This document shows, piece after piece, positions 1 through 64,000 of a stretch of 64,000 nt of DNA. Source of the DNA: Thalassolituus maritimus. Its GTDB lineage: Bacteria > Pseudomonadota > Gammaproteobacteria > Pseudomonadales > Oceanobacteraceae. The translations under genes were made by a program, and so were the position numbers. The notes beneath the pieces were generated by a model. It was not told the origin of the DNA. It saw only the letters and a program-made list of their open reading frames with translations, and searched no databases. Where the stretch lies: assembly GCA_913019975.1 (NCBI GenBank), contig CAJWBH010000011.1, positions 1 to 64,000 on the forward strand, read 5' to 3'. Each line of letters begins with the position of its first letter. The first letter of the stretch is position 1.

Positions 1-1366
1 CGGTGCCTGCATTCACTGTATTAACACCCGTGAAGTCGATACCAGCCGAGGTCAGAGCGTTGGCATCAGTCACATCAAAAGTATCTGCGCCTGCAGAGCC
101 CTCTATCGAGCCGCCCCCGAGATTAATATCATTAACACTAGTGACAGAGAAGTCTGTAGTACCGAGCGTTATCTCATTGTCAGCTCCAGTCAGCTGAGCA
201 TTATTTAACGTAGTGTTACCATTCTCGATAGTAACTTTGCTCGCGACAGCCATAGCCTGACCGTCAGTACCAAAGTCGATTGATGCACTATTACCAATCG
301 TTAGTTCTGTAGCAGCGCTATTATTATGAATATTAAGAGTGTCAGTACCATTACTCAGATCTACTGAGCCGCCTAATCTAATGGTGTCGCCATCAATATT
401 AATCGATGCGGCTTTCGCAGTACCTTCGAGGTTAATCGCGCTATTATATAAATCGGACGCATCTCGTGCAGTCAAAAACACCTGTTGAGCACTCAATTCT
501 CCTGTACTACTAATAGCATTTGTACCTACGGCGTCTGTTACATCAGCTGTAATTTCAAAACCAACCAGTCCACCTTGATTAAAACTTATATAACCAGCAC
601 CGCCTGCTCCGAGACCAAGGAGATTTCCGACAGTAATATTGGCGGCGTTATTAACTTCCGCCCCAATAGCAATGAAATTATTATTCCTAGTGTGTGCTAC
701 ACCCTCAGCATCGTTGATAAAATCAACGCCACTTTCAATAGTAATTTTCCCATTGGCATCAGTCTTTAAAAACAAAAGATTATTGTAGTTTTCAGCCTCA
801 TCATTACCTTGAAAGAAATCCTGGGTACCAGCATCAACGCCACCAGACAACCCCATCCCTGATACCACTAAACTATTAACATCAATTATTGCTGTACCCG
901 CAATTGTCATACCATTCGGATTGACAAGGATAATATTACCGTTTGCTTTCAACAGGCCAGCAATCTCACTTGCCGATCCAGTAATCTGGTTAACCAAAAT
1001 ATTGCTAGGGTCACTTTGAAGAAACTCAATACCATATCCTTCAGCAATATCAAAACTGATCCAATTAGCCAGTGCTCGGTCGCCTGTCACATTGTAGACA
1101 GCGGAGTTACCTGCTTCGATACCATCAATAGAAGCACTACTATCAATTGTCACTGGACTAGCCCCCGCAGCCAACTCTGGCAGATTTGCCGCCCACGCAA
1201 CCGGCGCTACTACCTGCCCTGCAATTAAAGTGACATATACCCCACCTTTCAGGCCATCACGTACCCCGGCAAGGGTGGTACTCAGGGCTGATATAGCAAC
1301 GCTCAGGGCATTTCTTCTGAAACTGTTTGATACGGTCTCAATGCGTTTTTTCGTGTAGTGGGTCAT
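1..1366 (-). CDS. TpsA: filamentous haemagglutinin-type exoprotein, N-terminal part (partial)
   Basis: The frame is open from ATG at 1366 down to the left edge, so the C-terminus is missing. Translating the minus strand gives a long basic N-terminus (MTHYTKKRIETVSNSFRRN), then a hydrophobic stretch ending near AWA-ANLP that resembles an extended signal peptide. The next part is a haemagglutination-activity (TPS) domain with NQITG, an ILVNPNGM turn and an IAG motif. Beyond that come repetitive Asn/Gly/Thr/Ser-rich beta-helix segments. Such proteins cross the outer membrane through a TpsB partner, and a tpsB gene lies directly upstream in the same direction. The product is probably a large adhesin or contact-dependent toxin; the deciding C-terminus is outside the window. 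An in-frame ATG at 1381 is an alternative start. Neither start has a strong ribosome-binding site. Confidence 0.88.
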   Translation of the reverse strand, partial: MTHYTKKRIETVSNSFRRNALSVAISALSTTLAGVRDGLKGGVYVTLIAGQVVAPVAWAANLPELAAGASPVTIDSSASIDGIEAGNSAVYNVTGDRALANWISFDIAEGYGIEFLQSDPSNILVNQITGSASEIAGLLKANGNIILVNPNGMTIAGTAIIDVNSLVVSGMGLSGGVDAGTQDFFQGNDEAENYNNLLFLKTDANGKITIESGVDFINDAEGVAHTRNNNFIAIGAEVNNAANITVGNLLGLGAGGAGYISFNQGGLVGFEITADVTDAVGTNAISSTGELSAQQVFLTARDASDLYNSAINLEGTAKAASINIDGDTIRLGGSVDLSNGTDTLNIHNNSAATELTIGNSASIDFGTDGQAMAVASKVTIENGNTTLNNAQLTGADNEITLGTTDFSVTSVNDINLGGGSIEGSAGADTFDVTDANALTSAGIDFTGVNTVNAGT

Positions 1367-1386
1367 TGTCACTGCTCTCATTGCAA

Positions 1387-1403
1387 GGAGGGCTGAGCCC
1401 TCC
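1387..1403 (-). other. Hairpin in the tpsB-tpsA spacer
   Basis: A 7-bp perfect stem (GGAGGGC/GCCCTCC) with a 3-nt loop lies between the tpsB stop and the tpsA start. No T-run follows it. It could adjust the tpsB:tpsA ratio or stabilise mRNA; this is inference. Confidence 0.45.
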
Positions 1404-1458
1404 GGTAGCTTATCCATGTGTACCGGCTGTCTGGTCGCCGGCGCTGCGCTTTTGTGCG

Positions 1459-3519
1459 TCAGAAATAAAAGTTGATGTCAGCGAATACTTCGATGGCATC
1501 AGGATTGTTATTCAGTGGTTCGGTACTGGCGTCACCATCCTGTGGGTCCAGGCTCGACTTGCCGTATACTGGGGTAGCAACAGACACTTTGCTGCTGAAG
1601 GTCGAACCCCAGCTTGCTTTAAATACAAGACCAGCAGCACTCATCTGCGCCCACTCGTCTTCTGCCAATGTACCGCTATCCGTTATGAAACCGCCGTTCT
1701 GAATGCCGTATGCAAGATCAAATAAAATACCGGCCTGGAATACATCGTTCAGGGTATTTCTACCGAATAGATTCCACTCAGGGAGGTCGAAGTACCACTC
1801 GTTACTAATAAATGCGGATTTATCAGCAGAAAAGTCGCCGACCTGAAAACCGCGAACGCCCGTTGAGCCACCCATACTGAACTGCTCAAACGAAGGGAGC
1901 GACTGGTCAGTATGCTGAAGGCGAACGCTGGTCAGTAAGCGGCTGTATTTCTCGGTAAATGGCAGAGGAATGAAGAATAGCGAGCTGGTATCAATCGCCG
2001 TGCGCACATAATTTTCATCAGCACCCTCAACAACGTCGGTCTGGAAGCTACCGTACTGAACGCGGAGATTCGCTGTGTTGAGCATACGAATACCCGATTG
2101 GCTCAGGCCATCGATGTAGAAGTTCCACTCACCCGCCACTACGTGATCTTCGGTCGACAGAAAATCGATATAACTCTCTACCGTTGAGGTTTTATCGGTA
2201 ACTGCCAGCCCCGTCGACATATTAAAGTCACGGGTACGGCGAATCTGATAGTCGTAACGAAGCGCGTAGGTAGTATTTACACCGCTAATTTCCAGGGCAT
2301 TAATAATGCCACCGTCTTCATCTACAAGATCAAAGGTGTTGCGATCGGCACTGATCGTCACCCGGTTGCGCAGGTTAAATACAGGCAACGAGTAACTGAT
2401 CTGACCGAGGTTGCTGTGCGCCTCCCGCGTACCAATTTCATCTGCAAGACCGTCACCCGAATCATTCTGGCCGATATCTTCAGAACGTAGCAGGCCGATG
2501 CTCAGGTTGTCGCCAATGCCCGCCGGGTTGTGCCATTGCATGTTGCCGTATGCGCGCGCTTTACCTGTAAACCGAGCACCGTGATTATCAAAGCGCACGA
2601 GATAAGAGAAATCATCTTCCTCACGAACCACCAAGCGAAGCCGTGTTTCACCTGGGTTATTACCAGCGCTGAACGCACCGGTCAGTGTCATGCCGGGCAG
2701 ATCATTAAGAATATAAAGCGCTTCTTCAACCTGCTGGCTGGTTACGATGCCACCAACGATATGCTCCAACGGAGACTCAAGCAGCTCCTCGCTGTAACGC
2801 TCGTTACCCAGAGCCTCAAGTTGACCAAGGCGCCCTTCCATCACAGTAAAAGTCACTACGCCGTTCTCAACTTCCTGTGCAGGCAAAAGCACACGCGCCA
2901 GAAACAGCCCACGCTTGCGGTAATAAATCGTCAGCAGGTTCGCAATTTCTTCCAGATCGGCAAAACTCAGACCGCGGCTCCGTTTCTGATCACGGATTAA
3001 CTCAATCAGCGCCTGCATATCTTCATGAGTCAGGTCATCAACGTCTGAATCACTGCCAATATCGCGCAGATATGCCGTGATCTCACGAAGTTCATCCGGC
3101 GTATAACCAGCATCACCACGCTGGTCTTCCTTCATATAAACGATGCGCAAACGTTCAGCCTCAGCCAACACACCTTCGCGCGTGATACCAAACTCAGGGA
3201 ACTCTTCCAGACGCTCAAAAGCGAATTTATTTACAAGGATACGAGGACCCGCATCACGATCATTAATATCTGGGATATCGCCATCCGTGCTTGGCATCAG
3301 ATCCTTCTGACGAGAACGCTGACGGTAATCTTCATCTGCGTCAGGTTGATCATCAGGCGCATTTATACCAAACACATCACGTAAAGAAGATGCCTGTTGA
3401 ACCGAAACACCGGGGACTACCGGGTCAGCAGCCTGGACCACGCCAGAAGCAAAAAGTGACAGTAACGACAACGTAACACCCCGGCGCACGGACGCACCCA
3501 GGCTGGAATGAATCAACAT
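1459..3519 (-). CDS. TpsB/FhaC-family outer-membrane transporter of two-partner secretion
   Basis: The protein is about 686 aa. I place the start at ATG 3519 because a good ribosome-binding site (AAGGA) precedes it and it begins directly with a signal peptide (MLIHSSLGASVRRGVTLSLL ... VVQA). The open frame continues to an ATG at 3633, which would add an unlikely 38-residue leader. A charged linker is followed by a POTRA_2-type domain containing RGLFLARVLLPAQEVENG and TVMEGRLG, then a second POTRA region, then a ShlB/FhaC beta-barrel. The barrel carries the conserved loop-6 motif GGSTGVRGF and ends in an aromatic residue (DINFYF), as outer-membrane barrels do. Its substrate is presumably the TpsA encoded immediately downstream. 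Length and domain order are normal for the family. Confidence 0.93.
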   Translation of the reverse strand: MLIHSSLGASVRRGVTLSLLSLFASGVVQAADPVVPGVSVQQASSLRDVFGINAPDDQPDADEDYRQRSRQKDLMPSTDGDIPDINDRDAGPRILVNKFAFERLEEFPEFGITREGVLAEAERLRIVYMKEDQRGDAGYTPDELREITAYLRDIGSDSDVDDLTHEDMQALIELIRDQKRSRGLSFADLEEIANLLTIYYRKRGLFLARVLLPAQEVENGVVTFTVMEGRLGQLEALGNERYSEELLESPLEHIVGGIVTSQQVEEALYILNDLPGMTLTGAFSAGNNPGETRLRLVVREEDDFSYLVRFDNHGARFTGKARAYGNMQWHNPAGIGDNLSIGLLRSEDIGQNDSGDGLADEIGTREAHSNLGQISYSLPVFNLRNRVTISADRNTFDLVDEDGGIINALEISGVNTTYALRYDYQIRRTRDFNMSTGLAVTDKTSTVESYIDFLSTEDHVVAGEWNFYIDGLSQSGIRMLNTANLRVQYGSFQTDVVEGADENYVRTAIDTSSLFFIPLPFTEKYSRLLTSVRLQHTDQSLPSFEQFSMGGSTGVRGFQVGDFSADKSAFISNEWYFDLPEWNLFGRNTLNDVFQAGILFDLAYGIQNGGFITDSGTLAEDEWAQMSAAGLVFKASWGSTFSSKVSVATPVYGKSSLDPQDGDASTEPLNNNPDAIEVFADINFYF

Positions 3520-3918
3520 ATCCTTGTTCCTTAAACGTGCAGGCACGGCCGCACGCATCTGTGTTTTAACAAGAAGCAGTAGAGCCGGGAGGCGGCCCAC
3601 GTAACGATCTCTATGAGGAAAATTCTGAGACATCCTTGCCCTACTGAAATTGCAATCCGTTTAGCGCCTGCTCGGGGCAGAGCTGCATAAATCGGGCCTT
3701 ATCAACGCCATATTGACGCCACACCCGGTAAAAATCGGCGGCATTATAGCAACATGATCAGAGCTTGAATACCGGCCTGTTAAAACACATGAAAGACGAA
3801 TTCGATCTCTGAACGGGAGTTTACCCAAAGAGAATCACACAGCAAAGAGGCTCGCCGGACAGAAAGTCAGGCAGGGCTGAAATGGGAATTTATATTATTG
3901 AGTAGCCACTCAACAGAG
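3520..3918. other. Intergenic region between pppA and tpsB
   Basis: This 399-bp gap holds the tpsB promoter region. I see no further gene, tRNA or strong terminator in it. The downstream part is open in the tpsB frame but has no convincing start. Confidence 0.5.
3743..3751 (-). promoter_or_regulatory. Extended -10 promoter candidate for tpsB
   Basis: The minus strand reads TGCTATAAT, a perfect -10 hexamer with the TGn extension, about 225 nt upstream of the chosen tpsB start. The -35 region is poor, as is common when an extended -10 is present. Confidence 0.5.
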
Positions 3919-4803
3919 TTATTCCCCGGAACGAGGCTGATTTCTGCGAACGGTCGTATCTTCACCCTGCCCACTCGGTACTGAGATAACAGGCGCTACA
4001 GACTGATTCGGACCCACGGTAACCTCAAGCATCCCGACACTGATATTATCGCGGCCACCACTGTGATTCGCATCATCAATTAAGCGGTAGCAACACTCGA
4101 GTGCTGGACGGTGCGTTGCCAGAACATGTTGCAGCTCGGCGTTATCGAAATACTCAGTCAGGCCATCAGAACAGAGCATCAGCAATGCACTTTCAGTTAA
4201 ACGGTAGGTTTTGAGGTCGGGCTCCACATCCTCCTGGACCCCCAGTGCACGGGTGATGTGGTTACGCACATCGCTGGTTCTGGCCTCTTCCTCGGTGAGC
4301 GTACCCGCATCAATCATTTCCTGAACCACGCTATGGTCACGGGTCAGCTGCGTCAGCCCCTTAAGGCTCCAGTGATACGCACGGGAATCGCCAACATGGG
4401 CCACCGTGAGTTGATCCTGCCACACCACAGAAAGAACCACCGTCGTTCCCATGTGAGAAAAATCCGGGTTCTCCGCTTTCGCTTCAATGATAGACAAGTT
4501 GGCCTTGTGAATGCCGCTACGAACCGCAGACTGAATCATCAGTTTCTGTTGCTCAGGGGTACAAGCAAGGAACGTCGGGGTAATCAGCTGACTGAAACAA
4601 AGACTGATCGTCTGAATGGCAATCCGGCTGGCAAGCGCGCCACCGCTGTAACCACCCATACCGTCGGCCACAACAACGTACGCGAATGGCTGATCAGGAT
4701 GAGCAAACCACGTAATTGCATCCTCATTTTCCTCCCTGATCTGGCCGATATCCGTGCGACCATTTACTGCAAGAGAGACGCTTCTGCTCATTCCATTTTC
4801 CAT
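3919..4803 (-). CDS. pppA: PppA: PP2C-type serine/threonine phosphatase of the T6SS
   Basis: This is a 294-aa PP2C/Stp1-type phosphatase. Metal-binding motifs are visible: the N-terminal RTDIGQIREENEDA, VVADGMGGYSGG, VAHVGDSRAYHW, LLMLCSDGLTEY and GGRDNISV. In T6SSs of this type PppA removes the phosphate that PpkA places on Fha and so turns secretion off. Its partners ppkA (31701) and fha/tagH (29778) are at the far end of the same locus. The gene is divergent from the transposase-like gene at 5025. The start is ambiguous between ATG 4803 and ATG 4791; both give the full catalytic domain. A short proline/arginine-rich tail follows the domain. Confidence 0.93.
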   Translation of the reverse strand: MENGMSRSVSLAVNGRTDIGQIREENEDAITWFAHPDQPFAYVVVADGMGGYSGGALASRIAIQTISLCFSQLITPTFLACTPEQQKLMIQSAVRSGIHKANLSIIEAKAENPDFSHMGTTVVLSVVWQDQLTVAHVGDSRAYHWSLKGLTQLTRDHSVVQEMIDAGTLTEEEARTSDVRNHITRALGVQEDVEPDLKTYRLTESALLMLCSDGLTEYFDNAELQHVLATHRPALECCYRLIDDANHSGGRDNISVGMLEVTVGPNQSVAPVISVPSGQGEDTTVRRNQPRSGE

Positions 4804-5024
4804 ATCTCAAGTGAACAGAGCACTCGCCCTCCGGGCAGGCTGCGGATACAGCGGCTCTGTGTGGACTCGAGCGATTAAAACAAAAAAAGCTGAGCGGTGA
4901 CAGAATTTTTCCTGATTCGCCTCTGGTTGATTTTGCAACACCTGTTCAGCATAATTGGCCTCACTTCAGCGTGGCAGCGTCTGAAACTTCAGGGAATCAC
5001 CGTCAGCAGGGACACATACTCGAC

Positions 5025-5729
5025 ATGGCAAGACTGCCGCGTATCAACATCGCCAACATCCCCCAGCACATCATTCAGGTCGGCCACAACAACCTGAATT
5101 GCTTCTTCGATGACGAAGATTACGAATTTTATCTGGCGTCATTGCAGAAGGCGGCTGAGCAATACGATGTCGATCTTCATGCCTATGTATTAATGCCCAA
5201 TGCGATTCAGATGGTTGCCACACCGAACATCGCAAATGGAATTTCATCCATGATGCAGTCACTTGGCCGTCGCTACGTTCAATACGTCAATCACCGTTAC
5301 CAGCGCTCGGGCACCTTATGGGGTGGCCGCTATAAGTCCAGCGTCATTGATTCCGAGGCCTACCTGCTTACCTGCTATCGCTACGTTGAACTGAAACCCA
5401 TGCATGAAGGGATTGTCGAGAGTCCTGAGCTTTACGAGTGGTCAAGTTTCAACCACCACACTGGGCGAAAGAAGAGCAAAATTCTTGAGGACCACCGGCT
5501 GTACCTTGCGCTCGGCGATACCTACGAAGAGCGTGCCAATGAGTACAGTAAGCTATTCCGCTATGAATTCGACCGCGGACTGCTTACCTATATTGCTGAA
5601 ACCATCAAACTCGGCCAGGTACTCGGCGGAGATCAGTTCACCGAGAAAATTGAAAAAATTGCCAACCACCGGGTACGCCCACTTAAGCGTGGCCGCCCGA
5701 AGAAGAAGTCAAAACCCACCACCGCTTAA
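5025..5729 (+). CDS. REP-transposase-like (Y1_Tnp) protein with HUH motif lost
   Basis: This 234-aa protein has the typical start of REP-associated tyrosine transposases (MARLPR...IPQHIIQVGHNN) and aligns with them by motif: YVLMPN at 54-59, RYQRSGTLWGGRYKSS at 91-106 and CYRYVELKP at 117-125. In active relatives YVLMPN is followed by HVH, the metal-binding HUH. Here residues 60-62 are Ala-Ile-Gln, so both histidines are gone, while the presumed catalytic Tyr120 is kept. The frame is intact and ends in a basic KRGRPKKK tail. I infer a DNA-binding protein that cannot catalyse HUH transposition, perhaps a regulator of the adjacent T6SS genes. The start at 5025 is chosen by family pattern; the open frame also has an ATG at 4971. 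Confidence 0.82.
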   Translation: MARLPRINIANIPQHIIQVGHNNLNCFFDDEDYEFYLASLQKAAEQYDVDLHAYVLMPNAIQMVATPNIANGISSMMQSLGRRYVQYVNHRYQRSGTLWGGRYKSSVIDSEAYLLTCYRYVELKPMHEGIVESPELYEWSSFNHHTGRKKSKILEDHRLYLALGDTYEERANEYSKLFRYEFDRGLLTYIAETIKLGQVLGGDQFTEKIEKIANHRVRPLKRGRPKKKSKPTTA

Positions 5730-6074
5730 TCGGCGAATACGCCCAGTGGCGTAATATTACGCATCATTGTAATTTTCTCGATCATCGCAAAAAATTTCTT
5801 TTAATAAATCGTGTCAGAGTCAAACCGCTCACTGATCACTGGCTTCTCCCATGTAGTTAAAGGCCCTGTCTGTCTGCAGCCAGCCTCGTGAAAGTAACTG
5901 CTATAAATTCGTGCCAGAGTCGAATAAATAATAAAAAATCAGGGGTTTTCGTCTCGGGTCTAATCTGTTTAACTTGGCCTCACTTGCCATATGGCCGTGG
6001 TTTAAGCGCTGAAAATCAGCCCGCACAGCCAAGGCTTGAAGGAAATCTTTAACTAAATACAGAGGAATTGTTAA
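5730..6074. other. hcp upstream region
   Basis: This 345-bp non-coding, A+T-rich stretch holds the hcp leader and probably its promoter. It contains the direct repeat listed separately. I found no convincing sigma-54 site with correct GG-GC spacing and no small gene. Confidence 0.6.
5806..5924. repeat. Two-copy direct repeat upstream of hcp, 100 bp apart
   Basis: The core CGTGYCAGAGTCRAA occurs at 5810-5824 and 5910-5924, exactly 100 bp apart and both preceded by AAAT(T). There are two differences in 15 bases. The position upstream of hcp and downstream of the transposase-like gene suggests an operator pair or remnant target sites; function unknown. Confidence 0.6.
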
Positions 6075-6563
6075 ATGGCTATCTACATGAATTTCAACGG
6101 CAACAACCCACAAGGTAACGTAACTGCTGCTGGTTACGAGAACTGGATTGAAGTTGATAGCATGAGCTTCGGCGTTGGCCGCTCAATCACCATGCAAGCG
6201 GGTGCAATGTCTAACCGTGAAGCATCTCGTCCAAGCATCAGCGAAGTGACTGTAACTAAGCCACTGGACGCTGCTTCAGGTGGCCTGTTCAAGTCATCTG
6301 TTACTGGTGACGCTGGTGTTAAGGTAGAAATCCACGTTGTTCAGACTGGTGCAGAGAAAGTAGAAAAGTACGCTGTCTACACTCTGGAAGAAGTAATCAT
6401 CTCTTCTTACAGCATCAGCGCTGCAGCTGGCGGTGCTCCAGCTGAGTCTATCTCTCTGAGCTTCGCAAAAATCGAAGCTGACCTGACTCACGCTGATAAG
6501 ACCAACAAGAATACTAAGAACATGAAGGTTGGTTACGACCTGACTACTGCAAAACCACTGTAA
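6075..6563 (+). CDS. hcp: Hcp (TssD): T6SS inner-tube protein
   Basis: This 162-aa protein is a complete Hcp1-family tube subunit. It opens with MAIYMNFNGN and contains the family blocks WIEVDSMSFGVGRSI, SRPSISEVTVTK, GGLFKSSVTGDAG and YTLEEVIISSYSISA. Hexameric rings of Hcp stack inside the TssBC sheath and are expelled on firing. The ATG at 6075 is preceded by AGAGGAATTGTTAA. Codon use is that of a highly expressed gene. It leads the plus-strand hcp-vgrG-effector module. A strong hairpin follows the stop codon and may make hcp mRNA more abundant than downstream transcripts. Confidence 0.97.
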   Translation: MAIYMNFNGNNPQGNVTAAGYENWIEVDSMSFGVGRSITMQAGAMSNREASRPSISEVTVTKPLDAASGGLFKSSVTGDAGVKVEIHVVQTGAEKVEKYAVYTLEEVIISSYSISAAAGGAPAESISLSFAKIEADLTHADKTNKNTKNMKVGYDLTTAKPL

Positions 6564-6590
6564 TAGGGTATCCTAACCCCATTACATCTC

Positions 6591-6615
6591 AGGGCAGCCT
6601 GCAACAGGCTGCTCT
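6591..6615 (+). terminator. Hairpin after hcp (attenuator)
   Basis: GCAGCCTG/CAGGCTGC pairs perfectly around a CAA loop, with three more pairs (one G-T) outside. The following sequence GTTCTA has only a weak T-tract, so partial termination or mRNA protection is more likely than full termination. Confidence 0.6.
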
Positions 6616-6693
6616 GTTCTAAAGGATTCTAACGCAAGTGGAAGCGTAGCCCCCTCATTACGCTACCCATCACAAACGCAGTGGTGATATAGC

Positions 6694-8604
6694 ATGACGG
6701 CACTCAGTCAGAACAACCGCCTTATTCAGATAACGACTCCGTTAGGTAAAGACGCAATGATTGTGTCAGAGCTGACCGGTGACGAATATATTTCAGACCT
6801 TTTCCACTTCCACCTCGACTTATATTCTGACAACCACGAGATCGCTCAGAAAGACCTTCTCGGTAAAGACGTTACTATCAGCCTGCAATCAGAAAAGACG
6901 AAAGAATCACGCTATATTCACGGCTACATCAACCACCTGGCAATGCTTGATGTTAACGACGAAGGATTACGTCGATATCGTGCTGAGGTAGTGCCAGGGC
7001 TATGGTTCACAACACTCGGTGCGAAAAACAGGATCTTCCAAAAGAAAACTGCCGATAAGATCATCGAAGAAGTTCTGAAAGAATACAGCAAGCTTGTCTC
7101 ATTCAAGCTGAATACCAAAGGCAAGTTTGCCGAACGTGAATACTGCGTTCAGTTTGAAGAAACGGACTTTGCCTTTGTATCACGCCTGCTCGCAGAAGAA
7201 GGCATCAGCTACTACTTCACACACAAAGACGGTGAACATGAACTTATCTTTGTCGATGATGCACAGGACTTCGTCGACTCAGGCGCGGCCAAAGCAGAAT
7301 ATGATGGCGGCGGTGTTCAGCCAGACATTCCATCCGTGCACAGCTGGCAGCGGACCTTTAATTACCATACAAATGCATTCGAATTCCGTGATTACTCCGA
7401 GAACACGACGAGTAAAGATCACAAGCAGACAGTTAAAACCAAATCAGACCTGAATAAAATTTCAGGTCTGACTACCCAGGGATATGGTGCTTTCCACTTG
7501 GAGCCCGAGGGAGATAGCGAGCACACTCTCATCGATGCTAAGAGTAAGTCCTTCGCTGAGAACAGCATGGAAGCCGTTGAGGCAGGGTTCGACGTTGCAC
7601 AGGGTACGAGCAATATCATAGCCCTATCGGCGGGTGCACGTTTTGAACTTGAACACCCTATTTCCAGCGAAACAGGTAAGTACCTGGTGACTCACCTCAG
7701 CATCATTGCCCGCGATGGTAATGGCGAATCAACCCAGAACTCGAACCGTTTCAGCTGCGTTCCATCAGATACTTTGGTCAGGCCTCAGCACGACGCCTAC
7801 CGACGCCAAGTTCATGCGCCTCAGGTCGCAACCGTATGTGAAGTAAAAGCCACAGGCAGTGACAGCTCCAAAGACACTTTCACCCAGGTAAAAGTTACCT
7901 TCCCATGGAACAGTGCCCAGAACTCTTGCTGGGTACGAGTCGTACAGCAATTCGCTGGTAAAGGCTGGGGTGCGAACTTCGTTCCGCGCGTCGACCAGGA
8001 AGTAGTCATCAGCTACATCAATGGCGACCCTGATCGCCCGCTGGTAACAGGGGCTGTTTATAACGGAACCAACGCAGGTCCGAACTACACATCGACGCAA
8101 AGCGGCTGGAAAACCATGGTCAAAGACAGTGAATTTAACGAACTGCGCTTTGACGATAAAAAAGGCAGCGAAGAAATTTATATGGAAGCCGGTAAAGATC
8201 ACAACTGGATCATTCACAATGACCAGACCGGCACCGTCGAAAACGATCAGACCGTCACCGTTAAGAACGACCAGAAGCTGACCGTCGAACAGAATCGCAC
8301 AGCAACCGTCAGTAAAGGCAACGATTCACTGACCGTATCGAAAGGCAATCAGACGACCAAAGTCGACTCAGGCAACCATAGCCTGAAAGTCAGCAAAGGT
8401 ACGTCAACAATCGATGCTATGGGCGCGATTAAGATTACCTCCAAGACCTCAATCGAACTGAAAGTCGGCGCTAACAGCATAAAAATCGACCAGAGCGGCG
8501 TTCAGATTAAAGGCACCATGCTTAAAGCCAAAGCCAGCGCTATTGGCGAAGTATCAGCCGGCGGCATACTCACGGTGAAGGGTGCCCTGACCAAAATTAA
8601 CTAA
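6694..8604 (+). CDS. vgrG: VgrG (TssI): T6SS spike protein
   Basis: This 636-aa protein has the full VgrG layout. The gp27-like base starts near residue 5 (RLIQITTPLGKDAMIVSELTGDEYISDLFHFHL). The YYFTHKDGEHELIFVDD region lies near 175-195. The gp5-like OB domain contains FPWNSAQNSCWVRVVQQFAGKGWG and INGDPDRPLVTGAVYNGTN. A C-terminal beta-helix has Val-Thr-Val repeats (about 500-600). There is no extra C-terminal effector domain, so cargo is probably carried by the PAAR protein or by the lipase downstream. It lies 130 bp after hcp and just before the unknown 8616 gene and PAAR, a usual cargo-loading arrangement. Confidence 0.96.
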   Translation: MTALSQNNRLIQITTPLGKDAMIVSELTGDEYISDLFHFHLDLYSDNHEIAQKDLLGKDVTISLQSEKTKESRYIHGYINHLAMLDVNDEGLRRYRAEVVPGLWFTTLGAKNRIFQKKTADKIIEEVLKEYSKLVSFKLNTKGKFAEREYCVQFEETDFAFVSRLLAEEGISYYFTHKDGEHELIFVDDAQDFVDSGAAKAEYDGGGVQPDIPSVHSWQRTFNYHTNAFEFRDYSENTTSKDHKQTVKTKSDLNKISGLTTQGYGAFHLEPEGDSEHTLIDAKSKSFAENSMEAVEAGFDVAQGTSNIIALSAGARFELEHPISSETGKYLVTHLSIIARDGNGESTQNSNRFSCVPSDTLVRPQHDAYRRQVHAPQVATVCEVKATGSDSSKDTFTQVKVTFPWNSAQNSCWVRVVQQFAGKGWGANFVPRVDQEVVISYINGDPDRPLVTGAVYNGTNAGPNYTSTQSGWKTMVKDSEFNELRFDDKKGSEEIYMEAGKDHNWIIHNDQTGTVENDQTVTVKNDQKLTVEQNRTATVSKGNDSLTVSKGNQTTKVDSGNHSLKVSKGTSTIDAMGAIKITSKTSIELKVGANSIKIDQSGVQIKGTMLKAKASAIGEVSAGGILTVKGALTKIN

Positions 8605-8615
8605 GTGGTAACAGC

Positions 8616-9200
8616 ATGACTCAGCTGATAAAAATACAGGCGCTGACTGCCGACGAACTGCTCAAAGAATTTGAATTAACTGAGCCGGAGGCCGCTGATG
8701 TCGTGATTCCTGATACAGCGCCGCAGATCAGTATCGAGCGCTTGATGGAAGCAGGTTACTACCAGGATGCCATCAAACTACTGGCCCACGGCCTACCTAA
8801 GCGAGAGGCAGTCTGGTGGGCCTGCCTCGCTGCGAGAAAAGCCCAAAAGCCAGACACCGACGAACACAACATTAATGCCCTGTTGGCGACCGAAACCTGG
8901 GCTCGAAAACCCACAGAAGACCATCGCCAGCGCTGCAAAGAACTCGGTGAAAAAACACAGTACAAAACTGCAGCCAGCTGGGCGGCCACTGCAGCAAGTT
9001 GGTGTACCGGAAGCATGACCCCACCGGGCGAACCTGAGGTACCACCACCAGCCTACCTATACGCCCATGCAGTGGCCGGCAGCATCACACTCGCTTCAGC
9101 CACGATCGACCCGGAAAAAATTGAAGACAACTATAAGCTGTTTCTCGCTCAGGGCATCGATCTTGCCCGTGGCGGAAACGGCATGATCGAAGGAGCCTGA
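8616..9200 (+). CDS. VgrG/PAAR-linked protein of unknown function
   Basis: This 194-aa, probably cytosolic protein has no signal peptide or membrane segment. It is rich in Ala and Trp, with notable stretches ISIERLMEAGYYQDAIKLLAHG, AVWWACLAAR and AASWAATAASWC. It starts 11 bp after vgrG and ends 2 bp before the PAAR gene, so the three are almost certainly co-translated. Similar proteins recur between vgrG and PAAR genes; I think this is the family called DUF6931 but cannot confirm it. By position it could be an adaptor or chaperone that loads PAAR or the lipase onto VgrG. That role is inference. Confidence 0.8.
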   Translation: MTQLIKIQALTADELLKEFELTEPEAADVVIPDTAPQISIERLMEAGYYQDAIKLLAHGLPKREAVWWACLAARKAQKPDTDEHNINALLATETWARKPTEDHRQRCKELGEKTQYKTAASWAATAASWCTGSMTPPGEPEVPPPAYLYAHAVAGSITLASATIDPEKIEDNYKLFLAQGIDLARGGNGMIEGA

Positions 9201-9202
9201 TC

Positions 9203-9496
9203 ATGGGAAAGCCAGCCTCACGCATCACTGACATGCACGTCTGCCCGATGTCATCTGGTCCGGTACCGCACGTTGGCGGCCCTATTGTCTCTCCCGGTGC
9301 ACCTACAGTGCTCATCGGTAATATGCCTGCCGCGACTCTGGGCAGTATGTGTGTCTGCGTTGGGCCTCCCGACTCTATTGTCATGGGCAGTACAACCGTC
9401 CTGATGAGCAATAAGCCTGCAGCACGGATGGGCGACTCAACAGCTCACGGCGGTAAGATTGTATTGGGCTGCCCGACCGTTTTGGTGGGCGGGTGA
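9203..9496 (+). CDS. PAAR-domain spike-tip protein
   Basis: This 97-aa protein consists of little more than a PAAR domain. It begins MGKPASRITDMHVCPM, carries two Pro-Ala-Ala-Arg-like repeats (MPAATLG and KPAARMGDSTAHGG) and ends GCPTVLVGG. The His and Cys residues (DMHVCP, AHGG, LGCP) fit the zinc site at the tip of PAAR cones. It sharpens the VgrG spike and can carry effectors. Start and stop nearly touch the neighbouring genes (TGA at 9494-9496, next ATG at 9497), showing one transcription unit with the genes on both sides. Confidence 0.94.
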   Translation: MGKPASRITDMHVCPMSSGPVPHVGGPIVSPGAPTVLIGNMPAATLGSMCVCVGPPDSIVMGSTTVLMSNKPAARMGDSTAHGGKIVLGCPTVLVGG

Positions 9497-9994
9497 ATGG
9501 TGAAGCTTTCTCTTTTTATCGTATTAATAATTGCATTCGTAGGGGCTAACGCGATGTCAAAGAACAATAAAACGTGCTTATTCTCAGCAATATCCGGCAC
9601 GATCACGCTCAATGGCAAGCCAGTTGCAAATGCAAGAATAAAGAGAGTTTCAGACGAACGGATTGACGAGTCAAAGACGGATGAAAATGGCTACTTCAGC
9701 ATGCCTTCTGTTTTCGACACATCCATTTCCAATGCAATCAGGAAGTTCGTTCCCAGTCAGTTTGTTTCCCCACAGACGCTTTATGTTTATGTAGATGGGA
9801 TGGAATACCAACTATTAGAGGGAATCAAACGTAAAGAGAGTGAATTTTCAGAATCACGGGGTAAACCTTGGATAATAAGCTGCGAATTAAGCGATGATCC
9901 AATCCGGTTCAGAATTGAAGGAAATGCCTTTTCTTCTAGGTGTAAGTGGGATGCTGAACACGACAGGAAGAAAATAATTTTACCACCAGAGTAA
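9497..9994 (+). CDS. Exported small protein, candidate lipase immunity protein
   Basis: This 165-aa protein begins with a signal peptide (MVKLSLFIVLIIAFVGANA). Its N-terminal half resembles a carboxypeptidase-regulatory-like beta fold (SGTITLNGKPVANARIKR ... SKTDENGYFSMP); a DUF6795-type assignment is possible but unconfirmed. It sits directly between PAAR and the lipase. Lipase effectors that act in the periplasm or on membranes need an exported immunity protein in the producer, so immunity is a sensible role; an adaptor role is possible. Composition shifts here to visibly A+T-rich, unlike vgrG and PAAR, suggesting that this gene and the lipase came in together as a cargo cassette. An internal Met at residue 20 would remove the signal peptide and is less likely. 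Confidence 0.8.
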   Translation: MVKLSLFIVLIIAFVGANAMSKNNKTCLFSAISGTITLNGKPVANARIKRVSDERIDESKTDENGYFSMPSVFDTSISNAIRKFVPSQFVSPQTLYVYVDGMEYQLLEGIKRKESEFSESRGKPWIISCELSDDPIRFRIEGNAFSSRCKWDAEHDRKKIILPPE

Positions 9995-10025
9995 TATCCA
10001 TACATTTGCAAGGGATTATATAATT

Positions 10026-11261
10026 ATGGAATTTCCACCACTGATGGCCGCAGAGATAGCGAACGATATCTACTATCTTGTTACAGCCGATAATACCGGA
10101 TTCGGATATGAAACCTTTTACGATTTACACGAAGGTTACCTAGAGCTTCCAGAGCCACCTAGACTTGGTAAAAATACTGATTGTTCCACCCTGCCAATTC
10201 TAAAGGGAACTACGGGTTCCTTATTTTTCCTTAAATCTCAAACAGGTATGGGGCTAACAGCATTCGGGAAGGAATCGGGCTATAAGGGCCACGCTTTCAT
10301 AGTATTCCGAGGTACAAACAAAAAATTCGCCGCAGATATTCTAACTGATGCAAGCGTAGGGATTACACAAAGATCCTCATATGGCCACCCGGTTCATAAT
10401 GGATTTTCTGAATCATTCAATTCAATGAAGAGCCAAATAGACCCATTTTTGATTGAATGCGGTAAACGAAATATCGAACAGCTTCATATCATAGGCCATA
10501 GCCTTGGTGGCGCCCTCGCCACTCTATGTACTGAATACTCAAAATCCAAATATCCTACTCTACCAGTAAAATGCTATACATTTGGCTCTCCCCGAGTTGG
10601 CCTGAGGAACTTTTCCGATGAATTCACAAGGAAAATTGGTCCACAGAATATATACCGAGCTTATCACCGCACTGACCTGATTCCATGCATCCCATGCTGG
10701 CCTTTTATGCATGTTCCGGTAACTACAGGTGCAGACTATGACTATTTCCTGCCTAGTTCAGGTAATTTTGCAGCCTTAGCAGCACACGATATGGAGTTGT
10801 ATAAAGACTCCGTCGAAGGTAAAAAGTGGCCAGCATTGAGAGGGCTGAAATATGAACACTTGCAGCCTACCGAAATTGAGCCTTGGCTTAATAATAAGTC
10901 GCCAGTTAGCTTTACCCCGACAAATCTTGAGTATTTAGATAAGGCTATTAACTATGTACTACTAAAAGTAGCAAAAGGTATAGGAAGCGCGGTTGGAGCG
11001 GGATTGACTGGATCGTTTACACTTCTGGATCAATTGGCTTACGTTTTAAGAAAGGGGATAGACCTAACCAAACATCTGTCCACGCTTGTACTTTCGCTGC
11101 TCAGAAAAATCGCTGAGTTGCTTGGAATGAGAAGGACCATTGAAGCAGCAGATGCTACCTTGGCCTTTATTAGAAATCTATTTGAAAGACTACACCGAAA
11201 AGTCAGTGAGCAAGCCCAGAAAATTCTCGATGCTGTTTTGGTTAATGGAAAATCGATATAA
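10026..11261 (+). CDS. Class-3 lipase, probable T6SS phospholipase effector
   Basis: This 411-aa protein has an alpha/beta-hydrolase lipase_3 domain. The pre-nucleophile block HAFIVFRGTNKK is at 89-100. The nucleophile elbow GHSLGGAL puts Ser159 as catalytic serine. TFGSPRVG is at 185-192. HRTDLIP gives Asp217, and LAAHDMELY gives His254. The C-terminal about 110 residues (from 305) contain Gly/Ala- and Leu-rich amphipathic segments that could contact membranes. There is no signal peptide, as expected for a T6SS substrate. Its place behind hcp-vgrG-PAAR strongly suggests delivery by this system. The A+T-rich composition differs from the core genes. A bidirectional terminator follows. Confidence 0.9.
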   Translation: MEFPPLMAAEIANDIYYLVTADNTGFGYETFYDLHEGYLELPEPPRLGKNTDCSTLPILKGTTGSLFFLKSQTGMGLTAFGKESGYKGHAFIVFRGTNKKFAADILTDASVGITQRSSYGHPVHNGFSESFNSMKSQIDPFLIECGKRNIEQLHIIGHSLGGALATLCTEYSKSKYPTLPVKCYTFGSPRVGLRNFSDEFTRKIGPQNIYRAYHRTDLIPCIPCWPFMHVPVTTGADYDYFLPSSGNFAALAAHDMELYKDSVEGKKWPALRGLKYEHLQPTEIEPWLNNKSPVSFTPTNLEYLDKAINYVLLKVAKGIGSAVGAGLTGSFTLLDQLAYVLRKGIDLTKHLSTLVLSLLRKIAELLGMRRTIEAADATLAFIRNLFERLHRKVSEQAQKILDAVLVNGKSI

Positions 11262-11265
11262 AAAC

Positions 11266-11289
11266 CGGGGCTTTCGCCCCGTTTTTTTT
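11266..11289. terminator. Bidirectional terminator between lipase and clpV
   Basis: CGGGGC-TTTC-GCCCCG is followed by eight T on the plus strand. AAAAA precedes the stem, so it gives a T-run on the minus strand too. It serves the convergent lipase and clpV transcripts. Confidence 0.93.
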
Positions 11290-11300
11290 CCTACCGATAA

Positions 11301-13961
11301 TCAGCTTACCTGATAAGTAAAGTCACCGTCTTCGGTGGCACCAATGTGCACCTTAGTAACTTCTTCGCCTTCGGCCATCTTCGCTAAGCACTCTGATGCC
11401 AGCGCCGGCAGCACGGTACGGTTGAGGATGGTTTCGATGTTACGAGCACCGGTATCGGATTCCTGACAACGTGCGACGATATTGATGAGTACATCTTCGT
11501 CGTAGCTGAATTCCGCACCGTATTTCTCGGTGAGGCGCTTCTCGATGCGACGCATGTTGATCGCTGCGATCTGCATCAGGTTCTCATCATCCAGTGGGTA
11601 GTATGCGATGGTATTCGCACGACCCATGAATGCCGGCTTGAAGTGCTGAAGTAAATGCGGACGGATATTATCAAGCAATACTTCAGGCTCTGGTTTCTCT
11701 TCAACCTGATTGAAGATAGCGCGAATCGCATCTTCACCCGCGTTCGACGTCATGATGATGATGGTATTCTTAAAGTCGATATCCCGGCCTTCACCGTCTT
11801 TGATCGTACCTTTATCGAACAGGTTGTAGAAAATGTCCTGAACGCCTGGGTGTGCCTTCTCCATCTCATCCAGCAGGATGACGGAGTACGGCTTACGGCG
11901 TGCAGCTTCGGTCAGTACACCGCCTTCGCCATAACCCACATACCCCGGAGGTGAACCAAGAAGCATAGAAACTTTATGCTCTTCTTTAAATTCAGACATG
12001 TTGATGGTGGTGATATTCTGCTCACCGCCAAATAACTCATCCGCCAGTGCAAGAGCCGTTTCTGTTTTACCCACACCCGACGTACCACAGAACAGGAAAA
12101 CGCCCATTGGCTTACGCGGATCAGTTAAACCAGCACGCGAGGTCCGGATGACCTGTGCGATTGCTTCCAGCGCATGTGGCTGACCAATAACACGCTGGCC
12201 CAAGCGATCAGCAAGTGTCTGTACCGCAGTAATCTGATCACTGACCATTTTACCGACCGGAATACCTGTCCAGTTGGCGATCACCTCAGCGATAGCCTGC
12301 TCATCAACATTCGCTTGCATCAGAGGTGCATCCCCCTGAATGCCACTCAGTTCAGCGGTAAGCGCCTTCAGTTGAGTTTTAAGCGCATCGGCATCGCTGT
12401 CTGACAGTTTGTTGTCAGCATCTGCCATAAAGTTCTGGTCGATCTGGTCACGACACTCGCGGATCTGAGTAATCAATGCGGTTTCCTGTTCGTACTGAGT
12501 ATTCAGATCAGCTAACAAGGTCTCTGCATTCTGTTTTTCTGCGTACAGATCAGCCAGACGTTCGGTATGCTCTCCCGTCGCCGCCGCTTCCCGCTCCAGT
12601 TTACCTATGGTTGTTTCCGCTCGTTGAATACGACGCTGAGCATCTTCAATCGCACCCGGTGTCGCCGACTGGCTGAGTGCTACACGTGCACACGCGGTAT
12701 CCAGCAGGCTGACCGATTTATCCGGAAGCTGACGACCCGGAATATAGCGATGAGATAAAGTCACAGAAGCGATAATGGCTTCGTCCAGAATACGGACCTT
12801 ATGGTGATCCTGCAGAGACTGAGCGATGCCTCGCATCATATCGATCGCTTTCTCTTCCGATGGTTCTTCAACTTTTACAACCTGGAAGCGACGGGTCAAC
12901 GCTGGGTCACGCTCAAAATATTTTTTGTATTCAGCCCAGGTCGTCGCAGCAATAGTGCGCAGCTCGCCACGTGCCAGTGCAGGTTTCAGAAGGTTTGCTG
13001 CATCGCCCTGTCCTTCTTTTCCGCCCGCGCCAATCATGGTGTGCGCTTCATCGATGAACAGAATAATCGGAGTGACGGAAGCACGGACTTCTTCAATAAC
13101 AGATTTAAGACGGTTCTCAAATTCGCCTTTCACGCTCGCACCTGCTTGCAGCAAGCCAAGGTCGAGAGTACGTACAGCAACACCTTTCAGCGGTTCAGGC
13201 ACGTCACCCGCGGCAATACGCAAAGCGAAGCCTTCAACCACTGCGGTCTTACCGACACCGGCTTCACCCGTCATGATCGGGTTGTTCTGACGACGGCGGG
13301 TCAGGATGTCGATGCACTGACGAATCTCTTCATCACGGCCAAGTACCGGGTCAATCTGACCACTCTGAGCACGCTCCGTTAAGTTCACTGTGTACTTATC
13401 AAGCGCTGGCGTTTTAGACGCAGACACAGGGCCTGCCTGGCCGCCTTCTGAGCCTGGTTCATTACCACGAACCAGTGAATCGGTCTCGCCAGTGGTGCCG
13501 AAAATAGCGCGGGCAGTTTCACGGATAGATTCTGGCGCAATCTCTTTTAACTCAGGGCAGCTTTCAAGGAGCTGACGACGCGTGCTGTCTTCTAACAGCA
13601 AGGCCGCAAGCAGGTGACCTGAGCTGACGACGGGTTGTGCGTAGTCGACTGAAGCCAGCATCCAGGCGTTCTTAGCGGCTTCGACAATACTTGGGGCGAG
13701 AGCAGCCGGACGACTGCTGCCTGAACGGAAACGCGAGATCGTACCGGCCAGTTGTTTGGCGACACTCCCAGGATTAACGTCATGTTTTTCCAGCAAGGTA
13801 ACAAAATCGGTGTCAGAGATATCGAGGAGTTTCAGCAACCAATGTTCGAGTTCAACATTGTACTGGCTGTGAGCAAGACACAGACCTGCTGCTCCTTCGA
13901 GCGAGTCCCTCATATAGGGCGACATTTTGTCGACCAGCGACTTCAGATTGATGTTAATCAT
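11301..13961 (-). CDS. clpV: ClpV (TssH): T6SS sheath-disassembly AAA+ ATPase
   Basis: This 886-aa ClpB-type ATPase has the N-terminal double-repeat domain (1-155) that binds the contracted sheath. AAA+ domain 1 has Walker A GEAGVGKT at 232-239 and Walker B ILFIDEAH at 300-307. A middle coiled-coil domain spans about 430-540. AAA+ domain 2 has Walker A GTSGVGKT at 626-633 and pore motif GYVGYGEGG. It recycles contracted TssBC. It is the last gene of the minus-strand T6SS block. The start has a clear ribosome-binding site (GAGGAATAAACCC). Confidence 0.97.
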   Translation of the reverse strand: MININLKSLVDKMSPYMRDSLEGAAGLCLAHSQYNVELEHWLLKLLDISDTDFVTLLEKHDVNPGSVAKQLAGTISRFRSGSSRPAALAPSIVEAAKNAWMLASVDYAQPVVSSGHLLAALLLEDSTRRQLLESCPELKEIAPESIRETARAIFGTTGETDSLVRGNEPGSEGGQAGPVSASKTPALDKYTVNLTERAQSGQIDPVLGRDEEIRQCIDILTRRRQNNPIMTGEAGVGKTAVVEGFALRIAAGDVPEPLKGVAVRTLDLGLLQAGASVKGEFENRLKSVIEEVRASVTPIILFIDEAHTMIGAGGKEGQGDAANLLKPALARGELRTIAATTWAEYKKYFERDPALTRRFQVVKVEEPSEEKAIDMMRGIAQSLQDHHKVRILDEAIIASVTLSHRYIPGRQLPDKSVSLLDTACARVALSQSATPGAIEDAQRRIQRAETTIGKLEREAAATGEHTERLADLYAEKQNAETLLADLNTQYEQETALITQIRECRDQIDQNFMADADNKLSDSDADALKTQLKALTAELSGIQGDAPLMQANVDEQAIAEVIANWTGIPVGKMVSDQITAVQTLADRLGQRVIGQPHALEAIAQVIRTSRAGLTDPRKPMGVFLFCGTSGVGKTETALALADELFGGEQNITTINMSEFKEEHKVSMLLGSPPGYVGYGEGGVLTEAARRKPYSVILLDEMEKAHPGVQDIFYNLFDKGTIKDGEGRDIDFKNTIIIMTSNAGEDAIRAIFNQVEEKPEPEVLLDNIRPHLLQHFKPAFMGRANTIAYYPLDDENLMQIAAINMRRIEKRLTEKYGAEFSYDEDVLINIVARCQESDTGARNIETILNRTVLPALASECLAKMAEGEEVTKVHIGATEDGDFTYQVS

Positions 13962-14014
13962 GGGTTTATTCCTCGTTCATCTCTGAAATTATTGAATCCA
14001 TGTGATCCGTGCGA

Positions 14015-15154
14015 TTAGTAAGCCATCGGTAATGCATCATCCGGAACAGGCACGTGTTGGGATAGCCTGACTGATAACGCGTTTTCTTTTATCTTTTCTG
14101 GGTTCATATAAGTATTCCAACCAAGTAAAGGTTCAGACTTAGTTGGGTCGAATAAATCGTCAAGCGGAAAATATCTGGCGTCCAGCTTCACTTCAATATC
14201 AAAGTCCTGCTCTTCGCCAACGCTCATACGAATAAATGATTTTAATTCTTCAAGACCGCGAGACCCTGGCGCCAGGCTATGAAACTCTTCTTCATTGTGC
14301 GGCACGGTAATAACGGTAAATTTACTTTGTGCCTGATAACAACGGGTGCCCATGACCGTGCTGACACCCAGCGCATTATTCACGCCATGAGGGTGATCCT
14401 CGTCCGGGAGCCGGCAGCGTGCGTCTTCAGGTAAGTCGTACCATGAGCCATTAAACTGCTCGATATAGGTTTCAAGACCAAACATGCCTGCAATACTGCT
14501 CCTTAAAGACTCAGCTGAACAGATTCCACGGGCAAAGTGAGCGGCATACTGAGCAATTGGTTCATCCGGCATGGTGGAGCGATAACGTAACTCGGGAATA
14601 CCCAGCCCCGCCAACGACAATAAAGCATCAGTAAACAGGTCTTTCTTTTCAGTCCCCTCTCTGACTGTCCTCTCGAACGAAGGGCCCATCTGGTACTTGT
14701 GCCATGCCTCATAAAACAACGAAATAGTGCGATGATTAAACAGGTCGAGGTAATCTTTCAAAGCCGGATTTTTCTGTCTCAGCTCAGAAATTACCGTCTC
14801 ACTCAGATAGTAAGGCATCACCCCCTGACTACCCGTCAGCCCCATCATGGCGACTTCGACCTGCCATTGCAGTGCAGGGTTTTCCTCAGAGTCGTGACTG
14901 TGAATGCGTTTCTGAGATACCTTGGTGACGTCAGAACCATTGAAGGCCAGCGAATTTCGAGACGTAAAGTGAACCGCCTCCTGATCCGGACGCGCTAATC
15001 CACCGACAGACGCATCGGCAACATCGTCATCCTCGGTATTCTGCTGTGATGCAGACTCAAGCAAACGCACCGCCTGAAAAAAATCGAAGCGTTGTGGCTC
15101 GCTCTGCAATTGCTCAATCAGATTAAGGCTTTTTCGCCGGCGCGCGGTGGCCAT
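14015..15154 (-). CDS. tssG: TssG: T6SS baseplate protein
   Basis: This 379-aa protein matches the ImpH/VasB family: the start SLNLIEQLQSEPQRFDFFQAVRLLE, then VAMMGLTGSQGVMPYYLSE and FNHRTISLFYEAWHKYQ are family hallmarks. TssG joins TssE, TssF and TssK in the baseplate wedge. Its start overlaps the 3' end of tssF by 37 bp, so translation is probably coupled. The ATG follows GGGGAGTTTAAGCG. Confidence 0.95.
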   Translation of the reverse strand: MATARRRKSLNLIEQLQSEPQRFDFFQAVRLLESASQQNTEDDDVADASVGGLARPDQEAVHFTSRNSLAFNGSDVTKVSQKRIHSHDSEENPALQWQVEVAMMGLTGSQGVMPYYLSETVISELRQKNPALKDYLDLFNHRTISLFYEAWHKYQMGPSFERTVREGTEKKDLFTDALLSLAGLGIPELRYRSTMPDEPIAQYAAHFARGICSAESLRSSIAGMFGLETYIEQFNGSWYDLPEDARCRLPDEDHPHGVNNALGVSTVMGTRCYQAQSKFTVITVPHNEEEFHSLAPGSRGLEELKSFIRMSVGEEQDFDIEVKLDARYFPLDDLFDPTKSEPLLGWNTYMNPEKIKENALSVRLSQHVPVPDDALPMAY

Positions 15155-16947
15155 CGCTTAAACTCCCCATCTTTTCCATTAAGCGTTACGGTTAACTTGG
15201 TAAACGAATTAATCGACCCGTACAGACCGAAGAAACGCTCCATAACACTGGCGAACATAAGCGGGCTCGTTCCCGCAAGCATTACTGGGTCCAGTTCGAG
15301 ATCAATCTGTGTTCCGCGACACAAAGACACCATGCCATCCACCTGAACGGGCGACGTAACGGGCTTAGTATGAATCGCAGCAATCGCGTCGATCATATTG
15401 CGTGTACTGGCGGAGTCTCTGAAATCGTACAAGCGCAGAATCTCTTTAAGCGCTTCTACGGAGCCTCCCCCCTGACTCAGGGACAGGTGGTTAAGATTGA
15501 GGTGAGAAATCAAACGCCAGTAACCGCGTTCCCGCAGAGGCGGGCGGATGGTCGCAGACGGAACAACCACACACTGGATACGCTCGGTCGGATATTCATC
15601 ATCAACCACTTCAAAATATGGTCGCCCTTGCCCCGTGGTCAGCTTTCTCGGCACATTACGATTTGTGCACAAAAGCTTCATCTCGAGGTTCTGATTTTTC
15701 ACCTGATGCGGATTAAAATTCATATCCACAAGACTGATATCGACCTCAGATGCCAGTTCATTGCGATGGTCGCCTTCAAGCACCTCGCGGCGATGCGTTA
15801 GCCAGAACGCAGGTTTAGCATCGGTGTTACGGCTGTGGTTCATGCCATAAAACGGACGGTATGGAGTGTAATAGCCATCACTGTCGGTCGCGCCAACATC
15901 CGTAATGCTATACACCTCCAGACCATCGCGACGACGGGAATCCGGAACAACGGGATAACGCGACTCGGTGTGCGTTAAGGCCACAGGGTCAGCCGTCGTC
16001 TCGAATATATTCACAATCGGCGTACAGCCAAGTGCAAACATTCCGGCATTCACCTGATGCTCCAGTTCTGAGTCACTCTCACGCAGATAAAAATAGACGT
16101 TGAGCGTATTGGTGTACGACTCGTTCATCGCCACATCAAGCTGAGTAAGATCAATAAACTGGAACTTCTCCTGAAACGCAAAAAACTCAGTTAATAGTCG
16201 ATAACCCGCAAATGAATTCGGTGGGTACGGAAGCATCCCTTCGTCGGTACCAAAACCTACCTGTTCCAGACAATCAGAGTTAAGGAACACCGGGGCTACG
16301 TCTGACTCACCGTTAGCGACAACAACTTTAAAGCACTTGGTTAACAGCAAATCATAGAGTGGATGAACGTGCTGCAGCTGACCTTTAAGAAACAAACGAA
16401 TCTTTGAAAAATCCATTTCATTCATAACCAGGTCTTCGCTCAGCGTTCTGAAAGAGACCTTAAGCACGGCAGCAGCCCCCTGCACCTCCAGGCTGCCTGG
16501 CGCAACAAAAGGCCGTGGCATTAACTGAGCTGTTTCTACTTTCAAGGGCAGCAGTTCAACCGGGTAAGAAGTCGTGAATCGACACTCTTCACCATCAGAA
16601 TCTGTATCAAGCAAGGTACCTGCCGGTATCTGTACGGGCGCATCCAGGTCATCAAGTGGAGCAAACTGGGTGATCGCCATCGATGGCACTGGGCGCAGGT
16701 AGTGCGGATACAGAGTCTCCAGCATGGCATCCGTCAGTTCAGGAAAGTCATCACTCAACTTCTGCTGAATACGCGCATTCAGAAAGGCAAAGCCGGAAAG
16801 CAGACGCGACACCAACGGATCATCCACAGAGTCACTGCCTAGCTTAAGGCTTTCAGCGACGGAAGGATGCTGGCGTGCAAAATCACTGGCCGATTGCTTA
16901 ATAAACGCCAGTTCTTTTTCGTAATGATATAAGAGCCTGTCGCTCAT
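15118..16947 (-). CDS. tssF: TssF: T6SS baseplate protein
   Basis: This 609-aa protein is of ImpG/VasA type. It begins LLYHYEKELAFIKQSASDFARQHP, followed by VSRLLSGFAFLNARIQQKLSDDFPELTDAMLETLYPHYLRPVPSM, both classic for the family. It is a central component of the baseplate wedge with TssG. It starts 2 bp after tssE and overlaps tssG. Length is normal for the family (about 580-630 aa). Confidence 0.96.
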   Translation of the reverse strand: MSDRLLYHYEKELAFIKQSASDFARQHPSVAESLKLGSDSVDDPLVSRLLSGFAFLNARIQQKLSDDFPELTDAMLETLYPHYLRPVPSMAITQFAPLDDLDAPVQIPAGTLLDTDSDGEECRFTTSYPVELLPLKVETAQLMPRPFVAPGSLEVQGAAAVLKVSFRTLSEDLVMNEMDFSKIRLFLKGQLQHVHPLYDLLLTKCFKVVVANGESDVAPVFLNSDCLEQVGFGTDEGMLPYPPNSFAGYRLLTEFFAFQEKFQFIDLTQLDVAMNESYTNTLNVYFYLRESDSELEHQVNAGMFALGCTPIVNIFETTADPVALTHTESRYPVVPDSRRRDGLEVYSITDVGATDSDGYYTPYRPFYGMNHSRNTDAKPAFWLTHRREVLEGDHRNELASEVDISLVDMNFNPHQVKNQNLEMKLLCTNRNVPRKLTTGQGRPYFEVVDDEYPTERIQCVVVPSATIRPPLRERGYWRLISHLNLNHLSLSQGGGSVEALKEILRLYDFRDSASTRNMIDAIAAIHTKPVTSPVQVDGMVSLCRGTQIDLELDPVMLAGTSPLMFASVMERFFGLYGSINSFTKLTVTLNGKDGEFKRWPPRAGEKALI

Positions 16948-16949
16948 AA

Positions 16950-17429
16950 TCAGAAAATCTCCGAGACATTTACCGTCTGATTGACGGGGTTTAACGCCGA
17001 TTCAAATATAATCATTTCTTGTAGCGGGTTGACGTTGAGCGTTGCCTCAACCCGGAAACGGATTGTGGGGTCTTCATTATCAATCGCCACGTCCGTCTTC
17101 ACTTTGACGGAGCGAATCCGTGGCTCAAAACGCTTCACAGCTTTTTCAATCCGGCGACAGAATTCATTGCGACTATCGAACGATGTCATATTGATTGTCG
17201 ATAAATCAGGCAAGCCGTAGTTGAGAACGCAGTCGTCCAGATGGCTATATCCCGCAGGCGGTGACACACAGCAGTAACGGGTATTAAACAGATTCTCGAG
17301 GTCGCGACGTATGCTCTCGCGAAGGCTGCGCACAATCTGATGACTCTGGCGAAAATCTGTGCCCTTGTTCTGTTCCAGGAAACGATCAAGCAAAGGGGCA
17401 ACGAGTGGTTTATCTTTCAGTTCAGACAT
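16950..17429 (-). CDS. tssE: TssE: gp25-like T6SS baseplate protein
   Basis: This 159-aa protein belongs to the phage gp25/lysozyme-related baseplate family. It contains LLDRF near the start, the SIRRDLENLFNTRY segment, GLPDLSTI and the conserved FEPRIRSVKVKT region. It initiates sheath polymerisation on the baseplate. The gene starts 3 bp after the stop of the second sheath gene and has an AAGGTG ribosome-binding site inside that gene. Confidence 0.95.
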   Translation of the reverse strand: MSELKDKPLVAPLLDRFLEQNKGTDFRQSHQIVRSLRESIRRDLENLFNTRYCCVSPPAGYSHLDDCVLNYGLPDLSTINMTSFDSRNEFCRRIEKAVKRFEPRIRSVKVKTDVAIDNEDPTIRFRVEATLNVNPLQEMIIFESALNPVNQTVNVSEIF

Positions 17430-17432
17430 ACA

Positions 17433-18944
17433 TCACACCTTGCCAATATCAATCTGACTTAATGACGTCGTCAGCCTGAGCTCTGACACCAGATGGTCAA
17501 CCGAGTAATGCGTTTTTAAATGCACCAGGCTTGAGTAATAACCTGGCTGCGCGGGATCTTCATCCACCACAACTCTGGCCTCACGCAATGGATAACGTGC
17601 CATCATTTCCCATGAAAGGTCGTCCCGGCCGGTCGTGTATTGATCGAGCCAGTTCTGCAAAAAACGCTCACAGGATTCGGCGGTCGTATAGGAGCCCACC
17701 TTATCCCGAACAATAACCTTGATGTACTGCGCCACCCGGGAGCCACACAATATCTGCTGCAACATAGAGCTTATACGTGCGTTCGCTGTTGCTGATTTTT
17801 TCGCATACACCTTAGGGATCTGCAGCGATGGGCAGTTATTAAACACGGCATACGGCGTCTGAAAACAGTGACACAGGGCGATCATTCCATAGTCGCTCAG
17901 TTCACGTTCTAACTGATCAGTCACAGTGACAGACGTCGACATTTTCACCATCGCGCGGGATGAATCGGTGCGATAGGCCGGCGTCGGAAACTGAGTAACC
18001 AGGCCACCACCATAATGATCCCGAGGCACGCCGCGTATATGACTGAACCAACCGACCTCAGAAAATTCCCGGATCAGTACTGTCCCAAGTGCGAAACAGG
18101 CGTTACCCCACAAGTATTTGCGGTTATCTTTACCTGCGACGCTTTCATTAAATCGCAGACCACGGCGGGAACGGCGATTATCCTGATAAGGCTCACGCAT
18201 CAGCACCTGAGGCAGAGTCAACGCAAGGAAACGACTGTCATCGTGTTCACGCATCGAACGCCAGCGCACGTAATCATGCGAGCGGAAAATTTCGTCGACA
18301 TTGATATGCAGACCAAGGTTATCGAAATCATCCAGACCAAAAAGCTGAGGGGCCGCACTGCAGACAAACGGACAAAACGCCGCAGCTGCAGCCCGGCTGA
18401 TGCCCTGCAAGGTAAACACATCATCAATGCGATGGTCTTCATAAGGCCTGTGCGCAACGTAGTAGTCACCCAGCAGAACACTGAAAGGCTCCCCACCGGG
18501 CGTACCAAACTCTTCGTTGTAGATCAGATGAAACAAGCCGCTTTGATCGAAGTCTGGCGCACGCTCCATATCACGAGCGAGATCCTTCCAGCTGACATCC
18601 AACAATCTGATTTTAGTATTTTCGGGATTAACAACGGCGTCGATCAGAAACCAGAGGCCGCGCCAGGAAGCTTCGAGCGCCTGAAAGCGCTTATTGTGCA
18701 GAACGGCATCAATCTGCTCAGAAATCAGCTCATCAATAAATGCGACTTGTTGAGCCAGCCAACGACAAGGCTCCAGACGTGACGTATCGGCGGGTGACGA
18801 TAGTTCGACCCAACGGCGAAACGCCTCCACATCATCGTTTTCAGAAAGGAATGAATAAATATCCGCGAGGGGTATTTCGTCCGATGAAAGGGTTGGCGAA
18901 GGATTCTCTGACATGACAGCCATGCCTGCGGAATCGTTCAGCAC
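17433..18944 (-). CDS. Second TssC-type sheath large-subunit paralogue (ImpD/TssC40-like)
   Basis: This 503-aa protein belongs to the EvpB/TssC family but is clearly divergent from the TssC encoded upstream. Shared blocks include AWRGL-type ASWRGLWFLIDAV, IYNEEFGTPGGEPFSVLLGDYYV, AAFCPFVCSAAP, DDSRFLALTLPQVLMREPY, IKVIVRDKVGSYTTAESCERFLQNWLDQYTTG and a C-terminal LRLTTSL strand. The start is GTG at 18944, with GAGG six bases upstream. Some T6SSs (the rhizobial imp locus and the Agrobacterium locus) carry such a second gene beside tssC, so it is not a pseudogene. Its role may be a specialised sheath part. It follows a hairpin terminator after tssC. Confidence 0.92.
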   Translation of the reverse strand: MLNDSAGMAVMSENPSPTLSSDEIPLADIYSFLSENDDVEAFRRWVELSSPADTSRLEPCRWLAQQVAFIDELISEQIDAVLHNKRFQALEASWRGLWFLIDAVVNPENTKIRLLDVSWKDLARDMERAPDFDQSGLFHLIYNEEFGTPGGEPFSVLLGDYYVAHRPYEDHRIDDVFTLQGISRAAAAAFCPFVCSAAPQLFGLDDFDNLGLHINVDEIFRSHDYVRWRSMREHDDSRFLALTLPQVLMREPYQDNRRSRRGLRFNESVAGKDNRKYLWGNACFALGTVLIREFSEVGWFSHIRGVPRDHYGGGLVTQFPTPAYRTDSSRAMVKMSTSVTVTDQLERELSDYGMIALCHCFQTPYAVFNNCPSLQIPKVYAKKSATANARISSMLQQILCGSRVAQYIKVIVRDKVGSYTTAESCERFLQNWLDQYTTGRDDLSWEMMARYPLREARVVVDEDPAQPGYYSSLVHLKTHYSVDHLVSELRLTTSLSQIDIGKV

Positions 18945-18966
18945 GGAAAACCTCTGAAGAAGAAAT

Positions 18967-18989
18967 TATAAAGGGGGCCTGAGGCCCCC
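18967..18989 (-). terminator. Attenuator between tssC and the second sheath gene
   Basis: On the minus strand GGGGGCC-TCA-GGCCCCC is followed by TTTATAATTTCTT. It lies in the 54-bp gap after tssC and should lower expression of the second sheath gene and baseplate genes relative to tssBC. Confidence 0.8.
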
Positions 18990-18998
18990 GATATCTGC

Positions 18999-20483
18999 TT
19001 ACTTAGGCTGCGGAATATTCGCAACCATACGCAGAGAAGTTGTCAGCTCTTCCATTTGCAGCCAAGGCTTCAGGTAAGCAACGGCGCTGTATGCACCTGG
19101 AGAACCTGGAATTTCCTTAACTTCAACGCGAGCTTCAGCCAGTGGGTACTTGGCTTTCATTTCAGCAGACGCATCTGGGTTGCCGTTGGTGTACTGGGCA
19201 ATCCACTGGTTCAACCAACGCTCGCAGTTTTCTGCCTGCATGAAAGAACCTACCTTGTCACGCGCCATTACTTTCAGGTAATGAGCAATACGTGAAGTCG
19301 CCATCAGGTATGGCAGGCGAGCAGAGATAGACGCGTTTGCAGTAGCATCCGGGTCATCAAATACTTTCTGCTTCTGAGTAGACTGAGCGCCAAAGAACAC
19401 AGAGTAATCTGTATTTTTGTAGTGACACAGTGGCAGGAAGCCCTGGTTAGACAGCTCAGCTTCACGACGGTCAGTGATACCCACTTCGGTAGGACACTTC
19501 TGGTCAGTATCGCCATCATCACTCTTGAAGATGTGCGTCGGCAGACCATCAACACGACCACCTTCGGCACCACGGATAGCAGTACACCAGGAGTTTTCAG
19601 AGAACGCACGCGTCAGGGTAGTACCCATCACATAAGACGCGTTCATCCAGCAGTAATCGTCGTGCTCAGTTGCTTTCGACATACCAGACTCGTCCAGATC
19701 AAACTCTTCAAAATTGAAGGCTTCAACTGGCTTAGACGCAGCGCCGTATGGTGTACGTGCAAGAACACGAGGCATAACCAGAGTGACAAAGCGTGAATCT
19801 TCGCTGTCACGGAAGCTGCGCCATTTAATGTATTCCTGAGATTCGAAAATACCGCCCAGATCACGTGGCTTAGACAGCTCAGTGAAATCGTCAAAACCGA
19901 ACATGCCTGAACCAGCCGCTGAAATAAACGGACAGAAGCCAGCAGCAGCAACGTTAGACATATTGCTCAGCAGGTCGATATCTTCAGGGTGATTAGTGAA
20001 CTCAAAGTCACCGATCATACAGCCGTATGGCTCACCACCAGCAGTACCGAATTCTTCTTCGTAGATTTTCTTGAAGATCTGGCTCTGATCGAACTCAACC
20101 GCTTTATCAAGGTCACGGAAAAGCTCACGCTTGCTCAGGTTAAGCATGCGGATTTTCAGAGTAGCGCCAGTTTCGCTGTTCATAACGAGGTGGTTCAGAC
20201 CGCGCCATGAGCCTTCCAGCTTCTGGAATTTTTCGTCATGCAATACAGCGCTGAGCTGTTTTGACATCGCCTGATCAATCGCAGTAATTGCCTGCTTAAT
20301 TGTATTGGTCAGGTTACGATCCCAGGTAACGGTACCTTTCAGAACCTGCTCGGTCAGGTTTGCCAGCAGGTCTTCAGTTTCTTCACGGCCAGTTTGCTTA
20401 GTGTAGGTAATTGCCTGTTCAAGCAGACTGACCGACTGTTCTTCCGCTTCTGCGCCTACCGCAGCTTCGACTTCAGTACTCAT
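18999..20483 (-). CDS. tssC: TssC: T6SS sheath large subunit
   Basis: This 494-aa protein is the canonical sheath subunit. Recognisable blocks are [109 protein letters not shown] and a C-terminal [22 protein letters not shown]. It pairs with TssB to build the contractile sheath around Hcp. Start and stop overlap tssB by one base (TAATG), so translation is coupled. An excellent ribosome-binding site (GGAGCTGAGTA) precedes the ATG. Confidence 0.97.
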
Positions 20484-21001
20484 TACTCAGCTCCTTCTTT
20501 GCTTTCGCCAACACCCAGCTGCTGAGAAATCTCAGTGATGTTGTCAGTATTTTTCAGAATTTGTTCAAGAACCGTTTCCAGCTCTTCAGAGCGATCCGCT
20601 TTACTCAGCAGGTCACGCAGTTTGTTACGCGCGTCCAGAAGCTGCTTCAGAGGCTCAACCTGTTCTACGATAGCTTCTGGCGTAAAGTCGTCCATCTTAC
20701 GGAAATCCAGATCCACAGCCATGGTGTTGCCATCGCCTGCCAGAGTGTTTTCAACCTGCAGGTTCAGCTTCGGATTAACTTTAGCCATCACTTCATTGAA
20801 GTTATCGCGATCAATCTGAACGAACTTACGCTCTTTCAGCGCTTTGCGGTTTTCAGCGTTATCACCTGAGTAGTCACCCATGACACCTGCAACAAACGGC
20901 AGTTCTTTTTTAACTTCAGCGCCATTCGTTTCAACATCATATGTGATGTGTACGCGAGGCTTACGCACGCGCTTCAGCTTATTGTGGATACTTTCGGACA
21001 T
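20483..21001 (-). CDS. tssB: TssB: T6SS sheath small subunit
   Basis: This 172-aa protein matches TssB/VipA. Visible blocks are [66 protein letters not shown] and the C-terminal helix region [27 protein letters not shown]. It forms the sheath heterodimer with TssC encoded next. The ribosome-binding site is AAGGAGTTACTC. Confidence 0.97.
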
Positions 21002-21053
21002 GAGTAACTCCTTTTCCTTTGAGTAACGGTGTTTACCGTAATTCTGTTAATTC

Positions 21054-22319
21054 TTACCAGCTGGTCTCAGACTTTGGTTCAGGCTCAGCTTGCGGCGCAG
21101 GCGCGGCAGCCGGAGCAGCGGCTTCTTCGCTCGCCGCCGGTGCGGCAGGCGGCGCAACATAGGTCGACTCATCTGAGCCGTCCATTTTCACGCCTGTAAA
21201 CTGCGAGAACAGACCGCGAGCATTGCTGTCTGGAATCAGCTCCATCATCAACTCGGCGACCGTCATCCGGCCCCAGCTGATCAGGCGCTCAAGACCCGGC
21301 GCCAGTGGTGTATGTGGTTCGTACTGACGGAAGTACTTAGCGACCTCTTCAAGGCGCTTAAGTGCTTCTTCGCGATTGGTAATCGGCCCTGTGGTTCCAT
21401 TCACTAAACGCACAACCTGCCCTCCCTGTATGGCGCTGGCGTCTGCTGCGGCATCCTCAGCGGCTGCAGCACTTTCTTCGGCTTCTACAGCAGCGCTTGC
21501 AGCATCGGCTTCATCAAGCTTCGGCTTATAGATAAAACGGGTGGTACGTACGATTTCGGCAAGCAGTTCAGTGATTTTTGAACTTGGCGGTGCTTCAGCG
21601 CCGCACTTCTCACGCAAGGTCGAACTGATGTTTTTATAGAGTTCGGCACACTCTTCAAGTGTGGTTACAAAATTCTGGCAGGTAAGCAGGTCAGTGGCGG
21701 CTATCGTATCGGTAATTTCAGCCAGACTATAACCCAGTGACGCAATTCGCTCTGATTTCTTGTCGTCATCGTCAATCTTATCAGCGTCACGAGCCTGCAA
21801 ATACTGATAGTAGCTGAATGCGCCTTTGTCACCGTAAACCGTGATTTCGATATTACGCAGCGGCGCCAGAAGAGTGCCTTCACCGCCATCACCATTAAGA
21901 CCAGTCAGAGGCGCAACGCGCGTTTCAATACCGTCTTCATCAGGCAATGGATACACATCGTCCCAGAAGTTATCGATAAGCTGATTAATCACTGAGAGGC
22001 CATCACGCAGACCCGAGATACCATGGCTACGGACTAAGCTTTCGAGGTACCAGGACGCCACTTCCAGATCTTTTGAGGACTCTGTCAGGATCTTACTGGC
22101 AGTACGCTGCACAATATCCCAGGGGCCTGCCACATCCACTTCATCGTCACCACCGAACATGGCCGAGCGTTCAGCGGCGCGAGCGGCATTACGGGCGTCT
22201 TTAATGGTGTAGTAATCGGACGTTGGGGAGCGGTCTTCACGAATATCAATGCCCTGCGGAGTATCTTCATTAACAGGGGCGACGAGGCTTTCGATATCGA
22301 CAACTTGACCAAATGGCAT
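21054..22319 (-). CDS. tssA: TssA: T6SS cap/baseplate assembly protein
   Basis: This 421-aa protein has the ImpA N-terminal domain (about 5-120): VAPVNEDTPQGIDIREDRSPTSDYYTIKDARNAAR ... VASWYLESLVRSHGISGLRDGL. A middle helical part follows. The C-terminal region around LERLISWGRMTVAELMMELIPD is typical of the TssA1-like branch. TssA primes tube and sheath assembly. The final about 50 residues are a low-complexity Ala/Pro/Glu tail. It is read in the order tagF-tssA-tssB. Confidence 0.93.
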   Translation of the reverse strand: MPFGQVVDIESLVAPVNEDTPQGIDIREDRSPTSDYYTIKDARNAARAAERSAMFGGDDEVDVAGPWDIVQRTASKILTESSKDLEVASWYLESLVRSHGISGLRDGLSVINQLIDNFWDDVYPLPDEDGIETRVAPLTGLNGDGGEGTLLAPLRNIEITVYGDKGAFSYYQYLQARDADKIDDDDKKSERIASLGYSLAEITDTIAATDLLTCQNFVTTLEECAELYKNISSTLREKCGAEAPPSSKITELLAEIVRTTRFIYKPKLDEADAASAAVEAEESAAAAEDAAADASAIQGGQVVRLVNGTTGPITNREEALKRLEEVAKYFRQYEPHTPLAPGLERLISWGRMTVAELMMELIPDSNARGLFSQFTGVKMDGSDESTYVAPPAAPAASEEAAAPAAAPAPQAEPEPKSETSW

Positions 22320-22382
22320 GGCAGAGTCCTTTCAATTTTGGTGTTTCTGGTCCAGTAGGAAAATGATACTACACCAGCCGTA

Positions 22383-22396
22383 GGGTGTTAACACCC
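22383..22396. other. Perfect 14-bp palindrome between tssA and tagF
   Basis: GGGTGTTAACACCC lies in the 83-bp gap just after the tagF stop. It could be a protein-binding operator or a short hairpin; no T-run follows on either strand. Confidence 0.45.
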
Positions 22397-22402
22397 ATTA
22401 AA

Positions 22403-23050
22403 TTATGACCACTGACCCGTCAGCATGTGGGTATATTCTTCCGGAGAGGGAAAACCAGATGCGACAAAAGATACCGACGGCGTATTTTCATTCGCACTCA
22501 TTCCCCAAAGGCTGACACTGCCGGGCACGGGCTGCGTCATGCTATGCAGAGAACCAAATTCAGGATTGGCACCTCCCACAGAAACCTGGCTGCCCGAAGC
22601 GCTTACAAAGCAATGTCTCGTGCACGCAGGTATGGCGACATGACTCAGCTTTTCACAAAGGTCATCAACAGTCAGTTGCTCCTGAAGCCCGGATATGGCT
22701 ACCTGTTGCAGCTCTGCAAACCAACCGTCGCCATCCGCCATCAACGCATACAGGTTTTCACCCTGAGCGAAAGGCACAGCAATCGACAAGGGGAAATAAC
22801 GGCCAACGCTATCTACACTCGGCACCAGAATGCCAGCCCAGCGTTGCTGATCAACAACGCCGGCATCAAGACCAAAGCGCCAGACAGAACTGGTTAAGTA
22901 AAAGTCTAACCAGTCATCAGCAAGAATATTGCGTGAGCCTGCCACGACGCACTGCAGCCATTCATCCCAGACATCGATAAATGTCTGCGGTAGATTACGA
23001 ACCAGAAAATCGCCGTGCGCGGGTAACTTACCGTAGATGCCGTAGTTCAT
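22403..23050 (-). CDS. tagF: TagF: T6SS regulatory protein (ImpM family)
   Basis: This 215-aa protein has the TagF hallmark start MNYGIYGKLPAHGDFLVRNLPQ and the block WRFGLDAGVVDQQRWAGILVPSVDSVGRYFPLSIA. TagF represses T6SS post-translationally, largely through Fha, in systems that also have PpkA and PppA, and all three partners are present here. It lies 9 bp after tssM with an AGGAA ribosome-binding site. Confidence 0.93.
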   Translation of the reverse strand: MNYGIYGKLPAHGDFLVRNLPQTFIDVWDEWLQCVVAGSRNILADDWLDFYLTSSVWRFGLDAGVVDQQRWAGILVPSVDSVGRYFPLSIAVPFAQGENLYALMADGDGWFAELQQVAISGLQEQLTVDDLCEKLSHVAIPACTRHCFVSASGSQVSVGGANPEFGSLHSMTQPVPGSVSLWGMSANENTPSVSFVASGFPSPEEYTHMLTGQWS

Positions 23051-23059
23051 AAAAATTCC

Positions 23060-26000
23060 TTACAGCGACTGTGGGCAACGGAAGTTACGAAGCAATGACA
23101 GGTCGAATGGATTTACATTCGTGCTCGCTGCCAGTCGATACTGCGCTTGATACCCAGACTCAGTAAACGTAATTACCTTTTCAGATTTATTTACGGTGGA
23201 GTGCAGCTGAGCATCATCAAGCATTCTCAGCAGCGACCAGTCACCATCGTACTGATCGTTGGACACCCGCTCTCCAAGGTCTTCGAACACAATACGAGAA
23301 CGCCCACTTTCACCGGCGATCCAGTTCAGCGATTTTTCAATTCGAGGGCCATGAGAATAACTGATCCGATTCTCACCAATTTCCATCGTAAACAGACGGA
23401 CATTAGAGTGGAGTTTCTCAGGCGTCGCACGGAAGTTAATCGCAGCAGCTTCACCTTCTGAGAACCAGGCGCGGCGAATATCGTCAGCACGTTGGAACTG
23501 GCGCAACGCTTCGCTGCTTAAGCCTAAAGAGAAACCACCATAACCTTTCTGCTTCCAGCGGTAGGTATCGACAAACGGAGACACATATTCATCGACGAAT
23601 GCCTGCTGGATACCCCCCGGCTTGAAGAACTCATTAAATGCGACCACTGAGGCCTCTGACTGACGCCCTGCAACCAGTGGGTAGCGGTCGCCCAGCGTAT
23701 TACGGAAAGTCTCATAGACCTGATAACGCCATACGGTATTAAGATGCACACCGGCTTTACCCATGACAGCGCCCCAGGTCTGATCGGCCAGTTTATTCAG
23801 CCAGTCGGCAGGTTGTTCAGGTGCGGTTGCCGCCAGGTTTTTAAGTTGCTGAATGGCGTCAGCACCGCCACCAGAGAAACGTTTTTTCGCCGCTTCAAAA
23901 GCCGCCGCATTTGAATCTGGAGCACCATCAATCTGACCGAGGTATTCAGCCAGTGCTCCGATCGCTTCAAGATAACCCGCAAACTTAGAAGGCGTGCCTT
24001 TCTCGGCCGCCAGCATGCGCTGGATATCACGGAAGCGAAGATCAACCAGCGTCGGGTCGTACACCATACCCGCCGCTTTTTCGACGAGACCGCCAGCAGC
24101 ACCGGAGGCCGTAGGCATTTCAATTTCTGGCGTAAGAGTCGTGTTTTTTACAACCAGCTCTGTCACCTGAGAGAGTGGCGATGAAAGCTGATCTGCCAAC
24201 TTAAGTAGGTGGGTGACAGACTGACTACCACCCGGTAAATTCGCGAGGCTGAATTTCTGGTAGAAGGCCTGCCAGCGGCGGGCATACTCAGTCAGGTATA
24301 ACTTCTCGACATCGGCACTTAATTTCTCGAGATCCGCTTTGCTGTAATCTTCGCCACTGATATTACCGCCATAGATCCACTGATCCGCAGCGATCTGTTT
24401 CATCATTTCGGAGTCAGGGCCATACTCCGCCTGATCGTATCCTGCCTTAGTGAAAAGGAACGGCATCATAAATACCGGATCATTTTCACTTAAACCGAAC
24501 ACCTGCTGAGGATTGCCGCCGATCTCTCGATAGAGGTCAACTTCACGGGCGTTGTTGCCCATTTTCTGAAGTTGCGCAAACAGTCTTTGAGCAACCGGAA
24601 TACGCTGTAAGTACTGGCGGGTGCGAGTAACGACATATTCATCAGGCTGGAGCTGTTCATCAAAGCCCAGTTCAATCAGGTGATCGAGGTGAGTCAGCAG
24701 CTGCGACTGCTTAGTCGCTTCACCGGGCAGGAGATCCTGCCAGCGAGTCTCTGCGTAAGCGCGAATCTGTTCATAATCGCGGTGCTCCTGATCAAACAGC
24801 ATCAGATACACACGAAACACAGGTAAAAGCGCGCTATCGTCTGCGCCCAGCGCATTGAGGTGACGCTCGAGCATGTTAGCTACAGCCGGATAAAACACCT
24901 GATTAAGCTGCGTGTTGTACGCCTGATCTGCCGCTGCATCGACGCGGCCATCATACAGGCCAAGGTAACTGATGAAGGGGTGCTCTTCCTGATCGTAAAC
25001 AAGGCTCGCCTGATAGAGCGGAGTCAGAAGTTCGAGTGCTTCTTCCGTTGTCGCCTGCTCCGGGCGAATGGTTTCACGTAATTGCAGATAATCACGATGC
25101 AGGCTATCAACCTCAGCCATGTATGCCCGGTTCTGCACCAGAGCACCAGTCCATAGAGCCGCACAGCCAATCAATAAACCGGTCAGGCCCGCAACCGCAC
25201 CGCGGCGCATCCAGCGCAACAGGTTTTCAATCTTACGGTTTACACCAACAAGCTCTGATTCAGGGAAAATAACATCGCGGAAAAGGCGGGTAATAAAGAA
25301 ACTCTTACCGCTGTTATGCTGTTGCTTGCCCATACTGCGTTCAAGACCAAAGTTAGCGCTCACTTGCGCCATCATGCGGTCAATCGGGCTACCTTCCTGT
25401 GTGGCGCTGGTAAAGTAGACACCACGCAACATAGGTACTGTGCTGTAATTATTCGGTGCAAACGTCTGCTGAATAAACCCATCAACGACGTTCGCCAGAC
25501 TTTCAAGCGCTGGCGGGAAACCCTGAATCATGGCGCGCTTATCGGTATTACGCTCGTGCTGGACACGCCACAGCAGACGCTCGTTCAAGCGCTCCACCAG
25601 CTGATTAAACTCGTGACGGAAGCGGCTGATATCAGCACCCGTATTTTCACTCTCTTCCTGAGGGAAGCTCACACCCCAGACCTGCTCGCGCTCGGCCTGT
25701 GACAGGTTACCGAAAAATTCAGCAAAGCCAGCCACAAGGTCGCCTTTAGTAAAGGTCAGATAAACGGGGAAACGAATACCGAGTTCATCCTGCAATTCAC
25801 TGATGCGGGCACGGATAATTTTTGCCTGCTGCTCACGCTGTTCTTTCGTCTGTACCATCAGATCCTGAAGACTGATAGCAATCAGAGCACCGTTAATAGG
25901 ACGGCGACGACGATATTTTTTCAGCAGGGCGAGAAAAGCCTGCCAGGCATTATTGTCCACCACCCGATGACTGTCCTGGGTGGTGTACCGGCCTGCGGTA

Positions 26001-26566
26001 TCAATCAGAACAGCGTCGTTAGTAAACCACCAGTCACAGTTACGAGTGCCACCGATGCCGCCCAGGGCTTGTTTACCATGGGTGTCAGCCAATGGAAATT
26101 CCAGCCCCGAATTCACCAGCGCGGTGGTTTTACCCGAGCCCGGCGGACCGATAATAATGTACCAGGGGAGCTGATAGAGGCTGAGTTTGCCCCGACGCGA
26201 ACTGAAACGTGCCTTTTTGAGCGTGGCCAGAGCATCACGGAAGCGGGTTGCCATCTGTGCCAGCTCTTCCTGACTGCGCTCCTGATCGGGGTCAACAACG
26301 TCGTTGTCTTTCTGCTGAGATGACTCAATCTCGCCCAGCAATTCTTTATTCTGTCGACGTTCAACCAGCCATTGGCTGACATTCCAGGTCAGCCAGAACA
26401 ACCAGAAAAATCCGATAATAATCGCCCGGGTCATCGGGCTAAGCGTCATATTATCTGCGCCGAACTTGATAAATTCAGCACCAAACCAGATCAGCAACGA
26501 CAGAGCCGTGAGCCCGATAATTCCGACGACCCACTTATTTTGCAGAAACGCCAACAGCTTTTTCAT
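23060..26566 (-). CDS. tssM: TssM (IcmF): T6SS membrane-complex protein
   Basis: This 1168-aa inner-membrane protein has TM helices at about 12-30 and 45-62 and a third near 450 (GLTGLLIGCAALWTGAL). The cytoplasmic NTPase-like domain between them carries an intact Walker A (GPPGSGKT, 140-147) and a downstream LIDTAGRY block. The long periplasmic part ends in IcmF/TssM C-terminal domains. It spans the envelope with TssL and TssJ. The ribosome-binding site is GGAGAACAC. A MITE-like insertion now separates it from tssL upstream in its operon. Confidence 0.96.
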   Translation of the reverse strand: MKKLLAFLQNKWVVGIIGLTALSLLIWFGAEFIKFGADNMTLSPMTRAIIIGFFWLFWLTWNVSQWLVERRQNKELLGEIESSQQKDNDVVDPDQERSQEELAQMATRFRDALATLKKARFSSRRGKLSLYQLPWYIIIGPPGSGKTTALVNSGLEFPLADTHGKQALGGIGGTRNCDWWFTNDAVLIDTAGRYTTQDSHRVVDNNAWQAFLALLKKYRRRRPINGALIAISLQDLMVQTKEQREQQAKIIRARISELQDELGIRFPVYLTFTKGDLVAGFAEFFGNLSQAEREQVWGVSFPQEESENTGADISRFRHEFNQLVERLNERLLWRVQHERNTDKRAMIQGFPPALESLANVVDGFIQQTFAPNNYSTVPMLRGVYFTSATQEGSPIDRMMAQVSANFGLERSMGKQQHNSGKSFFITRLFRDVIFPESELVGVNRKIENLLRWMRRGAVAGLTGLLIGCAALWTGALVQNRAYMAEVDSLHRDYLQLRETIRPEQATTEEALELLTPLYQASLVYDQEEHPFISYLGLYDGRVDAAADQAYNTQLNQVFYPAVANMLERHLNALGADDSALLPVFRVYLMLFDQEHRDYEQIRAYAETRWQDLLPGEATKQSQLLTHLDHLIELGFDEQLQPDEYVVTRTRQYLQRIPVAQRLFAQLQKMGNNAREVDLYREIGGNPQQVFGLSENDPVFMMPFLFTKAGYDQAEYGPDSEMMKQIAADQWIYGGNISGEDYSKADLEKLSADVEKLYLTEYARRWQAFYQKFSLANLPGGSQSVTHLLKLADQLSSPLSQVTELVVKNTTLTPEIEMPTASGAAGGLVEKAAGMVYDPTLVDLRFRDIQRMLAAEKGTPSKFAGYLEAIGALAEYLGQIDGAPDSNAAAFEAAKKRFSGGGADAIQQLKNLAATAPEQPADWLNKLADQTWGAVMGKAGVHLNTVWRYQVYETFRNTLGDRYPLVAGRQSEASVVAFNEFFKPGGIQQAFVDEYVSPFVDTYRWKQKGYGGFSLGLSSEALRQFQRADDIRRAWFSEGEAAAINFRATPEKLHSNVRLFTMEIGENRISYSHGPRIEKSLNWIAGESGRSRIVFEDLGERVSNDQYDGDWSLLRMLDDAQLHSTVNKSEKVITFTESGYQAQYRLAASTNVNPFDLSLLRNFRCPQSL

Positions 26567-26657
26567 GTGTTCTCCATGTACACAACGGGAGGCGCATCCT
26601 TACCCGATGGTCATTTTTATTCATTCAGCAGCTATCTCATCAAAGACAGCAAGACTA

Positions 26658-26921
26658 GGGCCTGTTAACACTAATTAAACAGGCCTGTTATCGGCTAAAA
26701 CCCCCTCAGATAAGGCACTGAGAGTGTCGCCTAACGGGTTAAGCAAGCGAACAGTAACGCGATATGAGGGATTTTTAGCCATAACCCTTCGGGCTGAGGC
26801 CAGTTTTTCCCATTTACGTCGTCTTTGGTCATTCATTTAACCCGTTAATATCACTCCTCTTTCCTTGTTCTGAGAAAAACTGGCTCTCAGCAGGCACGCT
26901 TCACTTAGTGTTAACAGGCCC
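26658..26921. mobile_element. 264-bp MITE-like element with 17-bp perfect terminal inverted repeats
   Basis: Both ends read GGGCCTGTTAACACTAA (26658-26674 and its complement 26905-26921), flanked by a TA duplication (26656-26657 and 26922-26923). There is no transposase gene. The inside is foldback-rich: palindrome AACAGGCCTGTT at 26678-26689; TAACGGGTTA at 26732-26741 pairing with 26838-26847; and 26693-26708 pairing with 26765-26780 at 14 of 16 positions. It lies between tssL and tssM inside the T6SS operon. The end structure and TA target fit mobilisation in trans by a DDE transposase (IS630- or IS5-like is a guess). Confidence 0.82.
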
Positions 26922-27814
26922 TAATAAAACCGCTTACCTTGTGGTGGTGATACCACCTCGGAATCTTTTGCAGGTGTACCGTCAACGCCGGATATCTCTG
27001 AGTAGATACTTTCAGCGACGGGAGTCGTCTCCTGATACATCCAATAACGGAAACCGGAATAGGTCAGCACGAGTAACGCCATCACAACACTGGCGATGAC
27101 CCACAAAGGAATATAATTTTTCAGGTACTCGCTGGGCTTCACGGAACCTTCCCAGTGGGGCGACAACTCTGACTCCCACCCAGGGCGATGACTTTCAATG
27201 GTGTGATACAGGTTTTCGCGTATCTGTTCGAGCTGCTCGTTCCCCCGGGGCATAACGCGATATTTCCCCTGAAAACCCAGGCTCAGGCAGAGATAATAAA
27301 GTTCAAGCAGATCGAGGTGAGTCCCCGGCGTTTCCAGCAGCTTCTGCAGAATCAGGAAGGATTTTTCACCACCCGACGTTTCCTGATGAAACAGACTCAG
27401 AAGTGAATGTTGACTCCAGCCACTGCCCGCTCCCCATGGGGTATTCAACACCATTTCGTCAATGACAGAACATAACAGGTAACGCGCAGCGACGACGGTG
27501 TCACCGGAAATACCGGCATTTCTCGCGTTACGCTCAAAGCTCTTTATTTCTTCCGTCAGACGCTTATGCAAGTCAGGCACCTGATCGTGCTTCATGGTCG
27601 AACGCAGCTTGGTCACCAGAGTCAACAGCGTGGTTGCGCCTGTCACCAGCGGATTAAGCCCATGACGCACATCGATTTTTTCATTGCCCGCCATCGCTAG
27701 TTGAGGCGGTGCTGCCCGGCCCTGCCCTGCACCAGCAGAAGAACGCGCAGCGCCCGGCGTAGGAATCATGACCGTGCGGTCAGAAGCGCCCGGCTGTTGT
27801 CCATCATTGCCCAT
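26921..27814 (-). CDS. tssL: TssL (DotU/IcmH): T6SS membrane-complex protein
   Basis: This 297-aa protein has a Gly/Ala/Pro-rich N-terminus (1-45) and then the DotU cytoplasmic domain: NPLVTGATTLLTLVTKLR at 54-71, ARYLLCSVIDEMVLNTPWG at 110-128, WSQHSLLSLFHQE at 133-145 and YYLCLSLGFQGKYRV at 173-187. A single C-terminal TM helix is at about 234-254, with about 40 residues after it. There is no peptidoglycan-binding OmpA domain, as in the short TssL class. Its stop codon lies at the edge of the MITE-like element; removing the element restores the same TAG, so the protein is not truncated. The ribosome-binding site is AGGAG. Confidence 0.95.
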   Translation of the reverse strand: MGNDGQQPGASDRTVMIPTPGAARSSAGAGQGRAAPPQLAMAGNEKIDVRHGLNPLVTGATTLLTLVTKLRSTMKHDQVPDLHKRLTEEIKSFERNARNAGISGDTVVAARYLLCSVIDEMVLNTPWGAGSGWSQHSLLSLFHQETSGGEKSFLILQKLLETPGTHLDLLELYYLCLSLGFQGKYRVMPRGNEQLEQIRENLYHTIESHRPGWESELSPHWEGSVKPSEYLKNYIPLWVIASVVMALLVLTYSGFRYWMYQETTPVAESIYSEISGVDGTPAKDSEVVSPPQGKRFY

Positions 27815-27817
27815 ACA

Positions 27818-29152
27818 TCAGCTCCTGATTGCCCAGAGTTCCATGATTAAGCCGGGATAATCGGCGCCAAGATGTACCGCGAAACCACCGGACTGCTGCA
27901 TCGACTTCCACAGATCCCCGGTATTCTCAATTTCGAAATAAGTGAAACCGGCGTGGTACGGAATCTGTCGTGGCGCGACAGGCAGCGGGCGCGTTCTCAG
28001 ACCCGGTAGCTGCGTCGTGATCAGCTCCCGAATAGTTTCGACCGGTGCAATTTTTGCCTGCGCAGGGAAGCGGCTACGTAACACTTCTGTTGGCATGTCC
28101 GCTTTAACCGCAACCACAAACGATGCAGTACGCGTCAATGATGGATCAGTGATCGGCGCCACATAAATACCGAACCTACGCTCGACCAGATCCAGAGAAA
28201 TAGCTGACTGCTCAAGTACCATACTGAGCGACTGGCGCAGCGCCGAGAAAAGCCCAGCAAATGTCTGCTGCAAATCTGTGTGAATGTACAGGGGCATTTC
28301 CGGTGGACGTTTATCACTGGCAGTAAATGTCGACAGTTCGCCTGCCAGTTGCAACAGCTCGGTATAGAGTGTCAGAGGATGCAGAGTTGCTAACTGAGTC
28401 AGATGCTTCACCAACGGCTGCACGCGGTTAATGACCTGTAGCAGAAGGTAATCTGCAATTTCGGCAGAACCTGAACGTCCTGAATCGCTCAGGCGATGGC
28501 TCAAAGCTTCACCACGCTGACGCAGCAGGCCTGACACTTCTTCGATGTAACCTTTAATTTCACCACTGACCGAACAATCGAGCACGGGCGGTATAAATGT
28601 TTTATCGAGTTTTACCGGATTTCCCGGTAACCGTTCTGCGATGCGGGCAATGCCAATACAGGCGTAACCACCGAGGTCTTCTGAGCCCAGCTTAAAGCAA
28701 GTGGATAATTTACCGATCTGGATACGTGCCGACTGTCCTGATGCAGACGAGCTGTCACGCGCATCGAAGTTGTAAGTCTGGAAGCGTGCCTGTGGGAACT
28801 CTTCAGCATCACGAACGGATTCCTGAGCCCCAGGGCGACGCATAGGCACGCACAGGTAAACAATCTCATCCCGGGTATTTTCAGGAATCTCAATAATCGG
28901 AGGAAGTTCTTCCGCTTCAGGCGCCAGTATCGGCGTGCCGTCCGGGAAAATACCGCGGACTGAGGAAATAGAAACTTTGCCCAGTTCAAGCGCCTCGACA
29001 TCGATCGTCAGCTCCTGAATACCCCAGTAATAACTACCTACGGCCCCGGTGCGAACATCAACAAGGCGCTCAACAAAACGATCCTGCTGCTGAAAATGCT
29101 GAGGGCGCAGGAACATTCCTTCCGACCAGATTACCTTGTTCTTTGAAGACAT
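27818..29152 (-). CDS. tssK: TssK: T6SS baseplate protein
   Basis: This 444-aa protein has the TssK/ImpJ/VasE start SKNKVIWSEGMFLRPQHFQQQDRF, nearly invariant in the family. Other blocks are YYWGIQELTID, HLTQLATLHPLTLYTELLQLAGEL and a C-terminal FTYFEIENTGDLWKSM. TssK trimers link the baseplate wedges to the TssJLM membrane complex. It ends 3 bp before tssL. The ribosome-binding site is AGGATGACTC. Confidence 0.96.
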   Translation of the reverse strand: MSSKNKVIWSEGMFLRPQHFQQQDRFVERLVDVRTGAVGSYYWGIQELTIDVEALELGKVSISSVRGIFPDGTPILAPEAEELPPIIEIPENTRDEIVYLCVPMRRPGAQESVRDAEEFPQARFQTYNFDARDSSSASGQSARIQIGKLSTCFKLGSEDLGGYACIGIARIAERLPGNPVKLDKTFIPPVLDCSVSGEIKGYIEEVSGLLRQRGEALSHRLSDSGRSGSAEIADYLLLQVINRVQPLVKHLTQLATLHPLTLYTELLQLAGELSTFTASDKRPPEMPLYIHTDLQQTFAGLFSALRQSLSMVLEQSAISLDLVERRFGIYVAPITDPSLTRTASFVVAVKADMPTEVLRSRFPAQAKIAPVETIRELITTQLPGLRTRPLPVAPRQIPYHAGFTYFEIENTGDLWKSMQQSGGFAVHLGADYPGLIMELWAIRS

Positions 29153-29216
29153 GAGTCATCCTTTCCGTGACTGCACAGACCGTACAGTGAATTCCGAATT
29201 CTGAATAGCGCGACCG

Positions 29217-29759
29217 TCAGAGTTGTGAAGAACGATCGCTGCGTAGTTTCTTGTGAGGCGTAGCAGCACTGTTGTCTTCTTCTATTTCAACAACGGCAAT
29301 CTGATTTCCCTCGATACCGACCTGAACCACATTTTCGTTGTGTTCCAATACTGGAATGACCAGTAACGCCTCGGCGTCACGATATTGAATAAACTCAGCC
29401 ATCAGCCCCAGATACTTAACTTCGGTCGCCAGCTCGATGGTTTCGATACGCTGCTCACCCGGGGTCAGTTCTTTCAGCACAATGGTATCGATCAGATCTT
29501 TACCCAGACGAGCCGGTGCGCCCTCGTACAGACTCAGGAAATCTTCCCGACTGAACTGACGATCATCAGCCAGCTTAAATACATGGATCACGACCGGTGA
29601 CGGACGATCATCTGCATCCGGGTTGATCTGCGTGCCTGCCGTAAATTCGATAACGGCGCTGGTATCCATATTCAACGCTTTACGCGCCGACTGACACCCC
29701 GACATCATCGCCAGTACCAGCACCAGCGAAACCAGGTGCCATCCTTTCTTAAACTGCAT
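29217..29759 (-). CDS. tssJ: TssJ: T6SS outer-membrane lipoprotein
   Basis: This 180-aa protein has a lipoprotein signal (hydrophobic LVSLVLVLAMMSGC), with the acylated Cys at residue 22. The domain resembles VasD/SciN: SPVVIHVFKLADDRQFSREDFLSLYEGAPARLG and a beta-sandwich ending in VVEIEED. It anchors the TssLM complex to the outer membrane. It is read between fha and tssK. Confidence 0.94.
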   Translation of the reverse strand: MQFKKGWHLVSLVLVLAMMSGCQSARKALNMDTSAVIEFTAGTQINPDADDRPSPVVIHVFKLADDRQFSREDFLSLYEGAPARLGKDLIDTIVLKELTPGEQRIETIELATEVKYLGLMAEFIQYRDAEALLVIPVLEHNENVVQVGIEGNQIAVVEIEEDNSAATPHKKLRSDRSSQL

Positions 29760-29777
29760 TGTTTTTCCTAAAAGTAA

Positions 29778-31484
29778 TCAGGTACGGTTAAGCGCCCGTG
29801 TATTTTTAAGCTCGGCCAACTGCTTTTCGTAGGCGCGGGCAAATTCTTCACCAAATAACTGGTTATACGTCGTCTCATAGTCCGACTTCAGAGCCTTGAA
29901 GTATTGCTCGAACGCGAGCCAGTTTTTCGCATCTTTATTACCCAGCAGCGAATCACGGGCATTAATGTGCTGCTTCAGGTTATCCGGGTCAAAATGTTTA
30001 AACATCGTATCGTACGCGGCATGCATGCCTTTCAGGACAGCCACCTGATGATCAGACAAGTCATCAAAGCTGTCACGCACCGCATCCTGAGGACGCATAA
30101 ATGCAGACGCATCACGGCTGAACATCATCTTCAGAGCGTCTTCTGCGTTGGCAGAAAATTTCAGCGGGTTGTTATCCACAGTCTGAATCATGGTGTGCTG
30201 TACACGAAGTTCATTTTTGATCGCCGTACGGGCACGCAACAGATCAATCAGGCGGGTCACGGCCTCATTTACAATGCCAGAGACCTCGGGCATTAAGCTA
30301 TCCAGCTGATCATCCGAGATATTATTCAGGCCCATAAGACTGGCCAGCTGTCGGACATCAACACTCGACGTGCCTGCACCAGACGCAGCCTGAGCTGATC
30401 CAGAACCAGGCTGACCAGCCCCGAACGCAGCCTGACCCTGACGGGAGGCTGCAGGTGTTGGTTCCGGGATCTGCGATTCAGGCACAGGAGGCACCTGCTG
30501 CGAATCAGGAAATGACGAAAACGCCGGTGGCGTAGTCTGTGGTTTCTCGGGAGACGCAGGTATCCCGAACAAACTATCAATATCATCAGCTCCGCCCGCA
30601 ACCGCTTCAGATGCTGCAAACGGATTCGGCTCTGACGCGGGCGACGCTGACGCAAAAGAATCTGAAGCAAACGGGTCAGGAGTCTGAGAGTGCTGCGATT
30701 GAGGGGCCTGCTGCACAGGCGCCTCTGGCCGAGGAATTCTGATGTTCTGCTGTTCTACAGGGGCATGATCTGATGCTGATCCGCTTTTCCACCAATCGTC
30801 ATTATCATCCCAACCGGACGACGACGGTGCAGGATCTGAAAAAGCCGGTTTATTTAACGCAGCGAGGGGATCATTGCCCGATGACGACGATCCAAACGAC
30901 CCTCCGAATAAGGAATCATCCGATGACGATGAACCCCACGGGTCATCTTTAGCAGAGCCCACCGACTGAGACACGACAGCGCCCCAGTCCTGTTCTGGTT
31001 GTTTCGGTGTCTGAGCACCCGGCTCAAGCCAGGAATCTAACTGACTGGCACTGTTCGCCGACTGCTGCTTCGCGGCCGTTGCCGGGTTAAACGTCGTGCG
31101 ATCTCCTTTATCAAGGAAATCTGCCGACCCTAAATCAGCCGGAATCGCGGGCTCAGCCGGAGGCGCCTTAAGAGTGACCTGCAACTGATACTCACCACAG
31201 ATTAAAACATCGCCTGCGGCCAGAGGGTGCGGCTTACCGGGACCAAGAGGGTCCTGACTGTCATTCACAAATGTACCGTTGGTGCTGTGGTCCAGCAACG
31301 AAAAGCGACCATCAGCGAACACAACCTCAAGATGACGTGAAGAAAGAATGCGCTCGGTATCCGGCAATACCCAATCGTTGGAGTCGGCACGTCCGACTGA
31401 GCCACCCGCACTGCGGAAGACTTTCGTGTGATTGAGCATATTGGCGTGAGGCGGGCATTCGACGACCGTCAGAATCAAGTCCAT
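29778..31484 (-). CDS. tagH: TagH/Fha: FHA-domain T6SS scaffold
   Basis: The protein is about 568 aa. I chose ATG 31484 because it begins exactly at the FHA domain (MDLILTVVECPP); the frame stays open to 31676 but that adds an unlike 64-residue leader. The FHA domain occupies about 1-105 with VGRADSNDWVLPD, SSRHLEVVF and HSTNGTFVN, the phosphothreonine-binding signatures. A long low-complexity Pro/Ser/Gln linker (about 130-370) follows. The C-terminal TagH/ImpI domain begins LASLMGLNNISDDQLDSLMPEVSGIVNEAVTRLIDLLRAR. PpkA phosphorylation of Fha activates T6SS assembly in related systems. The gene is divergent from ppkA and first in the minus-strand T6SS block. Confidence 0.92.
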   Translation of the reverse strand: MDLILTVVECPPHANMLNHTKVFRSAGGSVGRADSNDWVLPDTERILSSRHLEVVFADGRFSLLDHSTNGTFVNDSQDPLGPGKPHPLAAGDVLICGEYQLQVTLKAPPAEPAIPADLGSADFLDKGDRTTFNPATAAKQQSANSASQLDSWLEPGAQTPKQPEQDWGAVVSQSVGSAKDDPWGSSSSDDSLFGGSFGSSSSGNDPLAALNKPAFSDPAPSSSGWDDNDDWWKSGSASDHAPVEQQNIRIPRPEAPVQQAPQSQHSQTPDPFASDSFASASPASEPNPFAASEAVAGGADDIDSLFGIPASPEKPQTTPPAFSSFPDSQQVPPVPESQIPEPTPAASRQGQAAFGAGQPGSGSAQAASGAGTSSVDVRQLASLMGLNNISDDQLDSLMPEVSGIVNEAVTRLIDLLRARTAIKNELRVQHTMIQTVDNNPLKFSANAEDALKMMFSRDASAFMRPQDAVRDSFDDLSDHQVAVLKGMHAAYDTMFKHFDPDNLKQHINARDSLLGNKDAKNWLAFEQYFKALKSDYETTYNQLFGEEFARAYEKQLAELKNTRALNRT

Positions 31485-31567
31485 TTCTTCACCGTAGGTT
31501 TCCTGTGGTTCAGCGGCAAAAAGAGAATAACCGCAGCGCAGACGAGCGGTCACAACAGACACCTGTC

Positions 31568-31594
31568 TTGAGCCGCGCGAGCAAGTCCTATAAT
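31568..31594 (+). promoter_or_regulatory. Candidate ppkA promoter
   Basis: A perfect TATAAT at 31589-31594 lies in the fha-ppkA divergent gap, with TTGAGC 15 bp upstream. The spacing is short, so this is tentative. Confidence 0.35.
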
Positions 31595-31700
31595 ATCGGC
31601 GCCACTTTCTGAGTTCAAGCAAACGGAAGGTCGGGCCAACGAGGAACCAGGGCTCGAAAAGGACGAAATACGTCAAGGGTATCGATACGACAGGCTCAAT

Positions 31701-34301
31701 ATGACCGATAACAGGGACGACAAGACACGTCTTGTCACCGGTGGAAAATCCACTGGAAACGCCAGCAATTCAGACCGCAAAGCAACCGGAAAGCCATCTG
31801 GCAAAGCTTCTGAAGGTCCTGCTAAAAACGACGACGCTACTGTATTAGCGGGCGGCTCAACACCGAACAAATCTCAGCGAAACCCGGACGCCACGCTGGT
31901 GACTTCGCAGACTCCCCTGTCGACGCCGACCAGCAGTCGCACTGGTAGCACCACCACTGGTGGTACTACGCCGCGCGTATCAGCCCTTAACAACAAAGTG
32001 ATCAAAGGGCGTTTCGAGCTGGTTTCCATGCTCGGTGCTGGCGGTATGGGTGCGGTATATAAAGCACTCGACCGACGTAAAGTTGAAGCCAGTGACTCAG
32101 ACCCTTATGTAGCCGTCAAACTGTTGAATGACGATTTCCGTCAACACCCGGATGCCTTTATTTCGCTGCAACGGGAGTCGCGCAAGTCACAGACGCTGGC
32201 TCACCCGAACATCGTAACCGTTTACGATTTTGACCGGGACCGCGACACCGTATTTATGACCATGGAGTTCCTCGAAGGCGCTCCACTCGATGAACTGTTA
32301 CGGGAACATCCAAACGGCTTGCCGCCTGAGCAGGCCGAAAGTGCACTGCGTGATATTTCTAACGCACTGATTTACGCACACTCGCACAACATTATTCATT
32401 CCGACTTCAAGCCCGGAAATATCTACGTCACCAAGAACAAGGGCTCGAAGGTGTTCGACTTCGGTATCGCCCGCGCGGTATCCGAAGGCAGCGCAGCGCA
32501 CGGTGCGGGAGAAAAAACCATTTTTGATGCGGGCACACTCGGAGCGCTGACTCCGGCTTACGCCAGCTACGAAATGCTCAAAGGCGCAGAGCCAGCGCAG
32601 TCTGATGACGTCTACGCCCTTGGCTGTGTGGCGTACGAACTGTATGCAGGCAAGCATCCTTTTAACAAAACCCCTGCAGATCAGGCGCTGACTAAAAAGC
32701 TCAAGCCTAAGCGCATTAAAGGCCTGACCCGTCGCCAGTGGAACGCCCTGTCAGGCGCACTGGAACTGAAGCGCGATCAGCGTACGGCAACGGTTGATGA
32801 GTTTTACAAACAGTTCTTCGGTAAAGCCCGCATGCTTATCTGGGCTCTGGCGGCATCGCTGACTGCTTTTGTCGTTGGTGGCGGTGTTTACTATCAACAG
32901 TATCAGGAACAGCTGATCGCTCAGGAACAGTTAAAAGTTCAGCTCGAAGAAGAACTCGCGCAGAAACTTGAAGATTCGGCCATCACCAACCAGACACAGA
33001 AAATCGAACAGCTGGTTCAGATTGCAGCCCTTACCCCTAAGTGGGATATGGAGCTGCGCCGTGAACTGCTGAACTATGAAAATCTGGTGTCGAATATCGA
33101 TGGGCTGAATACCGATGAACTGAACGAAAGTGTTCGTCAGCGTGTTATTGCAGCCTACATAAAAGAAGCGAAGCAGCGCATCGCTGACAATAATCTCGAA
33201 AACGTTCTGAGTCTGTTGCAGTACGCCAGTCGCTGGGAAGCTCCCGCAGATCAGATCGAACTGCTGACCAATCAGGTACTGACCAATCAGGAAGCCGATC
33301 GCCTGAGACAAGAAAATGAACGTCTCGCCGCAGCGAAAAAAGAAGCCGACCTGCTTCGCCTGGAACAGGAAAAACGAGAGAAAGAACTCGAAGAAGCACG
33401 CCAGATCCGTATCCGTCAAGAAGTGGCTGCGCTCGAAAAATCCCTGCGCTGCCCGAACCAGATTGATGTCGCCGGTGACGTCGCCAGCCACCTGAAAGCA
33501 CTTGAGTCGCTGGACCCGGGTCGCTCGGCTGACCTGCGTAATATCGTTGCTAACTCACTGACCAACTGCTTTAACAAACTTGCAGCCGTCAGCCCATTTG
33601 CCGCCGATACCATGCTGACCGAAGCCCGCGAACTGCTGCCATCGCAAGGCCAGCTCGATCCACTGGTTGTCGATTACTGCTCACACCTCGAGCCAGGGAC
33701 CGGTGCTAAAGGTCGCCGTTACACCTGTGCAGATCCACTGCCACGTGACGCACTGGGGCCGACGATGGTGGTTGTGCCTGCTCCGGACGGTGGACGCCCG
33801 ATCGCCATCAGCCAATACGAAATTACCTACGATGACGTCGCCGACTACTGCACTGTTTCACAGCTGTGTGATGCCGATAAATACGCGCGTAATTTTATGC
33901 CTATTCACAACATCAAAGTGGATTTTGCAGAGAATTTCGCAGGCTGGCTGAGTTCCGTTACCGGGCATTACTACCGTCTGCCGACGTATGATGAATGGTT
34001 AACTGCAGCGACCGCCGACGGCGCGGCTGAATTTCCGGAGCGTAACTGCTTCCTGAAATACGGAGCCATTGAGAAAGGTCTTGAGCTGCACAAAACCACC
34101 AACGGTAAGCAAAACTCCTTTGGTCTGGCATCGCATGTCGGTAACGTTCAGGAATGGGCATACCGCGATAACGAACTGGTCGCCGCCGGTGGCTCTCGCC
34201 AGACGCCTCTGAACGAATGTCGTTACAGCACAGTAACTGCTCACAACGGCACCGCTGACGAATTTACCGGCTTCCGCCTGGTACGTGAACTGGCACGTTA
34301 A
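31701..34301 (+). CDS. ppkA: PpkA-type Ser/Thr kinase fused to a formylglycine-enzyme-like domain
   Basis: This 866-aa protein has a disordered Ser/Thr-rich N-terminus (1-95) and then a protein kinase domain: Gly-loop LGAGGMGAVYK (111-121), Lys140, HSDFKPGN (233-240) in place of the usual HRD, and DFG at 253-255. A single TM helix is at about 378-396, with a long coiled coil after it. The C-terminal SUMF1/FGE-sulfatase-like domain (about 690-866) has RLPTYDEWLTAA, GNVQEW, GGSRQ and FTGFRLVRE. The kinase should phosphorylate Fha to switch on the T6SS. The periplasmic FGE-like domain replaces the von Willebrand domain of the Pseudomonas protein and may act as a sensor; it is probably not catalytic. 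It is divergent from fha. Confidence 0.93.
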   Translation: MTDNRDDKTRLVTGGKSTGNASNSDRKATGKPSGKASEGPAKNDDATVLAGGSTPNKSQRNPDATLVTSQTPLSTPTSSRTGSTTTGGTTPRVSALNNKVIKGRFELVSMLGAGGMGAVYKALDRRKVEASDSDPYVAVKLLNDDFRQHPDAFISLQRESRKSQTLAHPNIVTVYDFDRDRDTVFMTMEFLEGAPLDELLREHPNGLPPEQAESALRDISNALIYAHSHNIIHSDFKPGNIYVTKNKGSKVFDFGIARAVSEGSAAHGAGEKTIFDAGTLGALTPAYASYEMLKGAEPAQSDDVYALGCVAYELYAGKHPFNKTPADQALTKKLKPKRIKGLTRRQWNALSGALELKRDQRTATVDEFYKQFFGKARMLIWALAASLTAFVVGGGVYYQQYQEQLIAQEQLKVQLEEELAQKLEDSAITNQTQKIEQLVQIAALTPKWDMELRRELLNYENLVSNIDGLNTDELNESVRQRVIAAYIKEAKQRIADNNLENVLSLLQYASRWEAPADQIELLTNQVLTNQEADRLRQENERLAAAKKEADLLRLEQEKREKELEEARQIRIRQEVAALEKSLRCPNQIDVAGDVASHLKALESLDPGRSADLRNIVANSLTNCFNKLAAVSPFAADTMLTEARELLPSQGQLDPLVVDYCSHLEPGTGAKGRRYTCADPLPRDALGPTMVVVPAPDGGRPIAISQYEITYDDVADYCTVSQLCDADKYARNFMPIHNIKVDFAENFAGWLSSVTGHYYRLPTYDEWLTAATADGAAEFPERNCFLKYGAIEKGLELHKTTNGKQNSFGLASHVGNVQEWAYRDNELVAAGGSRQTPLNECRYSTVTAHNGTADEFTGFRLVRELAR

Positions 34302-34307
34302 TCCTGC

Positions 34308-35858
34308 TTAATTGGCCGCCGGAGGGTTGATTACCCCAAGCGGCCAATCCATCCCGGTCCAGAGCACCAGAAGTGCTGTCCAACCAATAAGAAATGCCAC
34401 ACTGTACGGCAGCATCATGCTCATGATGGTACCGATGCCGATATCTTTGCGGTATTGCTGCGCGAACGCTAACACCACGCCAAAATACGGCATAAGTGGT
34501 GTAATTATATTTGTACTGCTGTCACCAATGCGGAAAGCCACCTGAGTGGTTTCCGGTGCAATGCCAACAAGCATCAGCATAGGAATAAATACCGGTGCTA
34601 ACAGCGCCCATTTAGCGCCGCCACTTCCGACAAATAAATTAATGGTCGCTGCGATAAGGATAAAAGCCACCAGCATAACGGGAGCTGGGGCGTTCAATTC
34701 TGTCAGCAGTTCTGCACCATGAATTGCGAAAATAATCCCCAGATTACTCCAGGCGAAGTAGGCAACAAACTGTGCCGCAAAGAACATCAAGACAAGGTAA
34801 CCGGCCATGGTCGCCATGCTCGCCTCCATCGCGTCAACCAACTTATGCGACTGACGCCAGGTACCGCTGAAGCGACCATAAATATACCCACATAAAAGTG
34901 CATAAATTGAGATAACAACCACAATGCCTTTCATAAAGGGCGAAGAAATAATGGCCATACCCTGACGCAACCAGGCATTCTCTCCCGCTAACCCACTGGC
35001 ACAGATAAGAGCAAATATCAGAGTAAAAATCGCAACGGCTTTCAGCCCGCGGCTCTGATTAATTTCTTCCGGATGGTGTTTACTTTCTTCGGTGAAAACC
35101 TGTTCTTGCGGATTCTCTTTTGCAGCTACCTCGTCGTTATCTTCAACCGTTATTGAAACCAGTCGCGGTTCGACCCAGCGTGCTGTTACCAGGGTGGCCA
35201 ACGCACTGACCAGAAAAACAGAAGCGACCATAAACCAGTAATTGGCGGCAATATTTACCTCGCCCCCCGGCTCAACCAGTCTCACCGCTTCGGTGCTGAT
35301 ACCGGCTAATACAGCATCAAATGGCCCGAGCAACAGATTGGCACTGTAGCCACCAGAGACGCCCGCAAAGGCAGCTGCAATACCGGCCAGGGGATGACGA
35401 CCGGCACTTTTAAATACCAGTGCAGCGAGAGGGATAAGAACAACATAGCCTGCGTCAGCGGCAAGGCTCGACATAACGCCTGCGAAGACCACCAGAAACG
35501 TCAGTAAGGCCCCTCTCGCACCACGAACGATCGAAGACAGTAGAACAGCAATAAGACCACTGCGCTCTGCAACTCCCAGCCCCAACATGGCAATCAGTAC
35601 GGTTCCTACCGGGGCAAACCCAGTGAAATTCGATACGGTCTTAGTGAGAATTTTCGCTGCCCCTTCGGCAGAGAGCAGGTTCATCGCTGTCAGTTGTTCA
35701 CCATTAACAGGATGTACGGCTGATAAGCCGAGAGCAGATGCCAGCCCTGAAATCAGCAGTACCAGTCCGCACAGCCAGATAAACAACAGCGTAGGATGAG
35801 GCAGGCGGTTCCCTGCATGTTCAATACGGGAGAGAAGGCGTTCAGTAACAGAGGTCAT
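34308..35858 (-). CDS. AbgT-family transporter
   Basis: This 516-aa polytopic membrane protein has many hydrophobic helices and the AbgT-family blocks NRLPHPTLLFIWLCGLVLL, FTGFAPVGTVLIAMLGLGVAERSGLI and VFIPMLMLVGIAPETTQVAFRIGDSSTN near the C-terminus. AbgT proteins move p-aminobenzoyl-glutamate, and some export sulfonamides. The start ATG 35858 is preceded by GGAA at proper spacing; ATG 35864 has GGAA too close. It faces ppkA convergently with only 6 bp between, so the T6SS region ends here. Confidence 0.92.
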   Translation of the reverse strand: MTSVTERLLSRIEHAGNRLPHPTLLFIWLCGLVLLISGLASALGLSAVHPVNGEQLTAMNLLSAEGAAKILTKTVSNFTGFAPVGTVLIAMLGLGVAERSGLIAVLLSSIVRGARGALLTFLVVFAGVMSSLAADAGYVVLIPLAALVFKSAGRHPLAGIAAAFAGVSGGYSANLLLGPFDAVLAGISTEAVRLVEPGGEVNIAANYWFMVASVFLVSALATLVTARWVEPRLVSITVEDNDEVAAKENPQEQVFTEESKHHPEEINQSRGLKAVAIFTLIFALICASGLAGENAWLRQGMAIISSPFMKGIVVVISIYALLCGYIYGRFSGTWRQSHKLVDAMEASMATMAGYLVLMFFAAQFVAYFAWSNLGIIFAIHGAELLTELNAPAPVMLVAFILIAATINLFVGSGGAKWALLAPVFIPMLMLVGIAPETTQVAFRIGDSSTNIITPLMPYFGVVLAFAQQYRKDIGIGTIMSMMLPYSVAFLIGWTALLVLWTGMDWPLGVINPPAAN

Positions 35859-35969
35859 AGGCATTTCCGGCGACAGGTGTCATCAGAATGCCTGAATATC
35901 AGCAGGGTTCAAGCTACAGGGCTTTGGTAGCAGACACTGCCGGACTAATCCGGCAATGCCAGAGGGCTG

Positions 35970-36821
35970 TCAGACCAGCCCCATCTCATTCAGCATCACA
36001 TCATAACCTTCCTGATAGTTGCTGAATTTAAACTCGTAGCCCAGCTCACGCAGTCGTTTGTTAGAACAACGACGGTTAGCGCGGCGTGATACTTCACCCA
36101 CGTCGCTGTCCGGGTCGACCTCACCGATACGATCCTTCATCCATTCGAGGACATCGAACAGAGTGGCTGGCTCGTTATCAGTGGCGAGATAGCAGTCATC
36201 GAGTGATTCGCCGTTCAGGGCGCGATTAATCAGAAATTTGAGTACTCCCAAACAATCATCACGGTGAATGCGGTTGGTCCATACAGCGGGTTCAGGGTCA
36301 CAGTAACCACCCTGACGCGCCTGCTGAATCATGCGTTCACGGCCCGGACCGTAAATACCAGTGAAGCGTACGACAGTGCCGCCGAATGCCGAATCGAGCA
36401 GTACTTTCTCGGCCGCCAGCATTTCTTTGCCGGCAAAGCTGGATGGCGTAGTTTCGGAGTTTTCGTCGACCCACTCACCATCCATCTGGTGATATACCGA
36501 AGAGCTGGAAACAAAGAAAACACGCTTAGGCGTCTGCCCTTTCAGCTTCTTAAGAATATTCTTCAGGCCTTTCACATAGTAGGCGTGATAGCCTTCTTTC
36601 GAAAAAACCGGCGCTGCCACGCTGTATACGACAATATCAATGTTGTCTGGCAGGTCGGTCAGGGTGCTGGCATCTGACACGTCAGCACTGATCACCTGAA
36701 CCCCTTCCCCAACGGGCTTGTCCGAACGGCGGACGCCAGTCACGTCATGCCCTTCCCGGGCGAGGTCCTGTGCCAGATGGCCGCCGATATCTCCGGTGCC
36801 CACAACCAAAATAGAAGCCAT
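35970..36821 (-). CDS. NAD(P)-dependent epimerase/dehydratase-like protein
   Basis: This 283-aa Rossmann-fold protein has the N-terminal nucleotide-binding motif VVGTGDIGGHLA (GxGxxG type). Further on it has IVYSVAAPVF, RVFFVSSSSVYHQMDGEWVDE and VVRFTGIYGPGRERM. The usual YxxxK catalytic pair of extended SDRs is not evident. It resembles the YeeZ group of unknown substrate. It is divergent from oxyR. The substrate cannot be assigned from sequence. Confidence 0.85.
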   Translation of the reverse strand: MASILVVGTGDIGGHLAQDLAREGHDVTGVRRSDKPVGEGVQVISADVSDASTLTDLPDNIDIVVYSVAAPVFSKEGYHAYYVKGLKNILKKLKGQTPKRVFFVSSSSVYHQMDGEWVDENSETTPSSFAGKEMLAAEKVLLDSAFGGTVVRFTGIYGPGRERMIQQARQGGYCDPEPAVWTNRIHRDDCLGVLKFLINRALNGESLDDCYLATDNEPATLFDVLEWMKDRIGEVDPDSDVGEVSRRANRRCSNKRLRELGYEFKFSNYQEGYDVMLNEMGLV

Positions 36822-36957
36822 GCCTTTCCTCCACTATTTCAGGCATTTTGTACCGCATCTAGGCGGTACCTTACGTTTTATTTTATTACGGTCTTTCGCT
36901 GACGTAATGGATAGGTAGAATAAATCAGATAAGCCACCTTCATTCAAGGTAACAATC

Positions 36958-37857
36958 ATGACCCTGACCGAACTCCGCTATATCGTCACTGTTGCACAGG
37001 AACGACATTTTGGCCGAGCCGCTGAAAAATGTTACGTCAGCCAACCGACGCTCAGCGTAGCGATAAAAAAGCTGGAAAGCGAGTTAGAGGTCGCCATTTT
37101 TGAGCGCAGCAAAAATTCCGTCACCGTTACCCCGTTAGGTGAGCGTATTGTGGCCCAGGCTCAACGTGTTTTAGAGGAGTCCCGGGCCATTAAAGATATC
37201 GCCAGCTCGGGCAAAAATCAGCTGTCGACGCCACTGCGCCTCGGCGCCATTTTCACCATCGGGCCCTATCTGTTTCCTCATCTGGTTCCGCAGATACACA
37301 GTGCCGCGCCGGGCATGCCGCTCTACCTGGAAGAAAACTACACCGGTGTCTTACGTAAGCAGCTTAGAGAAGGCGAGTTGGACGCCATCGTGATTGCGCT
37401 GCCTTTTACTGAACCCGACGTCGTGACCCGACCTCTGTACGAAGAGAAGTTCGTCGTCGTCATGCCCAAAGAACATGAGCTGACGAAGCAGAAAGATATC
37501 GACCCTGAGCAACTGATCGACCTCGACCTGCTCATGTTGGGCGAAGGTCACTGCTTCCGCGATCAGGTGTTTGAACACTGCCCCGCATTGCACCGCAAAC
37601 AGCACAGCCGGGTGGGTAGCGTCCTCGAAGGCAGCTCACTGGAAACACTCAAACACATGGTCGCCACCGGCCTCGGTGTGACTGTGCTCCCTGAGTCCGC
37701 TCTCGGAAATATGGACGAAAACCTGCTGGCCACGCGTCCGTTCCGTGAGCCGGCGCCGTTTCGGACGGTGGCTCTTGCCTGGCGCGCCAGTTTCCCTCGA
37801 GGCAATGCCATCGACCTTCTGATTGAAAACGCCCAGCTGTGCTGGTCTAAGAAGTAA
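36958..37857 (+). CDS. oxyR: OxyR: peroxide-sensing LysR-type regulator
   Basis: This 299-aa LysR family protein begins MTLTELRYIVTVAQERHFGRAAEKCYVSQPTLSVAIKKLE (helix-turn-helix). The redox cysteines are exactly in the Escherichia coli OxyR positions: Cys199 and Cys208 in GEGHCFRDQVFEHCP. Oxidation by hydrogen peroxide forms the disulfide and activates catalase and peroxidase genes. It is followed by recG with 4 bp between stop and start, the same pairing as in Pseudomonas. Confidence 0.96.
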   Translation: MTLTELRYIVTVAQERHFGRAAEKCYVSQPTLSVAIKKLESELEVAIFERSKNSVTVTPLGERIVAQAQRVLEESRAIKDIASSGKNQLSTPLRLGAIFTIGPYLFPHLVPQIHSAAPGMPLYLEENYTGVLRKQLREGELDAIVIALPFTEPDVVTRPLYEEKFVVVMPKEHELTKQKDIDPEQLIDLDLLMLGEGHCFRDQVFEHCPALHRKQHSRVGSVLEGSSLETLKHMVATGLGVTVLPESALGNMDENLLATRPFREPAPFRTVALAWRASFPRGNAIDLLIENAQLCWSKK

Positions 37858-37861
37858 CCTG

Positions 37862-39940
37862 ATGGCGAACTCCGGTAAGCTAACGGATCTGAAAGGCGTC
37901 GGGCCAAAACTGGCAGAGCAGCTGGGTAAACTGAATATCCACTCTCTCACTGACCTCGCCTTTCACCTGCCTTTCCGCTACGAAGACCGGAGTAAAATCA
38001 CCCCCATTGCTGGCCTGATGCCTATGCGGCCCGCGGTTATTCAGGGAGAGGTGAAGGGCTCGAGCGTGGTGTTTGGCAAGCGTCGCAGCCTGCTGGTTAA
38101 GCTTCAGGATCAGAGTGGACTGATCAATCTGCGCTTTTTTCATTTTAATGCGGCGCAAAAAAATCAGATGAGCAAAGGCACTCTGCTGCGCTGCTATGGA
38201 GAACCCCGTCGAGGAGCCAGCGGGCTCGAGCTATACCACCCTGAATACCAACGCATCGAAGACGGTCTGGATACGCCGCTCGAAGCGTCTCTTACTCCTA
38301 TTTATCCGGCCACCGATGGTATTACTCAGCAGCGCCTGCGCCTGCTTCACGAACAGATGATTGAGCTGTTGAAGCAGGATGAGGTGGCTCTTCCTGATCT
38401 GCTCCCCGAACAGTGGTGCGCGCAATGGCGCCTCCCGGGCCTGCGCGAAGCACTCCTGTTTCTTCATAACCCGCCCGCAAACACGGACCTGTTACAGCTG
38501 GAGTCAGGCAGCCACCCCGCACACAAGCGCTTAATTCTGGAAGAACTGCTGGCGCACCAGTTATCTCTGTTTAAACTGCGTGCTCAGGTACAGGCCGATA
38601 AAGCACCCGCCATCCTGAGTGACCATACGTTGCGAAGCGCACTACTGGAGAAACTGCCGTTCACACCAACCGGTGCCCAGCAACGCGTCACCGATGAAAT
38701 CACTGAAGATCTCAAGCAACCCTATCCGATGCTGCGCCTGGTCCAGGGCGATGTTGGTTCTGGTAAAACCTTAGTTGCGGCGCTCGCTGCCTGTGATCTG
38801 CTTCAACAAGGTTATCAGGTTGCGTTAATGGCACCGACCGAGATCCTTGCCGAGCAACACCTGCGTAATCTGGCGGGTTGGTTTGAACCGCTTGGCATTC
38901 GCATGGGCTGGCTTGCCGGCAAAGTTAAAGGAAAAGCCCGGGAACAATCCTTATATGAAATCGCCAGTGGCGAAGCGCAACTGGTCGTAGGGACTCATGC
39001 GTTATTTCAGGAGGACGTGCATTTTTCGAAGCTCGGTCTGGTCATCATCGATGAACAACACCGCTTTGGTGTTCATCAACGCCTGTCACTCAAGGAGAAA
39101 GGTGAACGCGCAGGGCTTGCTCCGCATCAGCTGATCATGACGGCAACGCCCATACCACGAACTCTGGCCATGAGTGCATACGCCGATCTCGATACCTCAG
39201 TGATTGACGAACTGCCTCCGGGGCGTAGCCCGATTACCACGGTTGCCATCAGCGATCAGCGACGCCCGGAAATCATTCAGCGCGTACAGGAAGCCTGCTC
39301 TCAGGGCGCGCAGGCCTATTGGGTCTGCACCCTGATCGAAGAAAGCGAAGCCCTGCAGTGTCAGGCAGCAGAGAATACCTTTGAAGAACTCCAGAAAGCG
39401 CTTCCGGGGCTGCGCGTCGGTCTGGTTCACGGACGCATGAAGGCCGCTGAAAAAGCAGACATCATGGCTGCCTTTAAAGATCATCAGCTGGATCTTCTCG
39501 TCGCAACCACCGTCATCGAAGTCGGCGTCGATGTGCCAAATTCGAGCCTGATGATCATTGAAAACCCAGAGCGCCTGGGCCTGGCCCAGCTGCATCAGCT
39601 GCGGGGGCGGGTTGGTCGTGGCAGCGCAAAGAGTCATTGCGTCCTGCTCTACAAATCACCCCTGTCATTGACCAGCAAACAACGCCTGCAGGTCATGCGC
39701 GATAGCCAGGATGGCTTTTACATTGCCGAACAGGATCTCGAGATCCGCGGCCCCGGTGAATTACTGGGCACGCGCCAGACCGGGCTGCAGATGCTCAGAA
39801 TTGCCGACCTGCAACGCGATGCCGACCTTCTGCCTCAGGTACAGGAAATGGCCAATGATCTCTGGTACCAACACCCAGCCACCGTTGAACCCCTGATTAA
39901 ACGTTGGCTTGGGGACGCCGAACGCTTCGCTAACGTCTGA
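37862..39940 (+). CDS. recG: RecG: branched-DNA helicase
   Basis: This 692-aa protein has the N-terminal wedge domain (LTDLKGVGPKLAEQLGKLNIHSLTDLAFHLPFRYEDRS), Walker A GDVGSGKT, the DEQH box IIDEQHRFGVHQR, the TATPIPRTLA motif and the C-terminal QLRGRVGRG block. It unwinds stalled forks and recombination intermediates. The start ATG 37862 is chosen because it begins at the family N-terminus; an in-frame ATG at 37823 lies inside oxyR. It is co-transcribed with oxyR. Confidence 0.95.
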   Translation: MANSGKLTDLKGVGPKLAEQLGKLNIHSLTDLAFHLPFRYEDRSKITPIAGLMPMRPAVIQGEVKGSSVVFGKRRSLLVKLQDQSGLINLRFFHFNAAQKNQMSKGTLLRCYGEPRRGASGLELYHPEYQRIEDGLDTPLEASLTPIYPATDGITQQRLRLLHEQMIELLKQDEVALPDLLPEQWCAQWRLPGLREALLFLHNPPANTDLLQLESGSHPAHKRLILEELLAHQLSLFKLRAQVQADKAPAILSDHTLRSALLEKLPFTPTGAQQRVTDEITEDLKQPYPMLRLVQGDVGSGKTLVAALAACDLLQQGYQVALMAPTEILAEQHLRNLAGWFEPLGIRMGWLAGKVKGKAREQSLYEIASGEAQLVVGTHALFQEDVHFSKLGLVIIDEQHRFGVHQRLSLKEKGERAGLAPHQLIMTATPIPRTLAMSAYADLDTSVIDELPPGRSPITTVAISDQRRPEIIQRVQEACSQGAQAYWVCTLIEESEALQCQAAENTFEELQKALPGLRVGLVHGRMKAAEKADIMAAFKDHQLDLLVATTVIEVGVDVPNSSLMIIENPERLGLAQLHQLRGRVGRGSAKSHCVLLYKSPLSLTSKQRLQVMRDSQDGFYIAEQDLEIRGPGELLGTRQTGLQMLRIADLQRDADLLPQVQEMANDLWYQHPATVEPLIKRWLGDAERFANV

Positions 39941-40037
39941 CCCCGAACAAAGAAATATCTCCAATTTAGTCCCAATCAACCACATTTTTCAGGATCTCTA
40001 CTATATTTTCTGAAAGAACGAATTCCGGGGCGAAAAC

Positions 40038-41438
40038 ATGTCAGCCATTCCAGCCGTCGTACAGAAAATCCTTGAAGACTGGCGAATCCCCTACTCCGCC
40101 GCTGATGACAAGGAGTTGTTTGAAATCATGCAAAGTAATCCGCCCGCATCCTACTCTTCCAAGGTTGCTTATAATGTGTTCCTGAAAGATGAGCTGGGGC
40201 AGGTGCAGGTTCTGGTACCGGGCGACCGGATGCTTGATCTCACCCAATTGTCACATGCCTTTGGCAGGCAGTTCACCGCTCTGTCTGTGGACGAGCTTGA
40301 TCTGCTCAAGGCCCGCTACAAAATTGACCAGTTTCCGGCGATACCGCAGATCACCGAAATGGAAACCATGATTGATCAGGCGCTGCTGCGCGAGCAGGAG
40401 CTGTTCGTATACTCTGGCGAAGAAGGCAAAAATTGGCTCAAGATTCCGATGTCGGAATTCCGCGCGCTAACGACCAGCTCGCATGTCGGCAACTACAGCA
40501 CGCCTTTGCGTCCTGACCGCCCGGGACAGGGCAGCGATCAGGATCTTGATGATGTCCATTCGGCCATCCGTCAGTTTACGCCGCTCAGAATCAAACAGCG
40601 CCTCGAAGAAACCCTGGACCTCCCGCCTCTACCCGAAGTCGCGCGCAAGATTATCGAACTGAGGGTCGACCCGGAAGCCGACAGCAAATCACTGGCCACG
40701 ACCATTGAGGTTGATCCAGGCATGTCGGCTCAGGTACTGAGTTGGGCGCGCTCTCCGTACTACGGCACACGTGGCGAGATCAAAAGTGTTGAAGAAGCGG
40801 TGATCCGCGTGCTCGGTTTTGATCTGGTGATCAACCTAGCACTCGGGCTGGCGCTGGGCCGGTCTCTGGCTGTGCCTAAAGAAGGGCCGCACGGTTACAC
40901 CCCATTCTGGAAGCAGGCAGTGATGACCGCAGCACTGTGCGGCGAACTGGTACGTAAAATAGAGCCAGCAGGTCGCCCATCACAGGGCATGGCCTACCTG
41001 AGCGGTCTGCTGCATAACTTCGGATTTCTGATTCTGGCGCAGGTGTTTCCGCCCCAGTTTTCGCTGATCAACCGCCACATTGAGGCAAACCCGCACATTA
41101 ACCGTTTCTACATTGAAAACTACTTACTCGGCATGAGCCGTGAGCAGTGCGCCGCTGCCTTGATGATGCAGTGGCAGATGCCCGGTGAACTGGTTGCTTC
41201 GCTGCGTCAGATGCACAACGCCGATTACGATGGCGACTATTCAGGCTATGCGAACCTGCTCTTCGTTGCCGTGCGTCTGCTGCGTGAACGTGGTGTGGGT
41301 GACGGACCGTCAGAAGTCATTCCAGAGCAGGTATATGCTCGTCTGGGGCTGTCCGCTGAAGACGCGGCTGAAGTGGCAGATACTCTGGTTGAGAATCAGG
41401 ACAGCTTCGCTGACCTTATCAGCATTCTGAATCACTGA
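40038..41438 (+). CDS. YbaK-like domain plus HDOD domain signalling protein
   Basis: In this 466-aa protein the first about 150 residues resemble the YbaK/ProRS-associated editing fold (VQVLVPGDRMLDLTQLSHAFGRQFTALSVDEL). The C-terminal about 280 residues form an HDOD domain (LPPLPEVARKIIELRVDPEADSKSLATTIEVDPGMSAQVLSWARSPYYG ... LGFDLVINLALGLALGRSL ... GLLHNFGFLILAQVFP). HDOD proteins are signalling modules without the HD metal chemistry. Function is unknown. There is no signal peptide. Confidence 0.88.
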   Translation: MSAIPAVVQKILEDWRIPYSAADDKELFEIMQSNPPASYSSKVAYNVFLKDELGQVQVLVPGDRMLDLTQLSHAFGRQFTALSVDELDLLKARYKIDQFPAIPQITEMETMIDQALLREQELFVYSGEEGKNWLKIPMSEFRALTTSSHVGNYSTPLRPDRPGQGSDQDLDDVHSAIRQFTPLRIKQRLEETLDLPPLPEVARKIIELRVDPEADSKSLATTIEVDPGMSAQVLSWARSPYYGTRGEIKSVEEAVIRVLGFDLVINLALGLALGRSLAVPKEGPHGYTPFWKQAVMTAALCGELVRKIEPAGRPSQGMAYLSGLLHNFGFLILAQVFPPQFSLINRHIEANPHINRFYIENYLLGMSREQCAAALMMQWQMPGELVASLRQMHNADYDGDYSGYANLLFVAVRLLRERGVGDGPSEVIPEQVYARLGLSAEDAAEVADTLVENQDSFADLISILNH

Positions 41439-41478
41439 GGCTTTACTTAAATCAGCCCATTACCTGAAAGCCAGACTT

Positions 41479-42222
41479 TCACTGGATGAGACCAGGCTCA
41501 GCAAGCTCAGGCGGGGCAGGATCTGGTAACGCAGCAAAGGCTTCGGTCAGCCAACGCTGCATTACCGGGTCATTCCACAGTCGGATCAGGGCATCTATTT
41601 CTGCATTACTCACCCGGCGATACGCGTACAGCATAAAATTCAGTACAGCGTCCCGTGTATCAGCTTCATATCCTTGAGAGAGCTCAAGCTCCAGAGTATC
41701 TGACACGGATGCCTGTACGCGAATCAACCATTCTGCCATCCGCGTTGCCGATACGAAACGTTCAACCCTTTGCACCCGGGAAACGGCCGGAGGATACGTA
41801 GCTAGCCTTTGCATGTAACGTTCGTATTCTGGCGTTCCCTGTTCCTGAAGCGCAGTGTCTTCCATCAAACGTCCTCGCGCCATGAGAGAATCATCAACGA
41901 TCTCCAGTAAGCCGGCGACCTCTTCGTCCGTGAATGATTCGAGTAGCTGAGTAAACGATGTCTGCAGAGCTGCAGGCGACCAGGGCAGAAGCTGACGTAA
42001 GCGGTCACGCTTCTCGCTGTCGCTCAGTTCAGTCAACTGCGCTTCGGCTAACTGCCGGACCTGTGTCGATATACCGGACACACCGCTACCAGAAATAATA
42101 CGCTCAGGCGCACTCCCATCAGCAGCATAGGCAAGACCCGCCGAAGTCAACGAGGCAGCGAGTACAACAACGAACGTCGCAACTAAACACGTCAGAAAAC
42201 GATAGAGAGAAAGCCGCTTCAT
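41479..42222 (-). CDS. Exported protein of unknown function
   Basis: This 247-aa protein starts with a signal peptide (MKRLSLYRFLTCLVATFVVVLAASLTSAGLAYA). The mature part is helical and acidic and contains FTDEEVAGLLEIVDDSLMARG and RRVSNAEIDALIRLWNDPVMQRWL, loosely like DUF2059 proteins, which I cannot confirm. It overlaps the symporter stop by four bases (ATGA), so it is translated with it. Function is unknown. Confidence 0.75.
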   Translation of the reverse strand: MKRLSLYRFLTCLVATFVVVLAASLTSAGLAYAADGSAPERIISGSGVSGISTQVRQLAEAQLTELSDSEKRDRLRQLLPWSPAALQTSFTQLLESFTDEEVAGLLEIVDDSLMARGRLMEDTALQEQGTPEYERYMQRLATYPPAVSRVQRVERFVSATRMAEWLIRVQASVSDTLELELSQGYEADTRDAVLNFMLYAYRRVSNAEIDALIRLWNDPVMQRWLTEAFAALPDPAPPELAEPGLIQ

Positions 42223-43511
42223 TTGTCGTCGTTGCTATTCGTCGCAGAGAGACTCAGGTCGTTATAGCGCTCGTGATTCAGAACCCCTTCGGTCTTAGCA
42301 ATCACAACCGAGACCATGGTGTCGCCAGTCACATTCACTGCGGTACGCAACATATCTAACAGGCGGTCGACGCCGATAATTAATGCAATCCCTTCTACCG
42401 GTAAACCGACCTGCTGCAGAACCATCGACAGGGTAATCAACCCAACACCCGGTACACCTGCGGTGCCGATGGAGGCCAGAGTGGCGGTGGCAATCACCAA
42501 CAGGTAGTCACCCATGCTCAGATCAAGGCCAAACGCCTGAGCAATAAACACAGTCGCTACGCCCTGCATAATGGCCGTACCGTCCATATTAATGGTGGCG
42601 CCCAGCGGTAGCACAAAAGATGCAGCACGGGTACCGACACCGAGATTCTGCTCAGCGTTCTTGATGGTAACCGGCAAGGTGGCACTGCTTGATGCCGTAC
42701 TGAAGGCGAAAATCTGCACCGGCCACATTTTCTTGAGGAAGGTTACCGGAGAGACCCCGGCGAACATACGGAGCATAGCGGAGTAGACAACAATACCGTG
42801 CACCAGCAGCACCGCGACCACGGTAAACATGTAGGCCAACAGTTCCTGCACTGGCCCCAGCCCTTTGGAGGCAAACAGGCTGAACAGCAAAGCAAACACA
42901 CCGTAAGGCGCAAGATTCATCAGCATGGTGACGAGCGTCATCAGAATCTCGTTCCAGTCGCTGAATTGCTTACCGATACGCTCACCCGGCACACCTGAGC
43001 GACCAATAGCGAGACCAACCAGAATCGCGAACACGATCACCTGCAGCATATTGCCCTCGGCCATTGCCAGGAACGGATTCGTTGGGAATATATTCGCCAG
43101 AACATCGATAAGAGGTACCGCCTCAGGGGCCTTAAATTCCGCCTCCACCGACATATCGATTCCGACGCCGGGATTCACGATATTGGCCAGCGTCATGGCC
43201 GCAGAAATCGCAATGGCGGTCGTCACAAGGTACAGAAACACCGTCTTCAGACTCATTCGTCCGAGGCTGCTCTGATCGCTCAGATGACAAACGCCGCAGA
43301 CCAGAGAAACAAACACAAGCGGTACAACGAGGACTTTCAGGCTGGAGACAAAGATTTTACCGATCAAAGCAAACAGACCGGATGCCAGCAGATCATCCAG
43401 CACATAGCGCACGCTGTCATTGAGGTCTGGCATGGCCAGGAGGTTGAACGTGATAGTGCCGAGTACGATGGCGAGCGCCATGGCCAGAAGAATTCGGGTT
43501 GTCAGCGTCAC
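42219..43511 (-). CDS. DAACS-family dicarboxylate/amino acid:cation symporter
   Basis: This 430-aa membrane transporter has DAACS hallmarks: the serine-rich FSTASSSATLPVTI loop, the NMDGTAI motif in LGATINMDGTAIMQGV, and the C-terminal DRLLDMLRTAVNVTGD. It belongs to the GltP/DctA fold and takes up glutamate/aspartate or C4-dicarboxylates with Na+ or H+. Which substrate cannot be read from sequence. It forms a two-gene operon with the downstream exported protein. Confidence 0.93.
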   Translation of the reverse strand: MTLTTRILLAMALAIVLGTITFNLLAMPDLNDSVRYVLDDLLASGLFALIGKIFVSSLKVLVVPLVFVSLVCGVCHLSDQSSLGRMSLKTVFLYLVTTAIAISAAMTLANIVNPGVGIDMSVEAEFKAPEAVPLIDVLANIFPTNPFLAMAEGNMLQVIVFAILVGLAIGRSGVPGERIGKQFSDWNEILMTLVTMLMNLAPYGVFALLFSLFASKGLGPVQELLAYMFTVVAVLLVHGIVVYSAMLRMFAGVSPVTFLKKMWPVQIFAFSTASSSATLPVTIKNAEQNLGVGTRAASFVLPLGATINMDGTAIMQGVATVFIAQAFGLDLSMGDYLLVIATATLASIGTAGVPGVGLITLSMVLQQVGLPVEGIALIIGVDRLLDMLRTAVNVTGDTMVSVVIAKTEGVLNHERYNDLSLSATNSNDDK

Positions 43512-43591
43512 GGTACAGCCTCCTTTTTATTCTGGTTATTTCTCACTGATCGATTTGGCCCTGATGACAGGGCCCGATTTTTAGGTCTGAA

Positions 43592-43954
43592 TCAGGGTTT
43601 CAGGTATTTGCTGATGCCCTGAAACCACATCACTTTGGACAGGTCGCCACTGATCTTAATGTCTTTTTCCTGAATGCCGCGCATAAACGCATTACGGTCT
43701 TTCGAGGTAAGCACTTTCAGACCGGTGTGTGCATCTTTGAAGCTGATCGTGAATGCAGGATTGCTGTGAGCCTTACCTTTACTGGAAATGCTTTCATCTT
43801 TAACAACAAACTGACGGACGGCTTTGCCATCGTCGGTCTGTAACTGAAACGCCATGTCCTGCCCTGCCAGTTGCTCCCGGAACTTAGGGTTCTTTTTGGC
43901 TGCTTTTTTCATCAGTTTGGACAGTACCCAAAGCAACATGCGGAATTTAAACAA
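43592..43954 (-). CDS. SCP2-like small protein
   Basis: This 120-aa basic protein with FRMLLWVLSKLMKKAAKKNPKFREQLAGQDMAFQLQTDDG ... HSNPAFTISFKDAHTGLKVL ... DIKISGDLSKVMWFQGI matches the pattern of SCP2/sterol-carrier-like proteins common in gammaproteobacteria. Its ligand is unknown. It precedes the symporter gene on the minus strand. Confidence 0.8.
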   Translation of the reverse strand: MFKFRMLLWVLSKLMKKAAKKNPKFREQLAGQDMAFQLQTDDGKAVRQFVVKDESISSKGKAHSNPAFTISFKDAHTGLKVLTSKDRNAFMRGIQEKDIKISGDLSKVMWFQGISKYLKP

Positions 43955-43981
43955 GGGAGTCTCCTCAGCTGTCAGCGCCCG

Positions 43982-44518
43982 TTAGTCGTCGGGCGTACTT
44001 TGATCATCGTCATTAGCAAATACCGCGGTACCTGCTAGCGACGGCATAATATTGAGCAGGCCATTATGCCCCAGACGGCGCATATGGTGTCGGTTTCTTT
44101 CGGGAATTCTCTCAGGGAATCTGATCTGTGTTAAGGCTTCTTCGATATCATGCTCACGGATAATATGCAGCATCGGAAACGGAGAGCGGTTGGTGAAGTG
44201 ACTCATGTCGTCTGCGTCTTCACCCTCAAACACATACTGTGGATGGAAGGTCGCCAGCTGCAGCAGCCCTTCATACCCCATCTGCACCAGCAGATCATCG
44301 CAGATCAGAGTCCAGTTCCAGTACTCATCAAAATCACGATACAGGTTCGGTACAACAAACAACGCGGTGGGTAGATCAGAGGGCAATGAATCAGCCACCT
44401 CTTGCAGCAGAGTCATAAACTCAGCGGTTGCCGTGTAATCATCAGAGGCTGGGGAAACTTCAATCCGGAGGGTGTCCATCACTGGACTGGCGAAGGGGCA
44501 AAGCCCTTCACCGACCAC
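43982..44518 (-). CDS. DUF1415-like protein; start uncertain
   Basis: The open frame from GTG 44518 gives 178 aa. The family signature is VVGEGLCPFASP at the start, then YRDFDEYW and LATFHPQYVFEGE, RSPFPMLHIIRE. Sequence similarity to the family continues upstream of GTG 44518: the frame is open to a stop at 44603 and encodes LTREWVSRL, the expected N-terminal helix. No ATG or other GTG/TTG is found there. Rare ATA (44581) or CTG (44535) codons, or an error in the sequence, would be needed for the full helix. AAGGA lies 9 bases upstream of the ATA, which overlaps the hupB stop. Function of the family is unknown. Confidence 0.8.
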   Translation of the reverse strand: MVGEGLCPFASPVMDTLRIEVSPASDDYTATAEFMTLLQEVADSLPSDLPTALFVVPNLYRDFDEYWNWTLICDDLLVQMGYEGLLQLATFHPQYVFEGEDADDMSHFTNRSPFPMLHIIREHDIEEALTQIRFPERIPERNRHHMRRLGHNGLLNIMPSLAGTAVFANDDDQSTPDD

Positions 44519-44577
44519 CAGCCGGCTGACCCACTCACGGGTCAGTTCAGCGGCGGCGGTAACATCAGGAACGCCGC

Positions 44578-44850
44578 TTATTGGACGGATTCCTTCAGCG
44601 CTTTACCTGGCTTAAATGCAGGAACCTTAGCGGCTGCAATGGTGATTGGCTCACCAGTCTGTGGGTTTTTACCCTGGCGCTCAGCGCGGTCACGTACTTC
44701 AAAAGTACCGAAACCGATCAGAGTCACAGATTCGCCTTCGCTCAGAGACTTAGCAATCTGGTCTGTAAAAGCAGTAACAACCTCTGCTGCTTTTTCTTTG
44801 CTCAGGTCTGCTTTTTCAGCGATGGCCGCAGCCAGTTCTGGTTTACGCAT
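44578..44850 (-). CDS. hupB: HU-type nucleoid protein
   Basis: This 90-aa DNA-bending protein [28 protein letters not shown] ... [46 protein letters not shown] has the full HU fold. The beta-arm [13 protein letters not shown] and tip Pro are present. It is close in pattern to HU-beta of gammaproteobacteria. Confidence 0.96.
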
Positions 44851-44912
44851 AGTAATATCCTTGTTTCTGTTGTCAGTATTGATCTGTTAAAGACCAATGA
44901 TGTTACAGAGAA

Positions 44913-46073
44913 TCAGGGCATGATTGCCGGCAATTCTTTGTTGAGTGCTACTTTATTCGCTACTTTTGCTCCGGTCAAAGCGTATCCGAGCAGATCACCT
45001 GCTTCATTGCGGTATTCTGCCTGAACGTCATTGCCTTCCTGTTCAACCATCCAACGACCTGACGCATCACCACCCGGTGGCGGAGATACTACCACAGGAC
45101 ACGCTGGCGTCTTCACAGTGACAGGCATAACACCGTAGCTGACTTCAGTCGGTGTGCCGGTCAGTGTCTTCGCCAGAGCACGGGCAGAAGCCATCAACGG
45201 CAGTACGTAGAGCAGCACGCGGCCTTCAACTTCAGCACAGTCACCCAGAGTGTAAACATCATCAGCACTGGTTTTCAGGTGACGGTCTGCAACGATACCG
45301 TGGTTCACTTTGATACCCGCATCGCCTGCCAGCTGAGTGCGAGGACGAAGACCAATCGCTGAAACCACGACATCGGCACGAATTTCATCACCGTTGTCCA
45401 GAGTTGCGACAACACCGTCGCCATCACGTTCAATACGGCTCACCAGAGGGCCAAGGTGGAATTTAACACCGATGCCTTCCAGACCGGCCTGTACTGCGTT
45501 GGCCGCTGATTCAGGCAGCAGAGTCGGGAACACCTGATCACACGGAGCCACGATTTCACACTCATAACCACCAGCAGTCATATCATTGGCAAACTCACAA
45601 CCAATGAGACCTGCGCCCATGATCAGAACGCGCTTCTTACCTTCGGCTGCGGTACGGAATTTGGCGTAGTCTTCGAGATCATTGATCGAGAACACCAGAT
45701 CTTCAGCACCACCTTCGATACGTGGACCCACCGCTTCTGCACCCCAGGCCAGAACCAGCTTGCTGTATTCAACCGTTTCATCACCCAGGCTGATGGTATG
45801 AGCATCGATATCGATCGCGGTCACCACAGTATTGGTACGGATCGTCATGTTCAGCTGTTCGGCCATACCCGCAGCAGTGTTCATCGCCAGTTCATCTGCG
45901 GTTTTATTCTTGCCGTAACCTGTCGACAGCATCGGCTTGGAGTAGCTACGGCCGTCGTCTCCAGTGATCATCAGCAAAGGCTGATCAGCAGCAAGTTTAC
46001 GAAGTTCTTTTGCCAGGTTATATCCGGCCAGGCCTGAGCCAATAATTACGATAGGAGCAGATGAATTACTCAT
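44913..46073 (-). CDS. Rubredoxin reductase (FAD/NADH)
   Basis: This 386-aa pyridine-nucleotide oxidoreductase has the FAD motif [17 protein letters not shown] at the N-terminus, an NAD(P)H motif ([16 protein letters not shown]) and the FAD ribityl block [10 protein letters not shown]. It passes electrons from NADH to the rubredoxin encoded 81 bp upstream. Rubredoxin pairs serve alkane hydroxylases or oxygen/peroxide reduction. The neighbourhood hupB-reductase-rubredoxin-ubiC is also found in Pseudomonas. Confidence 0.94.
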
Positions 46074-46125
46074 AGAAGGGTCCGTTAAGTTGTCAGATAA
46101 GGAAGGTCTGCAGAAACGCAGGGGG

Positions 46126-46148
46126 GGGCTACCGGGAACCGGTAGCCC
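46126..46148 (-). other. Hairpin between rubredoxin and reductase genes
   Basis: There is a 10-bp perfect stem (GGGCTACCGG/CCGGTAGCCC) with a 3-nt loop, followed on the minus strand by a C-run rather than T-run. It may protect the short rubredoxin mRNA or partly attenuate reductase expression. Confidence 0.6.
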
Positions 46149-46154
46149 GGATAA

Positions 46155-46319
46155 TCAGATTTCTACCATCTCAAAATCTTCTTTACCTACGCCACAGTCT
46201 GGGCAGATAAAATCGTCAGGCACATCTTCCCAACGGGTACCCGGAGCGATGCCTTCTTCTGGCGCGCCTTCCGCTTCATCGTAAATCCAGCCACATACAA
46301 CACATTGCCACTTCTTCAT
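46155..46319 (-). CDS. Rubredoxin
   Basis: This 54-aa iron protein starts at ATG 46319. Four iron-ligand cysteines are in two motifs: CVVCGW near residue 6 and CPDCG near residue 39, with the intervening [14 protein letters not shown] and [10 protein letters not shown] segments typical of rubredoxin. It is the electron acceptor of the reductase encoded next on the same strand. It is divergent from ubiC. Confidence 0.96.
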
Positions 46320-46466
46320 GCCAATAACCTATGATTCGGTGAGTTTTTAAAGGTCGCTAAAAGTACTTATCAAGCTCGCTAAAAGCAACGGTCAATTCCG
46401 GGCATTTTTTGACCAACAGTCTGGTCTGACTTGCCTGACCGCACGATTTAGCGCATTCTCCGCGCC

Positions 46467-47027
46467 ATGAAGCACTCTTCTGACCTCGCTGTCATTATTC
46501 ATCCTGCGCGCCCCGACTGGTCGACCCGACTCAACGTCGCTCCTCAGGCATTACCACCATTCTGGCGATCCTGGTTACTGGAGCGTGGCTCCCTTACCGC
46601 CCGCCTGAGCAGCCTTGCGCCCGGCCGTTTCAGCGTCGACTGTCAGCAGGAGGGCATTGGCTACCCGACGCCAGCGGAACAGAAAGAACTCGGTTTATCC
46701 GCCAATCAGCGTGTCTGGTTCCGCGAGGTGCTGCTCAAACTGGATGGTACTTCGGTTGTTCATGCGCGCACGGCAGTACCGGCGGCGGCTCTGACTGGCC
46801 GCCTGGCAAGACTGCGCCAACTGGGCAATCGCTCTCTAGGCTCCTTTCTCTTCAGCCAGCCGGATATGCGTCGGACTTTCGTCCGTGTCTCTCGCTGCAA
46901 AGCCAATACGGCCGGGTTAGAATGGGCGCGTCGATCTGTCTTTACCCTCGGAGGCAGTTCGCTGATGGTTACTGAGGCATTCAGCCCCTTATTGACCGAT
47001 TTCGATCAAACAAAGAGAACAAACTGA
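46467..47027 (+). CDS. ubiC: UbiC: chorismate lyase
   Basis: This 186-aa protein converts chorismate to 4-hydroxybenzoate and pyruvate, the first step of ubiquinone synthesis. Blocks SLTARLSSL, REVLLKLDGTSVVHARTAVPAAAL, LGNRSLGSFLF and the C-terminal WARRSVFTLGGSSLMVTEAFSP fit UbiC. It is followed 7 bp later by ubiA, the usual pair. Confidence 0.93.
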   Translation: MKHSSDLAVIIHPARPDWSTRLNVAPQALPPFWRSWLLERGSLTARLSSLAPGRFSVDCQQEGIGYPTPAEQKELGLSANQRVWFREVLLKLDGTSVVHARTAVPAAALTGRLARLRQLGNRSLGSFLFSQPDMRRTFVRVSRCKANTAGLEWARRSVFTLGGSSLMVTEAFSPLLTDFDQTKRTN

Positions 47028-47034
47028 GGTTCCT

Positions 47035-47922
47035 GTGCTGACAGCCCGACTGGATTCTTTTTGGCCGCAGTGGCGTGCCTGGATTGCCATTACCCGCTTG
47101 GATAAGCCGGTTGGATCTTATCTGCTGCTATGGCCAACCTTCTGGGCATTGTGGACGGCAGCCGAAGGAATGCCATCACTCAGTAATCTCATTATTTTTA
47201 CGGCCGGCGTATTTCTGATGCGCTCTGCCGGTTGCGTGATCAATGATTATGCTGATCGCGAAGTCGACGGTCACGTTAAGCGTACCAATGACCGTCCGTT
47301 AGCCACTGGGGCCCTGTCAGCAAAGGCGGCACTGGTTGGTTTTGCGCTTCTCTGCGCCCTATCGTTCGGTCTGGTGCTTCTGACCAACAGCATGACGGTA
47401 TGGCTTTCTTTCGGCGGCGTCGCTCTCGCTGCCATCTACCCCTTTATGAAGCGTCACACGCACTTACCCCAGCTCTTTCTGGGGGCAGCATTTTCCTGGG
47501 CGATTCCTATGGCGTTTGCCGCAGAGTCGGAAACTCTGCCCGCTTACCTCTGGCTTTTTTACGCGGCCAACCTGTGCTGGACCGTGGCTTACGACACCTT
47601 CTATGCCATGGTCGATCGTGATGACGACCTGAAGATTGGCGTAAAATCGACTGCGATTCTGTTTGGCGAGCTCGATTTACAGATGATCGGGCTTCTCCAG
47701 GCCATGAGTGTCGCATTTCTGTTTTTTGCAGGGCAGCAGTTTGGCTTTGGCTGGGTCTACTACCTCAGTCTCGTGATCGGCGCCACCTTTCTGGGGTGGC
47801 AGATCTGGAACGCCCGGAGCCGCAATCGCGAAGACTGCTTCCGGGTATTCCGTCAATCGCATTGGTTCGGAGCCATTGTCTGGCTCGGAATTGTCGGCCA
47901 CTACCTGCTGAGTGCCTCCTGA
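47035..47922 (+). CDS. ubiA: UbiA: 4-hydroxybenzoate polyprenyltransferase
   Basis: This 295-aa membrane enzyme attaches the polyprenyl tail to 4-hydroxybenzoate. The aspartate-rich motifs are present: RSAGCVINDYADREVDGHVKRTNDRP (first) and YDTFYAMVDRDDDLKIGVKS (second). It has multiple TM helices. It starts with GTG at 47035, preceded by GAGG. A hairpin follows the stop. Confidence 0.95.
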   Translation: MLTARLDSFWPQWRAWIAITRLDKPVGSYLLLWPTFWALWTAAEGMPSLSNLIIFTAGVFLMRSAGCVINDYADREVDGHVKRTNDRPLATGALSAKAALVGFALLCALSFGLVLLTNSMTVWLSFGGVALAAIYPFMKRHTHLPQLFLGAAFSWAIPMAFAAESETLPAYLWLFYAANLCWTVAYDTFYAMVDRDDDLKIGVKSTAILFGELDLQMIGLLQAMSVAFLFFAGQQFGFGWVYYLSLVIGATFLGWQIWNARSRNREDCFRVFRQSHWFGAIVWLGIVGHYLLSAS

Positions 47923-47953
47923 GCAACTTAGTATCCGGATCTTTTCTGACTCT

Positions 47954-47982
47954 GGGGCTATTTACGAAGAGTGAATAGCCCC
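47954..47982 (+). terminator. Hairpin after ubiA
   Basis: GGGGCTATT pairs with AATAGCCCC across an 11-nt loop, with only TTGT after it. It is a weak terminator that abuts the phoB Pho box. Confidence 0.55.
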
Positions 47983-48000
47983 TTGTCACATACCTGTAAC
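47983..48000 (+). promoter_or_regulatory. Pho box upstream of phoB
   Basis: TTGTCAC-ATAC-CTGTAAC matches the 7-4-7 PhoB direct repeat (CTGTCAT type), 50 bp before phoB. It indicates autoregulation under phosphate limitation. Confidence 0.78.
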
Positions 48001-48050
48001 ATCCCGCCTGTGTAATACGACGGTAATGATAACTAATCTGTGACCGGACT

Positions 48051-48749
48051 ATGACTAACGCTGGAAAACGCGTACTCATCGTTGACGATGAAGCACCCAT
48101 CCGTGAAATGATCGCTGTAGCGCTTGAAATGGCTGGCTACGAATGCCTCGAAGCCGAAAATGTTCAGGACGCTCACTCTCTTGTAGTGGACCTACGCCCG
48201 GATATGATCCTGCTTGACTGGATGCTGCCGGGTGTCAGTGGCATTGAGTTCGCTCGTCGCCTGAAACGCGAAGAAGCAACAGCTGAGCTGCCGATTATCA
48301 TGCTTACAGCAAAGGGTGAAGAAGAAAATAAAGTTCAGGGCCTCGAGAGCGGTGCTGACGACTACATCACCAAGCCATTCTCTCCACGCGAACTGGTTGC
48401 TCGTCTGAAGGCCGTATTGCGCCGGGCAACCCCACCGGGCGTCGAGGAAACCATCGAAGTTAATGGCCTGATTCTAGACCCCGTATGCCACCGAGTGATG
48501 GCCCACGACAAAGCGGTTGATGTGGGCCCTACCGAGTACCGACTACTGCAATTTTTTATGACACACCAGGAGCGTGCTTACTCGCGCTCTCAACTTCTGG
48601 ATCAGGTCTGGGGTGGCAACGTTTATGTCGAAGAACGCACGGTGGATGTGCATATCCGTCGTCTTCGCAAGGCGCTGGGCCAGTCGCATGAGCAGCTGAT
48701 TCAGACAGTTCGCGGTACCGGTTACCGCTTTTCAACCAAAGCGTCCTGA
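48051..48749 (+). CDS. phoB: PhoB: phosphate response regulator
   Basis: This 232-aa OmpR-type regulator has receiver residues D12/D13 (VDDE), phospho-acceptor Asp56 in LLDWMLPG, and [19 protein letters not shown], the last identical in pattern to PhoB. A winged-helix domain with [14 protein letters not shown] follows. It is activated by PhoR encoded 2 bp downstream and should control the pst-phoU genes and porin at the right end. Confidence 0.95.
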
Positions 48750-48751
48750 TC

Positions 48752-50065
48752 ATGCCGGGCTGGCGTCAGGAGCTTAAACGGCTCCTGCTTCTGCTAGCCG
48801 TTGGCCTGAGCGGGCTCTGGTGGAGCCCCTGGCCGTTCCTGCCTCTGGCAGTAATCAGTCTGCTGATTCTGTTCTGGCATCTACGTCAGGCCATCCGCAT
48901 GAAGCACTGGTTGACCCGTTACGAATCTCAGGAAGCTCCGGCCACCAGCGGTATCTGGCAGGATCTCATCAAACTCAGCTTGCGCCCAACCAAGCGTAGC
49001 CAACGCTATCGCCATAAATTACAGGCGCTGTTTGATCGGCTTCAGGATTCCACCTCCGCTCTGCAGGAAGGCATCATCATGGTGGATCGCCATGGCAATC
49101 TTGAATGGTGGAACCGCTCTGCAGGAAAGATGCTGGGACTGCGTGACCCGATCGATATCAACCAGCCCATCACCAACCTGATACGTGCACCTGAGTTCAC
49201 GGCCTATTTCTCGAGGGGCGAGTTCGATACCCCACTGGAGCTGAACTCACCGATTGCCAAAGACATGTGCCTGTCTCTGAATATTACGCCGTTCGGCCGC
49301 AACGAGCGCCTGATTGTCGCTCATGACGTCAGCCGTCTGCGGCAGCTCGAGCAAATGCGCAAAGACTTCGTCGGTAACGTCAGCCATGAACTGAGAACGC
49401 CCCTTACGGTCATTCAGGGTTACCTTGAAACCTTTGAAGATATTATCCCAGAGCGGGCCCGGCGCATGCTGACACAGATGCAGGAGCAGGCTTCACGAAT
49501 GGATTCATTAGTGCGCGACCTGCTCGCCTTGTCGCGCCTTGAGAATGGGGCACACGACCCCAGGACGAGTGTTGATGTCCTCACACTGCTGGAGCAGATC
49601 ACAGAAGAAGCTATCGCGGTGTCCGCAGGACAACACGACATACGCCTGAACATAGAAAGCGACGACAGCCTCAGCGGCTATGAGCACGAGTTACGCAGTG
49701 CGTTCACCAACATTATCATTAATGCAGTGAAATACACTCCCTCCGGGGGTTCCATCCATATTCGCTGGTATCGGGACGGGGAGAGTCTGTGCCTGGAAGT
49801 GAAAGACTCGGGTATCGGCATTGAAGAACATCACCTCCCGCGCCTGACCGAGCGATTTTATCGCGCCGATCCAAGCCGCAGTAAAAACACCGGAGGCACG
49901 GGGTTAGGTCTCGCGATCGTAAAACATGTGCTACTACGCCACGCTGGCAACCTGCTGGTCACCAGCGACTACGGGAAAGGAAGCTGCTTTACCGCCTGCT
50001 TCGAAGCGCCTGTTCACCTTCCGGCATCAGCGGACTTTCGCAATGAAACGCGAAAGCACGGCTAA
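48752..50065 (+). CDS. phoR: PhoR: phosphate sensor kinase
   Basis: This 437-aa protein has two N-terminal TM helices with almost no periplasmic loop (about 8-50), a PAS-like domain (LQEGIIMVDRHGNLEWWNRSAGKMLG), the HisKA box FVGNVSHELRTPLTVIQGYLETF and an HATPase domain with GIGIEEHHLPRLTERFYRADPSRSKNTGGTGLGL. The lack of a sensor loop fits phosphate status being relayed by PstSCAB-PhoU. Its 3' end overlaps the convergent CheY-like gene by 39 bp. Confidence 0.95.
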   Translation: MPGWRQELKRLLLLLAVGLSGLWWSPWPFLPLAVISLLILFWHLRQAIRMKHWLTRYESQEAPATSGIWQDLIKLSLRPTKRSQRYRHKLQALFDRLQDSTSALQEGIIMVDRHGNLEWWNRSAGKMLGLRDPIDINQPITNLIRAPEFTAYFSRGEFDTPLELNSPIAKDMCLSLNITPFGRNERLIVAHDVSRLRQLEQMRKDFVGNVSHELRTPLTVIQGYLETFEDIIPERARRMLTQMQEQASRMDSLVRDLLALSRLENGAHDPRTSVDVLTLLEQITEEAIAVSAGQHDIRLNIESDDSLSGYEHELRSAFTNIIINAVKYTPSGGSIHIRWYRDGESLCLEVKDSGIGIEEHHLPRLTERFYRADPSRSKNTGGTGLGLAIVKHVLLRHAGNLLVTSDYGKGSCFTACFEAPVHLPASADFRNETRKHG

Positions 50066-50923
50066 TTTATCTTCGTCGTCATCCACAAACCGGATAAGCA
50101 TCTGAATTGTCTCGGCTTCTGGGTGCGGCTCCTGAGCCTGCATCATGCGGACATAGCCATTGATACGCGCCACATCGCCTGAATCCTGATCAACAATATC
50201 GGCAACCGCAGGTTCCAACAGCGCAGGCAGGGCGCCATCTCTGCGGAATACGCCGATCATTTCCTGCAGATTAATGTCCTTCAGTACCAACTTGGCAGAG
50301 CTACCCGAACCGAAACGAACACTCGCTACCCCCCTTGCCTTGGACTTAGGCTTAGAAGCCGGGGCAGCTTCTGGAGAGGAGGAACCTCCCATAAGTACGC
50401 TCGCACCGCCCATATCCTGAGCTACCGGTTTGCCCGCACCTTTACCACCAGAGGCATCGCCACCAGCAGGTTTACCCATCAGAACATCTGCTGATTGCTG
50501 TCCGGGCATTCCCTTGAACGCAGGTCCCTCACCCGGCTTCACGCCAAGATGCTTGGCAACAACTTTAGAAACCTTGGCGACGAAATTTTCCCGTGTGAAA
50601 GGCTTGCCGATGTAGTCCGAAACTCCAGACTGCACAGCCTTAACGACGTGATCACGATCACCACGACTGGTGATCATCATAAAAGGGGTTTTCTTGTAAC
50701 GCTCATCAGATCTCATCCACTCGAGAACCTCGATGCCCGACATCTCAGGCATCTCCCAGTCACACAGGACGAGATTAATTTCACGTTGATTCATCACAGT
50801 CACGGCCTTACGACCATCGACCGCTTCATTAATCTCACAGCCGGGATAGGTATCCCTGACTGCTTTTTTTACCAGGTCGCGGACGAACGCTGCGTCATCA
50901 ACGACCAGAACCCTCAGTTTCAT
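50027..50923 (-). CDS. CheY-like response regulator with PilZ-like C-terminus
   Basis: This 298-aa protein has an N-terminal receiver (LRVLVVDDAAFVRDLVKKAVRD; acceptor Asp in LVLCDWEMPEMSG; GKPFTRENF). A low-complexity Gly/Ala/Ser-rich linker spans about 130-200. The C-terminal about 95-residue domain (VASVRFGSGSSAKLVLKDINLQEMIGVFRRDG ... MLIRFVDDDEDKLAVLSRFIAKVR) looks like a PilZ fold. The c-di-GMP residues RxxxR and (D/N)xSxxG are not visible, so binding is doubtful. A similar regulator lies near phoR in Pseudomonas. It is convergent with phoR and overlaps it. Confidence 0.82.
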   Translation of the reverse strand: MKLRVLVVDDAAFVRDLVKKAVRDTYPGCEINEAVDGRKAVTVMNQREINLVLCDWEMPEMSGIEVLEWMRSDERYKKTPFMMITSRGDRDHVVKAVQSGVSDYIGKPFTRENFVAKVSKVVAKHLGVKPGEGPAFKGMPGQQSADVLMGKPAGGDASGGKGAGKPVAQDMGGASVLMGGSSSPEAAPASKPKSKARGVASVRFGSGSSAKLVLKDINLQEMIGVFRRDGALPALLEPAVADIVDQDSGDVARINGYVRMMQAQEPHPEAETIQMLIRFVDDDEDKLAVLSRFIAKVR

Positions 50924-51707
50924 CGTGCGTCAGCCTTGGAGTAACGTCTTCTGTTAACTCAGCATAGCTGCTTTTGCCAGAATCGCTGCCAAAGGGCATA
51001 CGTTCCAGTCGCATCAGAGTCGCTCCAATCACGGCTGCAGGCATAATAAACAGGTTAACCACGGGCACAGTCAGCAGAAGCGCCACCAGCAAGCCAAACC
51101 CCATTACCGTCCATAAATCCTCAGCCAATCTCTCACGAACTTCTGCAAACGGCTTAGCATGGTTATCAAACGAAAGATCCATGTACTGAATCGCCATCAT
51201 CCAGCCGCCAAACCAGAACCACAAGGGAGGAGCGACAAGCTGCCCGATACCGGGAATCCAGCCAAGTAGAAAAATACCGAGATAACGCGGCAGGTAGTAC
51301 CCCACTTTAGTCAGTTCCCGCCCGAGGGTACGGATCGTCATTGCCGGAATGGATTCATCCGGAATCGAGTGCCCCTGCAAAGTTTCAACACGCTCAGCCA
51401 ACAGGCCATTCAGCGGCCCCGCAATAATCATCAGGACGGCACTGAAGAAGTACACCAGTGACAACACCAGAAAGATGACGACCAGCGGCATCAGTATCCA
51501 ATACAGAAAAGATAGCCATCCGGGTAACAGGTCAACCAACTGACCAATCCAGGCATCCAGCTGGCTGATGCCCCAGACGCTGGCGAAACCCATCACAATG
51601 ATGTTCAGGAGTAATGGAAAAGCAACATAACGACGCAGCCCGGGGGTTTTTAAGTTCTGAAAACCACGCCAGACATACTGCATACCGGTGAAAGGATTAC
51701 CGCTCAT
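50898..51707 (-). CDS. cysZ: CysZ-like sulfate permease/EI24-family membrane protein
   Basis: This 269-aa inner-membrane protein begins MSGNPFTGMQYVWRGFQNLKTPGLRRYVAFPLLLN. It has several TM helices and the motifs FFSAVLMIIAGPLNGLLAERVE and LFLLGWIPGIGQLVAPPLWFWFGGW-like runs of the CysZ family, which imports sulfate for cysteine synthesis. The start ATG 51707 has an ideal ribosome-binding site (GAGGGAATC); ATG 51722 is less likely. Its 3' end overlaps the start of the CheY-like gene by 26 bp. Confidence 0.9.
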   Translation of the reverse strand: MSGNPFTGMQYVWRGFQNLKTPGLRRYVAFPLLLNIIVMGFASVWGISQLDAWIGQLVDLLPGWLSFLYWILMPLVVIFLVLSLVYFFSAVLMIIAGPLNGLLAERVETLQGHSIPDESIPAMTIRTLGRELTKVGYYLPRYLGIFLLGWIPGIGQLVAPPLWFWFGGWMMAIQYMDLSFDNHAKPFAEVRERLAEDLWTVMGFGLLVALLLTVPVVNLFIMPAAVIGATLMRLERMPFGSDSGKSSYAELTEDVTPRLTHDETEGSGR

Positions 51708-51780
51708 GATTCCCTCGTGCATCTACGAAAAGCCTTTTATACAATCCTCGCCCTTTGTTGACCACCCAGGAGTGCCGGAC

Positions 51781-52482
51781 ATGACCCCGGAACGCTACGA
51801 CCGCATCCGTAAAACCCTTGAGATGCGCCAGCCGGACCTTACCGTCATTACGGACGAAGTGTATAAACCTCATAATCTGGCAGCCATAGCGCGCACCTGC
51901 GATGCCGTCGGTATTCCTAAGATTCACTGCGTTTGGCCACGTGATCGTTACCGCCTGAAAACAGCGGCAACCGCCGGCTCATCCGACTGGATTGAAGTTC
52001 AGACTCACGCCGATATCGAAACCGGGATTCGTGAGTTACAGGACAACGGCGTAAAAGTCGTAGCAGCCCATCTTACCGATCGCGCTATTGACTACCGCGA
52101 CTATGACTTTACCCAGCCGACGGCCCTACTCATGGGCACTGAAAAGGAAGGCGTCAGCGATGCGGCTTCTGACATGGCCGACGAGCACCTGATTATTCCG
52201 ATGCGCGGCATGGTGCAATCGTTCAATGTTTCCGTGGCCGCAGCCATCATTCTCAATGAAGCTCATTACCAGCGTCAGGCCGCCGGCATGTATGACTCAC
52301 AGCGCCTGCCAGATGAATGGTTTGACCGCCTGTTGTTCGAATGGTGCCAACCCAAGATTGCGCGCCTGTGTCGGGAAAATAATCTCAGCTATCCTGAGTT
52401 ACGGGAAGATGGAGAGTTGGCAGACCCGCAAGGTTTTTCTGATCTGTACAATGCGCATAGGGCAGCCAAAAAGAAGGGGTGA
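51781..52482 (+). CDS. trmH: TrmH: tRNA (guanosine-18-2'-O)-methyltransferase
   Basis: This 233-aa SPOUT-class methyltransferase begins MTPERYDRIRKTLEMRQPDLTVITDEVYKPHNLAAIARTCDAVG. SPOUT knot motifs ALLMGTEKEGVSD and IIPMRGMVQSFNVSVAAAIIL are present, followed by the TrmH C-terminal extension. It methylates G18 in tRNA D-loops. The start ATG 51781 follows CCAGGAGTGCCGGAC, a strong ribosome-binding site. Confidence 0.94.
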   Translation: MTPERYDRIRKTLEMRQPDLTVITDEVYKPHNLAAIARTCDAVGIPKIHCVWPRDRYRLKTAATAGSSDWIEVQTHADIETGIRELQDNGVKVVAAHLTDRAIDYRDYDFTQPTALLMGTEKEGVSDAASDMADEHLIIPMRGMVQSFNVSVAAAIILNEAHYQRQAAGMYDSQRLPDEWFDRLLFEWCQPKIARLCRENNLSYPELREDGELADPQGFSDLYNAHRAAKKKG

Positions 52483-52555
52483 AAGCCCTGACTTGAACAG
52501 ATTGTTACAAAACAAAAAGTGCAACAAAGCGTACAGATCAGTAATATCGAACAAT

Positions 52556-52590
52556 AGTGTTACTCAGCGTTTCTGAGTCAAAGTAACACT
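52556..52590 (+). other. Hairpin downstream of trmH
   Basis: ACTCAG-CGTTT-CTGAGT is nested inside AGTGTT/AACACT outer pairing. It has no T-run. It could be a transcript end for trmH or part of a regulatory region for the small RNA further on. Confidence 0.45.
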
Positions 52591-52602
52591 GTAAGTTATT
52601 CG

Positions 52603-52640
52603 CCCACCTATTTGTGCGATATATCTCACAAGCAGGTGGG
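52603..52640 (+). other. Second hairpin upstream of the sRNA
   Basis: CCCACCT pairs with AGGTGGG, with an inner TTGTG/CACAA stem. A TGTAAG half-site at 52590-52595, like half of the GacA-box TGTAAG-N6-CTTACA, sits just before it. Significance uncertain. Confidence 0.4.
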
Positions 52641-52764
52641 AGATTTAGGCATAACACTGCCTTAACCTCCGCGCCTCCCTCCCCAGAAAAACCTAACTCA
52701 TTGTTTTAAAAAGATTTTTCAAAAACCACTGGCATTCGACGACATAGTCTGTCGCAATAGTCAC

Positions 52765-52793
52765 GTAACATGAACTCACAGTTTTGCTATCTT
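52765..52793 (+). promoter_or_regulatory. Promoter of the CsrB-like sRNA
   Basis: GTAACA and TATCTT are separated by 17 bp, placing the start site near 52800, right where the GGA-motif series begins. Approximate match to sigma-70 consensus. Confidence 0.5.
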
Positions 52794-52799
52794 TAATTC

Positions 52800-53010
52800 C
52801 GCAGGACGCAAGGCGCTGATGGGATCAGCAAGCAGGACGCAGGATTCGGCAGGATCGCCGGGCAGGATGCGCAAGGACGATACAGGAAGCGAAGGATTAT
52901 TGTGGCCAGGAGGCCAACCAGGACGGTAGAGAGGATCTCGCTCAAGGACGATATACCAGGAAGGTATAGGGTGCTGTGGCGGTGAGGACAGGATGTCCTG
53001 GCCGCCCATT
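52800..53010 (+). ncRNA. CsrB/RsmZ-like CsrA-sequestering small RNA
   Basis: About 210 nt with 16 GGA triplets (between 52804 and 52993), mostly as CAGGA or AAGGA, and no plausible gene. Six lie in or at the edge of hairpin loops with perfect short stems. The hairpins are GCTGAT-GGG-ATCAGC (52815-52829), CGGC-AGGATC-GCCG (52847-52860), TGGCC-AGGA-GGCCA (52903-52916), GAGA-GGA-TCTC (52929-52939), ATACC-AGGAA-GGTAT (52953-52967) and AGGAC-AGGAT-GTCCT (52985-52999). The last is capped by an outer GGCGG/CCGCC stem that may end the RNA, though no U-run follows. Repeated GGA loops are the defining feature of CsrB, CsrC, RsmX, RsmY and RsmZ, which titrate CsrA/RsmA. This family is known to control T6SS, biofilm and motility. 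The strand is set by motif direction. Confidence 0.85.
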
Positions 53011-53330
53011 TAGCTCCCGGCCCATCGTAATGGCATCCCCCCATTTTCAGTTACCCCAAGCTAGTTACTTCAAGCACTCTCACGACCGATACTCTTGGAT
53101 AACACGTTATGCGTTCAGTAACCCTGAAGTCAGCTTAGTAACAGCATTTTTCCACTCATTAATTCCGCCTCTGGAACACCGGCCATATAGTGACACATAT
53201 ATCACTTAAAGCTCGTCAAATTTCCATCAACGACAGTACAAAAGGCAACCATCAGCATACTCACTGTTGTGGTGCTTACCCGATGCTGTGCCATCCTGTA
53301 TCTGTACAAAGATCACACCGGAAGAACAGT
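53011..53330. other. Intergenic stretch before the GspE-N-like gene
   Basis: 320 bp with no convincing gene. Several frames are open but lack ribosome-binding sites or family similarity. It holds the leader of the next gene. Confidence 0.5.
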
Positions 53331-53807
53331 ATGCCATCACCATCACTTAAGCTACGCCTCGGGCAGCTTCTTCTGAACCGACGCGCAATTACTCGTAAGC
53401 AGTTGGATGATGCACTTCAATACCAGAAAGAACACGCAGGAGCCAAACTCGGTGAAGCACTGATCGCTCTGGGCGCTATTGATGAAGGGTTACTCAAGCG
53501 CGTACTGCGCCAGCAGCGCTGGTTGCGCCCGTGCGCCACCTGCTTTGCACTTCTTTCACCTATGTCAGTGACCTACGCCTACGATCCCGAAGAGCACATG
53601 CTTTCTGCTCAGGACGAAGCTGCAACCTACTGGTACCTGCAGGGAGAAGAACAGCAAAGCTACAACGAGTCAGAACAGGCTATGCGAATTCTTTCGACCG
53701 CGTACGATCTGTACAAAGGTGAACCACAAGCCGGTGAATGGCGCTACAGTCTGAGTGAGACAGATAACAGCGAGGGCTATCAGGTCGAAGTGAAGGTTTT
53801 TTTCTGA
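53331..53807 (+). CDS. Small protein with GspE N-terminal-like domain
   Basis: This 158-aa protein starts at ATG 53331 with a GGAAG ribosome-binding site. The N-terminal about 65 residues (LKLRLGQLLLNRRAITRKQLDDALQYQKEHAGAKLGEALIALGAIDEGLLKRVLRQQ) resemble the N-terminal domain of type II/IV secretion ATPases (T2SSE_N), but there is no ATPase part. The rest (YDPEEHMLSAQDEAATYWYLQ ...) is unrecognised. It could bind a signalling nucleotide or a pilus partner; unknown. A terminator follows. Confidence 0.75.
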   Translation: MPSPSLKLRLGQLLLNRRAITRKQLDDALQYQKEHAGAKLGEALIALGAIDEGLLKRVLRQQRWLRPCATCFALLSPMSVTYAYDPEEHMLSAQDEAATYWYLQGEEQQSYNESEQAMRILSTAYDLYKGEPQAGEWRYSLSETDNSEGYQVEVKVFF

Positions 53808-53849
53808 GAGCCGAACAATCCGGAAAACAGAATGCTGGAAAAGAAAAAA

Positions 53850-53875
53850 GCCCGTACATCCGTACGGGCTTTTTT
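53850..53875. terminator. Bidirectional terminator
   Basis: GCCCGTAC-ATCC-GTACGGGC is followed by six T on the plus strand and preceded by a run of A. It serves the GspE-N-like gene and, from the other side, tRNA-Thr. Confidence 0.92.
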
Positions 53876-53878
53876 GTA

Positions 53879-53954
<76 letters not shown>

Positions 53955-54084
53955 TAAGTGGGCGGGAATATTACTGATCAGCCCGGGGGTCGTCAACCAT
54001 TTTTCGAAAAGAATTTACTATTTTTCAATAAGTTAACAACACCCACTCAGGGACAGGCTAAGCAGCACGAAAAACGGTCCAAAA

Positions 54085-54102
54085 TCGTAATAAAAATGTC
54101 AC
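54085..54102 (+). promoter_or_regulatory. Possible Pho box upstream of the second phoB-like gene
   Basis: TCGTAAT-AAAA-ATGTCAC has the 7-4-7 layout with a degenerate first half. It lies 38 bp before the gene. Weaker than the phoB site. Confidence 0.5.
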
Positions 54103-54139
54103 AATACATCCCCCTGAAATGAATACACTAGGTGCCGAC

Positions 54140-54829
54140 ATGAACGCCGGATTTATCCTCGTTGCCGACGATGAACCAGCCATCTGCGAAATGATCTGTA
54201 CCGGTCTTGAGCTTGCGGGATACAAAACCCGGAAAGCTGCCAATGGCCAGATAGCCCTCCAGATGATCATCAACGAACAACCGGATCTTGTAGTACTGGA
54301 TTGGATGATGCCGATGATGAGCGGACCGGAGCTGACAGCCCGGCTGAAGCGCGAAGAACGCACAAAAGACATCCCTGTCATTCTGCTTACGGCGCGCGCC
54401 GAAGAAGATGACAAAATCAAAGGGCTGGAGTGCGGTGCTGACGACTATATTACTAAGCCGTTTTCACCCAGAGAGCTGAATGCGCGTATTAAGGCGGTTC
54501 TCCGTCGCAGCCAAACCACATCGTCTGAAGCGCTGACCGTTCTCGATATGACGTGCCACCCAGATGAGCAGCAATGCCGTATCAAGGGTGAACTGGTATC
54601 GCTCGGCCCGAAAGAATACAAGCTACTCGAATTCTTTATGCGCCACCCGAACCGGGTGTTTTCCCGCGAACAACTGCTCGACAAGGTCTGGGGCGGCAAC
54701 GTCTACATCGATGAACGCACCGTTGATGTTCATATCCGGCGTTTACGCAAAGCGATTTCTATCGATAACCACGAACGTCTGATTCAAACAGTCAGGGGAA
54801 GTGGGTATCGTTTTTCTCCCGATCAGTAA
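54140..54829 (+). CDS. Second PhoB-like response regulator
   Basis: This 229-aa OmpR-type regulator has receiver D10/D11 (VADDE), Asp54 in [27 protein letters not shown], and winged helix [15 protein letters not shown]. It is very similar in pattern to PhoB at 48051, so it is a paralogue. The start ATG 54140 has AGGTG upstream; ATG 54119 is poorer. Its partner kinase follows 17 bp later. Its target genes cannot be read from here. Confidence 0.92.
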   Translation: MNAGFILVADDEPAICEMICTGLELAGYKTRKAANGQIALQMIINEQPDLVVLDWMMPMMSGPELTARLKREERTKDIPVILLTARAEEDDKIKGLECGADDYITKPFSPRELNARIKAVLRRSQTTSSEALTVLDMTCHPDEQQCRIKGELVSLGPKEYKLLEFFMRHPNRVFSREQLLDKVWGGNVYIDERTVDVHIRRLRKAISIDNHERLIQTVRGSGYRFSPDQ

Positions 54830-54846
54830 GGTGAGGTAACGCAGGT

Positions 54847-56115
54847 TTGTATCAGGATGCACTGCAGCGAGAGCTGTTTCGGGTTGGCATTATAGTGCTT
54901 GCAGGTTTCGCTGCCGGCTGGTCAGTCGGATATTCCCTGTATGGCTTACTGATCGGATTGGTCGTTTCACAGATCATCAGTATCCGCCACGCGGCCACTA
55001 TTTTTAAATGGAGTTATCGCCAGGGCCCGGCCCCACAGGACAGCGGATTGATAGGTTACTCTGCCGACCGCATCATCCGACGAGAAAAGACACTTAAAGA
55101 TCGCCTGCTGAATCAGGCGAAAATGCTGCAACGCTATAATCAGGGGATTGAAGCACTGAAAGATGGTGTCGTTGTACTCGACAGCGCCGGCCACATTACG
55201 ACATTCAACAGCGCAGCAACGCGTATGCTGTACCTGCGTAAAGATGATAATGGTCAGCACATAACTCATCTTATCCGCACCCCTCAATTTGTCCGCTATT
55301 TCCGCAGCAGCGACTTCAGCGAGCCTCTGCAGTTCGATCTCAGAAATGTCAGTCTGCAGGTTCAGATCACTGAATTTGGTATCGATCAGAAAATCATGCT
55401 CGTCAGAGATGTCACTGAACGCAAACGCGTAGAAACCATGCGCCAGGACTTTATTGCCGATGTCTCCCATGAATTGCGCACACCACTAACCGTCATTAAT
55501 GGTTATCTGGAAATGCTCTCTGATATGGATACGCCAGCTCCACTGTCTAAAGCACTGGCACAAATGGATAGCCAGGCGAACCGTATGACAAATCTGGTAA
55601 ACGACCTTATTCAGCTATCCAAACTGGAAAGTGCGAGCAGGGAGCGGGATGGTGTGTCCTTTGACCTGACAGCGCTGTGCCATCAGGTTGCCGGAGAAAT
55701 GAAAGGCTACTCAGGCGATGCTGAAGTCAGAATTAACACCGAGCGCAGCCTGATTGTCGATGGCTTCAAAGAAGAGATGCATTCTGCTCTGACCAACCTT
55801 GTCACTAACGCGATTAAATATGGTGATGGAAAACAAGTGGATATCGACATTGCCCCAAGTGATCGCGGTATCGAGGTTGCCGTGACAGACCAGGGGCCAG
55901 GTATTCCACCGGAACACCTGTCTCGGGTAACCGAGCGTTTCTATCGTGTGGATGAGTCGCGGGAGTCTACCGTTGGGGGCTCAGGCCTCGGGCTGTCGAT
56001 TGTTAAACACGCACTGGAACATCACGATGCCGAGCTTAAAATTGAATCGGCGCTGGGGCAAGGTAGTACCTTTTCTTTTGTGATCCCGTCTTTTCGAAGA
56101 GAAAACAACGCCTGA
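54847..56115 (+). CDS. Second PhoR-like sensor kinase
   Basis: This 422-aa protein starts with TTG at 54847, preceded by GAGG ten bases away. Layout copies PhoR: TM pair at about 10-45, PAS-like domain (ALKDGVVVLDSAGHITTFNSAATRML), HisKA FIADVSHELRTPLTVINGYLEML, and HATPase ending GGSGLGLSIVKHALEHH. With its regulator it forms a duplicated PhoBR-like system. As in PhoR there is no large periplasmic sensor. Confidence 0.92.
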   Translation: MYQDALQRELFRVGIIVLAGFAAGWSVGYSLYGLLIGLVVSQIISIRHAATIFKWSYRQGPAPQDSGLIGYSADRIIRREKTLKDRLLNQAKMLQRYNQGIEALKDGVVVLDSAGHITTFNSAATRMLYLRKDDNGQHITHLIRTPQFVRYFRSSDFSEPLQFDLRNVSLQVQITEFGIDQKIMLVRDVTERKRVETMRQDFIADVSHELRTPLTVINGYLEMLSDMDTPAPLSKALAQMDSQANRMTNLVNDLIQLSKLESASRERDGVSFDLTALCHQVAGEMKGYSGDAEVRINTERSLIVDGFKEEMHSALTNLVTNAIKYGDGKQVDIDIAPSDRGIEVAVTDQGPGIPPEHLSRVTERFYRVDESRESTVGGSGLGLSIVKHALEHHDAELKIESALGQGSTFSFVIPSFRRENNA

Positions 56116-56235
56116 ATGCTCTTCTCGCACATCCGGATCGTCAGAATTCAGGACGTTAATCTTTTATTAATAAAGGAGTCAGGTTCTTTTCAGTGTTCCT
56201 CCGTATCGTAGTGGCTTCACCTAGGAGGAACAAAA

Positions 56236-57096
56236 ATGTCCATAATTAAGTACGCCGTTGTCGCAAGTTCTTTACTGATGCCTGCTGCCGTATTGGCGGG
56301 TAATTATTCTTCATCCGAAACTGTGTCTGATAAGGTGATCGCTGAACAGCGCGAACGCCTTGCGGAAAACACCCAGGGTCAGGGTTTTGGACCTCAATCG
56401 CCACGCGATATCGATCAGGTTTCGGGCGAGAACAGCAACATGTTCCAGCCAGCCCCTGCACATACTCAAATGAATCTTTGCAATATTCACTTCCACGTTG
56501 GTGCCGAACACAAAGGCGGAGAGTTCACGACTTATGCCGGAAATGGTAATGGTCAGGGCGCTGATACAGGTTATCTGTACGACGGCAAACTGACTAAAAA
56601 ACAGCTTAAACCGTTTAAAGGAGAAGTCTGTGCAGCAAAAGGCAGAAACCTGGTTCCGGGGGATACCATCGAGGTGCACTTCGTACATACCACCGCTCAG
56701 ATTCAACCAGGCCCGACACTTGGCGCCTGTCTGTCAGACAACATCATGAACCCTCAACTGCGCGTCGAAGCCCAGGTGATTGTTCTGGCCAATGACGATG
56801 ACGCCCTCGACTTTGGTGAGATGGCAAACGTTGAACAGGTAAACGGCTATTACCAGGCGCCAAATATTCCATCCGATACGGGTACACCGGTCCAGTACGC
56901 AGGATCAACAACAGGCCCGTCATACAATGAAAAAGGCTCCCCGTTGCAGGTGAGCTGGAGCGTGCGCCCGGAAGTCGCTGTCGTTGATATTGAAACAGTG
57001 GCCGACTGGTGTGAAGAAAATGAATTCAATGAAGATCACGCTCACGGTGTACGCAATCTTGTACTGAACCCACAGCTACTGTCTGAAATACACTGA
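56236..57096 (+). CDS. Delta-class carbonic anhydrase-like exported enzyme
   Basis: This 286-aa protein has a signal peptide (MSIIKYAVVASSLLMPAAVLA) and the core motif MNLCNIHFHVGAEHKGGEF with Cys82, His85, His87, Glu91 and His92. A second EVHFVHTT brings His148 and His151, and Cys132 and Cys165 follow. The His-x-His pair plus a later His are likely zinc ligands, as in delta-type carbonic anhydrases. It would convert CO2 and bicarbonate in the periplasm. The ribosome-binding site is AGGAGGAAC. It stands alone between two two-component pairs. Confidence 0.83.
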   Translation: MSIIKYAVVASSLLMPAAVLAGNYSSSETVSDKVIAEQRERLAENTQGQGFGPQSPRDIDQVSGENSNMFQPAPAHTQMNLCNIHFHVGAEHKGGEFTTYAGNGNGQGADTGYLYDGKLTKKQLKPFKGEVCAAKGRNLVPGDTIEVHFVHTTAQIQPGPTLGACLSDNIMNPQLRVEAQVIVLANDDDALDFGEMANVEQVNGYYQAPNIPSDTGTPVQYAGSTTGPSYNEKGSPLQVSWSVRPEVAVVDIETVADWCEENEFNEDHAHGVRNLVLNPQLLSEIH

Positions 57097-57150
57097 CCAG
57101 ACACACGGGTTAACAAAGAACCCTAAGCAGCACCCTAGCAGCGATGGATA

Positions 57151-57834
57151 CTACCGGCTGGCAGTCGTCAGCCGGTAACCATTTCCGCGCAGTGTTTCAA
57201 TAATCAGCGCATCAGTAAAAGCGAGCTTATGGCGAACCCTGCTGATGTATACATCCACAATATTAGTCATCGGATCTTTCTCTGATTGCCATACCCGCTG
57301 AAGAATTCTCTCGCGGCTCAGTACTTTGCCCCTATTCTCAACAAAGAACTCCAACAGGTCATACTCCAGCCGGGTTAACGATAGTTCGACCCCTGCATGC
57401 CGGACAATACGTTCATCGCGATAGAGTATTAACGGCCCACACTGAAGCGTTTCTTCAATGTGTTGATTTGAGGGCACTGCGCGTCGTGTCATCGCCTGGA
57501 TACGCGCTAACAATTCTTCGAAGTCGAACGGTTTACAGAGGTAATCATCGGCGCCCTGACGCAGTCCATCCACCCGGTCACTGACGTCGTCCATCGCCGT
57601 CAGCAACAGCACCATAGGCGGCGAAGGCAGTCGCTTAATACTCTGTATCAATACCAGGCTGTCCACATCACCGAACATACGATCCAGAACTGCTACGACA
57701 GGACGCTCACTGCTTATGGTCACGATCAGGTTGTGAACGTCACTTTCCGATATGACGTCATACCCTTCAGACTCCAGTCCTCGCTGCAGAAAGCTGAGCA
57801 ATGGCAGTTCATCATCCGCAATCAGAATCTTCAT
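57151..57834 (-). CDS. OmpR-family response regulator
   Basis: This 227-aa protein has receiver D7/D8 (IADDE), acceptor Asp51 in VLDRMFGD, CKPFDFEELLARIQAMTRR, and winged helix NIVDVYISRVRHKL. It overlaps the upstream kinase gene by four bases. The pattern LRGNGYRL at the C-terminus is typical of QseB/TctD/CopR-like regulators. Signal and targets unknown. Confidence 0.9.
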   Translation of the reverse strand: MKILIADDELPLLSFLQRGLESEGYDVISESDVHNLIVTISSERPVVAVLDRMFGDVDSLVLIQSIKRLPSPPMVLLLTAMDDVSDRVDGLRQGADDYLCKPFDFEELLARIQAMTRRAVPSNQHIEETLQCGPLILYRDERIVRHAGVELSLTRLEYDLLEFFVENRGKVLSRERILQRVWQSEKDPMTNIVDVYISRVRHKLAFTDALIIETLRGNGYRLTTASR

Positions 57835-59393
57835 TCTGCGGCCTGCCTTGGTAGAACGACGGTAAACACTGATCCTTGCCCCTGTTCTGATTCTGCATAG
57901 ATTTCACCCTCATGCGCTTCTACCAGGGTGCGAGCAATTGATAAACCCAGACCGGCGCCATCTGTCCGTGGCTTAAAGCGTACGAAGCGCTCAAAAATAT
58001 ACTGTAAGTCGGCAGGTGAGATTCCATCGCCATGGTCGCGGACACTAATCATTACCTGATCCTCTGTCGCTTTGAGTGATATTTCGACAGGGTCATCCGG
58101 ATCAGAATAACGAGTCGCATTATCTATCAGGATGGTCATAACCTGACGTAGCCTCTGCTCGTCAGCGCGTATAACAATGCGTGATTTCTCAGCGTCTGCG
58201 GTATTTAATCGGAAAGATCGCAATGGCATTTTTCTCTGCCACTGCTCCACTTGGTGTTCAAGAATATCAACGACCTGGAGATCATCAGGAAATAACCGTA
58301 ATTGGTTAATTTCAGCACGAGCCAGCAGTAGCAGATCATCGACCAGGACGCTCAGGCCAACAACCTGATCAAGTACTGTCTGTAATGCAGCTCTGTAGTC
58401 TCTGGTATCCGCATGATTCTGACGCAAGGTTACCTGCGCCTCTCCACGAATAATGGTCAACGGTGTTCTGAGTTCATGCGATATATCCGCAATAAACTGC
58501 TTACGTCTGGTATCAATCAGAGTGAGCTGTCTATTAGCCTCGGTCAGTTCTGATGTACGCTGGTCTACCTCATACTGAAGCTGATCACGCATCGTTTCTG
58601 CCTGCTTCTCATGCTCAGCCATCTGGCCTGCTAGCTGATTGAGAGACTGAACGAGTGAGTGAAACTCCTGATCAAGGTTTTCTGGTAAACGGAAGTTATA
58701 GTTCCCGGACGCAATGACCTGAGTACCACTCCCTATCACAGTCAGGGGCTGATAAAGCTGATTAAACAGCCACACACACCCGAAGACAATAAAGGGGCCA
58801 ACCAGTACGCAAAGAATGATACTGAACCATACGATAGCTGAGTTTAACGCTTCGATACGAGCATTCGTCGCAGAAACTACTTTACTCTGGCGTGATACAG
58901 CCGCATTAATTGCTTCGCGGAATTTATTATCAATAGTGAACTCCAGCAAGCGCTGGACACGCTCCTGCTGACTGAGCGGAGTTGTATCGTTCATGGCAAT
59001 AACCGCATTGAACTCGTCAATAATTTCAGCGATTAAAAATTGCAATTCGTCAGTATCTTCAACACTTCCCTGAGTAATGTCGGGACCAAGCTCATTTCTC
59101 TGACGCACTTCAAGGTCCCGGATGACCATTAATGACTGCTCAATGAGAGCCTGTTTATTGCGTACTTCGGCCTGGTTGGCATTGCGTCCAAAGATCAGTT
59201 CATCGGTGAGTTGTTTAAACAAGCGGTAGGAGATACTCGACAGCATCTGATGTTCAGAAAGCAAGGATTGTGCAGTGGCACTCTGACGAAGATTTTCCTT
59301 GGTTATGTATGCAGAAACGGCAACACCACTTAGCGCAACGAAAAGAACAGCTGCTGAAATAAAACCGAAGAGGAACAACTTTCTTTTATACAT
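57831..59393 (-). CDS. Sensor histidine kinase
   Basis: This 520-aa protein has TM1 at about 5-28, a periplasmic helical sensor of about 160 residues, TM2 at about 190-215, and a HAMP domain. HisKA is FIADISHELRTPLTIIRGEAQVTLRQ, and HATPase includes HGDGISPADLQYIFERFVRFKPRTDGAGLGLSIARTLVEAHEG. It is the partner of the regulator at 57151, co-translated through a four-base overlap. The signal is unknown; the helical sensor resembles four-helix-bundle ligand domains. Confidence 0.92.
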   Translation of the reverse strand: MYKRKLFLFGFISAAVLFVALSGVAVSAYITKENLRQSATAQSLLSEHQMLSSISYRLFKQLTDELIFGRNANQAEVRNKQALIEQSLMVIRDLEVRQRNELGPDITQGSVEDTDELQFLIAEIIDEFNAVIAMNDTTPLSQQERVQRLLEFTIDNKFREAINAAVSRQSKVVSATNARIEALNSAIVWFSIILCVLVGPFIVFGCVWLFNQLYQPLTVIGSGTQVIASGNYNFRLPENLDQEFHSLVQSLNQLAGQMAEHEKQAETMRDQLQYEVDQRTSELTEANRQLTLIDTRRKQFIADISHELRTPLTIIRGEAQVTLRQNHADTRDYRAALQTVLDQVVGLSVLVDDLLLLARAEINQLRLFPDDLQVVDILEHQVEQWQRKMPLRSFRLNTADAEKSRIVIRADEQRLRQVMTILIDNATRYSDPDDPVEISLKATEDQVMISVRDHGDGISPADLQYIFERFVRFKPRTDGAGLGLSIARTLVEAHEGEIYAESEQGQGSVFTVVLPRQAAE

Positions 59394-59430
59394 GCCAGGC
59401 TCCCGGCGCCCTTATTTAGCAATTATCATA

Positions 59431-59467
59431 AAAGAAAAAAGGCGCCACCGAAACAACCGGAGGCGCC
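59431..59467 (-). terminator. Terminator after the porin gene
   Basis: On the minus strand GGCGCC...GGCGCC with an inner CCG/CGG pair is followed by TTTTTTCTTTT. Confidence 0.88.
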
Positions 59468-59497
59468 CTCACGTCTTACGAGATTAGTTAAACAGAA

Positions 59498-60565
59498 TCA
59501 GAATACGAACTGAGCACGCGCACGGAATTCCTGCCCTTCATCAGAGGTAGCATCACCTTCAGCCACAGAGTACGACATCCCCAGACGAACGTTGTTGTTT
59601 GCATAGTAATTCAGACCAATACCGATTTCAGAGGCCTCGGTAGCCCCAAGCTCAGTATCTGAGTAGTTACCATCCCCCTGAGTAGCACGGACCACAACCT
59701 CGTAGGCGCCCTTGCTACTGGCAGGCTTGATACGCTTAAACTTACCAGCTTTGTATGGACGGGTCTCGCCGGTCAATACGTAACCGACCTGAACGTAGGA
59801 GCCCGCAAGATCGTCTGCATCATCGATACTACGCTGCATATATTCAGCTTGCGCATGTAGTGGACCAAAAACGCCAGCAAGTTCCAAGCCCGCAGTTAAG
59901 GTGTCTTCACCCTGGTTGTGACTACCAAGGCCAACGTGGACCAGTCCGCCATCAATATCGGCAGCGTAAGCCACACGAGCGGCCAGAAACATTTCGCTGG
60001 CTTCCGTTTTATCTTCACCATCTTCAAACAAGCCTACGCCATAATGCAGACCATCAATATCGCCTTTCACCTGGATGCCAGCAAGACGACCAACAGAGTA
60101 TGCCTCGGTCACGGCGCTACGCTCAAGGAAAGTATTATCATTGGAAGAGGTGTAGTCTTCCAGGCTGAACTCAACCCGTTGATGACCGACAGAAATCTTA
60201 GCTGGCTTACCAAAACCTTCGTAAGTGATGTATAGGTCTTCCACAGTACCACCGGAATCTTCCCGTGCACCGTCATCGGTTTCTGACGCCTGATCAATAT
60301 TGAACTGCGACTTGAGACTCCAGTCACCCACTGTACTTTTCACGTATATACGAGCACGACGAACATGGATGTCAGACTCGTCTGTTTCACCATTCTTTTT
60401 CGCCAGATTGTAGTCCCACTGCAAGCGTCCTCCCGTCTGGAATTTAATTTCTTTTTCCTGAGCCATCAGGCCGCCGCCGACTTTTATAATCAGATCATCT
60501 TTTTCATCTGCCTGAGCAAAACCTGCCGCGCAAGCGATAGCGATAAAGAGTGCTGTTTTTTTCAT
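59498..60565 (-). CDS. OprP/OprO-type phosphate-selective porin
   Basis: This 355-aa outer-membrane beta-barrel has a signal peptide (MKKTALFIAIACAAGFAQA). Features include a GGRLQWDYN strand, SDIHVRRARIYVKSTVGDWSLKSQFNID (typical of OprO/P family), repeated amphipathic strands and a C-terminal Phe (RARAQFVF). A triple Pho box lies upstream, so phosphate starvation should induce it to admit phosphate. Start 60565 has better spacing to an upstream GAGAAG than ATG 60574. Confidence 0.9.
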   Translation of the reverse strand: MKKTALFIAIACAAGFAQADEKDDLIIKVGGGLMAQEKEIKFQTGGRLQWDYNLAKKNGETDESDIHVRRARIYVKSTVGDWSLKSQFNIDQASETDDGAREDSGGTVEDLYITYEGFGKPAKISVGHQRVEFSLEDYTSSNDNTFLERSAVTEAYSVGRLAGIQVKGDIDGLHYGVGLFEDGEDKTEASEMFLAARVAYAADIDGGLVHVGLGSHNQGEDTLTAGLELAGVFGPLHAQAEYMQRSIDDADDLAGSYVQVGYVLTGETRPYKAGKFKRIKPASSKGAYEVVVRATQGDGNYSDTELGATEASEIGIGLNYYANNNVRLGMSYSVAEGDATSDEGQEFRARAQFVF

Positions 60566-60651
60566 GCTTCTCATCCAGAGTTAGTTATGTGCAAGATGGT
60601 CTTGCTTAATAGTTACTGCAACGCACTGTGTTACAGGATGATGTCTACTCT

Positions 60652-60680
60652 ATGGCACTTTTATTACAGCAATATGACAA
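60652..60680 (-). promoter_or_regulatory. Triple-repeat Pho box upstream of the porin
   Basis: The minus strand reads TTGTCAT-ATTG-CTGTAAT-AAAA-GTGCCAT, three 7-mers at 11-bp spacing, about 90 nt before the porin start. The first pair is an excellent PhoB site. Confidence 0.85.
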
Positions 60681-60793
60681 ATCAGTCATATTTGTGAAAT
60701 CAAACTGTCATATTCAGAGAAAGCCATGCAGGAGCAAACAAGATATTGCGCTGCTTAGTATAGGCCAGTTTCAGGAAAGCAAAGGGAAAGTTC

Positions 60794-60817
60794 GCGCCTC
60801 AGGGGAGGTTGAGGCGC
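60794..60817 (-). terminator. Hairpin after phoU
   Basis: GCGCCTCA pairs perfectly with TGAGGCGC across an 8-nt loop, followed on the minus strand by GAACTTTCCCTTT. A moderate terminator for pst-phoU. Confidence 0.6.
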
Positions 60818-60835
60818 AAAAAGCGGGGGATCAGA

Positions 60836-61552
60836 TCAATCTTCTTTCTGAGCGGTTTCTTCCATTTCTGTGAGAGAGCTGTGACGAACGTCTGTGCCAC
60901 TCACAAGGTAGATAACCTGTTCAGAGATGTTGCGTGCATGGTCACCGATACGCTCAATAGCACGAAGAATCCAGAGGATATTGATCGCCTGGCCAATAGA
61001 GCGTGGGTCTTCCATCATGTAGGTGATCAGCTCACGCAACGCAGAAGCGTATTGCTTGTCGACCAGCTTATCGGTACGCACCACCTCAATCGCACCTTCA
61101 ACGTCGTGACGGGCGAAGGCATCCAGAGCGCCAGAAATCATTTTCACCACTTCTTCACCCATGTAACGGATGGCTTGCTGGCAGAATTGTGGGTTCTTCG
61201 AGTCTTTTACTTCCAGCGTGTGAATTGCAATTTTACTTGCCTCATCACCGATACGCTCAAGGTCGCGAACCACACGTGACACAGCCAGAACCATACGCAG
61301 GTCTGACGCGGCTGGTTGACGACGAACCAGAATCTGAGTGCACTCGTTATCAATTGCGACTTCTGCTTTATCAACGTCATCTTCACGGCGGATAACATCA
61401 TCGGCTAATTGAGTATCACCTGAACAGATCGCCTGAACCGCATGGTTTACCTGGCGCTCGACCAGTCCGCCCATGCTCATCATGTGGTTACGGATCGCTT
61501 CCAGATCGGCATTAAACTGACCAGAAATATGCTGGTTAAAATTCATTTCCAT
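60836..61552 (-). CDS. phoU: PhoU: phosphate signalling protein
   Basis: This 238-aa helical protein has the PhoU start HISGQFNADLEAIRNHMMSMGGLVERQVNHAVQA and the two metal-binding repeats E/DxxxD type (VIRREDDVDKAEVAIDNECTQILVRRQPAASDLRMVLAVSRVVRDLERIGDEASKIA). It links PstSCAB to PhoR and keeps the Pho regulon off when phosphate is plentiful. The ribosome-binding site is AGGAGCAGTACG. Confidence 0.95.
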   Translation of the reverse strand: MEMNFNQHISGQFNADLEAIRNHMMSMGGLVERQVNHAVQAICSGDTQLADDVIRREDDVDKAEVAIDNECTQILVRRQPAASDLRMVLAVSRVVRDLERIGDEASKIAIHTLEVKDSKNPQFCQQAIRYMGEEVVKMISGALDAFARHDVEGAIEVVRTDKLVDKQYASALRELITYMMEDPRSIGQAINILWILRAIERIGDHARNISEQVIYLVSGTDVRHSSLTEMEETAQKED

Positions 61553-61563
61553 CGTACTGCTCC

Positions 61564-62367
61564 TTAGCCAAAGCGGCCGGTGATATAGGCTTCAGTCAAC
61601 TGATGCTCAGGCGTTGTAAATACCTTATCTGTTGCATTCACTTCGATCAACTGGCCCAGGTGGAAGTACGCAGTGCGCTGTGACACACGGGCAGCCTGCT
61701 GCATCGAGTGAGTAACGATCGCGATCGTATAGTTCTCACGCAGCTCGTCGATCAGTTCTTCAATTTTAGCAGTTGCAATCGGGTCCAGTGCAGAACACGG
61801 CTCATCCATCAGAATCACTTCAGGATCAACCGCAATGGTACGCGCAATGCAAAGACGCTGCTGCTGACCGCCAGAAAGACCGGTGCCCGGTGCATGCAGA
61901 CGATCTTTCACTTCATTCCAGAGGCCCGCACGCTGCAGACTTTTTTCAACGATTTCGTCCAGTTCAACACGTGACGATGCGAGACCATGAATACGCGGGC
62001 CATAAGCGATGTTGTCGTAAATCGACTTAGGGAAAGGGTTAGGCTTCTGGAAAACCATGCCTACCGTCGCGCGGAGTGGCACCACATCGACGCGTGGATC
62101 GTAGATGTTATCGCCATCCAGCAGGATTTCACCCGTGACATTACAGATGTCGATGGTGTCATTCATGCGGTTGAGGCAGCGCAGAAAGGTTGATTTACCA
62201 CAACCTGAAGGGCCGATTAAGGCGATCACTTCATTCTGGCGAATATCCAGACTGACGTTGTAAATGGCCTGCTTCTCACCGTAAAACACACAGACGTCGC
62301 GAGCGCGAAGTTTCGCACCTTCGCTGAGAGGAGAGCCGACCGTTTCGTGATTTTCAATAATACTCAT
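61564..62367 (-). CDS. pstB: PstB: phosphate ABC transporter ATPase
   Basis: This 267-aa ABC ATPase has Walker [21 protein letters not shown], signature [33 protein letters not shown] and the PstB-specific NRMND block. It powers phosphate import through PstA and PstC. Eleven bp separate it from phoU. Confidence 0.96.
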
Positions 62368-62399
62368 AACGTTATCCGATAATTTCTGTTTCAGGCCTG

Positions 62400-63680
62400 T
62401 TACCAGCGACGCTCAAGACGACGACGAAGCATAACGGCGGCAGTGTTCATAATGATCAGGAAGCCCAGCAGAACCATAATGGCGCCCGATGTACGTTCTG
62501 TGAAAGCGCGCTCAGGACTGTCTGACCACAGGAAAATCTGCACTGGCAATACGGTGGATGGGTCATTGATGAAGCCAGGAACATCCACGACAAAGGCAAT
62601 CATACCGATCATCAGCAGAGGCGCCGTTTCACCCAGTGCTTGCGCCATACCGATAATGGTACCGGTCAGCATGCCCGGCATGGCCAGCGGCAGTACATGA
62701 TGGAACACGGTCTGCATCTTGGATGCCCCCAGACCAAGCGCCGCTTCACGAATAGAAGGAGGTACCGCTTTAATGGCTGCACGACCAGAAATAATAATCG
62801 TCGGCAGTGTCATCAGTGTCAGAACGAGACCACCTACCAACGGCGTTGAACGTGACACACCAAAGATATTAATAAAGATGGCCAGGCCTAGCAGGCCGAA
62901 GGTGATCGATGGCACCGCCGCGAGGTTATTAATGTTGATTTCAACAATCTCTGTCAGGCGATTTTTAGGGGCGAACTCTTCCAGATAAATCGCTGCGGCC
63001 ACACCGATCGGAAAAGACAGCAGGAAGGTCACGAGCAGAGTCAGCAGGGTACCGGTAATTGCACCACGAATACCCGCCAGCTCAGGCTCACGGGAATCCC
63101 CGTTCACGAAGAACGTGGTATTAAACTGAGTTTTAAGCGCATCACTTTCGATCCAGCCGGTAATCCACTCGAGCTGTTTTTCACTCAGGCGGACGCTACC
63201 GCTGTCATTACCGTACTCGTGCTTAAACCATTGGTCGACATCGTCATCGACGAGCAGGTCCACCGTCACGGTTTTACCGATAATAGAAGGGTCTTCAAGA
63301 ACCTGACTCTGAATCTGCCAGCCGGCACCAGAAGAAATCAGGCTGAACAGGCTACGTGCTTCTGAACGACCTTTTGGCTGAACGTCATTTTTAAAATGAC
63401 GCTTAATCAGGCCGTCGTAGTTCGCACTCATGATGTCACTCTCGGATGAATCCGGGGTGATATCCAGGTAATCCCCATCGATCTCGATAGTGGTAGTCAG
63501 TACTGTCTGCGAGAAGGCCGATGTGCCTTTTGAAAAAATATCGCCAAACAGGACTACCAGACACAGCAGACCAAATAATACAGAGGCCATGCCGTACAGG
63601 CGGAAGCGAGTTTCAGCCGCACGGCGGCGACGCATACTGGCTTCGACTTTCTGACGCGTTGTCATGGTTGAATCAGTCAT
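62400..63680 (-). CDS. pstA: PstA: phosphate ABC transporter permease
   Basis: This 426-aa permease is longer than the about 300-aa Escherichia coli protein. After the first TM ([20 protein letters not shown]) there is an insert of about 150 residues, probably periplasmic (DUF3333-like). The rest is a standard permease with [33 protein letters not shown] and the coupling loop [44 protein letters not shown]. It overlaps pstC by 8 bp. Confidence 0.94.
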
Positions 63681-64000
63681 ATTGTTCCCGGTACTTCTGT
63701 ACGATCTTAATAGCTACAAAGTTCAGCACCAACGTCACAATAAAGAGCACGAGGCCCAGCGCGAAGGCAGCAAGTGTTTTCGGCGAATCAAACTCCTGGT
63801 CACCGACCAGCAGGGTCACGATCTGCACCGTCACGGTGGTGACACTGTCGAGCGGATTCGCAGTCAGGTTTGCCGCCAGGCCCGCGGCCATCGCAACAAT
63901 CATGGTTTCACCAATCGCACGCGAAACGGCCAGCATCACAGCACCGACAATACCTGGCAGAGCAGCCGGTATAACGACCTGACGTACTGTTTCGCTGCGG
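63673..64000 (-). CDS. pstC: PstC: phosphate ABC transporter permease, C-terminal part
   Basis: The gene is cut by the right edge. The visible C-terminus reads TVRQVVIPAALPGIVGAVMLAVSRAIGETMIVAMAAG and ends in a TM helix and [16 protein letters not shown] and AVSRAIGET are the PstC coupling-loop blocks. Its promoter, and pstS if present, lie outside the window. Confidence 0.92.
   Translation of the reverse strand, partial: RSETVRQVVIPAALPGIVGAVMLAVSRAIGETMIVAMAAGLAANLTANPLDSVTTVTVQIVTLLVGDQEFDSPKTLAAFALGLVLFIVTLVLNFVAIKIVQKYREQYD

Follow-up and report, generated by a model that had tools for sequence, protein, structure and literature searches.

The window, a 64,000-nt stretch of Thalassolituus maritimus DNA, contains between two ORFs on the same strand a block crowded with GGA triplets, which raises the question of whether this is the gene of a small RNA that acts as a sponge for the regulator CsrA. 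We regard it as highly probable that 52800-53011 is the gene of a CsrB/RsmZ-type RNA that would titrate CsrA, under the control of a Gac- and IHF-dependent promoter (Table 1).

GGA motifs and their context

The first-pass annotation had counted 16 GGA motifs, and all 16 are present, between 52804 and 52993; elsewhere in the 64 kb, no 215-nt stretch has more than 9 on the plus strand or 10 on the minus strand. Letter shuffles of 52797-53011 reached 16 GGA in 2 of 5000 cases, and sequences drawn from its first-order Markov model did so in 37 of 5000, the stretch being G-rich, so the count is only moderately improbable given its own composition. Composition accounts for part of the GGA count but not for the context of the motifs. 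There are 7 exact CAGGA(T/C/A)G elements, whereas 2000 flank shuffles gave 0.24 on average and never more than 3. Likewise, stems of 4 bp or longer hold 7 of the 16 GGAs in their loops, compared with 2.8–3.0 when the flanks are shuffled (7 was reached in 3 of 300 shuffles and, in a second run, in 11 of 1000), and the mean probability of a GGA being unpaired, 0.69, was reached in 0 of 60 flank shuffles, which average 0.54. The stems TGGCC-AGGA-GGCCA and ATACC-AGGAA-GGTAT, offered as examples in that annotation, both occur in the sequence. The block at 52800-53011 thus has the many GGA motifs, many of them in hairpin loops, of a sponge RNA.

The 5' neighbor is a gene that we take, from its sequence, to be trmH. 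A Pfam search with the 3' neighbor found no match, and this ORF is kept near the RNA in many relatives. The tRNA gene that follows is also found inside the trmH loci of several relatives.

Table 1. Features at and around the putative sponge RNA gene (positions in the window)
Feature	Position	Strand	Basis or remark
Clp-type AAA protein	11301-13961		Pfam
trmH-type gene, 5' neighbor of the RNA	51688-52482	+	Same strand as the RNA
TGTAAG half-site	52590-52595	+	Secondary; conservation in the genus is partial
Probable GacA/UvrY binding palindrome (upstream activating site), TGTGCGATATATCTCACA, 18 bp	52613-52630		Sequence, relatives
IHF-like site, AAACAATGAGTTA, 8 of 9 specified letters	52694-52706	-	
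-10 element TATCTT, no good -35	52788-52793	+	Sequence, alignment A1
Predicted CsrB-type sponge RNA, 16 GGA	52800-53011	+	Both ends predicted
Conserved 3' module	52947-53010	+	Covariation, model R1, folding
Last GGA hairpin of the 3' module	52952-52968	+	
Linker GGGTGCTG between last GGA hairpin and terminator hairpin		+	
GGA-capped terminator hairpin, then ATTT	52978-53006	+	
ORF of 205 aa, 3' of the RNA	53190-53807	+	
tRNA gene	53882-53954	-	Sole Rfam match at gathering in the window

Conservation and size range beside trmH

BLAST of 52480-53200 against 55 genomes, including that of the window, matched 21; the orthologue in T. maritimus DSM 24913 shows 90% identity over 541 bp. Of 44 family genomes, 34 have a match to the trmH-type protein, and all 34 contain a cluster of at least 7 GGA on the same strand, 0.2–1.2 kb 3' of trmH. 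A lack of conserved GGA loops in relatives was one of two outcomes that the first-pass annotation named as refuting its reading, and the comparison does not refute it: a GGA-rich block is present in 34 of 34 trmH genomes, together with a conserved promoter region, a palindrome, and covarying hairpins, and the proposed architecture of a CsrA/RsmA sponge gains support from these relatives. When the loop test was applied to 35 homologous blocks, the observed count exceeded the shuffled mean in every one; at most 15 of 300 shuffles reached it in 27 blocks, and more did in the other 8, which do not lie beyond 5% of shuffles. The block had also been called non-coding, which holds in that 32 of the 35 contain no frame open throughout; the remaining three (the window's own, G004, and G006) each have one open antisense frame.

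Labeled genomes include G004 (T. maritimus DSM 24913, of the window's genus), G031 (T. marinus), and G019 (T. alkanivorans); Oceanobacter kriegii (G016), Oceanobacter mangrovi (G020), and Parathalassolituus penaei (G009) are further relatives. Ten family genomes gave no trmH match. Of these, G011 contains the complete architecture, and eight have no such block by these searches. The tenth, G057, contains a GGA-rich block (locus L135, G057:C56:8900-9900, minus strand) with 11 GGA per 200 nt and a different terminator (AGGGTGATAGAAGGGTAAGGACC...), which may represent a diverged form of the sponge or a separate one.

A covariance model of the 3' module (R1) matched 33 of the 44 family genomes (20 in its training set, 13 not) and, in the order, 14 of 390 genomes, all of which belong to the window's family (9 in training, 5 not). 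It scores 79.3 bits on the module at 52947-53010, which is part of the training set, and finds one copy in the window's genome. A second sponge in this genome was sought with R1 (one place) and Rfam CsrB (E up to 1) and none was found, in a search that may miss sponges with other ends and other activators. Additional R1 matches in G062 (contig 10, 27.1 bits) and G063 (contig 70, 26.0 bits) were rejected, with at most 7 and 8 GGA per 200 nt, respectively, as was an Rfam CsrB match in G033 that has no comparable GGA cluster (at most 3 per 200 nt). A plasmid search gave no match.

As counted in blocks that were cut by script and whose ends are predicted, the trmH-linked site ranges from 8 to 44 GGA. 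There are 8 in G010 and G013 and 9 in three other genomes of the genus of G013, 11–17 in 17 of 18 genomes of the Thalassolituus-type genera (g1 and g8) and 22 in G007, 22 and 26 in g5, and 33–44 in the Oceanobacter group (g2), where uncut loci span 437–550 nt. In P. penaei (locus L085, oriented positions 281-1734), two tandem blocks contain 37 and 39 GGA, each with its own palindrome. GGA density is 4.7–8.0 per 100 nt across uncut blocks, and csrA copy number does not rise with GGA number, with one copy in each of seven g2 genomes. This natural series of 8 to 44 motifs behind the same kind of promoter would allow a direct test of how site number relates to CsrA titration.

Promoter region and 3' end

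The first-pass annotation proposed a sigma-70-like promoter and an upstream TGTAAG half-site, and each stands in part. The -10 element is in place, and a strict sigma-70 scan of 52480-53400 finds no promoter, there being no good -35; the Oceanobacter group has other sequences, such as GGTAAAGT, in place of the -10 core CTATCTT. The TGTAAG half-site is likewise present but is only partly conserved (TGTAGG in G001, TGTGAG in G002 and G003), and we rejected it as the main activator site in favor of the palindrome, which begins 23 bp after it and is the site conserved among relatives. This palindrome, the IHF-like site, and the terminator hairpin did not figure in that annotation.

The palindrome is centered about 178 bp ahead of the predicted RNA start and is the sole place in the 3.49-Mb genome with at most one mismatch to TGTGNGANATATCNCACA. 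A relaxed form occurs at 7 places, versus 16 for a reversed control, so that there is no enrichment and the argument for the palindrome is carried by spacing and conservation, not by rarity of the relaxed form; around the six other places, GGA density does not exceed 5 per 150 nt, versus 13 at the RNA locus. In a set of 34 loci from 33 genomes, which excludes G005, TGTRAG-N6-CTYACA (at least 10 of 12 letters) is centered 181.5–186.5 bp before the first GGA in 29 and 192.5–198.5 bp before it in 3 more. A palindrome is listed in G008 and G062 as well, where the reference GGA chosen by the script fell upstream of the promoter, and CGTGAGATATATCTTACA can be seen by eye upstream in G005. This conserved spacing, combined with the presence of a GacA orthologue (below), points to a GacA/UvrY-type upstream site. 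The IHF-like site is not significant in the window alone (18 of 100 shuffles); across the 34 loci, the best IHF match falls 103–107 bp before the first GGA in 27.

At the other end of the RNA, an alignment of the 3' module from 20 genomes shows double changes in 13 of 17 base pairs and a fit to the proposed structure in 93.1% of 334 cells, values that are favored (the fraction paired more so than the double changes) by drawing the structure from the same aligned sequences. Covariation is 0.438, a value reached by 0 of 500 shuffles (0.201 shuffled); sliding the structure gave no more than 0.131. Folding is concentrated here (z -4.16 for 52946-53016); the other two thirds of the RNA are ordinary (z -0.40 and -0.59), and the whole RNA folds no better than its shuffles (z -1.02). 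Only three T follow the terminator hairpin in the window, many relatives have long T runs, and a terminator scan of 52480-53400 listed none on the plus strand. The conserved -10 region, the covarying terminator hairpin, and the lack of a conserved frame together indicate a non-coding gene with its own promoter and terminator, with the caveat for the window that its T run is short and the automatic scan negative.

A GGA occupies the hairpin apex in all 27 listed terminators, as ACAGGATGT in 22 of them, and all 20 aligned modules have the same linker, GGGTGCTG. It is conceivable, though we hold the idea only tentatively, that CsrA-binding capacity is tuned by gain and loss of hairpins behind one conserved promoter and that the terminator hairpin is a conserved CsrA site too, through which CsrA could shield the 3' end or influence termination of its own antagonist. 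Unlikely in our judgment is the reading in which the GGA-capped terminator has a special role besides that of the sponge, with CsrA, once bound there, protecting the 3' end or altering termination. It could draw on the constancy of the apex, on the terminators of E. coli csrB and csrC, which lack GGA, and on the invariance of the linker; however, the GGA in the terminator loop may be just another sponge site.

We consider it very improbable that the GGA block is instead a cis-acting, CsrA-binding part of a longer transcript, formed by read-through from trmH or as the leader of 53190-53807. The position of the block between two same-strand ORFs and the short T run would fit such a transcript, but the block has its own promoter region with a distant activator site at near-fixed spacing, its terminator hairpin is conserved with covariation and in many relatives leads into a long run of T, and trmH may be as near as 0.2 kb or as far away as 1.2 kb. 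We find it scarcely credible that an antisense gene, or a stretch rich in G or in repeats, produced the surplus of GGA as a side effect: the Markov result and the antisense frame open in the window are outweighed by the motif context, the covariation of the 3' module, the conserved promoter architecture, and the 32 of 35 blocks with no open frame. With these alternatives (cis leader, antisense gene, G-richness by chance) all disfavored, the reading that we retain is a separate sponge RNA gene.

Csr partners and known systems

The window's genome encodes one CsrA (88.9 bits), and csrA is found in 41 of 44 family genomes, the three misses being fragmented assemblies of one genus. A GacA/UvrY orthologue scores over the curated cut-off (291.5 versus 280 bits), and the best BarA match, which covers positions 1-903 of 920, scores 755 bits, under the cut-off of 890. 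Pairs of response-regulator and histidine-kinase genes occur on both sides of the RNA, at 48051-50065 and 54119-56115 (plus strand).

From these parts we infer transcription, binding of each protein, and a regulatory effect as follows. A BarA/GacS-type kinase would phosphorylate the GacA/UvrY orthologue, which would then bind the palindrome at 52613-52630, and IHF would bend the DNA between this site and the sigma-70 promoter, which has no good -35. The RNA would start near 52800 and end at the hairpin near 53011, offering up to 16 GGA sites, many in hairpin loops, to which several CsrA dimers could bind per RNA. Titration of CsrA would free the mRNAs that it represses.

Eight of ten window proteins searched against Pfam, at 14015-31676, match type VI secretion system (T6SS) families. 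In other bacteria, Csr/Rsm is known to control T6SS, and a link of this kind had been suggested for the RNA; the T6SS genes are indeed in the window, but their tie to the RNA is one of proximity only, with at least 21 kb between it and the tested genes. At 17433-20483 (minus strand), two neighboring genes each have a match to the VipB/TssC sheath family, which suggests a doubling of the sheath gene in this T6SS cluster.

The Rfam search suggested in the first-pass annotation yielded sub-threshold scores only, below gathering for RF00018 (CsrB), RF00195 (RsmY), and clan CL00106. The window's own sequence matches no sponge family at gathering; its best match is RsmY (16.7 of 57 bits, E 0.16). 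Of 18 trmH loci compared with the CsrB clan CL00106, 9 match at E up to 1 and none at gathering, and the 9 do not include the window's own locus. The best locus match, Rfam CsrB on O. kriegii (55.7 of 71 bits, E 2.8e-12), is also below gathering. Rfam CsrB gives a match with E up to 1 in 5 of the 44 genomes, in no case over its cut-off, and the trmH locus is the one matched in 2 of the 5 (G016 and G015). A CsrB match also lies on contig 15 of G028. Standard RNA-family searches thus miss an RNA of this kind in this group of marine bacteria, and the gene described here would supply the RNA part of the Gac/Csr system where Rfam thresholds find none. The mechanism is ordinary; what stands out in this very probable, unannotated sponge gene is the size series of its relatives and the GGA-capped terminator.

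In the open-licence PMC literature, a search for Thalassolituus and CsrA together gave no match, and one for Oceanobacter, Thalassolituus, and 'small RNA' gave only a match that by its title concerns Bacillus subtilis. RsmY of Pseudomonas and its relatives are Gac-controlled GGA sponges, and RsmY (RF00195) is the family closest to the window RNA by Rfam score, although far below its threshold. In the marine alkane degrader Alcanivorax dieselolei, CsrR1 and CsrR2 have been proposed as CsrA sponges (PMC9788540). CsrR2 has its own promoter but lies beside fdx and hpt and has six unpaired GGA, while CsrR1 derives from the hfq leader; a trmH-linked form is not described in the excerpted text of that paper.

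The closest likeness is to CsrB of E. coli (RF00018), which shares GGA hairpin loops and CAGGA(U/A/C)G repeats, the latter described for CsrB (PMC7652899, excerpted text). By the same loop test, 11 of 22 GGAs in csrB and 8 of 14 in csrC lie in stem-loops, and the unpaired probability of GGA in csrB is 0.80, versus 0.56 for shuffles (0 of 25). The window RNA differs from CsrB in size (212 nt and 16 GGA versus 369 nt and 22 GGA), in place (beside trmH, and not between yqcC and syd), in its GGA-capped terminator, and in scoring below Rfam gathering. Upstream, the two share a UvrY palindrome about 180 bp away, an IHF-like site between, and the -10 core CTATCTT. The E. coli csrB palindrome, TGTGAGAGATCTCTTACA, is centered 190.5 bp before the first GGA and 182.5 bp before the start, and in csrC a TGTAAG half-site precedes the palindrome by 16 bp (sites from the excerpted text of PMC4682653). 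As predicted from sequence, the layout of palindrome, IHF-like site, -10 core, GGA hairpins, and terminator is that of E. coli csrB.
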